Assembly (NCBI GenBank): GCA_002189035.1
Contig: NEEC01000287.1
Location: forward strand, 1-57,927
From: Utricularia gibba
Lineage: Eukaryota > Streptophyta > Magnoliopsida > Lamiales > Lentibulariaceae
Direction of reading: 5' to 3'
Length of the DNA: 57,927 nucleotides
Shown piece after piece: positions 1 through 57,927 of this stretch; position 1 is the stretch's first letter, and each line of letters begins with the position of its first letter. A program made the position numbers and the translations under genes. Under the pieces are notes generated by a model. The model had not been told where the DNA came from, ran no database searches, and was given only the letters and a program-made list of their open reading frames with translations.

Positions 1-370
1 CCCTCGAGAGCGCCTCCTCAAATAAAAAGTATGTGGTTGGAAAACCATTTGGGGTGCTCATGACATCCTAACTTCAATAATGCATCACGATTTTCGTTGA
101 ATAGGACCGATTGGGCGCAGGAGTCGAACCGAACTTGGGTCCGGATGAACTTCCCAACGAAAGCACCCACCAAAAAACGACAAGCTTTTTCCTTCAGAAA
201 CAATGTAGGCAGCTGCCGAAAACCCACGTTAATAAATGGATCACTTTTTTGCCGGGCTACAAATGACTATGGGCCCGATTTCGACAGACCTCCGGCCAGA
301 TCCTAGTGCCCCTCGAGAGCGCCTCCTCAAATATAAAGCTTGTGGATGAGAAACCATTTGGGGTGCTCAT
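1..370 (+). repeat. Partial monomer and first complete A monomer at the left edge
   Basis: The window opens inside a linker (CTCGAGAGCGCC near position 3) and runs into an A monomer with its anchor at 62. The linker form AAAAAGTATGTGGTTGG at 27-41 is the one normally found between a C tail and an A monomer, so a C monomer probably lies just outside the window. No non-satellite sequence is present. Confidence 0.9.
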
Positions 371-430
371 GACATCCTAACTTCAATAAATGCATCACGA
401 TTTTCGTTGAATAGGACCCGATTGGGCGCA

Positions 431-441
431 GGAGTCGAACC
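431..441 (-). promoter_or_regulatory. Pol III B-box-like 11-mer, one per monomer (example)
   Basis: The minus strand reads GGTTCGACTCC, a perfect match to the tRNA-type B-box consensus GGTTCGANTCC. The motif is present in nearly every A and B monomer. Many C monomers weaken or lose it (TCGAACGAAAC or TCGAAGCGAAAC on the plus strand), and the D monomers at 52582 and 55982 alter its flank. I cannot find a convincing A-box (TRGYNNARNGG) 30-80 bp upstream on the minus strand. In B monomers the plus-strand A-run before ATGCAT gives a T5-T7 run downstream on the minus strand. TFIIIC binding or transcription is inference only; the match may be chance amplified by tandem copying. Confidence 0.35.
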
Positions 442-518
442 GAACCTTGGGTCCGGATGAACTTCCCAACGAAAGCACCCACCCAAAAACGACAAGCTTT
501 TCCTTCAGAAACAATGTA

Positions 519-528
519 GGCAGCTGCC
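519..528. repeat. 10-bp perfect palindrome GGCAGCTGCC (example)
   Basis: GGCAGCTGCC is self-complementary and occurs once in most A and C monomers. B monomers shorten it to the 8-bp core GCAGCTGC (TAAGCAGCTGCC). A further B variant after about 47.2 kb shortens it to 6 bp (TAATCAGCTGCC). The CAGCTG core is kept almost everywhere, although the flanks vary. It could be a protein-binding dyad; no function is shown. Confidence 0.6.
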
Positions 529-2134
529 GAAAACCCAACGTTAATAAATGGATCATTTTTTTGCCGGGCTACAAATGACTATGGGCCCGAGCCCGACCCG
601 ACCTCCGCCCGATCCTGGTGCCCCTCGAGAGCGCCTCCTCAAATATAAATCTTGTGGATGAGAAAGCCATTTGGGGTGCTCATGACATCCTAACTTCAAA
701 AAATGCATGTTGATTTTTGTTGAATAGGACCCGATTGGGCTCAGGAGTCGAACCGAACCTTGGTCCGGATGAACTTCCCAATGAAAGCACCACCCAAAAA
801 CGACAAGCTTTCCTTCAGAAACCATGTAAGCAGCTGCCGAAAACCCAACGTTAATAAATGGATCACTTTTTTTCCCGGGCTACAAATGACTATGGGCCCG
901 AGCCCGACCTGACCTCCGGCCCGATCCTGGTGCCCTCGAGAGCGCCTCCTCAAATATAAAGCTTGTGGATGAGAAAACCATTTGGGGTGCTCATGACATC
1001 CTAACTTCAATAAATGCATCACGATTTTCGTCAAATAGTACCTGATTTGGCTCAGGAGTCGAACCGAAACTTGGGTCTGGACGAAGTTCCCAACGACAGC
1101 ACCCACCCAAAAAAGACAAGCTTTTCCTTCAGAAACCATGTAGGCAGCTGCCGAAAACCCAACGTTAATAAATGGATCACTTTTTTTGCCGGGCTACAAA
1201 TGACTATGGGCCCGATTTCGAAAGACCTCCGGCCCGATCCTAGTGCCCCTCGAGAGCGCCTCCTCAAATAAAAGCATGTGGTTGAGAAAACCATTTGGGG
1301 GCTCATGACATCCTAACTTCAATAAATGCATCACGATTTTCGTTGAATAGGACCCGATTGGGCTCAGGAGTCGAACCGAACCTTGGGTCCGGATGAACTT
1401 CCCAACGAAAGCACCCACCAAAAACGACAAGCTTTTCCTTCAGAAACAATGTAGGCAGCTGCCGAAAAACCCAACGTTAATAAATGGATCACTTTTTTTG
1501 CCGGGCTACAAATGACTATGGGCCCGAGCCGACCGACCTCCGGCCCGATCCTGGTGCCCTCGAGAGCCTCCTCAAATATAAAGCTTGTGGATGAAACCAT
1601 TTGGGGTGCTCATGACATCCTAACTTCAATAAATGCATCACGATTTTCGTCGAATAGACCGATTTGGCTCAGGAGTCGAACCGAACCTTGGTCGGATGAA
1701 GTTCCCAACGAAAGCACCCACCAAAAACGACAAGCTTTTCCTTCAGAAACCATGTAGCAGCTGCCGAAAAACCAACGTTAATAAATGGATCATTTTTTGC
1801 CGGGCTACAAATGACTATGGGCCCGAGTTCGATATGACCTCCGGCCCGATCCTAGTGCCCCTCGAGAGCGCCTCCTCAAATAAAAAGCTTGTGGTTGAGA
1901 AACCATTTGGGGTGCTCATGACATCCTAACTTCAATAAATGCATCACGATTTTCGTTGAATAGGACCCGATTGGCTCAGGAGTCGAACCGAACCTTGGGT
2001 CCGGATGAACTTCCCAACGAAAGCACCCACCCAAAAACGACAAGCTTTTCCTTCAGAAACAATGTAGGCAGCTGCCGAAAACCCAACGTTAATAAATGGA
2101 TCACTTTTTTTGCCGGGCTACAAATGACTATGGG

Positions 2135-2160
2135 CCCGAGCCCGACCCGACCTCCGGCCC
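2135..2160 (-). other. G-quadruplex-capable tract on minus strand (example)
   Basis: The plus strand has CCC runs in the linker between GGGCCC and GATCCTGG. Read on the minus strand they give four GGG tracts with loops of about 9, 2 and 3 bases. The tract is intact in linkers of the form GAGCCCGACCCGACC, which usually precede a B monomer. It loses a GGG tract where the linker is GACCTGACC (B to C) and is gone where it is GATTTCGACAAGACC or GAGTTCGATATGACC (C to A). It is structural potential only. Confidence 0.5.
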
Positions 2161-4705
2161 GATCCTGGTGCCCCTCGAGAGCGCCTCCTCAAATATAAAT
2201 CTTGTGGATGAGAAACCATTTGGGGTGCTCATGACATCCTAACTTCAAAAAATGCATACGATTTTCGTTGAATAGGACCCGATTGGGCTCAGGAGTCGAA
2301 CCGAACCTTGGGTCCGGATGAACTTCCCAATGAAAGCACCAACCAAAAACGACAAGCTTTTCCTTCAGAAACAATGTAGGCAGCTGCCGAAAACCCAACG
2401 TTAATAAATGGATCACTTTTTTTGCCGGGCTACAAATGACTATGGGCCCGAGCCCGACCGACCTCCGGCCCGATCTGGTGCCCCTCGAGAGCGCCTCCTC
2501 AAATATAAAAGCTTGTGGGATGAAAACCATTTGGGGTGCTCATGACATCCTAACTTCAATAAATGCATCACGATTTTCGTCAATAGACCGATTTGGCTCA
2601 GGAGTCGAACCGAAACTTGGGTCCGGATGAACTTCCCAACGAAAGCACCCACCCAAAAAACGACAAGCTTTTCCTTCAGAAACAATGTAGGCAGCTGCCG
2701 AAAACCCAACGTTAATAAATGGATCACTTTTTTTGCCGGGCTACAAATGACTATGGGCCCGATTTCGACGACCCGGCCGATCCTAGTGCCCCTCGAGAGC
2801 GCCTCCTCAAATAAAAAGTTGTGGTTGGAAAACCATTTGGGGTGCTCATGACATCCTAACTTCAATAAATGCATCACGATTTTCGTTGAATAGGACCCGA
2901 TTGGGCGCAGGAGTCGAACCGAACCTTGGGTCCGGATGAACTTCCCAACGAAAGCACCCACCAAAAAACGACAAGCTTTTCCTTCAGAAACAATGTAGGC
3001 AGCTGCGAAAACCCAACGTTAATAAATGGATCACTTTTTTTGCCGGGCTACAAATGACTATGGGCCCGAGCCCGACCTGACCTCCGGCCCGATCCTAGTG
3101 CCCCTCGAGAGCGCCTCCTCAAATATAAAGCTTGTGGATGAGAAAACCATTTGGGGGTGCTCATGACATCCTAACTTCAATAAATGCATCACGATTTTCG
3201 TCGAATAGGACCCGATTGGCTCAGGAGTCGAACCGAACCTTGGGTCGGATGAACTTCCCAACGAAAGCACCCACCAAAAACGACAAGCTTTTCCTTCAGA
3301 AACAATGTAGGCAGCTGCCGAAAACCCAACGTTAATAAATGGATCACTTTTTTTGCCGGGCTACAAATGACTATGGGCCCGAGTTCGGACCTCCGGCCCG
3401 ATCCTTGCCCCTCGAGAGCGCCTCCTCAAATAAAAAGCTTGTGGAGAAAACCATTTGGGGTGCTCATGACATCCTAACTTCAATAAATGCATCACGATTT
3501 TCGTTGAATAGGACCCGATTGGGCTCAGGAGTCGAACCGAACCTTGGGTCCGGATGAACTTCCCAACGAAAGCACCCCCAAAAACGACAAGCTTTTCCTT
3601 CAGAAACCATGTAAGCAGCTGCCGAAAACCCAACGTTAATAAATGGATCACTTTTTTTGCCGGGCTACAAATGACTATGGCCGAGCCCGACCCGACCTCC
3701 GGCCCGATCCTGGTGCCCCTCGAGAGCGCCTCCTCAAATAAAATCTTGTGGATGAGAAACCATTTGGGGTGCTCATGACATCCTAACTTCAAAAATGCAT
3801 CACGATTTTTGTTGAATAGGACCCGATTGGGCTCAGGAGTCGAACCGAACCTTGGTCCGGATGAACTTCCCAATGAAAGCACCAAACCAAAAACGACAAG
3901 CTTTTCCTTCAGAAACCATGTAAGCAGCTGCCGAAAACCCAACGTTAATAAATGGATCACTTTTTTCCCGGGCTACAAATGACTATGGGCCCGAGCCGAC
4001 CTGACCTCCGGCCCGATCCTGGTGCCCCTCGAGAGCGCCTCCTCAATATAAAGCTTGTGGATGAGAAAACCATTTGGGGTGCTCATGACATCCTAACTTC
4101 AATAAATGCATCACGATTTTCGTCAAATAGACCGATTTGGCTCAGGAGTCGAACCGAAACTTGGGTCGGACGAAGTTCCCAACGAAGCACCCACCCAAAA
4201 AAGACAAGCTTTTCCTTCAGAAACAATGTAGGCAGCTGCCGAAAACCCAACGTTAATAAATGGATCACTTTTTTTGCCGGGCTACAAATGACTATGGGCC
4301 CGATTTCGACTGACCTCCGCCGATCCTAGTGCCCCTCGAGAGCGCCTCCTCAAATAAAGCTTGTGGTTGAGAAAACCATTTGGGGTGCTCATGACATCCT
4401 AACTTCAATAAATGCATCACGATTTTCGTTGAATAGGACCCGATTGGGCGCAGGAGTCGAACCGAACCTTGGGTCCGGATGAACTTCCCAACGAAAGCAC
4501 CCACCAAAAACGACAAGCTTTTCCTTCAGAAACAATGTAGGCAGCTGCCGAAAACCCAACGTTAATAAATGGATCACTTTTTTTGCCGGGCTACAAATGA
4601 CTATGGGCCCGAGTTCGACCGACCTCCGGCCCGATCCTAGTGCCCCTCGAGAGCGCCTCCTCAAATATAAAGCTTGTGGATGAGAAAACCATTTGGGGTG
4701 CTCAT

Positions 4706-7700
4706 GACATCCTAACTTCAATAAATGCATCACGATTTTCGAAAGGACCCGATTGGGCTCAGGAGTCGAACCGAACCTTGGGTCCGGATGAACTTCCCAA
4801 CGAAAGCACCCACCCAAAAACGACAAGCTTTTCCTTCAGAAACAATGTAGGCAGCTGCCGAAAACCCAACGTTAATAAATGGATCACTTTTTTGCCGGGC
4901 TACAAATGACTATGGGCCCGAGCCCGGACCTCCGGCCCGATCCTGGTGCCCCTCGAGAGCGCCTCCTCAAATATAAAGCTTGTGGATGAAAACCATTTGG
5001 GGTGCTCATGACATCCTAACTTCAATAAATGCATCACGATTTTCGTTGAATAGGACCCGATTGGCTCAGGAGTCGAACCGAACCTTGGGTCCGGACGAAC
5101 TTTCCAACGAAAGCACCCACCAAAAACGACAAGCTTTTCCTTCAGAAACCATGTAGGCAGCTGCCGAAAACCCAACGTTAATAAATGGATCACTTTTTTT
5201 GCCGGGCTACAAATGACTATGGGCCCGAGCCCGACCCGACCTCCGGCCCGATCCTGGTGCCCCTCGAGAGCGCCTCCTCAAATATAAAGCTTGTGGATGA
5301 GAAACCATTTGGGGTGCTCATGACATCCTAACTTCAAAAAATGCATCACGATTTTCGTGAATAGGACCCGATTGGGCTCAGGAGTCGAACCGAACCTTGG
5401 TCCGGATGAACTTCCCAATGAAAGCACCACCCAAAACGACAAGCTTTTCCTTCAGAAACCATGTAAGCAGCTGCCGAAAACCCAACGTTAATAAATGGAT
5501 CACTTTTTTTGCCGGGCTACAAATGACTATGGGCCCGAGCCCGACCTGACCTCCGGCCCGATCCTGGTGCCCCTCGAGAGCGCTCCTCAAATATAAAGCT
5601 TGTGGATGAGAAAACCATTTGGGTGCTCATGACATCCTAACTTCAATAAATGCATCACGATTTTCGTCAAATAGACCCGATTTGGCTCAGGAGTCGAACC
5701 GAACCTTGGGTCGGACGAAGTTCCCAACGAAGCACCCACCCAAAAAAGACAAGCTTTTCCTTCAGAAACAATGTAGGCAGCTGCCGAAAACCCAACGTTA
5801 ATAAATGGATCACTTTTTTTGCCGGGCTACAAATGACTATGGGCCCGAGCCCGACGACCTCCGGCCGATCCTAGTGCCCCTCGAGAGCGCCTCCTCAAAT
5901 AAAAATTGTGGATGAGAAAACCATTTGGGGTGCTCATGACATCCTAACTTCAATAAATGCATCACGATTTTCGTTGAATAGGACCCGATTGGGCTCAGGA
6001 GTCGAACCGAACCTTGGGTCCGGATGAACTTCCCAACGAAAGCACCCACCAAAAAACGACAAGCTTTTCCTTCAGAAACATGTAGGCAGCTGCCGAAAAC
6101 CCAACGTTAATAAATGGATCACTTTTTTTCCCGGGCTACAAATGACTATGGGCCCGAGCCCGACCTGACCTCCGGCCCGATCCTGGTGCCCCTCGAGAGC
6201 GCCTCCTCAAATATAAAGCTTGTGGATGAGAAAACCATTTGGGGTGCTCATGACATCCTAACTTCAATAAATGCATCACGATTTTCGTCAAATAGACCGA
6301 TTGGCTCAGGAGTCGAACCGAACCTTGGGTCGGACGAAGTTCCCAACGAAAGCACCCACCCAAAAACGACAAGCTTTTCCTTCAGAAACCATGTAGGCAG
6401 CTGCCGAAAACCCAACGTTAATAAATGGATCACTTTTTTGCCGGGCTACAAATGACTATGGGCCCGAGTTCGAATGACCTCCGGCCCGATCCTAGTGCCC
6501 CTCGAGAGCGCCTCCTCAAATAAAAGCTTGTGGATGAGAAAACCATTTGGGGTGCTCATGACATCCTAACTTCAATAAATGCATCACGATTTTCGTTGAA
6601 TAGGACCCGATTGGGCTCAGGAGTCGAACCGAACCTTGGGTCCGGATGAACTTCCCAACGAAAGCACCCACCCAAAAACGACAAGCTTTTCCTTCAGAAA
6701 CAATGTAGGCAGCTGCCGAAAACCCAACGTTAATAAATGGATCACTTTTTTTGCCGGGCTACAAATGACTATGGGCCCGAGCCCGACCCGACCTCCGGCC
6801 CGATCCTGTGCCCCTCGAGAGCGCCTCCTCAAATAAAAGCTTGTGGATGAGAAAACCATTTGGGGTGCTCATGACATCCTAACTTCAATAAATGCATCAC
6901 GATTTTCGTTGAATAGGACCCGATTGGGCTCAGGAGTCGAACCGAACCTTGGGTCCGGATGAACTTCCCAACGAAAGCACCCACCCAAAAACGACAAGCT
7001 TTTCCTTCAGAAACATGTAGGCAGCTGCCGAAAACCCAACGTTAATAAATGGATCACTTTTTTTGCCGGGCTACAAATGACTATGGGCCCGATTTCGACT
7101 GACCTCCGGCCGATCCTAGTGCCCCTCGAGAGCGCCTCCTCAAATAAATTGTGGATGAGAAACCATTTGGGGTGCTCATGACATCCTAACTTCAATAAAT
7201 GCATCACGATTTTCGTTGAATAGGACCCGATTGGGCTCAGGAGTCGAACCGAACCTTGGGTCCGGATGAACTTCCCAACGAAAGCACCCACCCAAAAACG
7301 ACAAGCTTTTCCTTCAGAAACAATGTAGGCAGCTGCCGAAAACCCAACGTTAATAAATGGATCACTTTTTTGCCGGGCTACAAATGACTATGGGCCCGAG
7401 CCCGACCCGACCTCCAGCCCGATCCTGGTGCCCCTCGAGAGCGCCTCCTCAAATATAAATCTTGTGGATGAGAAACCATTTGGGGTGCTCATGACATCCT
7501 AACTTCAAAAATGCATCGATTTTTGTTGAATAGGACCCGATTGGGCTCAGGAGTCGAACCGAACCTTGGTCCGGATGAACTTCCCAATGAAAGCACCAAA
7601 CCAAAAACGACAAGCTTTTCCTTCAGAAACCATGTAAGCAGCTGCCGAAAACCCAACGTTAATAAATGGATCACTTTTTTTCCCGGGCTACAAATGACTA

Positions 7701-8091
7701 TGGGCCCGAGCCCGACCTGACCTCCGGCCCGATCCTGGTGCCCCTCGAGAGCGCCTCCTCAAATATAAAGCTTGTGGATGAGAAAACCATTTGGGGTGCT
7801 CATGACATCCTCTTCAATAAATGCATCACGATTTTCGTCAAATAGGACCGATTTGGCTCAGGAGTCGAACCGAAACTTGGGTCGGACGAACTTCCCAACG
7901 AAGCACCCACCAAAAAAGACAAGCTTTTCCTTCAGAAACATGTAGGCAGCTGCCGAAAACCCAACGTTAATAAATGGATCAACCTAACAGAACCGACGAT
8001 CAACCCCGATTTCCGGCCAGATCCTAGTGCCCCTCGAGAGCGCCTCCTCAAATATAAATCTTGTGGATGAGAAACCATTTGGGGTGCTCAT
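4706..8091 (+). repeat. Irregular monomer order, no stable HOR
   Basis: Anchors and types are 4706 A-like, 5010 A, 5322 B, 5631 C, 5938 A, 6252 C, 6560 A, 6873 A, 7180 A, 7493 B, 7804 C. The monomer at 4706 reads TTTTCGAAAGGACC where others read TTTTCGTTGAATAGGACC, an internal deletion. The block ends with the short 7804-8092 monomer, which holds the unusual junction described separately. Confidence 0.8.
7982..8004. other. Non-satellite junction/filler inside one monomer
   Basis: After AAATGGATCA (ending 7981) the usual T-run, GCCGGGCTAC and ATGACTATGGGC are missing. In their place are about 23 bp (starting ACCTAACAGAACC) that I cannot match to any part of the monomer. Satellite sequence resumes with CCCGATTT at 8005 but then lacks about 11 bp before CCGGCCAG. 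The anchor spacing falls to 288 bp. It is the only stretch in the window where I see foreign sequence, and it resembles an end-joining scar with filler or a local assembly error. Confidence 0.7.
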
Positions 8092-11000
8092 GACATCCTA
8101 ACTTCAATAAATGCATCACGATTTTCGTTGAATAGGACCCGATTGGGCGCAGGAGTCGAACCGAACCTTGGGTCCGGATGAACTTCCCAACGAAAGCACC
8201 CACCAAAAACGACAAGCTTTTCCTTCAGAAACAATGTAGGCAGCTGCCGAAAACCCAACGTTAATAAATGGATCACTTTTTTTGCCGGGCTACAAATGAC
8301 TATGGGCCCGAGCCCGACCCGACCTCCAGCCCGATCCTGGTGCCCCTCGAGAGCGCCTCCTCAAATATAAATCTTGTGGATGAGAAAGCCATTTGGGGTG
8401 CTCATGACATCCTAACTTCAAAAAATGCACGATTTTTGTTGAATAGGACCCGATTGGGCTCAGGAGTCGAACCGAACCTTGGTCCGGATGAACTTCCCAA
8501 TGAAAGCACCAACCAAAAACGACAAGCTTTTCCTTCAGAAACCATGTAAGCAGCTGCCGAAAACCCAACGTTAATAAATGGATCACTTTTTTTCCCGGGC
8601 TACAAATGACTATGGGCCCGAGCCCGACCTGACCTCCGGCCCGATCCTGGTGCCCCTCGAGAGCGCCTCCTCAAATATAAAGCTTGTGGATGAGAAAACC
8701 ATTTGGGGTGCTCATGACATCCTAACTTCAATAAATGCATCACATTTTCGTCAAATAGACCTGATTGGCTCAGGAGTCGAACGAAACTTGGGTCGGACGA
8801 AGTTCCAACGAAGCACCACCCAAAAAAGACAAGCTTTTCCTTCAGAAACCATGTAGGCAGCTGCCGAAAACCCAACGTTAATAAATGGATCACTTTTTTG
8901 CCGGGCTACAAATGACTATGGGCCCGAGTTCGAATGACCTCCGGCCCGATCCTAGTGCCCCTCGAGAGCGCCTCCTCAAATAAAAGCATGTGGTTGAGAA
9001 AACCATTTGGGGTGCTCATGACATCCTAACTTCAATAAATGCATCACGATTTTCGTTGAATAGGACCCGATTGGGCTCAGGAGTCGAACCGAACCTTGGG
9101 TCCGGATGAACTTCCCAACGAAAGCACCCACCAAAAACGACAAGCTTTTCCTTCAGAAACAATGTAGGCAGCTGCCGAAAACCCAACGTTAATAAATGGA
9201 TCACTTTTTTTGCCGGGCTACAAATGACTATGGGCCCGATTTCGACAAGACCTCCGGCCGATCCTAGTGCCCCTCGAGAGCGCCTCCTCAAATATAAAGC
9301 TTGTGGATGAGAAACCATTTGGGGTGCTCATGACATCCTAACTTCAATAAATGCATCACGATTTTCGTTGAATAGGACCCGATTGGGCTCAGAGTCGAAC
9401 CGAACCTTGGGTCCGGATGAACTTCCCAACGAAAGCACCCACCCAAAAACGACAAGCTTTTCCTTCAGAAACAATGTAGGCAGCTGCCGAAAACCCAACG
9501 TTAATAAATGGATCACTTTTTTGCCGGGCTACAAATGACTATGGGCCCGAGCCCGACCCGACCTCCGGCCCGATCCTGGTGCCCCTCGAGAGCGCCTCCT
9601 CAAATATAAAGCTTGTGGATGAGAAACCATTTGGGGTGCTCATGACATCCTAACTTCAAAAAAATGCATCATTTTTGTTGAATAGGACCCGATTGGGCTC
9701 AGGAGTCGAACCGAACCTTGGTCCGGATGAACTTCCCAATGAAAGCACCCAAAAAACGACAAGCTTTTCCTTCAGAAACCATGTAAGCAGCTGCCGAAAA
9801 CCCAACGTTAATAAATGGATCACTTTTTTTTTCCCGGGCTACAAATGACTATGGGCCCGAGCCCGACCTGACCTCCGGCCGATCCTGGTGCCCCTCGAGA
9901 GCGCCTCCTCAAATATAAAGCTTGTGGATGAGAAAACCATTTGGGGTGCTCATGACATCCTAACTTCAATAAATGCATCACGATTTTCGTGAATAGGACC
10001 GATTGGCTCAGGAGTCGAACCGAACCTTGGGTCGGACGAAGTTCCCAACGAAGCACCCACCCAAAAAAGACAAGCTTTTCCTTCAGAAACCATGTAGGCA
10101 GCTGCCGAAAACCCAACGTTAATAAATGGATCACTTTTTTGCCGGGCTACAAATGACTATGGGCCCGAGTTCGAATGACCTCCGGCCCGATCCTAGTGCC
10201 CCTCGAGAGCGCCTCCTCAAATAAAAGCTTGTGGTTGAGAAAACCATTTGGGGTGCTCATGACATCCTAACTTCAATAAATGCATCACGATTTTCGTTGA
10301 ATAGGACCCGATTGGGCTCAGGAGTCGAACCGAACCTTGGGTCCGGATGAACTTCCCAACGAAAGCACCACCCAAAAACGACAAGCTTTTCCTTCAGAAA
10401 CAATGTAGGCAGCTGCCGAAAACCCAACGTTAATAAATGGATCACTTTTTTTGCCGGGCTACAAATGACTATGGGCCCGACGACGACCTCCGGCCGATCC
10501 TAGTGCCCCTCGAGAGCGCCTCCTCAAATAAATCTTGTGGATGAGAAACCATTTTGCTCATGACATCCTAACTTCAATAAATGCATCACGATTTTCGTTG
10601 AATAGGACCCGATTGGGCTCAGGTCGAACCGAACCTTGGGTCCGGATGAACTTCCCAACGAAAGCACCCACCCAAAAACGACAAGCTTTTCCTTCAGAAA
10701 CATGTAGCAGCTGCCGAAAACCCAACGTTAATAAATGGATCACTTTTTTTGCCGGGCTACAAATGACTATGGGCCCGAGCCCGACCCGACCTCCGGCCCG
10801 ATCCTGGTGCCCCTCGAGAGCGCCTCCTCAAATATAAAGCTTGTGGATGAGAAAACCATTTGGGGTGCTCATGACATCCTAACTTCAAAAAATGCATGAT
10901 TTTTGTTGAATAGGACCCGATTGGGCTCAGGAGTCGAACCGAACCTTGGTCCGGATGAACTTCCCAATGAAAGCACCAACCAAAAACGACAAGCTTTTCC

Positions 11001-13967
11001 TTCAGAAACCATGTAAGCAGCTGCCGAAAACCCAACGTTAATAAATGGATCACTTTTTTTGCCGGGCTACAAATGACTATGGGCCCGAGCGACCTGACCT
11101 CCGGCCGATCCTGGTGCCCCTCGAGAGCGCCTCCTCAAATATAAAGCTTGTGGATGAGAAAACCATTTGGGGTGCTCATGACATCCTAACTTCAATAAAT
11201 GCATCACGATTTTGAATAGACCGATTGGCTCAGGAGTCGAACGAAACTTGGGTCCGGATGAAGTTCCCAACGAAAGCACCCACCCAAAAACGACAAGCTT
11301 TTCCTTCAGAAACCATGTAGGCAGCTGCCGAAAACCCAACGTTAATAAATGGATCACTTTTTTGCCGGGCTACAAATGACTATGGGCCCGAGTTCGAAGA
11401 CCTCCGGCCCGATCCTAGTGCCCCTCGAGAGCGCCTCCTCAAATAAAAGCTTGTGGTTGAGAAACCATTTGGGTGCTCATGACATCCTAACTTCAATAAA
11501 TGCATCACGATTTTCGTTGAATAGGACCCGATTGGGCTCAGGAGTCGAACCGAACCTTGGGTCCGGATGAACTTCCCAACGAAAGCACCCACCCAAAAAC
11601 GACAAGCTTTTCCTTCAGAAACAATGTAGGCAGCTGCCGAAAACCCAACGTTAATAAATGGATCACTTTTTTTGCCGGGCTACAAATGACTATGGGCCCG
11701 ATTCGACGACCTCCGGCCGATCCTAGTGCCCCTCGAGAGCGCCTCCTCAAATATAAATCTTGTGGATGAGAAACCATTTGGGGTGCTCATGACATCCTAA
11801 CTTCAATAAATGCATCACGATTTTCGTTGAATAGGACCCGATTGGGCGCAGGAGTCGAACCGAACCTTGGGTCCGGATGAACTTCCCAACGAAAGCACCC
11901 ACCCAAAAACGACAAGCTTTTCCTTCAGAAACAATGTAGGCAGCTGCCGAAAACCCAACGTTAATAAATGGATCACTTTTTTTGCCGGGCTACAAATGAC
12001 TATGGGCCCGAGCCCGACCCGACCTCCAGCCCGATCCTGGTGCCCCTCGAGAGCGCCTCCTCAAATATAAATCTTGTGGATGAGAAAGCCATTTGGGGTG
12101 CTCATGACATCCTAACTTCAAAAAAATGCATGTTGATTTTGTTGAATAGGACCCGATTGGGCTCAGGAGTCGAACCGAACCTTGTCCGGATGAACTTCCC
12201 AATGAAAGCACCAAACAAAAACGACAAGCTTTTCCTTCAGAAACCATGTAGCAGCTGCCGAAAACCCAACGTTAATAAATGGATCACTTTTTTTCCCGGG
12301 CTACAAATGACTATGGGCCCGAGCCCGACCTGACCTCCGGCCCGATCCTGGTGCCCCTCGAGAGCGCCTCCTCAAATATAAAGCTTGTGGATGAGAAAAC
12401 CATTTGGGTGCTCATGACATCCTAACTTCAATAAATGCATCACGATTTTCGTCAAATAGACCTGATTTGGCTCAGGAGTCGAACGAAACTTGGGTCGGAC
12501 GAAGTTCCAACGAAGCACCCCAAAAAAGACAAGCTTTTCCTTCAGAAACCATGTAGGCAGCTGCCGAAAACCCAACGTTAATAAATGGATCACTTTTTTG
12601 CCGGGCTACAAATGACTATGGGCCCGAGTTCGAATGACCTCCGGCCCGATCCTGCCCTCGAGAGCGCCTCCTCAAATAAAAGCATGTGGTTGAGAAAACC
12701 ATTTGGGGTGCTCATGACATCCTAACTTCAATAAATGCATCACGATTTTCGTTGAATAGGACCCGATTGGGCTCAGGAGTCGAACCGAACCTTGGGTCCG
12801 GATGAACTTCCCAACGAAAGCACCCACCAAAAAACGACAAGCTTTTCCTTCAGAAACAATGTAGGCAGCTGCCGAAAACCCAACGTTAATAAATGGATCA
12901 CTTTTTTTGCCGGGCTACAAATGACTATGGGCCCGACGACGACCTCCGGCCCGATCCTAGTGCCCCTCGAGAGCGCCTCCTCAAATATAAAGCTTGTGGA
13001 TGAGAAAACCATTTGGGGTGCTCATGACATCCTAACTTCAATAAATGCATCACGATTTTCGTTGAATAGGACCCGATTGGGCTCAGGAGTCGAACCGAAC
13101 CTTGGGTCCGGATGAACTTCCCAACGAAAGCACCCACCCAAAAACGACAAGCTTTTCCTTCAGAAACAATGTAGGCAGCTGCCGAAAACCCAACGTTAAT
13201 AAATGGATCACTTTTTTTGCCGGGCTACAAATGACTATGGGCCCGAGCCCGACCCGACCTCCGGCCCGATCCTGGTGCCCCTCGAGAGCGCCTCCTCAAA
13301 TATAAAGCTTGTGGATGAGAAACCATTTGGGGTGCTCATGACATCCTAACTTCAAAAAAATGCATTTGATTTTTGTTGAATAGGACCCGATTGGGCTCAG
13401 GAGTCGAACCGAACCTTGGTCCGGATGAACTTCCCAATGAAAGCACCAACCAAAAACGACAAGCTTTTCCTTCAGAAACCATGTAAGCAGCTGCCGAAAA
13501 CCCAACGTTAATAAATGGATCACTTTTTTTCCGGGCTACAAATGACTATGGGCCCGAGCCGACCTGACCTCCGGCCCGATCCTGGTGCCCCTCGAGAGCG
13601 CCTCCTCAAATATAAAGCTTGTGGATGAGAAAACCATTTGGGGTGCTCATGACATCCTAACTTCAATAAATGCATCACGATTTTCGTCAAATAGGACCGA
13701 TTGGCTCAGGAGTCGAACCGAACCTTGGGTCCGGACGAAGTTCCCAACGAAGCACCCACCCAAAAACGACAAGCTTTTCCTTCAGAAACAATGTAGGCAG
13801 CTGCCGAAAACCCAACGTTAATAAATGGATCACTTTTTTTGCCGGGCTACAAATGACTATGGGCCCGACCGACCCGACCTCCGGCCGATCCTAGTGCCCC
13901 TCGAGAGCGCCTCCTCAAATAAAAGTTGTGGTTGAGAAAACCATTTGGGTGCTCATGACATCCTAAC
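8092..13967 (+). repeat. 4-mer higher-order repeat, order A-A-B-C, ~1.24 kb
   Basis: Anchors and types are 8092 A, 8406 B, 8716 C (partial turn); 9020 A, 9332 A, 9644 B, 9954 C; 10261 A, 10562 A, 10873 B, 11180 C; 11491 A, 11801 A, 12106 B, 12416 C; 12716 A, 13026 A, 13340 B, 13661 C. B-to-B spacings are 1238, 1229, 1233 and 1234 bp. This is one of the most regular HOR blocks in the window, with four full turns and the same slot order each time. Confidence 0.85.
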
Positions 13968-16900
13968 TTCAATAAATGCATCACGATTTTCGTTGAATAG
14001 GACCCGATTGGCTCAGGAGTCGAACCGAACCTTGGGTCCGGATGAACTTCCCAACGAAAGCACCCACCCAAAAACGACAAGCTTTTCCTTCAGAAACATG
14101 TAGGCAGCTGCCGAAAACCCAACGTTAATAAATGGATCACTTTTTTTTGCCGGGCTACAAATGACTATGGGCCCGAGCGACCGACCTCCGGCCGATCCTG
14201 TGCCCCTCGAGAGCGCCTCCTCAAATATAAAGCTTGTGGATGAGAAAACCATTTGGGGTGCTCATGACATCCTAACTTCAATAAATGCATCACGATTTTC
14301 GTCGAATAGGACCCGATTGGGCTCAGGAGTCGAACCGAACCTTGGGTCCGGACGAAGTTCCCAACGAAAGCACCCAAAAAGACAAGCTTTTCCTTCAGAA
14401 ACCATGTAAGCAGCTGCCGAAAACCCAACGTTAAATAATGGATCACTTTTTTGCCGGGCTACAAATGACTATGGGCCCGAGTTCGATATGACCTCCGGCC
14501 CGATCCTAGTGCCCCTCGAGAGCGCCTCCTCAAATAAAAGCATGTGGTTGAGAAAACCATTTGGGGTGCTCATGACATCCTAACTTCAATAAATGCATCA
14601 CGATTTTCGTTGAATAGGACCCGATTGGGCGCAGGAGTCGAACCGAACCTTGGGTCCGGATGAACTTCCCAACGAAAGCACCCACCCAAAAACGACAAGC
14701 TTTTCCTTCAGAAACAATGTAGGCAGCTGCCGAAAACCCAACGTTAATAAATGGATCACTTTTTTTGCCGGGCTACAAATGACTATGGGCCGAGCCCGAC
14801 CCGACCTCCGGCCCGATCCTGGTGCCCCTCGAGAGCGCCTCCTCAAATATAAAGCTTGTGGATGAGAAAGCCATTTGGGGTGCTCATGACATCCTAACTT
14901 CAAAAATGCATGTTGATTTTTGTTGAATAGGACCCGATTGGGCTCAGGAGTCGAACCGAACCTTGGTCCGGATGAACTTCCCAATGAAAGCACCAACCAA
15001 AAACGACAAGCTTTTCCTTCAGAAACCATGTAAGCAGCTGCCGAAAACCCAACGTTAATAAATGGATCACTTTTTTTCCCGGGCTACAAATGACTATGGG
15101 CCCGAGCCGACCTGACCTCCGGCCCGATCCTGGTGCCCCTCGAGAGCGCCTCCTCAAATATAAAGCTTGTGGATGAGAAAACCATTTGGGGTGCTCATGA
15201 CATCCTAACTTCAATAAATGCATCACGATTTTCGTCAAATAGTACCGATTTGGCTCAGGAGTCGAACCGAAACTTGGGTCGGACGAAGTTCCCAACGACA
15301 GCACCCACCCAAAAAAGACAAGCTTTTCCTTCAGAAACATGTAGGCAGCTGCCGAAAACCCAACGTTAATAAATGGATCACTTTTTTTGCCGGCTACAAA
15401 TGACTATGGGCCCGATTTCGACAAGACCTCCGGCCGATCCTAGTGCCCCTCGAGAGCGCCTCCTCAAATAAAATTGTGGTTGAGAAACCATTTGGGGTGC
15501 TCATGACATCCTAACTTCAATAAATGCATCACGATTTTCGTTGAATAGGACCCGATTGGGCGCAGGAGTCGAACCGAACCTTGGTCCGGATGAACTTCCC
15601 AACGAAAGCACCCACCCAAAAAACGACAAGCTTTTCCTTCAGAAACAATGTAGGCAGCTGCCGAAAACCCAACGTTAATAAATGGATCACTTTTTTTGCC
15701 GGGCTACAAATGACTATGGGCCCGAGCCCGACCCGACCTCCAGCCCGATCCTGGTGCCCCTCGAGAGCGCCTCCTCAAATATAAATCTTGTGGATGAGAA
15801 AGCCATTTGGGTGCTCATGACATCCTAACTTCAAAAAATGCATGTTGATTTTTGTTGAATAGGACCCGATTGGGCTCAGGAGTCGAACCGAACCTTGTGT
15901 CCGGATGAACTTCCCAATGAAAGCACCAAACCAAAAAACGACAAGCTTTTCCTTCAGAAACCATGTAAGCAGCTGCCGAAAACCCAACGTTAATAAATGG
16001 ATCACTTTTTTTTCCCGGGCTACAAATGACTATGGGCCCGAGCCGACCTGACCTCCGGCCCGATCCTGGTGCCCCTCGAGAGACCCTCCTCAAATATAAA
16101 GCTTGTGGATGAGAAAACCATTTGGGGTGCTCATGACATCCTAACTTCAATAAATGCATCACGATTTTCGTCAAATAGTACCTGATTTGGCTCAGGAGTC
16201 GAACCGAAACTTGGGTCTGGACGAAGTTCCCAACGACAGCACCCACCAAAAAAGACAAGCTTTTCCTTCAGAAACAATGTAGGCAGCTGCCGAAAACCCA
16301 ACGTTAATAAATGGATCACTTTTTTTGCCGGGCTACAAATGACTATGGGCCCGATTTCGACAAGACCTCCGGCCAGATCCTAGTGCCCTCGAGAGCGCCT
16401 CCTCAAATAAAAGTATGTGGTTGGAAAACCATTTGGGGTGCTCATGACATCCTAACTTCAATAAATGCATCACGATTTTCGTTGAATAGGACCCGATTGG
16501 CCGCAGGAGTCGAACCGAACCTTGGGTCCGGATGAACTTCCCAACGAAAGCACCCACCCAAAAACGACAAGCTTTTCCTTCAGAAACAATGTAGGCAGCT
16601 GCCGAAAACCCAACGTTAATAAATGGATCACTTTTTTTGCCGGGCTACAAATGACTATGGGCCCGATTTCGAAAAGACCTCCGGCCGATCCTAGTGCCCT
16701 CGAGAGCGCCTCCTCAAATATAAAGCTTGTGGATGAGAAAACCATTTGGGGTGCTCATGACATCCTAACTTCAAAAAATGCATCACGATTTTTGTCGAAT
16801 AGGACCCGATTGGGCTCAGGAGTCGAACCGAACCTTGGGTCCGGACGAAGTTCCCAATGAAAGCACCCAAAAAAAAACGACAAGCTTTTCCTTCAGAAAC

Positions 16901-19900
16901 CATGTAAGCAGCTGCCGAAAACCCAACGTTAATTAATGGATCACTTTTTTGCCGGGTTACAAATGACTATGGGCCCGAGTTCGATATGACCTCCGGCCCG
17001 ATCCTAGTGCCCCTCGAGAGCGCCTCCTCAAATATAAATCTTGTGGATGAGAAACCATTTGGGGTGCTCATGACATCCTAACTTCAATAAATGCATCACG
17101 ATTTTCGTTGAATAGGACCCGATTGGGCGCAGGAGTCGAACCGAACCTTGGGTCCGGATGAACTTCCCAACGAAAGCACCCACCCAAAAACGACAAGCTT
17201 TTCCTTCAGAAACAATGTAGGCAGCTGCCGAAAACCCAACGTTAATAAATGGATCACTTTTTTGCCGGGCTACAAATGACTATGGGCCCGAGCCCGACCG
17301 ACCTCCAGCCCGATCCTGGTGCCCCTCGAGAGCGCCTCCTCAAATATAAATCTTGTGGATGAGAAAGCCATTTGGGGTGCTCATGACATCCTAACTTCAA
17401 TAAATGCATCACGATTTTCGTTGAATAGGACCCGATTGGCGCAGGAGTCGAACCGAACCTTGGGTCCGGATGAACTTCCCAACGAAAGCACCCACCCAAA
17501 AACGACAAGCTTTTCCTTCAGAAACAATGTAGGCAGCTGCCGAAAACCCAACGTTAATAAATGGATCACTTTTTTTGCCGGGCTACAAATGACTATGGGC
17601 CCGATTTCGACAAGACCTCCGGCCCGATCCTAGTGCCCCTCGAGAGCGCCTCCTCAAATATAAATCTTGTGGATGAGAAAGCCATTTGGGGTGCTCATGA
17701 CATCCTAACTTCAATAAATGCATCACGATTTTCGTTGAATAGGACCCGATTGGGCTCAGGAGTCGAACCGAACCTTGGGTCCGGATGAACTTCCCAACGA
17801 AAGCACCCACCCAAAAACGACAAGCTTTTCCTTCAGAAACAATGTAGCAGCTGCCGAAAACCCAACGTTAATAAATGGATCACTTTTTGCCGGGCTACAA
17901 ATGACTATGGGCCCGAGCCGACCCGACCTCCGGCCGATCCTGGTGCCCCTCGAGAGCGCCTCCTCAAATATAAATCTTGTGGATGAGAAAACCATTTGGG
18001 TGCTCATGACATCCTAACTTCAAAAATGCATCACGATTTTTGTTGAATAGGACCCGATTGGCTCAGGAGTCGAACCGAACCTTGGTCCGGATGAACTTCC
18101 CAATGAAAGCACCAAACCAAAAACGACAAGCTTTTCCTTCAGAAACCATGTAAGCAGCTGCCGAAAACCCAACGTTAATAAATGGATCACTTTTTTTCCC
18201 GGGCTACAAATGACTATGGGCCCGATTTCGACAAGACCTCCGGCCAGATCCTAGTGCCCCTCGAGAGCGCCTCCTCAAATAAAAAGTATGTGGTTGGAAA
18301 ACCATTTGGGGTGCTCATGACATCCTAACTTCAATAAATGCATCACGATTTTCGTTGAATAGGACCCGATTGGGCAGGAGTCGAACCGAACCTTGGGTCC
18401 GGATGAACTTCCCAACGAAAGCACCCACCCAAAAACGACAAGCTTTTCCTTCAGAAACAATGTAGGCAGCTGCCGAAAACCCAACGTTAATAAATGGATC
18501 ACTTTTTTTGCCGGGCTACAAATGACTATGGGCCCGAGTTCGAAGACCTCCGGCCGATCCTAGTGCCCCTCGAGAGCGCCTCCTCAAATAAAATCTTGTG
18601 GATGAGAAAGCCATTTGGGGTGCTCATGACATCCTAACTTCAAAAATGCATGTTGATTTTTGTTGAATAGGACCCGATTGGGCTCAGGAGTCGAACCGAA
18701 CCTTGTGTCCGGATGAACTTCCCAATGAAAGCACCAAACCAAAAACGACAAGCTTTTCCTTCAGAAACCATGTAAGCAGCTGCCGAAAACCAACGTTAAT
18801 AAATGGATCACTTTTTTTCCCGGGCTACAAATGACTATGGGCCCGAGCCGACCTGACCTCCGGCCCGATCCTGGTGCCCCTCGAGAGCCCTCCTCAAATA
18901 AAGCTTGTGGATGAGAAACCATTTGGGGTGCTCATGACATCCTAACTTCAATAAATGCATCACGATTTTCGTCAAATAGTACCTGATTTGGCTCAGGAGT
19001 CGAACCGAAACTTGGGTCGGACGAAGTTCCCAACGACAGCACCCACCAAAAAAGACAAGCTTTTCCTTCAAAAACAATGTAGGCAGCTGCCGAAAACCCA
19101 ACGTTAATAAATGGATCACTTTTTTGCCGGGCTACAAATGACTATGGGCCCGATTTCGACAAGACCTCCGGCCAGATCCTAGTGCCCCTCGAGAGCGCCT
19201 CCTCAAATAAAAGTATGTGGTTGGAAAACCATTGGGGTGCTCATGACATCCTAACTTCAATAAATGCATCACGATTTTCGTGAATAGGACCCGATTGGCG
19301 CAGGAGTCGAACCGAACCTTGGTCCGGATGAACTTCCCAACGAAAGCACCCACCAAAAACGACAAGCTTTTCCTTCAGAAACAATGTAGGCAGCTGCCGA
19401 AAACCCAACGTTAATAAATGGATCACTTTTTTTGCCGGGCTACAAATGACTATGGGCCCGAGCCCGGACCTCCGGCCCGATCCTAGTGCCCCTCGAGAGC
19501 GCCTCCTCAAATATAAAGCTTGTGGATGAGAAAGCCATTTGGGGTGCTCATGACATCCTAACTTCAATAAATGCATCACGATTTTCGTTGAATAGGACCC
19601 GATTGGGCTCAGGAGTCGAACCGAACCTTGGGTCCGGATGAACTTCCCAACGAAAGCACCACAAAAACGACAAGCTTTTCCTTCAGAAACCATGTAAGCA
19701 GCTGCCGAAAACCCAACGTTAATAAATGGATCACTTTTTTGCCGGGCTACAAATGACTATGGGCCGAGCCCGACCGACCTCCGGCCCGATCCTAGTGCCC
19801 CTCGAGAGCGCCTCCTCAAATATAAATCTTGTGGATGAGAAAGCCATTTGGGGTGCTCATGACATCCTAACTTCAAAAATGCATCACGATTTTTGTTGAA

Positions 19901-22900
19901 TAGGACCCGATTGGGCTCAGGAGTCGAACCGAACCTTGGGTCCGGATGAACTTCCCAACGAAAGCACCACCCAAAAACGACAAGCTTTTCCTTCAGAAAC
20001 AATGTAGGCAGCTGCCGAAAACCCAACGTTAATAAATGGATCACTTTTTTTGCCGGGCTACAAATGACTATGGGCCCGAGTTCGATATGACCTCCGGCCC
20101 GATCCTAGTGCCCCTCGAGAGCGCCTCTCAAATAAAAAGCATGTGGATGGAAAACCATTTGGGGTGCTCATGACATCCTAACTTCAATAAATGCATCACG
20201 ATTTTCGTTGAATAGGACCCGATTGGCTCAGGAGTCGAACCGAACCTTGGGTCGGACGAACTTCCCAACGAAAGCACCCACCAAAAACGACAAGCTTTTC
20301 CTTCAGAAACAATGTAGGCAGCTGCCGAAAACCCAACGTTAATAAATGGATCACTTTTTTTTGCCGGGCTACAAATGACTATGGCCGAGCCCGACCCGAC
20401 CTCCAGCCCGATCCTGGTGCCCCTCGAGAGCGCCTCCTCAAATATAAATCTTGTGGATGAGAAAACCATTTGGGGTGCTCATGACATCCTAACTTCAAAA
20501 AATGCAATTTTTGTTGAATAGGACCCGATTGGGCTCAGGAGTCGAACCGAACCTTGGTCCGGATGAACTTCCCAATGAAAGCACCACCAAAAACGACAAG
20601 CTTTTCCTTCAGAAACAATGTAGGCAGCTGCCGAAAACCCAACGTTAATAAATGGATCACTTTTTTTGCCGGGCTACAAATGACTAGGGCCCGATTTCGA
20701 CGACCTCCGGCCAGATCCTAGTGCCCCTCGAGAGCGCCTCCTCCTTGTGGTTGGAAAACCATTTGGGGTGCTCATGACATCCTAACTTCAATAAATGCAT
20801 CACGATTTTCGTTGAATAGGACCCGATTGGGCAGGAGTCGAACCGAACCTTGGGTCCGGATGAACTTCCCAACGAAAGCACCCACCAAAAACGACAAGCT
20901 TTTCCTTCAGAAACAATGTAGGCAGCTGCCGAAAACCCAACGTTAATAAATGGATCACTTTTTGCCGGGCTACAAATGACTATGGGCCCGATTTCGACAA
21001 GACCTCCGGCCAGATCCTAGTGCCCTCGAGAGCGCCTCCTCAAATATAAATCTTGTGGATGAGAAACCATTTGGGGTGCTCATGACATCCTAACTTCAAT
21101 AAATGCATCACGATTTTCGTTGAATAGGACCCGATTGGGCGCAGGAGTCGAACCGAACCTTGGGTCCGGATGAACTTCCAACGAAAGCACCCACCCAAAA
21201 ACGACAAGCTTTTCCTTCAGAAACAATGTAGCAGCTGCCGAAAACCCAACGTTAATAAATGGATCACTTTTTTTGCCGGGCTACAAATGACTATGGCCCG
21301 AGCCCGACCCGACCTCCAGCCCGATCCTGGTGCCCCTCGAGAGCGCCTCCTCAAATATAAATCTTGTGGATGAGAAAGCCATTTGGGGTGCTCATGACAT
21401 CCTAACTTCAAAAAATGCATGTTGATTTTCGTTGAATAGGACCCGATTGGGCTCAGGAGTCGAACCGAACCTTGGTCCGGATGAACTTCCCAATGAAAGC
21501 ACCAACAAAAAACGACAAGCTTTTCCTTCAGAAACATGTAAGCAGCTGCCGAAAACCCAACGTTAATAAATGGATCACTTTTTTTCCCGGGCTACAAATG
21601 ACTATGGGCCCGAGCCCGACCTGACCTCCGGCCGATCCTGGTGCCCCTCGAGAGCGCCTCCTCAAATATAAAGCTTGTGGATGAGAAAACCATTTGGGGT
21701 GCTCATGACATCCTAACTTCAATAAATGCATCACGATTTTCGTCAAATAGTACCTGATTTGGCTCAGGAGTCGAACGAACTTGGGTTGGACGAAGTTCCC
21801 AACGACAGCACCCACCCAAAAAAGACAAGCTTTTCCTTGAGAAACCATGTAGGCAGCTGCCGAAAACCCAACGTTAATTAATGGATCACTTTTTTGCCGG
21901 GCTACAAATGACTATGGGCCCGAGTTCGATATGACCTCCGGCCCGATCCTAGTGCCCCTCGAGAGCGCCTCCTCAAATAAAAGCATGTGGTTGAGAAACC
22001 ATTTGGGGTGCTCATGACATCCTAACTTCAATAAATGCATCACGATTTTCGTTGAATAGGACCCGATTGGGCGCAGGAGTCGAACCGAACCTTGGGTCCG
22101 GATGAACTTCCCAACGAAAGCACCCACCCAAAAACGACAAGCTTTTCCTTCAGAAACAATGTAGGCAGCTGCCGAAAACCCAACGTTAATAAATGGATCA
22201 CTTTTTTTGCCGGGCTACAAATGACTATGGCCGAGCCCGACCCGACCTCCAGCCCGATCCTGGTGCCCCTCGAGAGCGCCTCCTCAATATAAAATCTTGT
22301 GGATGAGAAAGCCATTTGGGGTGCTCATGACATCCTAACTTCAAAAAAATGCATGTTGATTTTTGTTGAATAGGACCCGATTGGGCTCAGGAGTCGAACC
22401 GAACCTTGTGTCCGGATGAACTTCCCAATGAAAGCACCAAACCAAAAACGACAAGCTTTTCCTTCAGAAACCATGTAAGCAGCTGCCGAAAACCCAACGT
22501 TAATAAATGGATCACTTTTTTTCCCGGGCTACAAATGACTATGGGCCCGAGCCCGACCTGACCTCCGGCCCGATCCTGGTGCCCCTCGAGAGCCCTCCTC
22601 AAATATAAAGCTTGTGGATGAGAAAACCATTTGGGGTGCTCATGACATCCTAACTTCAATAAATGCATCACGATTTTCGTCAAATAGTACCTGATTTGGC
22701 TCAGGAGTCGAACCGAAACTTGGGTCTGGACGAAGTTCCCAACGACAGCACCCACCCAAAAAGACAAGCTTTTCCTTCAGAAACAATGTAGGCAGCTGCC
22801 GAAAACCCAACGTTAATAAATGGATCACTTTTTTTGCCGGGCTACAAATGACTATGGGCCCGATTTCGACAAGACCTCCGGCCAGATCCTAGTGCCCCTC

Positions 22901-25745
22901 GAGAGCGCCTCCTCAAATAAAAAGTATGTGGTTGGAAAACCATTTGGTGCTCATGACATCCTAACTTCAATAAATGCATCACGATTTTCGTTGAATAGGA
23001 CCCGATTGGCGCAGGAGTCGAACCGAACCTTGGGTCCGGATGAACTTCCCAACGAAAGCACCCACCAAAAACGACAAGCTTTTCCTTCAGAAACAATGTA
23101 GGCAGCTGCCGAAAACCCAACGTTAATAAATGGATCACTTTTTTTGCCGGGCTACAAATGACTATGGGCCCGAGCCCGACCCGACCTCCAGCCGATCCTG
23201 GTGCCCCTCGAGAGCGCCTCCTCAAATATAAATCTTGTGGATGAGAAACCATTTGGGGTGCTCATGACATCCTAACTTCAATAAATGCATCACGATTTTC
23301 GTTGAATAGGACCCGATTGGCTCAGGAGTCGAACCGAACCTTGGGTCCGGATGAACTTCCCAACGAAAGCACCACCCAAAAACGACAAGCTTTTCCTTCA
23401 GAAACAATGTAGGCAGCTGCCGAAAACCCAACGTTAATAAATGGATCACTTTTTTTTGCCGGGCTACAAATGACTATGGGCCCGAGCCCGACCGACCTCC
23501 GGCCCGATCCTGGTGCCCCTCGAGAGCGCCTCCTCAAATATAAATCTTGTGGATGAGAAACCATTTGGGGTGCTCATGACATCCTAACTTCAAAAAAATG
23601 CATCACGATTTTGTTGAATAGGACCCGATTTGGCTCAGGAGTCGAACCGAACCTTGGTCCGGATGAACTTCCCAACGAAAGCACCAACCAAAAACGACAA
23701 GCTTTTCCTTCAGAAACCATGTAAGCAGCTGCCGAAAACCCAACGTTAATAAATGGATCACTTTTTTTTCCCGGGCTACAAATGACTATGGGCCCGAGCC
23801 GACCGACCTCCGGCCCGATCCTGGTGCCCCTCGAGCGCCTCCTCAAATATAAAGTTGTGGATGAGAAAACCATTTGGGGTGCTCATGACATCCTAACTTC
23901 AATAAATGCATCACGATTTTCGTTGAATAGGACCGATTGGCTCAGGAGTCGAACCGAACCTTGGGTCGGGACTTCCCAACGAAAGCACCACCCAAAAACG
24001 ACAAGCTTTTCCTTCAGAAACAATGTAGGCAGCTGCCGAAAACCCAACGTTAATAAATGGATCACTTTTTTTGCCGGGCTACAAATGACTATGGCCCGAT
24101 TTCGAAAAGACCTCCGGCCAGATCCTAGTGCCCCTCGAGAGCGCCTCCTCAAATATAAAGCTTGTGGATGAGAAACCATTTGGGGTGCTCATGACATCCT
24201 AACTTCAAAAAATGCATCACGATTTTGTGAATAGGACCCGATTGGGCTCAGGAGTCGAACCGAACCTTGGGTCCGGATGAACTTCCCAACGAAAGCACCC
24301 ACCCAAAAACGACAAGCTTTTCCTTCAGAAACCATGTAAGCAGCTGCCGAAAACCCAACGTTAATAAATGGATCACTTTTTTTCCCGGGCTACAAATGAC
24401 TATGGGCCCGAGCCGACCTGACCTCCGGCCCGATCCTGGTGCCCCTCGAGAGCGCCTCCTCAAATATAAAGCTTGTGGATGAGAAAACCATTTGGGGTGC
24501 TCATGACATCCTAACTTCAATAAATGCATCACGATTTTCGTCAAATAGACCTGATTGGCTCAGGAGTCGAACCGAACTTGGGTCGGATGAAGTTCCCAAC
24601 GAAAGCACCCACCCAAAAAAGACAAGCTTTTCCAAAACCATGTAGGCAGCTGCCGAAAACCCAACGTTAATAAATGGATCACTTTTTTTGCCGGGCTACA
24701 AATGACTATGGGCCGATTTCGACAAGACCTCCGGCCGATCCTAGTGCCCCTCGAGAGCGCCTCCTCAAATAAAAGCATGTGGTTGAGAAAACCATTTGGG
24801 GTGCTCATGACATCCTAACTTCAATAAATGCATCACGATTTTCGTTGAATAGGACCCGATTGGGCGCAGGAGTCGAACCGAACCTTGGGTCCGGATGAAC
24901 TTCCCAACGAAAGCACCCACCCAAAAACGACAAGCTTTTCCTTCAGAAACAATGTAGGCAGCTGCCGAAAACCCAACGTTAATAAATGGATCACTTTTTT
25001 TGCCGGGCTACAAATGACTATGGGCCCGAGCCCGACCCGACCTCCAGCCCGATCCTGGTGCCCCTCGAGAGCGCCTCCTCAAATATAAATCTTGTGGATG
25101 AGAAAGCCATTTGGGGTGCTCATGACATCCTAACTTCAAAAAATGCATTTGATTTTTGTTGAATAGGACCCGATTGGCTCAGGAGTCGAACCGAACCTTG
25201 GTCCGGATGAACTTCCCAATGAAAGCACCAAACCAAAACGACAAGCTTTTCCTTCAGAAACATGTAAGCAGCTGCCGAAAACCCAACGTTAATAAATGGA
25301 TCACTTTTTTTGCCGGGCTACAAATGACTATGGGCCCGAGCCCGACCTGACCTCCGGCCCGATCCTGGTGCCCCTCGAGAGCGCCTCCTCAAATATAAAG
25401 CTTGTGGATGAGAAAACCATTTGGGGTGCTCATGACATCCTAACTTCAATAAATGCATCACGATTTTCGTCAAATAGTACCTGATTTGGCTCAGGAGTCG
25501 AACGAAAACTTGGGTCTGGACGAAGTTCCCAACGACAGCACCCACCCAAAAAAGACAAGCTTTTCCTTCAGAAACAATGTAGGCAGCTGCCGAAAACCCA
25601 ACGTTAATAAATGGATCACTTTTTTTGCCGGGCTACAAATGACTATGGGCCCGATTTCGACAAGACCTCCGGCCGATCCTAGTGCCCCTCGAGAGCGCCT
25701 CCTCAAATAAAAAGTATGTGGTTGGAAACCATTTGGGGTGCTCAT
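13968..25745 (+). repeat. Irregular mixture of 2- to 5-monomer blocks
   Basis: Anchors and types are 13968 A, 14266 D, 14574 A, 14888 B, 15199 C, 15505 A, 15819 B, 16135 C, 16446 A, 16759 D/B, 17072 A, 17385 A, 17699 A, 18008 B, 18319 A, 18628 B, 18936 C, 19245 A, 19552 A, 19861 B, 20172 A, 20484 B, 20776 A, 21084 A, 21396 B, 21707 C, 22016 A, 22329 B, 22644 C, 22955 A, 23266 A, 23578 B, 23887 A, 24193 B, 24505 C, 24809 A, 25124 B, 25434 C. ABC triplets recur at 14574, 15505, 22016, 23887 and 24809, but no block repeats cleanly more than twice. B followed directly by A, rather than C, occurs at 18008, 19861, 20484 and 23578, a break in the usual order. Confidence 0.75.
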
Positions 25746-28700
25746 GACATCCTAACTTCAATAAATGCATCACGATTTTCGTTGAATAGGACCCGATTGG
25801 GCGCAGGAGTCGAACCGAACCTTGGGTCCGGATGAACTTCCCAACGAAAGCACCACCAAAAAACGACAAGCTTTTCCTTCAGAAACAATGTAGGCAGCTG
25901 CCGAAAACCCAACGTTAATAAATGGATCACTTTTTTTGCCGGGCTACAAATGACTATGGGCCCGATTTCGACAAGACCTCCGCCAGATCCTAGTGCCCCT
26001 CGAGAGCGCCTCCTCAAATATAAAGCTTGTGGATGAGAAACCATTTGGGTGCTCATGACATCCTAACTTCAATAAATGCATCACGATTTTCGTTGAATAG
26101 GACCCGATTGGGCGCAGGAGTCGAACCGAACCTTGGGTCCGGATGAACTTCCCAACGAAAGCACCCACCAAAAACGACAAGCTTTTCCTTCAGAAACAAT
26201 GTAGGCAGCTGCCGAAAACCCAACGTTAATAAATGGATCACTTTTTTTGCCGGGCTACAAATGACTATGGGCCCGAGCCCGACCCGACCTCCAGCCCGAT
26301 CCTGGTGCCCCTCGAGAGCGCCTCCTCAAATATAAATCTTGTGGATGAGAAAGCCATTTGGGGTGCTCATGACATCCTAACTTCAAAAAATGCATGTTGA
26401 TTTTCGTTGAATAGGACCCGATTGGGCTCAGGAGTCGAACCGAACCTTGTGTCCGGATGAACTTCCCAATGAAAGCACCAAACCAAAAACGACAAGCTTT
26501 TCCTTCAGAAACCATGTAAGCAGCTGCCGAAAACCCAACGTTAATAAATGGATCACTTTTTTTCCCGGGCTACAAATGACTATGGGCCCGAGCCGACCTG
26601 ACCTCCGGCCCGATCCTGGTGCCCCTCGAGAGCCCTCCTCAAATATAAAGCTTGTGGATGAGAAAACCATTTGGGTGCTCATGACATCCTAACTTCAATA
26701 AATGCATCACGATTTTCGTCAAATAGGACCGATTTGGCTCAGGAGTCGAACCGAAACTTGGGTCCGGACGAAGTTCCCAACGACAGCACCCACCCAAAAA
26801 CGACAAGCTTTTCCTTCAGAAACAATGTAGGCAGCTGCCGAAAACCCAACGTTAATAAATGGATCACTTTTTTTGCCGGGCTACAAATGACTATGGGCCC
26901 GATTTCGACGACCTCCGGCCCGATCCTAGTGCCCCTCGAGAGCGCCTCCTCAAATAAAAGCTGTGGTTGAAAACCATTTGGGGTGCTCATGACATCCTAA
27001 CTTCAATAAATGCATCACGATTTTCGTTGAATAGGACCCGATTGGGCGCAGGAGTCGAACCGAACCTTGGGTCCGGATGAACTTCCCAACGAAAGCACCC
27101 ACCCAAAAACGACAAGCTTTTCCTTCAGAAACAATGTAGGCAGCTGCCGAAAACCCAACGTTAATAAATGGATCACTTTTTTTCCGGGCTACAAATGACT
27201 ATGGGCCCGAGCCGACAAGACCTCCGGCCCGATCCTGTGCCCTCGAGAGCGCCTCCTCAAATATAAATCTTGTGGATGAGAAACCATTTGGGGTGCTCAT
27301 GACATCCTAACTTCAATAAATGCATCACGATTTTCGTTGAATAGGACCCGATTGGGCGCAGGAGTCGAACCGAACCTTGGGTCCGGATGAACTTCCCAAC
27401 GAAAGCACCCACCCAAAAACGACAAGCTTTTTCCTTCAGAAACAATGTAGGCAGCTGCCGAAAACCCAACGTTAATAAATGGATCACTTTTTTTGCCGGG
27501 CTACAAATGACTATGGGCCCGAGCCCGACCGACCTCCGCCCGATCCTGGTGCCCCTCGAGAGCGCCTCCTCAAATATAAATCTTGTGGATGAGAAACCAT
27601 TTGGGGTGCTCATGACATCCTAACTTCAAAAAAATGCATGTTGATTTTTGTTGAATAGGACCCGATTGGGCTCAGGAGTCGAACCGAACCTTGGTCCGGA
27701 TGAACTTCCCAATGAAAGCACCAACCAAAAACGACAAGCTTTTCCTTCAGAAACATGTAGCAGCTGCCGAAAACCCAACGTTAATAAATGGATCACTTTT
27801 TTTTCCCGGGCTACAATGACTATGGGCCCGAGCCGACCTGACCTCCGGCCGATCCTGGTGCCCCTCGAGAGCGCCTCCTCAAATATAAAGCTTGTGGATG
27901 AGAAAACCATTTGGGGTGCTCATGACATCCTAACTTCAATAAATGCATCACGATTTTCGTCAAAATAGTACCTGATTGGCTCAGGAGTCGAACCGAACTT
28001 GGGTCCGGACGAAGTTCCCAACGAAGCACCCACCCAAAAAAGACAAGCTTTTCCTTCAGAAACCATGTAGGCAGCTGCCGAAAACCCAACGTTAATAAAT
28101 GGATCACTTTTTTGCCGGGCTACAAATGACTATGGGCCCGATTCGACATGACCTCCGGCCCGATCCTAGTGCCCTCGAGAGCGCCTCCTCAAATAAAAGC
28201 ATGTGGTTGAGAAAACCATTTGGGGTGCTCATGACATCCTAACTTCAATAAATGCATCACGATTTTCGTTGAATAGGACCCGATTGGGGCAGGAGTCGAA
28301 CCGAACCTTGGGTCCGGATGAACTTCCCAACGAAAGCACCCACCAAAAACGACAAGCTTTTCCTTCAGAAACAATGTAGGCAGCTGCCGAAAACCCAACG
28401 TTAATAAATGGATCACTTTTTTTGCCGGGCTACAAATGACTATGGGCCCGACGACAAGACCTCCGGCCAGATCCTAGTGCCCCTCGAGAGCGCCTCCTCA
28501 AATATAAACTTGTGGATGAGAAAACCATTTGGGGTGCTCATGACATCCTAACTTCAATAAATGCATCACGATTTTCGTTGAATAGGACCGATTGGGCGCA
28601 GGAGTCGAACCGAACCTTGGGTCCGGATGAACTTCCCAACGAAAGCACCCACCCAAAAACGACAAGCTTTTCCTTCAGAAACATGTAGGCAGCTGCCGAA

Positions 28701-31700
28701 AACCCAACGTTAATAAATGGATCACTTTTTTTCCGGGCTACAAATGACTATGGGCCGAGCCCGACCCGACCTCCGCCGATCCTGGTGCCCCTCGAGAGCG
28801 CCTCCTCAAATAAAAGCTTGTGGATGAGAAACCATTTGGGGTGCTCATGACATCCTAACTTCAATAAATGCATCACGATTTTCGTTGAATAGGACCCGAT
28901 TGGGCTCAGGAGTCGAACCGAACCTTGGGTCCGGATGAACTTCCCAACGAAAGCACCACCCAAAAAACAAGCTTTTCCTTCAGAAACATGTAGCAGCTGC
29001 CGAAAACCCAACGTTAATAAATGGATCACTTTTTTTCCCGGGCTACAAATGACTATGGGCCCGAGCCCGACCGACCTCCGGCCGATCCTGGTGCCCCTCG
29101 AGAGCCTCCTCAAATATAAAGCTTGTGGATGAGAAAACCATTTGGGGTGCTCATGACATCCTAACTTCAATAAATGCATCACGATTTTCGTCGAATAGGA
29201 CCCGATTGGCTCAGGAGTCGAACCGAACTTGGGTCCGGATGAAGTTCCCAACGAAAGCACCCACCAAAAACGACAAGCTTTTCCTTCAGAAACATGTAGG
29301 CAGCTGCCGAAAACCCAACGTTAATAAATGGATCACTTTTTTTGCCGGGCTACAAATGACTATGGGCCCGAGCGACGACCTCCGGCCCGATCCTAGGTGC
29401 CCCTCGAGAGCGCCTCCTCAAATAAAAGCTGTGGTTGGAAAACCATTTGGGGTGCTCATGACATCCTAACTTCAATAAATGCATCACGATTTTCGTTGAA
29501 TAGGACCCGATTGGGCGCAGGAGTCGAACCGAACCTTGGGTCCGGATGAACTTCCCAACGAAAGCACCCACCCAAAAACGACAAGCTTTTCCTTCAGAAA
29601 CAATGTAGGCAGCTGCCGAAAACCCAACGTTAATAAATGGATCACTTTTTTTTGCCGGGCTACAAATGACTATGGGCCCGATTTCGACCGACCTCCGGCC
29701 AGATCCTAGTGCCCCTCGAGAGCGCCTCCTCAAATATAAAGCTTGTGGATGAGAAAACCATTTGGGGTGCTCATGACATCCTAACTTCAATAAATGCATC
29801 ACGATTTTCGTTGAATAGGACCCGATTGGGCTCAGGAGTCGAACCGAACCTTGGGTCCGGATGAACTTCCCAACGAAAGCACCCACCCAAAAACGACAAG
29901 CTTTTCCTTCAGAAACAATGTAGGCAGCTGCCGAAAACCCAACGTTAATAAATGGATCACTTTTTTGCCGGGCTACAAATGACTATGGGCCCGAGCCCGA
30001 CCCGACCTCCGCCCGATCCTGGTGCCCCTCGAGAGCGCCTCCTCAAATATAAATCTTGTGGATGAGAACCATTTGGGGTGCTCATGACATCCTAACTTCA
30101 ATAAATGCATCACGATTTTTGTTGAATAGGACCCGATTGGGCTCAGGAGTCGAACCGAACCTTGGGTCCGGATGAACTTCCCAATGAAAGCACCCCAAAA
30201 ACGACAAGCTTTTCCTTCAGAAACCATGTAAGCAGCTGCCGAAAACCCAACGTTAATAAATGGATCACTTTTTTTTCCCGGGCTACAAATGACTATGGGC
30301 CCGAGCCCGACCTGACCTCCGGCCGATCCTGTGCCCCTCGAGAGCGCCTCCTCAAATATAAAGCTTGTGGATGAGAAAACCATTTGGGGTGCTCATGACA
30401 TCCTAACTTCAATAAATGCATCACGATTTTCGTCAATAGGACCTGATTTGGCTCAGGAGTCGAACGAAACTTGGGTCTGGACGAAGTTCCCAACGAAGCA
30501 CCCACCCAAAAAAACAAGCTTTTCCTTCAGAAACATGTAGGCAGCTGCCGAAAACCCAACGTTAATAAATGGATCACTTTTTTTGCCGGGCTACAAATGA
30601 CTATGGGCCCGAGTTCGACCTCCGGCCCGATCCTAGTGCCCCTCGAGAGCGCCTCTCAAATAAAAGCATGTGGTTGAGAAAACCATTTGGGGTGCTCATG
30701 ACATCCTAACTTCAATAAATGCATCACGATTTTCGTTGAATAGGACCCGATTGGGCGCAGGAGTCGAACCGAACCTTGGTCCGGATGAACTTCCCAACGA
30801 AAGCACCCACCAAAAAACGACAAGCTTTTCCTTCAGAAACAATGTAGGCAGCTGCCGAAAACCCAACGTTAATAAATGGATCACTTTTTTTGCCGGGCTA
30901 CAAATGACTATGGGCCCGATTTCGACAAGACCTCCGGCCCGATCCTAGTGCCCCTCGAGAGCGCCTCCTCAAATATAAAGCTTGTGGATGAGAAAACCAT
31001 TTGGGGTGCTCATGACATCCTAACTTCAATAAATGCATCACGATTTTCGTTGAATAGGACCCGATTGGGCGCAGGAGTCGAACCGAACCTTGGGTCCGGA
31101 TGAACTTCCCAACGAAAGCACCACCCAAAAACGACAAGCTTTTCCTTCAGAAACAATGTAGGCAGCTGCCGAAACCCAACGTTAATAAATGGATCACTTT
31201 TTTTGCCGGGCTACAAATGACTATGGGCCCGAGCCCGACCCGACCTCCCCGATCCTGGTGCCCTCGAGAGCGCCTCCTCAAATATAAATCTTGTGGATGA
31301 GAAAGCCATTTGGGGTGCTCATGACATCCTAACTTCAATAAATGCATCACGATTTTCGTTGAATAGGACCCGATTGGGCTCAGGAGTCGAACCGAACCTT
31401 GGGTCCGGATGAACTTCCCAACGAAAGCACCAAACCAAAAACGACAAGCTTTTCCTTCAGAAACCATGTAGGCAGCTGCCGAAAACCCAACGTTAATAAA
31501 TGGATCACTTTTTTTCCGGGCTACAAATGACTATGGGCCCGAGCCCGACCTGACCCCGGCCGATCCTGGTGCCCCTCGAGAGCGCCTCCTCAAATATAAA
31601 GCTTGTGGATGAGAAAACCATTTGGGGTGCTCATGACATCCTAACTTCAATAAATGCATCACGATTTTCGTCAATAGGACCCGATTGGCTCAGGAGTCGA

Positions 31701-31943
31701 ACCGAACTTGGGTCGGACGAAGTTCCCAACGAAAGCACCCACCAAAAAAGACAAGCTTTTCCTTCAGAAACAATGTAGGCAGCTGCCGAAAACCCAACGT
31801 TAATAAATGGATCACTTTTTTTGCCGGGCTACAAATGACTATGGGCCCGATTTCGACAAGACCTCCGGCCAGATCCTAGTGCCCCTCGAGAGCGCCTCCT
31901 CAAATAAAAAGTATGTGGTTGGAAAACCATTTGGGGTGCTCAT
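25746..31943 (+). repeat. 4-mer higher-order repeat, A-A-B-C, five turns, two with hybrid B slots
   Basis: Anchors and types are 25746 A, 26057 A, 26371 B, 26683 C; 26991 A, 27301 A, 27614 B, 27924 C; 28233 A, 28542 A, 28850 A/B hybrid, 29155 D-like; 29460 A, 29775 A, 30086 B, 30397 C; 30700 A, 31014 A, 31322 A/B hybrid, 31635 C. Turn lengths are about 1245, 1242, 1227, 1240 and 1244 bp. In turns three and five the B slot has an A-type head but B-type downstream features, so slot identity survives partial conversion. Confidence 0.8.
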
Positions 31944-34900
31944 GACATCCTAACTTCAATAAATGCATCACGATTTTCGTTGAATAGGACCCGATTGGGC
32001 GCAGGAGTCGAACCGAACCTTGGGTCCGGATGAACTTCCCAACGAAAGCACCCACCCAAAAACGACAAGCTTTTCCTTCAGAAACAATGTAGGCAGCTGC
32101 CGAAAACCCAACGTTAATAAATGGATCACTTTTTTTGCCGGGCTACAAATGACTATGGGCCCGAGCCGACGACCTCCGGCCCGATCCTGTGCCCCTCGAG
32201 AGCGCCTCCTCAAATATAAAGCTTGTGGATGAGAAAACCATTTGGGGTGCTCATGACATCCTAACTTCAAAAAAATGCATCGATTTTTGTCGAATAGGAC
32301 CCGATTGGGCTCAGGAGTCGAACCGAACCTTGGGTCCGGACGAACTTCCCAATGAAAGCACCCACCAAAAACGACAAGCTTTTCCTTCAGAAACATGTAG
32401 CAGCTGCCGAAAACCAACGTTAATAAATGGATCACTTTTTTTCCGGGCTACAAATGACTATGGGCCCGAGTTCGACATGACCTCCGGCCCGATCCTAGTG
32501 CCCCTCGAGAGCGCCTCCTCAAATAAAAGCTGTGGTTGAGAAAACCATTTGGGGTGCTCATGACATCCTAACTTCAATAAATGCATCACGATTTTCGTTG
32601 AATAGGACCCGATTGGGCGCAGGAGTCGAACCGAACCTTGGGTCCGGATGAACTTCCCAACGAAAGCACCCACCCAAAAACGACAAGCTTTTCCTTCAGA
32701 AACAATGTAGGCAGCTGCCGAAAACCCAACGTTAATAAATGGATCACTTTTTTTGCCGGGCTACAATGACTATGGGCCCGAGCCCGACCCGACCTCCAGC
32801 CCGATCCTGGTGCCCCTCGAGAGCGCCTCCTCAAATATAAATCTTGTGGATGAGAAAGCCATTTGGGGTGCTCATGACATCCTAACTTCAAAAATGCATC
32901 ACGATTTTCGTTGAATAGGACCGATTGGGCTCAGGAGTCGAACCGAACCTTGGTCCGGATGAACTTCCCAATGAAAGCACCAAACCAAAAACGACAAGCT
33001 TTTCCTTCAGAAACATGTAAGCAGCTGCGAAAACCCAACGTTAATAAATGGATCACTTTTTTTCCCGGGCTACAAATGACTATGGCCCGAGCCCGACCGA
33101 CCTCCGGCCGATCCTGGTGCCCCTCGAGAGCCTCCTCAAATATAAAGCTTGTGGATGAGAAAACCATTTGGGGTGCTCATGACATCCTAACTTCAATAAA
33201 TGCATCACGATTTTCGTCAAATAGGACCCGATTGGCTCAGGAGTCGAACGAACTTGGGTCTGGACGAAGTTCCCAACGAAGCACCCCCAAAAAGACAAGC
33301 TTTTCCTTCAGAAACAATGTAGGCAGCTGCCGAAAACCCAACGTTAATAAATGGATCACTTTTTTTGCCGGGCTACAAATGACTATGGGCCCGATTTCGA
33401 CAAGACCTCCGGCCGATCCTAGTGCCCCTCGAGAGCGCCTCCTCAAATATAAAGCTTGTGGATGAGAAAACCATTTGGGGTGCTCATGATCCTAACTTCA
33501 ATAAATGCATCACGATTTTCGTTGAATAGGACCCGATTGGGCGCAGGAGTCGAACCGAACCTTGGGTCCGGATGAACTTCCAACGAAAGCACCCACCCAA
33601 AAACGACAAGCTTTTCCTTCAGAAACAATGTAGGCAGCTGCCGAAAACCCAACGTTAATAAATGGATCACTTTTTTTGCCGGGCTACAAATGACTATGGG
33701 CCCGAGCCGACCCGACCTCCGCCCGATCCTGGTGCCCCTCGAGAGCGCCTCCTCAAATATAAATTTGTGGATGAGAAAGCCATTTGGGGTGCTCATGACA
33801 TCCTAACTTCAAAAAAATGCATCGATTTTGTTGAATAGGACCCGATTGGGCTCAGGAGTCGAACCGAACCTTGGTCCGGATGAACTTCCCAATGAAAGCA
33901 CCAAACCAAAAACGACAAGCTTTTCCTTCAGAAACCATGTAAGCAGCTGCCGAAAACCCAACGTTAATAAATGGATCACTTTTTTTCCCGGGCTACAAAT
34001 GACTATGGGCCCGAGCCGACCTGACCTCCGGCCGATCCTGGTGCCCCTCGAGAGCGCCTCCTCAAATATAAAGCTTGTGGATGAGAAAACCATTTGGGGT
34101 GCTCATGACATCCTAACTTCAATAAATGCATCACGATTTTCGTCAAATAGGACCTGATTGGCTCAGGAGTCGAACCGAAACTTGGGTCTGGACGAAGTTC
34201 CCAACGAAAGCACCCACCAAAAAAGACAAGCTTTTCCTTCAGAAACAATGTAGGCAGCTGCCGAAAACCCAACGTTAATAAATGGATCACTTTTTTTGCC
34301 GGGCTACAAATGACTATGGGCCCGATTTCGACAAGACCTCCGGCCAGATCCTAGTGCCCCTCGAGAGCGCCTCCTCAAATAAAGTATGTGGTTGGAAAAC
34401 CATTTGGGGTGCTCATGACATCCTAACTTCAATAAATGCATCACGATTTTCGTTGAATAGGACCCGATTGGGCAGGAGTCGAACCGAACTTGGGTCCGGA
34501 TGAACTTCCCAACGAAAGCACCCACAAAAAAACGACAAGCTTTTCCTTCAGAAACATGTAGGCAGCTGCCGAAAACCCAACGTTAATAAATGGATCACTT
34601 TTTTTGCCGGGCTACAAATGACTATGGGCCCGAGGACAAGACCTCCGGCCCGATCCTAGTGCCCCTCGAGAGCGCCTCCTCAAATAAAAGCTGTGGTTGA
34701 GAAACCATTTGGGGTGCTCATGACATCCTAACTTCAATAAATGCATCACGATTTTCGTTGAATAGGACCCGATTGGGCGCAGGAGTCGAACCGAACCTTG
34801 GGTCCGGATGAACTTCCCAACGAAAGCACCCACCAAAAACGACAAGCTTTTCCTTCAGAAACAATGTAGGCAGCTGCCGAAAACCCAACGTTAATAAATG

Positions 34901-35651
34901 GATCACTTTTTTTGCCGGGCTACAAATGACTATGGGCCCGAGCCCGACCCGACCTCCGCCGATCCTGGTGCCCCTCGAGAGCGCCTCCTCAAATATAAAT
35001 CTTGTGGATGAGAAAGCCATTTGGGGTGCTCATGACATCCTAACTTCAAAAATGCATCACGATTTTTGTTGAATAGGACCCGATTGGGCTCAGGAGTCGA
35101 ACCGAACCTTGGTCCGGATGAACTTCCCAATGAAAGCACCAAACCAAAAACGACAAGCTTTTCCTTCAGAAACCATGTAGCAGCTGCCGAAAACCAACGT
35201 TAATAAATGGATCACTTTTTTTCCCGGGCTACAAATGACTATGGGCCCGAGCCGACCTGACCTCCGGCCCGATCCTGGTGCCCCTCGAGAGCGCCTCCTC
35301 AAATATAAAGCTTGTGGATGAGAAAACCATTTGGGGTGCTCATGACATCCTAACTTCAATAAATGCATCACGATTTTCGTCAAATAGGACCCGATTGGCT
35401 CAGGAGTCGAACCGAACCTTGGGTCCGGATGAACTTCCCAACGAAAGCACCCACCAAAAACGACAAGCTTTTCCTTCAGAAACAATGTAGGCAGCTGCCG
35501 AAAACCCAACGTTAATAAATGGATCACTTTTTTTGCCGGGCTACAATGACTATGGGCCCGAGCGACAAGACCTCCGGCCGATCCTAGTGCCCCTCGAGAG
35601 CGCCTCCTCAAATAAAAAGTTGTGGATGAGAAAACCATTTGGGGTGCTCAT
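31944..35651 (+). repeat. Irregular block between HORs
   Basis: Anchors and types are 31944 A, 32255 D (with a B-like A-run), 32562 A, 32876 B, 33181 C, 33488 A, 33798 B, 34107 C, 34417 A, 34722 A, 35034 B, 35344 C. Two ABC triplets (32562, 33488) are followed by one AABC block. The anchor at 33488 reads CATGATCCTAAC, a 3-bp loss. Confidence 0.75.
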
Positions 35652-38600
35652 GACATCCTAACTTCAATAAATGCATCACGATTTTCGTTGAATAGGACCC
35701 GATTGGGCGCAGGAGTCGAACCGAACCTTGGGTCCGGATGAACTTTCCAACGAAAGCACCCACCAAAAAACGACAAGCTTTTCCTTCAGAAACCATGTAG
35801 CAGCTGCCGAAAACCAACGTTAATAAATGGATCACTTTTTTTCCGGGCTACAAATGACTATGGGCCCGAGTTCGACGACCTCCGGCCCGATCCTAGTGCC
35901 CTCGAGAGCGCCTCCTCAAATAAAAGCTGTGGTTGAGAAAACCATTTGGGGTGCTCATGACATCCTAACTTCAATAAATGCATCACGATTTTCGTTGAAT
36001 AGGACCCGATTGGGCGCAGGAGTCGAACCGAACCTTGGGTCCGGATGAACTTCCCAACGAAAGCACCCACCCAAAAACGACAAGCTTTTCCTTCAGAAAC
36101 AATGTAGGCAGCTGCCGAAAACCCAACGTTAATAAATGGATCACTTTTTTTGCCGGGCTACAAATGACTATGGGCCCGAGCCGACCCGACCTCCGCCCGA
36201 TCCTGGTGCCCCTCGAGAGCGCCTCCTCAAATATAAATCTTGTGGATGAGAAAACCATTTGGGGTGCTCATGACATCCTAACTTCAATAAATGCATCACG
36301 ATTTTCGTTGAATAGGACCCGATTGGGTCAGGAGTCGAACCGAACCTTGGGTCCGGATGAACTTCCCAACGAAAGCACCCACCCAAAAACGACAAGCTTT
36401 TCCTTCAGAAACAATGTAGGCAGCTGCCGAAAACCCAACGTTAATAAATGGATCACTTTTTTTGCCGGGCTACAAATGACTATGGGCCCGAGCCCGACCG
36501 ACCTCCGCCCGATCCTGGTGCCCCTCGAGAGCGCCTCCTCAAATATAAATCTTGTGGATGAGAAACCATTTGGGGTGCTCATGACATCCTAACTTCAAAA
36601 ATGCATCGATTTTCGTTGAATAGGACCCGATTGGGCTCAGGAGTCGAACCGAACCTTGGTCCGGATGAACTTCCCAATGAAAGCACCAAACCAAAAAACG
36701 ACAAGCTTTTCCTTCAGAAACCATGTAAGCAGCTGCCGAAAACCCAACGTTAATAAATGGATCACTTTTTTTCCCGGGCTACAAATGACTATGGGCCCGA
36801 GCCGACCTGACCTCCGGCCCGATCCTGGTGCCCCTCGAGAGCCTCCTCAAATATAAAGCTTGTGGATGAGAAAACCATTTGGGGTGCTCATGACATCCTA
36901 ACTTCAATAAATGCATCACGATTTTCGTCAATAGGACCTGATTTGGGCTCAGGAGTCGAACCGAACCTTGGGTCCGGATGAACTTCCCAACGAAAGCACC
37001 CACCCAAAAACGACAAGCTTTTCCTTCAGAAACAATGTAGGCAGCTGCCGAAAACCCAACGTTAATAAATGGATCACTTTTTTTGCCGGGCTACAAATGA
37101 CTATGGGCCCGATTTCGACAAGACCTCCGGCCAGATCCTAGTGCCCCTCGAGAGCGCCTCCTCAAATAAAAAGTATGTGGTTGGAAAACCATTTGGGGTG
37201 CTCATGACATCCTAACTTCAATAAATGCATCACGATTTTCGTTGAATAGGACCCGATTGGGCAGGAGTCGAACCGAACCTTGGGTCCGGATGAACTTCCC
37301 AACGAAAGCACCCAACAAAAAACGACAAGCTTTTCCTTCAGAAACATGTAAGCAGCTGCCGAAAACAACGTTAATAAATGGATCACTTTTTTGCCGGGTA
37401 CAAATGACTATGGGCCGAGTTCGACTGACCTCCGGCCCGATCCTAGTGCCCCTCGAGAGCGCCTCCTCAAATAAAAGCTTGTGGATGAGAAACCATTTGG
37501 GGTGCTCATGACATCCTAACTTCAATAAATGCATCACGATTTTCGTTGAATAGGACCCGATTGGGCGCAGGAGTCGAACCGAACCTTGGGTCCGGATGAA
37601 CTTCCCAACGAAAGCACCACCAAAAACGACAAGCTTTTCCTTCAGAAACATGTAGGCAGCTGCCGAAAACCCAACGTTAATAAATGGATCACTTTTTTTG
37701 CCGGGCTACAAATGACTATGGGCCCGAGCCCGACCGACCTCCGGCCGATCCTGGTGCCCCTCGAGAGCGCCTCCTCAAATATAAATCTTGTGGATGAGAA
37801 AACCATTTGGGGTGCTCATGACATCCTAACTTCAATAAATGCATCACGATTTTCGTTGAATAGGACCCGATTGGGCGCAGGAGTCGAACCGAACCTTGGG
37901 TCCGGATGAACTTCCCAACGAAAGCACCCACCAAAAACGACAAGCTTTTCCTTCAGAAACAATGTAGGCAGCTGCCGAAAACCCAACGTTAATAAATGGA
38001 TCACTTTTTTTGCCGGGCTACAAATGACTATGGGCCCGAGCCGACCGACCTCCGGCCGATCCTGGTGCCCCTCGAGAGCGCCTCCTCAAATATAAATCTT
38101 GTGGATGAGAAAACCATTTGGGGTGCTCATGACATCCTAACTTCAAAAAATGCATGTTGATTTTTGTTGAATAGGACCCGATTGGGCTCAGGAGTCGAAC
38201 CGAACCTTGGTCCGGATGAACTTCCCAATGAAAGCACCAAACCAAAAACGACAAGCTTTTCCTTCAGAAACATGTAAGCAGCTGCCGAAAACCCAACGTT
38301 AATAAATGGATCACTTTTTTTCCCGGGCTACAAATGACTATGGGCCCGAGCCCGACCTGACCTCCGGCCCGATCCTGGTGCCCCTCGAGAGCGCCTCCTC
38401 AAATATAAAGCTTGTGGATGAGAAAACCATTTGGGGTGCTCATGACATCCTAACTTCAATAAATGCATCACGATTTTCGTCAAATAGGACCTGATTGGGC
38501 TCAGGAGTCGAACCGAACTTGGGTCTGGACGAAGTTCCCAAAAGCACCCCCAAAAAAGACAAGCTTTTCCTTCAGAAACAATGTAGGCAGCTGCCGAAAA

Positions 38601-38748
38601 CCCAACGTTAATAAATGGATCACTTTTTTTGCCGGGCTACAAATGACTATGGGCCCGATTTCGACAAGACCTCCGCGATCCTAGTGCCCCTCGAGAGCGC
38701 CTCCTCAAATAAAAAGTATGTGGTTGGAAAACCATTTGGGGTGCTCAT
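35652..38748 (+). repeat. 5-mer higher-order repeat, order A-A-A-B-C, ~1.55 kb
   Basis: Anchors and types are 35652 A, 35959 A, 36272 A, 36583 B, 36892 C; 37206 A, 37510 A, 37820 A, 38131 B, 38444 C. Same-slot spacings are 1554, 1551, 1548, 1548 and 1552 bp. It has the same period as the 0.4-4.7 kb block but a different composition (AAABC instead of ABCAD), so the two 5-mers arose separately or were rearranged. Confidence 0.75.
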
Positions 38749-41700
38749 GACATCCTAACTTCAATAAATGCATCACGATTTTCGTTGAATAGGACCCGAT
38801 TGGGCGCAGGAGTCGAACCGAACCTTGGGTCCGGATGAACTTCCCAACGAAAGCACCCACCAAAAAACGACAAGCTTTTCCTTCAGAAACAATGTAGGCA
38901 GCTGCCGAAACCCAACGTTAATAAATGGATCACTTTTTTTGCCGGGCTACAAATGACTATGGGCCCGATTTCGACGACCTCCGGCCCGATCCTAGTGCCC
39001 CTCGAGAGAGCGCCTCCTCAAATATAAATCTTGTGGATGAGAAAACCATTTGGGGTGCTCATGACATCCTAACTTCAATAAATGCATCACGATTTTCGTT
39101 GAATAGGACCCGATTGGGCGCAGGAGTCGAACCGAACCTTGGGTCCGGATGAACTTCCCAACGAAAGCACCCACCCAAAAACGACAAGCTTTTCCTTCAG
39201 AAACCATGTAGCAGCTGCCGAAAACCCAACGTTAATAAATGGATCACTTTTTTGGGCTACAAATGACTATGGGCCGAGCCGACCTGACCTCGGCCCGATC
39301 CTGGTGCCCCGAGAGCCTCCTCAAATATAAAGCTTGTGGATGAGAAAACCATTTGGGTGCTCATGACATCCTAACTTCAATAAATGCATCACGATTTTCG
39401 TCAAATAGGACCTGATTTGGCTCAGGAGTCGAACCGAACTTGGGTCGGACGAACTTCCCAACGAAAGCACCCACCCAAAAAAGACAAGCTTTTCCTTCAG
39501 AAACAATGTAGGCAGCTGCCGAAAACCCAACGTTAATAAATGGATCACTTTTTTTGCCGGGCTACAAATGACTATGGGCCGATTTCGACAAGACCTCCGG
39601 CCCGATCCTAGTGCCCCTCGAGAGCGCCTCCTCAAATAAAAGTATGTGGTTGGAAAACCATTTGGGGTGCTCATGACATCCTAACTTCAATAAATGCATC
39701 ACGATTTTCGTTGAATAGGACCCGATTGGGCGCAGGAGTCGAACCGAACCTTGGGTCCGGATGAACTTCCCAACGAAAGCACCCACCCAAAAAAACGACA
39801 AGCTTTTCCTTCAGAAACAATGTAGGCAGCTGCCGAAAACCCAACGTTAATAAATGGATCACTTTTTTTGCCGGGCTACAAATGACTATGGGCCCGATTT
39901 CGACAAGACCTCCGGCCAGATCCTAGTGCCCTCGAGAGCGCCTCCTCAAATATAAACTTGTGGATGAGAAAGCCATTTGGGGTGCTCATGACATCCTAAC
40001 TTCAATAAATGCATCACGATTTTCGTTGAATAGGACCCGATTGGGCGCAGGAGTCGAACCGAACCTTGGGTCCGGATGAACTTCCCAACGAAAGCACCCA
40101 CCCAAAAACGACAAGCTTTTCCTTCAGAAACAATGTAGGCAGCTGCCGAAAACCCAACGTTAATAAATGGATCACTTTTTTTGCCGGGCTACAAATGACT
40201 ATGGGCCGAGCCCGACCGACCTCCAGCCCGATCCTGGTGCCCCTCGAGAGCGCCTCCTCAAATATAAATCTTGTGGATGAGAAAGCCATTTGGGGTGCTC
40301 ATGACATCCTAACTTCAAAAATGCATGTTGATTTTTGTTGAATAGGACCCGATTGGGCTCAGGAGTCGAACCGAACCTTGGGTCCGGATGAACTTCCCAA
40401 TGAAAGCACCAAACCAAAAACGACAAGCTTTTCCTTCAGAAACCATGTAAGCAGCTGCCGAAAACCCAACGTTAATAAATGGATCACTTTTTTTCCGGGC
40501 TACAAATGACTATGGGCCCGAGCCCGACCTGACCTCCGGCCCGATCCTGGTGCCCCTCGAGAGCGCCTCCTCAAATATAAAGCTTGTGGATGAGAAAACC
40601 ATTTGGGGTGCTCATGACATCCTAACTTCAATAAATGCATCACGATTTTCGTCAATAGTACCTGATTTGGCTCAGGAGTCGAACCGAACTTGGGTCCGGA
40701 CGAAGTTCCCAACGACAGCACCCACCCAAAAAAGACAAGCTTTTCCTTCAGAAACAATGTAGGCAGCTGCCGAAAACCCAACGTTAATAAATGGATCACT
40801 TTTTTTGCCGGGCTACAAATGACTATGGGCCCGATTTCGACAAGACCTCCGGCCAGATCCTAGTGCCCCTCGAGAGCGCCTCCTCAAATAAAAAGTATGT
40901 GGTTGGAAAACCATTTGGGGTGCTCATGACATCCTAACTTCAATAAATGCATCACGATTTTCGTTGAATAGGACCCGATTGGGCGCAGGAGTCGAACCGA
41001 ACCTTGGGTCCGGATGAACTTCCCAACGAAAGCACCCACCAAAAACGACAAGCTTTTCCTTCAGAAACAATGTAGGCAGCTGCCGAAAACCCAACGTTAA
41101 TAAATGGATCACTTTTTTTGCCGGGCTACAAATGACTATGGGCCCCCGACCACCTCCGCCCGATCCTGTGCCCCTCGAGAGCGCCTCCTCAAATAAAAAG
41201 TTGTGGTTGAGAAAACCATTTGGGGTGCTCATGACATCCTAACTTCAAAAAAATGCATCTTGATTTTTGTCGAATAGGACCCGATTGGGCTCAGGAGTCG
41301 AACCGAACCTTGGGTCCGGACGAACTTCCCAATGAAAGCACCAAAAAACGACAAGCTTTTCCTTCAGAAACCATGTAGCTGCCGAAAACCAACGTTAATA
41401 ATGGATCACTTTTTTCCGGGCTACAAATGACTATGGGCCCGAGTTCGATGACCTCCGGCCCGATCCTAGTGCCTCGAGAGCGCCTCCTCAAATAAAAGCA
41501 TGTGGTTGAGAAAACCATTTGGGGTGCTCATGACATCCTAACTTCAATAAATGCATCACGATTTTCGTTGAATAGGACCCGATTGGGCTCAGGAGTCGAA
41601 CCGAACCTTGGGTCCGGATGAACTTCCCAACGAAAGCACCACCCAAAAAGACAAGCTTTTCCTTCAGAAACAATGTAGGCAGCTGCCGAAAACCCAACGT

Positions 41701-42459
41701 TAATAAATGGATCACTTTTTTTGCCGGGCTACAAATGACTATGGGCCCGAGCCGACCGACCTCCGCCCGATCCTGGTGCCCCTCGAGAGCGCCTCCTCAA
41801 ATATAAATCTTGTGGATGAGAAAACCATTTGGGGTGCTCATGACATCCTAACTTCAATAAATGCATGATTTTCGTTGAATAGGACCCGATTGGGCAGGAG
41901 TCGAACCGAACCTTGGTCCGGATGAACTTCCAATGAAAGCACCAAACCAAAAACGACAAGCTTTTCCTTCAGAAACATGTAAGCAGCTGCCGAAAACCCA
42001 ACGTTAATAAATGGATCACTTTTTTTCCCGGGCTACAAATGACTATGGGCCGAGCCCGACCTGACCTCCGCCCGATCCTGGTGCCCCTCGAGAGCGCCTC
42101 CTCAAATATAAAGCTTGTGGATGAGAAAACCATTTGGGGTGCTCATGACATCCTAACTTCAATAAATGCATCACGATTTTCGTCAAAATAGTACCGATTG
42201 GCTCAGGAGTCGAAGCGAAACTTGGGTCTGGGACGAAGTTCCCAACGACAGCACCCACCCAAAAAAGACAAGCTTTTCCTTGAGAAACATGTAGGCAGCT
42301 GCCGAAAACCCAACGTTAATTAATGGATCACTTTTTTGCCGGGTTACAAATGACTATGGGCCCGAGTTCGATATGACCTCCGGCCCGATCCTAGTGCCCC
42401 TCGAGAGTGCCTCCTCAAATAAATAGCATGTGGTTGAGAAAACCATTTGGGGTGCTCAT
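38749..42459 (+). repeat. Irregular block, A-rich
   Basis: Anchors and types are 38749 A, 39062 A, 39365 C, 39675 A, 39990 A, 40303 B, 40616 C, 40928 A, 41233 D, 41532 A, 41842 B-like (A-like TTTTCGTTG but AATGAAAGC), 42147 C. The D monomer at 41233 has lost several bases around 41375 (CATGTAGCTGCC), and its spacing to the next anchor is only 299 bp. Confidence 0.75.
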
Positions 42460-44946
42460 GACATCCTAACTTCAATAAATGCATCACGATTTTCGTTGAA
42501 TAGGACCCGATTGGGCGCAGGAGTCGAACCGAACCTTGGGTCCGGATGAACTTCCCAACGAAAGCACCCACCCAAAAACGACAAGCTTTTCCTTCAGAAA
42601 CAATGTAGGCAGCTGCCGAAAACCCAACGTTAATAAATGGATCACTTTTTTTGCCGGGCTACAAATGACTATGGGCCGAGCCCGACCCGACCTCCAGCCC
42701 GATCCTGGTGCCCTCGAGAGCGCCTCCTCAAATATAAATCTTGTGGATGAGAAAGCCATTTGGGGTGCTCATGACATCCTAACTTCAAAAAATGCATGTT
42801 GATTTTTGTTGAATAGGACCCGATTGGGCGCAGGAGTCGAACCGAACCTTGGGTCCGGATGAACTTCCAACGAAAGCACCCACCCAAAAACGACAAGCTT
42901 TTCCTTCAGAAACAATGTAGGCAGCTGCCGAAAACCCAACGTTAATAAATGGATCACTTTTTTGCGGGCTACAAATGACTATGGGCCCGAGCCGACCCGA
43001 CCTCCGCCCGATCCTGGTGCCCCTCGAGAGCGCCTCCTCAATATAAATCTTGTGGATGAGAAAGCCATTTGGGGTGCTCATGACATCCTAACTTCAAAAA
43101 ATGCATGATTTTTGTTGAATAGGACCCGATTGGGCTCAGGAGTCGAACCGAACCTTGTGTCCGGATGAACTTCCCAATGAAAGCACCAAACCAAAAACGA
43201 CAAGCTTTTCCTTCAGAAACATGTAAGCAGCTGCCGAAAACCCAACGTTAATAAATGGATCACTTTTTTTCCCGGGCTACAAATGACTATGGGCCCGAGC
43301 GACCTGACCTCCGGCCCGATCCTGGTGCCCTCGAGAGCGCCTCCTCAAATATAAAGCTTGTGGATGAGAAAACCATTTGGGGTGCTCATGACATCCTAAC
43401 TTCAATAAATGCATCACGATTTTCGTCAAATAGTACCTGATTTGGCTCAGGAGTCGAACGAAACTTGGGTCTGGACGAAGTTCCCAACGACAGCACCCAC
43501 CAAAAAAGACAAGCTTTTCCTTCAGAAACATGTAGGCAGCTGCCGAAAACCCAACGTTAATAAATGGATCACTTTTTTGCCGGGTTACAAATGACTATGG
43601 GCCCGAGTTCGATATGACCTCCGGCCCGATCCTAGTGCCCTCGAGAGTGCCTCCTCAAATAAATAGCATGTGGTTGAGAAAACCATTTGGGGTGCTCATG
43701 ACATCCTAACTTCAATAAATGCATCACGATTTTCGTTGAATAGGACCCGATTGGGCGCAGGAGTCGAACCGAACCTTGGGTCCGGATGAACTTCCCAACG
43801 AAAGCACCCACCCAAAAACGACAAGCTTTTCCTTCAGAAACAATGTAGGCAGCTGCCGAAAACCCAACGTTAATAAATGGATCACTTTTTTTGCCGGGCT
43901 ACAAATGACTATGGGCCCGAGCCCGACCCGACCTCCGCCCGATCCTGGTGCCCTCGAGAGCGCCTCCTCAAATATAAATCTTGTGGATGAGAAAGCCATT
44001 TGGGGTGCTCATGACATCCTAACTTCAAAAAATGCATGTTGATTTTCGTTGAATAGGACCCGATTGGGCGCAGGAGTCGAACCGAACCTTGGGTCCGGAT
44101 GAACTTCCCAACGAAAGCACCCACCCAAAAACGACAAGCTTTTCCTTCAGAAACAATGTAGGCAGCTGCCGAAAACCCAACGTTAATAAATGGATCACTT
44201 TTTTTGCGGGCTACAAATGACTATGGGCCCGAGCCCGACCCGACCTCCGCCCGATCCTGGTGCCCCTCGAGAGCGCCTCCTCAAATATAAATCTTGTGGA
44301 TGAGAAAGCCATTTGGGGTGCTCATGACATCCTAACTTCAAAAAATGCATATTTTTGTTGAATAGGACCCGATTGGGCTCAGGAGTCGAACCGAACCTTG
44401 TGTCCGGATGAACTTCCCAATGAAAGCACCAACCAAAAACGACAAGCTTTTCCTTCAGAAACATGTAAGCAGCTGCCGAAAACCCAACGTTAATAAATGG
44501 ATCACTTTTTTTCCCGGGCTACAAATGACTATGGGCCCGAGCCCGACCTGACCTCCGGCCCGATCCTGGTGCCCCTCGAGAGCGCCTCCTCAAATATAAA
44601 GCTTGTGGATGAGAAAACCATTTGGGGTGCTCATGACATCCTAACTTCAATAAATGCATCACGATTTTCGTCAATAGTACCTGATTTGGCTCAGGAGTCG
44701 AAGCGAAAACTTGGGTCTGGACGAAGTTCCCAACGACAGCACCCCCCAAAAAAGACAAGCTTTTCCTTGAGAAACCATGTAGGCAGCTGCCGAAAACCCA
44801 ACGTTAATTAAATGGATCACTTTTTTGCCGGGTTACAAATGACTATGGGCCCGAGTTCGATATGACCTCCGGCCCGATCCTAGTGCCCCTCGAGAGTGCC
44901 TCCTCAAATAAAGCATGTGGTTGAGAAAACCATTTGGGGTGCTCAT
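42460..44946 (+). repeat. 4-mer higher-order repeat A - B/A hybrid - B - C, two turns
   Basis: Anchors are 42460 A, 42773 hybrid, 43082 B, 43390 C; 43700 A, 44013 hybrid, 44326 B, 44635 C. Private variants mark the unit: AAATAGCATGTGG just before each A (42422, 43670), GAGAGTGCCTCC (42404 and 43634), GGGTTACAAATG (about 42351 and 43582) and TTTGCGGGC in each hybrid (about 42962 and 44203). Turn spacing is about 1240 bp. Both turns carry the same hybrid monomer, so the recombination that made it came before the duplication of the unit. Confidence 0.85.
42773..43081 (+). repeat. Hybrid monomer: B head, A body (sister copy at 44013)
   Basis: The start is B-type (CAAAAAATGCATGTTG, then TTTTTGTTGAATAGG). 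From GGGCGCAGGAG onward it is A-type (GTCCGGATGAAC, AACGAAAGCACCCACCC, ACAATGTAGGCAGCTG). The switch falls between the shared GAATAGGACCCGATTG and GCGCAG, a window of about 20 bp. The copy at 44013-44325 has the same switch. This is the signature of unequal crossover or gene conversion between adjacent subfamilies. Confidence 0.8.
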
Positions 44947-45259
44947 GACATCCTAACTTCAATAAATGCATCACGATTTTCGTTGAATAGGACCCGATTG
45001 GGCGCAGGAGTCGAACCGAACCTTGGGTCCGGATGAACTTCCCAACGAAAGCACCCACCCAAAACGACAAGCTTTTCCTTCAGAAACAATGTAGGCAGCT
45101 GCCGAAAACCCAACGTTATAAATGGATCACTTTTTTTGCCGGGCTACAAATGACTATGGGCCCGAGCCCGACCCGACCTCCAGCCCGATCCTGGTGCCCC
45201 TCGAGAGCGCCTCCTCAAATATAAATCTTGTGGATGAGAAAGCCATTTGGGGTGCTCAT
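44947..45259 (+). repeat. Reference monomer, subfamily A
   Basis: Subfamily A is the commonest type. Its diagnostics, in order, are CAATAAATGCATCACG, TTTCGTTGAATAGG, GGGCGCAGGAG (GGGCTCAGGAG in a second version), GTCCGGATGAAC, AACGAAAGCACCCACC, ACAATGTAGGCAGCTG and TTTGCCGGGC. It keeps both the intact 10-bp palindrome and the intact minus-strand B-box-like motif. This copy also has GTTATAAATGG (one TAA shortened) near 45115. The next A monomer in the HOR shares that variant about 939 bp later, so the two copies are closely related. Confidence 0.9.
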
Positions 45260-45573
45260 GACATCCTAACTTCAAAAAATGCATGTTGATTTTTGTTGAA
45301 TAGGACCCGATTGGGCTCAGGAGTCGAACCGAACCTTGTGTCCGGATGAACTTCCCAATGAAAGCACCAAACCAAAAACGACAAGCTTTTCCTTCAGAAA
45401 CATGTAAGCAGCTGCCGAAAACCCAACGTTAATAAATGGATCACTTTTTTTCCCGGGCTACAAATGACTATGGGCCCGAGCCCGACCTGACCTCCGGCCC
45501 GATCCTGGTGCCCCTCGAGAGCGCCTCCTCAAATATAAAGCTTGTGGATGAGAAAACCATTTGGGGTGCTCAT
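45260..45573 (+). repeat. Reference monomer, subfamily B
   Basis: Diagnostics are an A-run replacing AATAAA (CTTCAAAAAATGCATG), TTGATTTTTGTTGAATAG, CTTGTGTCCGG or CTTGGTCCGG, AATGAAAGCACCAAACC, ATGTAAGCAGCTG, and TTTCCCGGGC in place of TTTGCCGGGC. The linker after it is typically GAGCCCGACCTGACCTCC. Several of these are CpG transitions relative to subfamily A (TTTCGTTG to TTTTGTTG, AACGAAAG to AATGAAAG, GACCCGACC to GACCTGACC). The G of the palindrome is changed (TAAGCAGCTGCC), which shortens the dyad. B monomers are almost always preceded by the AAATCTTGTGG linker and followed by C. Confidence 0.9.
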
Positions 45574-45883
45574 GACATCCTAACTTCAATAAATGCATCA
45601 CGATTTTCGTCAAATAGTACCTGATTTGGCTTAGGAGTCGAAGCGAAACTTGGGTCTGGACGAAGTTCCCAACGACAGCACCCACCCAAAAAAGACAAGC
45701 TTTTCCTTCAGAAACCATGTAGGCAGCTGCCGAAAACCCAACGTTAATTAATGGATCACTTTTTTGCCGGGTTACAAATGACTATGGGCCCGAGTTCGAT
45801 ATGACCTCCGGCCGATCCTAGTGCCCCTCGAGAGTGCCTCCTCAAATAAAAGCATGTGGTTGAGAAACCATTTGGGGTGCTCA
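45574..45883 (+). repeat. Reference monomer, subfamily C
   Basis: Diagnostics are TTCGTCAAATAGTACCTGA (near 45607), GATTTGGCTCAGG, CGAAACTTGGGTCTGGACG, GAAGTTCCCAACGACAGC and CCCAAAAAAGACAAGC. This copy also carries AAGCGAAAC, which breaks the B-box-like motif, and the private variants GTTAATTAATGG and GGGTTACAAATG, found only in some C tails. The following linker is GAGTTCGATATGACC, or in other copies GATTTCGACAAGACC. In either case the next monomer is nearly always of type A. Confidence 0.9.
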
Positions 45884-47753
45884 TGACATCCTAACTTCAA
45901 TAAATGCATCACGATTTTCGTTGAATAGGACCCGATTGGGCGCAGGAGTCGAACCGAACCTTGGGTCCGGATGAACTTCCCAACGAAAGCACCCACCCAA
46001 AAACGACAAGCTTTTCCTTCAGAAACAATGTAGGCAGCTGCCGAAAACCCAACGTTATAAATGGATCACTTTTTTTGCCGGGCTACAAATGACTATGGGC
46101 CCGAGCCCGACCGACCTCCAGCCCGATCCTGGTGCCCCTCGAGAGCGCCTCCTCAAATATAAATCTTGTGGATGAGAAAGCCATTTGGGGTGCTCATGAC
46201 ATCCTAACTTCAAAAAATGCATGTTGATTTTTGTTGAATAGGACCCGATTGGGCTCAGGAGTCGAACCGAACCTTGTGTCCGGATGAACTTCCCAATGAA
46301 AGCACCAAACCAAAAACGACAAGCTTTTCCTTCAGAAACCATGTAAGCAGCTGCCGAAAACCCAACGTTAATAAATGGATCACTTTTTTTCCGGGCTACA
46401 AATGACTATGGGCCCGAGCCCGACCTGACCTCCGGCCCGATCCTGGTGCCCCTCGAGAGCGCTCCTCAAATATAAAGCTTGTGGATGAGAAAACATTTGG
46501 GGTGCTCATGACATCCTAACTTCAATAAATGCATCACGATTTTCGTCAAATAGTACCTGATTTGGCTCAGGAGTCGAACGAAACTTGGGTCTTGACGAAG
46601 TTCCCAACGACAAGCACCCACCAAAAAAGACAAGCTTTTCCTTCAGAAACCATGTAGGCAGCTGCCGAAAACCCAACGTTAATAATGGATCACTTTTTTG
46701 CCGGGTTACAAATGACTATGGGCCCGAGTTCGATATGACCTCCGGCCCGATCCTAGTGCCCTCGAGAGCGCCTCCTCAAATAAAAGCATGGTTGAGAAAA
46801 CCATTTGGGGTGCTCATGACATCCTAACTTCAATAAATGCATCACGATTTTCGTTGAATAGGACCCGATTGGGCGCAGGAGTCGAACCGAACCTTGGGTC
46901 CGGATGAACTTCCAACGAAAGCACCCACCAAAAACGACAAGCTTTTCCTTCAGAAACAATGTAGGCAGCTGCCGAAAACCCAACGTTAATAAATGGATCA
47001 CTTTTTTTGCCGGGCTACAAATGACTATGGGCCCGAGCCCGACCCGACCTCCAGCCCGATCCTGGTGCCCCTCGAGAGCGCCTCCTCAAATATAAATCTT
47101 GTGGATGAGAAAGCCATTTGGGGTGCTCATGACATCCTAACTTCAAAAATGCATGTTGATTTTTTTGAATAGGACCCGATTGGGCTCAGGAGTCGAACCG
47201 AACCTTGTGTCCGGATGAACTTCCCAATGAAAGCACCAACCAAAAACGACAAGCTTTTCCTTCAGAAACCATGTAATCAGCTGCCGAAAACCCAACGTTA
47301 ATAAATGGATCACTTTTTTTCCCGGGCTACAAATGACTATGGGCCGAGCCCGACCTGACCTCCGGCCCGATCCTGGTGCCCCTCGAGAGCGCCTCCTCAA
47401 ATATAAAGCTTGTGGATGAGAAAACCATTTGGGGTGCTCATGACATCCTAACTTCAAAAAATGCATCTTGATTTTTGTCGAATAGGACCCGATTGGGCTC
47501 AGGAGTCGAACCGAACCTTGGGTCCGGACGAAGTTCCCAATGAAAGCACCCAACAAAAAACGACAAGCTTTTCCTTCAGAAACCATGTAAGCAGCTGCCG
47601 AAAACCAACGTTAATAAATGGATCACTTTTTTGCCGGGTTACAAATGACTATGGGCCCGAGTTCGATATGACCTCCGGCCCGATCCTAGTGCCCCTCGAG
47701 AGTGCCCTCCTCAAATAAAGCATGTGGTTGAGAAAACCATTTGGGGTGCTCAT

Positions 47754-49186
47754 GACATCCTAACTTCAATAAATGCATCACGATTTTCGTTGAATAGGAC
47801 CCGATTGGGCGCAGGAGTCGAACCGAACCTTGGGTCCGGATGAACTTCCCAACGAAAGCACCCACCCAAAAACGACAAGCTTTTCCTTCAGAAACAATGC
47901 AAAAAAAATGGATCACTTTTTTTCCAAATGACTATGGGCCCGAGCCCGACCCGACCTCCAGCCCGATCCTGGTGCCCCTCGAGAGCGCCTCCTCAAATAT
48001 AAATCTTGTGGATGAGAAAGCCATTTGGGGTGCTCATGACATCCTAACTTCAAAAATGCATGATTTTTGTTGAATAGGACCCGATTGGGCTCAGGAGTCG
48101 AACCGAACCTTGTGTCCGGATGAACTTCCCAATGAAAGCACCAAACCAAAAACGACAAGCTTTTCCTTCAGAAACATGTAAGCAGCTGCCGAAAACCCAA
48201 CGTTAATAAATGGATCACTTTTTTTCCGGGCTACAAATGACTATGGGCCGAGCCCGACCTGACCTCCGGCCCGATCCTGGTGCCCCTCGAGAGCGCCTCC
48301 TCAAATATAAAGCTTGTGGATGAGAAAACATCTCATGACATCCTAACTTCAATAAATGCATCACGATTTTCGTCAATAGTACCTGACTTCCGAAACTGGG
48401 AAAAAAAAGCACGACAAGCTTTTCCTTAAAACAGCTGCGAAAACCAACGTTAATAAATGGATCACTTTTTTTGCCGGGCTACAAATGACTATGGGCCGAG
48501 CCCGACCCGACCTCCAGCCCGATCCTGGTGCCCCTCAAAATAAAAATCTTGTGGATGAGAAAGCCATTTGGGGTGCTCATGACATCCTAACTTAAAAAAA
48601 TGCATGTTGATTTTTGTTGAATAGGACCGATTGGGCTCAGGAGTCGAACCGAACCTTGTGTCCGGATGAACTTCCCAATGAAAGCACCAAACCAAAAACG
48701 ACAAGCTTTTCCTTCAGAAACCATGTAATCAGCTGCCGAAAACCCAACGTTAATAAATGGATCACTTTTTTTCCCGGGCTACAAATGACTATGGGCCCGA
48801 GCCCGACCCGACCTCGGCCCGATCCTGGTGCCCCTCGAGAGCGCCTCCTCAAATATAAAGCTTGTGGATGAGAAAACCATTTGGGGTGCTCATGACATCC
48901 TAACTTCAATAAATGCATCACGATTTTCGTTAAATAGTACCTTTGGGAGGAGTCGAAACCTTGGGGGGAACAACGAAAGCACCCCCAAAAAAGACAAGCT
49001 TTTCCTTGAGAAACCATGTAGGCAGCTGCCGAAAACCCAACGTTAATAAATGGATCACTTTTTTGCCGGGTTACAAATGACTATGGGCCCGAGTTCGATA
49101 TGACCTCCGGCCCGATCCTAGTGCCCCTCGAGAGTGCCTCCTCAAATAAATAGCATGTGGTTGAGAAAACCATTTGGGGTGCTCAT
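47754..49186 (+). repeat. Degenerate block with clustered deletion scars
   Basis: Anchors are 47754 A, 48038 B, 48337 C, 48581 B, 48894 C; the spacings 284, 299, 244, 313 and 293 include the shortest in the window. The scars are as follows. At 47900-47935 the CAGCTG palindrome is lost and GCCGGGCTAC is missing. At about 48329, CCATTTGGGGTGC is lost. At about 48386-48440 a large part of a C monomer is replaced by a degraded A-rich sequence. At about 48538 the CTCGAG linker is missing. At about 48940-48985 a C monomer is broken by G-rich and C-rich runs. No foreign element is recognisable inside the block. Confidence 0.8.
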
Positions 49187-52100
49187 GACATCCTAACTTC
49201 AATAAATGCATCACGATTTTCGTTGAATAGGACCCGATTGGGCGCAGGAGTCGAACCGAACCTTGGGTCCGGATGAACTTCCCAACGAAAGCACCCACCC
49301 AAAAACGACAAGCTTTTCCTTCAGAAACAATGTAGGCAGCTGCCGAAAACCCAACGTTAATAAATGGATCACTTTTTTTGCGGGCTACAAATGACTATGG
49401 GCCCGAGCCCGACCGACCTCCGCCCGATCCTGGTGCCCCTCGAGAGCGCCTCCTCAAATATAAATCTTGTGGATGAGAAACCATTTGGGGTGCTCATGAC
49501 ATCCTAACTTCAATAAATGCATCAATTTTTGTTGAATAGGACCCGATTGGGCTCAGGAGTCGAACCGAACCTTGGTCCGGATGAACTTCCCAATGAAAGC
49601 ACCAAACCAAAAACGACAAGCTTTTCCTTCAGAAACATGTAGCAGCTGCCGAAAACCCAACGTTAATAAATGGATCACTTTTTTTCCGGGCTACAAATGA
49701 CTATGGGCCCGAGCCCGACCTGACCTCCGGCCCGATCTGGTGCCCCTCGAGAGCGCCTCCTCAAATATAAAGCTTGTGGATGAGAAAACCATTTGGGGTG
49801 CTCATGACATCCTAACTTCAATAAATGCATCACGATTTTCGTCAAATAGTACCTGATTTGGCTCAGGAGTCGAACCGAAACTTGGGTCTGGACGAAGTTC
49901 CCAACGACAGCACCCACCCAAAAAAGACAAGCTTTTCCTTCAGAAACAATGTAGGCAGCTGCCGAAAACCCAACGTTAATAAATGGATCACTTTTTTTGC
50001 CGGGCTACAAATGACTATGGGCCCGAGCCCGACCGACCTCCAGCCCGATCCTGGTGCCCCTCGAGAGCGCCTCCTCAAATATAAATCTTGTGGATGAGAA
50101 AGCCATTTGGGGTGCTCATGACATCCTAACTTCAAAAAATGCATGTTGATTTTTGTTGAATAGGACCCGATTGGGCTCAGGAGTCGAACCGAACCTTGTG
50201 TCCGGATGAACTTCCCAACGAAAGCACCAAACCAAAAAACGACAAGCTTTTCCTTCAGAAACATGTAATCAGCTGCCGAAAACCCAACGTTAATAAATGG
50301 ATCACTTTTTTTCCGGGCTACAAATGACTATGGGCCCGAGCCCGACCCGACCTCGCCCGATCCTGGTGCCCCTCGAGAGCGCCTCCTCAAATATAAAGCT
50401 TGTGGATGAGAAAACCATTTGGGGTGCTCATGACATCCTAACTTCAATAAATGCATCGATTTTCGTTAAATAGTACCTGATTGGCTCAGGAGTCGAACCG
50501 AAACTTGGGTCTGGACGAAGTTCCCAACGAAGCACCCACCCAAAAACGACAAGCTTTTCCTTCAGAAACATGTAGGCAGCTGCCGAAAACCCAACGTTAA
50601 TAAATGGATCACTTTTTTGCCGGGCTACAAATGACTATGGGCCCGAGCCGACTGACCTCCGGCCGATCCTGTGCCCCTCGAGAGCGCTCCTCAAATAAAG
50701 CTGTGGTTGAGAAAACCATTTGGGGTGCTCATGACATCCTAACTTCAATAAATGCATCACGATTTTCGTCGAATAGGACCCGATTGGGCTCAGGAGTCGA
50801 ACGAACCTTGGGTCGGATGAACTTCCCAACGAAAGCACCCACCCAAAAACGACAAGCTTTTCCTTCAGAAACAATGTAGGCAGCTGCCGAAAACCCAACG
50901 TTAATAAATGGATCACTTTTTTTCCGGGCTACAAATGACTATGGGCCCGAGCCCGACCTGACCTCCGCCCGATCCTGGTGCCCCTCGAGAGACCTCCTCA
51001 AATAAAGCTTGTGGATGAGAAAACCATTTGGGGTGCTCATGACATCCTAACTTCAATAAATGCATCACGATTTTCGTCAATAGTACCTGATTGGCTCAGG
51101 AGTCGAACCGAACTTGGGTCTGGATGAAGTTCCCAACGACAGCACCCACCAAAAAAGACAAGCTTTTCCTTCAGAAACAATGTAGGCAGCTGCCGAAAAC
51201 CCAACGTTAATAAATGGATCACTTTTTTTGCCGGGCTACAAATGACTATGGGCCCGAGCCCGACCGACCTCCGCCCGATCCTGGTGCCCCTCGAGAGCGC
51301 CTCCTCAAATATAAATCTTGTGGATGAGAAAGCCATTTGGGGTGCTCATGACATCCTAACTTCAAAAAATGCATGTTGATTTTCGTTGAATAGGACCCGA
51401 TTGGGCTCAGGAGTCGAACCGAACCTTGGTCCGGATGAACTTCCCAATGAAAGCACCAAACCAAAAACGACAAGCTTTTCCTTCAGAAACCATGTAATCA
51501 GCTGCCGAAAACCCAACGTTAATAAATGGATCACTTTTTTTCCCGGGCTACAAATGACTATGGGCCCGATGACCTCCGGCCCGATCCTGGTGCCCCTCGA
51601 GAGACCTCCTCAAATATAAAGCTTGTGGATGAGAAAACCATTTGGGGTGCTCATGACATCCTAACTTCAATAAATGCATCACGATTTTCGTCAATAGTAC
51701 CTGATTGGCTCAGGAGTCGAACCGAACTTGGGTCTGGACGAAGTTCCCAACGACAGCACCCACCCAAAAAAGACAAGCTTTTCCTTCAGAAACAATGTAG
51801 GCAGCTGCCGAAAACCCAACGTTAATAAATGGATCACTTTTTTTGCCGGGCTACAAATGACTATGGGCCCGAGCCCGACCCGACCTCCGCCCGATCCTGG
51901 TGCCCTCGAGAGCGCCTCCTCAAATATAAATCTTGTGGATGAGAAAGCCATTTGGGGTGCTCATGACATCCTAACTTAAAAAAATGCATGTTGATTTTTG
52001 TTGAATAGGACCCGATTGGGCTCAGGAGTCGAACCGAACCTTGTGTCCGGATGAACTTCCCAATGAAAGCACCAAACCAAAAAACGACAAGCTTTTCCTT

Positions 52101-52581
52101 CAGAAACATGTAATCAGCTGCCGAAAACCCAACGTTAATAAATGGATCACTTTTTTTCCCGGGCTACAAATGACTATGGGCCCGAGCCGACCGACCTCGG
52201 CCCGATCCTGGTGCCCCTCGAGAGCGCCTCCTCAAATATAAAGCTTGTGGATGAGAAACCATTTGGGGTGCTCATGACATCCTAACTTCAATAAATGCAT
52301 CACGATTTTCGTTAAATAGTACCTGATTTGGCTCAGGAGTCGAACCGAAACTTGGGTCTGGACGAAGTTCCCAACGACAGCACCCACCCAAAAAAGACAA
52401 GCTTTTCCTTCAGAAACAATGTAGGCAGCTGCCGAAAACCCAACGTTAATAATGGATCACTTTTTTGCCGGGTTACAAATGACTATGGGCCCGAGTTCGA
52501 CCTCCGGCCCGATCCTAGTGCCCTCGAGAGCGCCTCCTCAAATAAAAGCATGTGGTTGAGAAAACCATTTGGGGTGCTCAT
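49187..52581 (+). repeat. B/C alternating block (dimer-like, ~0.62 kb)
   Basis: Anchors and types are 49187 A, 49498 B, 49806 C, 50120 B, 50432 C, 50733 D, 51041 C, 51350 B, 51655 C, 51965 B, 52276 C. A monomers are almost absent, unlike the rest of the window. The B monomers at 50120, 51350 and 51965 carry ATGTAATCAGCTG, a private variant that appears only from about 47.2 kb rightward. A GAGAGACCTCC linker variant occurs at about 50988 and 51600. Confidence 0.75.
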
Positions 52582-52894
52582 GACATCCTAACTTCAATAA
52601 ATGCATCACGATTTTCGTCGAATAGGACCCGATCGGGCTCAGGAGTCGAACAGAACCTTGGGTCGGATGAACTTCCCAACGAAAGAACCCACCCAAAAAC
52701 GACAAGCTTTTCCTTCAGAAACAATGTAGGCAGCTGCCGAAAACCCAACGTTAATAAATGGATCACTTTTTTTGCCGGGCTACAAATGACTATGGGCCCG
52801 ATTTCGACAAGACCTCCGGCCAGATCCTAGTGCCCCTCGAGAGCGCCTCCTCAAATAAAAAGTATGTGGTTGGAAAACCATTTGGGGTGCTCAT
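52582..52894 (+). repeat. Reference monomer, subfamily D (rare)
   Basis: The defining trait is TTCGTCGAATAGG at the place where A has TTCGTTGAATAGG and C has TTCGTCAAATAG. The rest of the monomer is mosaic: some D copies have A-like bodies (this one and 55982) and others have B-like A-runs and AATGAAAGC (32255, 41233, 47442, 54141). This copy also has the private substitutions CCGATCGGG (52629) and TCGAACAGAACC (52646). They recur in the D monomer about 3.4 kb downstream and in no other copy I noticed. Confidence 0.75.
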
Positions 52895-53206
52895 GACATC
52901 CTAACTTCAATAAATGCATCACGATTTTCGTTGAATAGGACCCGATTGGGCTCAGGAGTCGAACCGAACCTTGTGTCCGGATGAACTTCCCAATGAAAGC
53001 ACCAACCAAAAACGACAAGCTTTTCCTTCAGAAACCATGTAAGCAGCTGCCGAAAACCCAACGTTAATAAATGGATCACTTTTTTCCCGGGCTACAAATG
53101 ACTATGGCCCGAGCCCGACCTGACCTCCGGCCCGATCCTGGTGCCCCTCGAGAGCGCCTCCTCAAATATAAAGCTTGTGGATGAGAAAACCATTTGGGGT
53201 GCTCAT
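52895..53206 (+). repeat. Hybrid monomer: A head, B tail (sister copy at 56294)
   Basis: The copy starts as A (GTATGTGGTTGG before the anchor, AATAAATGCATCACG, TTTTCGTTGAATAGG). It then becomes B (CTTGTGTCCGG, AATGAAAGCACC, ATGTAAGCAGCTG, TTCCCGGGC, GACCTGACC). The monomer at 56294 has the same structure. This is the reciprocal of the B-head/A-body hybrids at 42773 and 44013, and the switch point falls in the same central region. Confidence 0.75.
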
Positions 53207-55947
53207 GACATCCTAACTTCAATAAATGCATCACGATTTTCGTCAAATAGTACCTGATTTGGCTCAGGAGTCGAACGAAACTTGGGTCTGGACGAAGTTC
53301 CCAACGACAGCACCCACCCAAAAAGACAAGCTTTTCCTTGAGAAACATGTAGGCAGCTGCCGAAAACCCAACGTTAATTAATGGATCACTTTTTTGCCGG
53401 GTTACAAATGACTATGGGCCCGAGTTCGATATGACCTCCGGCCCGATCCTAGTGCCCCTCGAGAGCGCCTCCTCAAATAAAAAGTATGTGGTTGGAAAAC
53501 CATTTGGGGTGCTCATGACATCCTAACTTCAATAAATGCATCACGATTTTCGTTGAATAGGACCCGATTGGGCGCAGGAGTCGAACCGAACCTTGGGTCC
53601 GGATGAACTTCCCAACGAAAGCACCCACCAAAAACGACAAGCTTTTCCTTCAGAAACAATGTAGGCAGCTGCCGAAAACCCAACGTTAATAAATGGATCA
53701 CTTTTTTTGCCGGGCTACAAATGACTATGGGCCGATTTCGACAAGACCTCCGGCCAGATCCTAGTGCCCCTCGAGAGCGCCTCCTCAAATATAAATCTTG
53801 TGGATGAGAAAGCCATTTGGGGTGCTCATGACATCTAACTTCAATAAATGCATCACGATTTTCGTTGAATAGGACCCGATTGGGCGCAGAGTCGAACCGA
53901 ACCTTGGGTCCGGATGAACTTCCCAACGAAAGCACCACCCAAAAACGACAAGCTTTTCCTTCAGAAACAATGTAGGCAGCTGCCGAAAACCCAACGTTAA
54001 TAAATGGATCACTTTTTTTGCCGGGCTACAAATGACTATGGGCCCGAGCCCGACCCGACCTCCGGCCCGATCCTGTGCCCCTCGAGAGCGCCTCCTCAAA
54101 TATAAAGCTTGTGGATGAGAAAGCCATTTGGGGTGCTCATGACATCCTAACTTCAAAAAATGCATCTTGATTTTTGTCGAATAGGACCCGATTGGGCTCA
54201 GGAGTCGAACCGAACCTTGTGTCCGGATGAACTTCCCAATGAAAGCACCAAACCAAAAACGACAAGCTTTTCCTTCAGAAACCATGTAACAGCTGCCGAA
54301 AACCCAACGTTAATAAATGGATCACTTTTTTTCCCGGGCTACAAATGACTATGGGCCCGAGCCCGACCTGACCTCCGGCCCGATCCTGGTGCCCCTCGAG
54401 AGACCTCCTCAAATATAAAGCTTGTGGATGAGAAAACCATTTGGGGTGCTCATGACATCCTAACTTCAATAAATGCATCACGATTTTCGTCAAATAGTAC
54501 CTGATTTGGCTCAGGAGTCGAACCGAACTTGGGTCTGGACGAAGTTCCCAACGACAGCACCCACCCAAAAAGACAAGCTTTTCCTTCAGAAACAATGTAG
54601 GCAGCTGCCGAAAACCCAACGTTAATAAATGGATCACTTTTTTTGCCGGGCTACAAATGACTATGGGCCCGAGCCCGACCCGACCTCCAGCCCGATCCTG
54701 GTGCCCCTCGAGAGCGCCTCCTCAAATATAAATCTTGTGGATGAGAAAGCCATTTGGGGTGCTCATGACATCCTAACTTAAAAAAATGCATGTTGATTTT
54801 TGTTGAATAGGACCCGATTGGGCTCAGGAGTCGAACCGAACCTTGGTCCGGATGAACTTCCCAATGAAAGCACCAAACCAAAACGACAAGCTTTTCCTTC
54901 AGAAACCATGTAATCAGCTGCCGAAAACCCAACGTTAATAAATGGATCACTTTTTTCCCGGGCTACAAATGACTATGGGCCCGAGCCGACCTGACCTCCG
55001 GCCGATCCTGGTGCCCCTCGAGAGCCCTCCTCAAATATAAAGCTTGTGGATGAGAAAACCATTTGGGGTGCTCATGACATCCTAACTTCAATAAATGCAT
55101 CACGATTTTCGTCAAATAGTACCTGATTTGGCTCAGGAGTCGAACCGAAACTTGGGTCTGGACGAAGTTCCCAACGACAGCACCCACCCAAAAAAGACAA
55201 GCTTTTCCTTCAGAAACAATGTAGGCAGCTGCCGAAAACCCAACGTTAATAAATGGATCACTTTTTTTGCCGGGCTACAAATGACTATGGGCCCGAGCCC
55301 GACCCGACCTCCGCCCGATCCTGGTGCCCCTCGAGAGCGCCTCCTCAAATATAAATCTTGTGGATGAGAAAGCCATTTGGGGTGCTCATGACATCCTAAC
55401 TTAAAAATGCATGTTGATTTTCGTTGAATAGGACCCGATTGGGCTCAGGAGTCGAACCGAACCTTGGTCCGGATGAACTTCCCAATGAAAGCACCACCAA
55501 AAACGACAAGCTTTTCCTTCAGAAACCATGTAATCAGCTGCCGAAAACCCAACGTTAATAAATGGATCACTTTTTTTCCCGGGCTACAAATGACTATGGG
55601 CCCGAGCCCGACCCGACCTCGGCCCGATCCTGGTGCCCCTCGAGAGCGCCTCCTCAAATATAAAGCTTGTGGATGAGAAAACCATTTGGGGTGCTCATGA
55701 CATCCTAACTTCAATAAATGCATCACGATTTTCGTTAAATAGTACCTGATTTGGCTCAGGAGTCGAACCGAAACTTGGGTCGGACGAAGTTCCAACGAAG
55801 CACCCACCCAAAAAGACAAGCTTTTCCTTCAGAAACCATGTAGGCAGCTGCCGAAAACCCGTTAATAATGGATCACTTTTTTGCCGGGTACAAATGACTA
55901 TGGGCCCGAGACGACCTCCGGCCGATCCTAGTGCCCCTCGAGAGTGC

Positions 55948-55981
55948 CTCCTCAAATAAAACAACCATTTGGGGTGCTCAT
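55948..55981 (+). other. Deletion scar in a linker
   Basis: The linker reads CTCAAATAAAACAACCATTTGG, so about 15-20 bp of the usual AGCATGTGGTTGAGAAAACC are missing. The anchor spacing drops to 283 bp. A similar loss sits near 20743 (CCTCCTCCTTGTGG), where the AAATAAAA stretch is missing. Both are single-copy events and do not define a subfamily. Confidence 0.7.
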
Positions 55982-57927
55982 GACATCCTAACTTCAATAA
56001 ATGCATCACGATTTTCGTCGAATAGGACCCGATCGGCTCAGGAGTCGAACAGAACCTTGGGTCGGATGAACTTCCCAACGAAAGCACCCACCCAAAAACG
56101 ACAAGCTTTTCCTTCAGAAACAATGTAGGCAGCTGCCGAAAACCCAACGTTAATAAATGGATCACTTTTTTTGCCGGGCTACAAATGACTATGGGCCCGA
56201 TTTCGACAAGACCTCCGGCCAGATCCTAGTGCCCCTCGAGAGCGCCTCCTCAAATAAAAAGTATGTGGTTGGAAAACCATTTGGGGTGCTCATGACATCC
56301 TAACTTCAATAAATGCATCACGATTTTCGTTGAATAGGACCCGATTGGGCTCAGGAGTCGAACCGAACTTGGTCCGGATGAACTTCCCAATGAAAGCACC
56401 AACCAAAAACGACAAGCTTTTCCTTCAGAAACCATGTAAGCAGCTGCCGAAAACCCAACGTTAATAAATGGATCACTTTTTTCCCGGGCTACAAATGACT
56501 ATGGGCCCGAGCCCGACCTGACCTCCGGCCCGATCCTGGTGCCCCTCGAGAGCGCCTCCTCAAATATAAAGCTTGTGGATGAGAAAACCATTTGGGTGCT
56601 CATGACATCCTAACTTCAATAAATGCATCACGATTTTCGTCAAATAGTACCTGATTTGGCTCAGGAGTCGAACGAACTTGGGTCTGGACGAAGTTCCCAA
56701 CGAAGCACCCACCAAAAAAGACAAGCTTTTCCTTGAGAAACCATGTAGGCAGCTGCCGAAAACCCAACGTTAATAATGGATCACTTTTTTGCCGGGTTAC
56801 AAATGACTATGGGCCCGAGTTCGATGACCTCCGGCCCGATCCTAGTGCCCTCGAGAGCGCCTCCTCAAATAAAAAGTATGTGGTTGGAAAACCATTTGGG
56901 GTGCTCATGACATCCTAACTTCAATAAATGCATCACGATTTTCGTTGAATAGGACCCGATTGGGCGCAGGAGTCGAACCGAACCTTGGGTCCGGATGAAC
57001 TTCCAACGAAAGCACCCACCAAAAAACGACAAGCTTTTCCTTCAGAAACAATGTAGGCAGCTGCCGAAAACCCAACGTTATAAATGGATCACTTTTTTTC
57101 CGGGCTACAAATGACTATGGGCCCGATTCGACAAGACCTCCGGCCAGATCCTGGTGCCCTCGAGAGCGCCTCCTCAAATATAAATCTGTGGATGAGAAAA
57201 CCATTTGGGGTGCTCATGACATCCTAACTTCAATAAATGCATCACGATTTTCGTGAATAGGACCGATTGGGCGCAGGAGTCGAACCGAACCTTGGGTCCG
57301 GATGAACTTCCCAACGAAAGCACCCACCCAAAAACGACAAGCTTTTCCTTCAGAAACAATGTAGGCAGCTGCCGAAAACCCAACGTTAATAAATGGATCA
57401 CTTTTTTTGCCGGGCTACAAATGACTATGGGCCCGAGCCCGACCCGACCTCCGGCCAGATCCTGTGCCCCTCGAGAGCGCCTCCTCAAATATAAAGCTTG
57501 TGGATGAGAAAACCATTTGGGGTGCTCATGACATCCTAACTTCAAAAAATGCATCGATTTTCGTCGAATAGGACCCGATTGGGCTCAGGAGTCGAACCGA
57601 ACCTTGGTCCGGATGAACTTCCCAACGAAAGCACCCACCAAAAACGACAAGCTTTTCCTTCAGAAACCATGTAAGCAGCTGCCGAAAACCCAACGTTAAT
57701 AAATGGATCACTTTTTTTCCGGGCTACAATGACTATGGGCCCGAGCCGACCGACCTCCGGCCGATCCTGGTGCCCCTCGAGAGCCTCCTCAAATATAAAG
57801 CTTGTGGATGAGAAAACCATTTGGGGTGCTCATGACATCCTAACTTCAATAAATGCATCACGATTTTCGTCAAATAGGACCTGATTTGGGCTCAGGAGTC
57901 GAACCGAAACTTGGGTCGGACGAAGTT

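Follow-up and report, generated by a model that had tools for sequence, protein, structure and literature searches.

Introduction

Repeat units built from two old, diverged copies of a shorter sequence are already known, as are plant satellites linked to the spacers of ribosomal DNA. In the sections of Melters et al. 2013 used here (PMC4053949), the 343-bp centromeric repeat of New World monkeys consists of two weakly related halves. The satellite of the bladderwort Utricularia gibba that we describe is likewise a fossil dimer, with halves that we call A and B. The monkey repeat has a 171-bp one-unit form in other primates, whereas for the bladderwort dimer the one candidate found as a one-unit relative measures 131-133 bp and belongs to the dimer's own genome, and the monkey repeat is centromeric whereas the bladderwort dimer is only putatively so. 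The Sorghum AB dimer higher-order repeats covered in the same sections also show A/B alternation with amplification of the pair; in bladderwort, by comparison, the two halves are only 49-59% identical and multi-dimer higher-order repeats lie on top of the pair.

Among plant satellites, the Physcomitrella IGS-related repeat (PMC6302065) and Cannabis CS-237 (PMC9183113) are reported to be linked to the 45S intergenic spacer (IGS). Like these, the bladderwort satellite is a tandem repeat that appears akin to rDNA spacer repeats, but its kinship is distant, it is dimeric, it forms long arrays and its relative is a presumed spacer repeat. The same plant family also holds the 161-bp centromeric repeat Gn7c161 of Genlisea nigrocaulis, in the excerpt of PMC4542322 used here, with a unit near the half-unit length. 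Gn7c161 was compared through its primers in four tests; in the best of these, 5 of 200 shuffles did as well as the real primers, which is not significant once the number of tests is allowed for and leaves kinship no more than possible. Among the titles and abstract openings listed by searches of open papers on Utricularia satellites, centromeres and tandem repeats, none described the dimer repeat. For U. gibba itself, the consulted text of PMC8333044 describes four putatively entire chromosomes and, citing Lan et al. 2017, putative centromeric regions without satellite repeats.

Results

The window is one array of a dimeric satellite

The window, the whole stretch of DNA analysed, is the entire contig C212 (57,927 bp) and consists of one satellite array (Table 1). 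The genome comprises 100.09 Mb in 516 contigs. Its TTTAGGG telomere repeats, a plastid-like rbcL and a mitochondrial COX1 exon with contiguous cysteines at residues 116-117, a change reported in PMC3141634 for Utricularia and some Genlisea, point to U. gibba as the source. TRF reported a period of 311 over 1-48373 and 48432-57924, and 183 of the 186 monomer spacings fell within 290-330 bp, the remaining three being 281, 289 and 548. Identity among 185 window monomers averaged 0.949 (substitutions only). The two halves of the monomer studied in detail lay where the initial annotation had placed them, and the consensus halves measured 159 bp (A) and 156 bp (B). The dimer unit was found in long head-to-tail arrays of a single unit, as is expected of a satellite.

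Table 1. Features of the window and of one of its monomers, with positions in the window.
Feature	Position	Strand	Remarks
Satellite array, ~311-bp monomers	1..57927	.	TRF, 186 spacings
Half-unit A	336..493	+	AAGCTTGTGG start; alignment to B
Half-unit B	494..647	+	AAGCTTTTCC start; alignment to A
AATAAATGCATCAC box, half A	385..398	+	register point for 131-133 bp repeat
AATAAATGGATCA(T) box, half B	543..556	+	
B-box-like GGTTCGACTCC	431..441	-	only half A of subfamily S1
Palindrome GGCAGCTGCC	519..528	.	only half B of subfamily S1
Disrupted monomer, 548-bp step	48282-48829		within window array

Larger repeats of changing size had been proposed on top of the dimer, and this was borne out. The best lag per block of 20 monomers was 5, 4, 12, 9, 4, 5, 4, 3, 11 and 4, a range of 3 to 12 monomers. 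Monomer order was permuted in nine overlapping blocks, each of 26-33 monomers. In six of them at most 1 of 500 permutations did as well as the best lag, and in the other three 6, 15 and 72 of 500 did. A and B alternated strictly in 12 of 15 satellite loci examined; exceptions to the ABAB order were a BB step in L006 and another in L071, scrambled order in L014 and L015, the locus L065 and a single bb in C213. None of the window's 186 spacings was a single-half step of 157 or 470 bp. Amplification as an A-B pair is supported by this nearly unbroken alternation and by the absence of such steps from the window, and the dimer is the unit of amplification apart from the exceptions named.

Halves A and B are homologous

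Ungapped alignment of 336-406 to 494-564 gave 47/71 identities, close to the roughly 48/71 first reported. For the second block, 432-476 against 589-633, a gapless 26/45 had been claimed; the ungapped alignment gave 17/45, and a value near the claimed one requires indels (27 identities in 48 columns with gaps, pairing 45 with 46 bases). The consensus of 183 monomers had its best ungapped self-match at offset 157 with 80/139 identities and a score of 164, and 500 dinucleotide shuffles averaged 47 with a maximum of 75. Global alignment of A to B scored 175, with 95 identical positions over 164 columns, or 63% of those that pair two bases, and 2000 dinucleotide shuffles had a mean of -17, an sd of 24 and a maximum of 88. 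By score, the halves are thus clearly more alike than dinucleotide-shuffled sequence; a score within the shuffles, which would have spoken against the original proposal of a fossil dimer, was not observed. The identity count was a weak discriminator because free gaps inflate the shuffled counts (95 observed, shuffled mean 82 and maximum 94 in 500 shuffles). Splitting the monomer into 3, 4, 5 or 6 parts gave only negative best scores, so that finer internal repeats were rejected and only the 2-fold division works. Halves A and B are homologous, and very probably go back to a single shorter sequence that was duplicated head to tail long ago.

The A-B duplication predates the subfamilies

Thirty-nine small contigs, chosen by number, were sampled at their heads for related arrays (C5, C6, C7, C8, C50, C100, C101, C102, C104 and 30 more). 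The dimer satellite starts 19 of the 39, a 338-345 bp repeat starts 5 and the 131-133 and 52 bp repeats start 3. Subfamily labels S1 (the window), S2, S2b, S3 and S4 were assigned by eye from identities. Identity to S1 was about 66-86% for A and about 76-85% for B in the sampled loci; the means by subfamily were 0.848 and 0.871 (A and B) for S2, 0.843 and 0.856 for S2b, 0.661 and 0.786 for S3 and 0.713 and 0.773 for S4. The half-unit set comprised 23 loci, namely all 21 with more than 80% coverage together with L019 and the opening 12 kb of the window; the S1 loci L001, L002, L004-L016 and L020 were left out, and half-unit matches that covered fewer than 120 positions or were truncated at the edge of a locus were dropped. 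TRF gave a period of 305-315 in 20 of the 21 arrays with more than 80% coverage, the exception being L065 (C235). At L065, S1 meets S3 in opposite orientation within 1.3 kb, which is either a real junction or a misassembly.

A tree of the 23 A and 23 B consensuses separated A from B with a support of 100. Within A, an S1/S2/S2b clade had a support of 92 and an S3/S4 clade 99; within B, the S3/S4 clade had 100 and S1/S2/S2b was not recovered. Within each of the 23 loci A and B had an identity of 0.49-0.59, lower than that of either half to its counterpart in other subfamilies (0.64-0.87). Judged from the tree and these identities the A-B duplication is older than the subfamilies, and it also predates them because both halves are present in all 21 sampled arrays with more than 80% coverage. 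A column test asked whether lost A-B similarity is visible where one half differs between S1/S2/S2b and S3/S4. Where A differs between the groups and B is constant, B equalled one of the A letters in 33/41 columns (shuffled mean 21.7, sd 3.1; 2 of 5000 shuffles as high). The reverse test, with B differing and A constant, gave 18/22 (shuffled mean 10.8, sd 2.3; 8 of 5000 as high). This excess is what divergence from one common unit predicts.

A 131-133 bp repeat is a probable one-unit relative of both halves

Contigs C495, C310 and C390, all of which carry 131-133 bp and 52-bp repeats, were picked up when A and B served as BLAST queries (E up to 1e-3). In C495 the two repeats form blocks of ~1,020 bp, each with three copies of the 131-133 bp unit and about eight of the 52-bp unit (L080, L081 and L082). 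The 131-133 bp repeat matched both halves, best over a core of ~70 bp. Controls were tandem shuffles, in which the repeat unit was shuffled and then doubled. The doubled unit scored 191 to 271 against A-B-A in 6 subfamily loci, and in all six none of 500 tandem shuffles reached the score (maxima 144 to 190). Profiles built from A only, B only and both jointly gave 7.5, 13.4 and 14.7 bits, unreached in 1000 tandem shuffles (maxima 2.6, 3.0 and 2.5 bits); the corresponding E-values, which apply to the target set used, were 0.22, 0.0043 and 0.0013. Tested singly, 10 of 14 halves beat all 500 tandem shuffles; the others were reached by 6 (L040 A), 6 (L065 A), 1 (L062 A) and 1 (L056 B) of the 500. 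The same repeat base stood opposite the AATAAATG box in 23/23 A rows and 23/23 B rows, although these 46 rows are related and therefore amount to far fewer than 46 independent cases. Together with the shuffles, the A/B split of the tree and the column test, this single register to both halves upholds the fossil dimer that had been proposed.

Common ancestry of the satellite half-unit and the 131-133 bp tandem repeat is thus well supported by sequence comparison. From its block structure the 131-133 bp repeat is probably a 45S rDNA spacer repeat; a search of the readable C495 sequence beside it with Rfam at gathering score found no rRNA match. Any direction of descent between such a spacer repeat and the satellite half-unit is conjectural. 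Among the TRF results listed for the 39 heads (at most three each) there was no plain array of 150-160 bp monomers, apart from 3 x 52 bp.

The existence of a third relative is also what one might expect had two distinct though related repeats, such as a pair of spacer repeats or of satellites, fused to form the dimer, rather than one monomer being duplicated in place. Halves that are 49-59% identical in every subfamily, with no intermediate found in which A equals B, fit such a fusion as well. The 139 ungapped homologous columns that run across the joint are nevertheless explained most simply by tandem duplication and period doubling, and we regard fusion as unlikely, though it is the most serious of the alternatives.

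Motifs, half length and selection

The initial annotation gave each half an AAGCTT start and a box ending in ATCAC. AAGCTT opens both halves of the monomer in Table 1 and AATAAATG-ATCA is present in both, but across the 46 half-unit consensuses AAGCTT starts only 13 and the strict box occurs in only 12; a loose box, AANAANTNNATCA, was present in 40. The halves had also been described as specialised, one carrying a B-box-like motif and the other a palindrome. The word GGTTCGACTCC resembles the B-box consensus. It was found in half A of 3/3 S1 loci and 0/20 other loci, and the palindrome in half B of 3/3 S1 loci and 0/20 others. Both are thus confined to subfamily S1, the proposed specialisation of the halves is not supported, and no sign of different roles for A and B was found. 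An A box (at most 1 mismatch) was absent from the consensus and a tRNA gene search of window positions 1-10000 found none. With these two results and the restriction of the B-box-like word to S1, a tRNA or Pol III origin was rejected. There was no match to the CENP-B-box.

All 46 consensus halves measured 148-160 bp, which fits the nucleosome-sized ancestor proposed earlier; the absence of a 10-bp AA/TT/TA periodicity signal and the 131-133 bp length of the one-unit relative do not. The ancestor may have been nucleosome-sized, and from length alone one nucleosome per half is possible. Selection for a half-unit holding one nucleosome's worth of DNA, with distinct protein-binding roles for A and B, would account for this uniform length and for the 27 of 156 columns that are invariant across the 46 half-units. 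However, inside the window neither the columns with A equal to B (means 0.050 and 0.059, p = 0.24) nor the 27 invariant columns (0.037 and 0.058, p = 0.20) were significantly less variable. With no signal from either the A/B-shared columns or the nucleosome periodicity, both were rejected. As both motifs, B-box-like word and palindrome, occur in S1 only and the CENP-B-box has no counterpart, selection of this kind seems to us improbable, somewhat more so than a fusion.

Other tandem repeats and assembly quality

A second satellite, of 336-345 bp, was observed at 5 of the 39 heads, and C451 (336 bp) and C244 (344 bp) end in it as well; its loci are L038, L058, L060, L067, L074, L047 and L050. 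It has at least three variants, which when aligned to one another score about half of what is attainable. C505 and C100 begin with yet another tandem repeat, 534-536 bp in length (L032 and L036). L038, on the reverse strand, scored 208 against S1, above all 60 plain shuffles (maximum 201); under tandem shuffles this score was reached by 9 of 200. Kinship of the dimer to both of these longer repeats was rejected for want of a convincing match, since at least 9 of 200 tandem shuffles reach each score on either strand.

Scrambled monomers in L014 and L015 (C103:16500-33500) and in the disrupted monomer of the window look like assembly consensus errors. Were the arrays and subfamilies largely assembly artefacts, these scrambled parts (judged by eye) and the round-number size of several contigs would be accounted for. 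Such a reading is highly improbable: of the 39 small contigs sampled 19 begin with the dimer unit, an arm contig ends in it, and the subfamilies are coherent. Least credible of all is that the similarity of the halves reflects chance or shared base composition, which the identity count barely above its shuffles might suggest but which the score controls already refute, with offset 157-158 standing out, the same A-B level in all 23 loci, the column test and the common register to a third repeat pointing the same way.

Abundance and chromosomal location

A core probe from S1, used with up to 3 mismatches and thereby taking in S2 and S2b, had 8,378 matches, and a 30-mer probe from S3, used exactly, had 5,596. 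The total of 13,974 units amounts to about 4.4 Mb at 312 bp and is probably an undercount because the S3 probe was exact. TTTAGGG telomere repeats are present in the genome and were found at the start of C1-C4, C213, C244 and C451, and, among the tails examined, only in those of C3 and C4. C213 (3.70 Mb) has a telomere at its start and at least 21,354 bases of S2 at its end. This terminal stretch (C213:3683300-3704653; L045, L083 and L084) contains 140 half-unit matches with no gap above 60 bases, and it marks where assembly of the arm breaks.

For three family probes used exactly, the first matches in contig order were in C103, C37 and C7, and C1-C4 are therefore without exact copies; diverged copies are possible there. 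The satellite may accordingly be missing from some chromosomes, as far as probe matches can indicate. The lack of exact copies on C1-C4 may explain why the centromeric regions have been described as satellite-free. In our reading, chromosomes without the dimer satellite were assembled through and the rest broke.

Discussion

Together these data suggest that the two-part unit of this satellite came from a duplicated tandem unit, was homogenised as a pair and split into subfamilies, an explanation to which we give a probability of roughly 0.85. One tandem unit would have been duplicated head to tail and the two copies would then have diverged to about 49-59% identity. The A-B pair would have become the unit that was copied and homogenised, presumably by unequal exchange and gene conversion, and would later have split into S1, S2, S2b, S3 and S4, each with long arrays. 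The position of the array at the end of C213 suggests that the satellite is a non-coding structural array lying towards the inside of some chromosomes, probably at or around the centromere.

More tentatively, U. gibba might have two classes of chromosome, one with satellite-bearing and one with satellite-free centromeres. The satellite-free chromosomes would be those assembled end to end, giving rise to the published view, and in the others assembly would be interrupted by megabases of dimeric satellite with a half-unit that came from an rDNA spacer repeat. We put this forward as a possibility that we favour less than its negation.

The family offers a clean plant case of period doubling, in which dimer subfamilies at several distances and a probable one-unit relative are found in one genome. 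By probe counts it occupies ~4.4 Mb of a genome whose putative centromeric regions are described as satellite-free in the consulted text of PMC8333044. Whether the centromeres of miniature genomes are judged free of satellites may thus depend on which of their chromosomes could be assembled.
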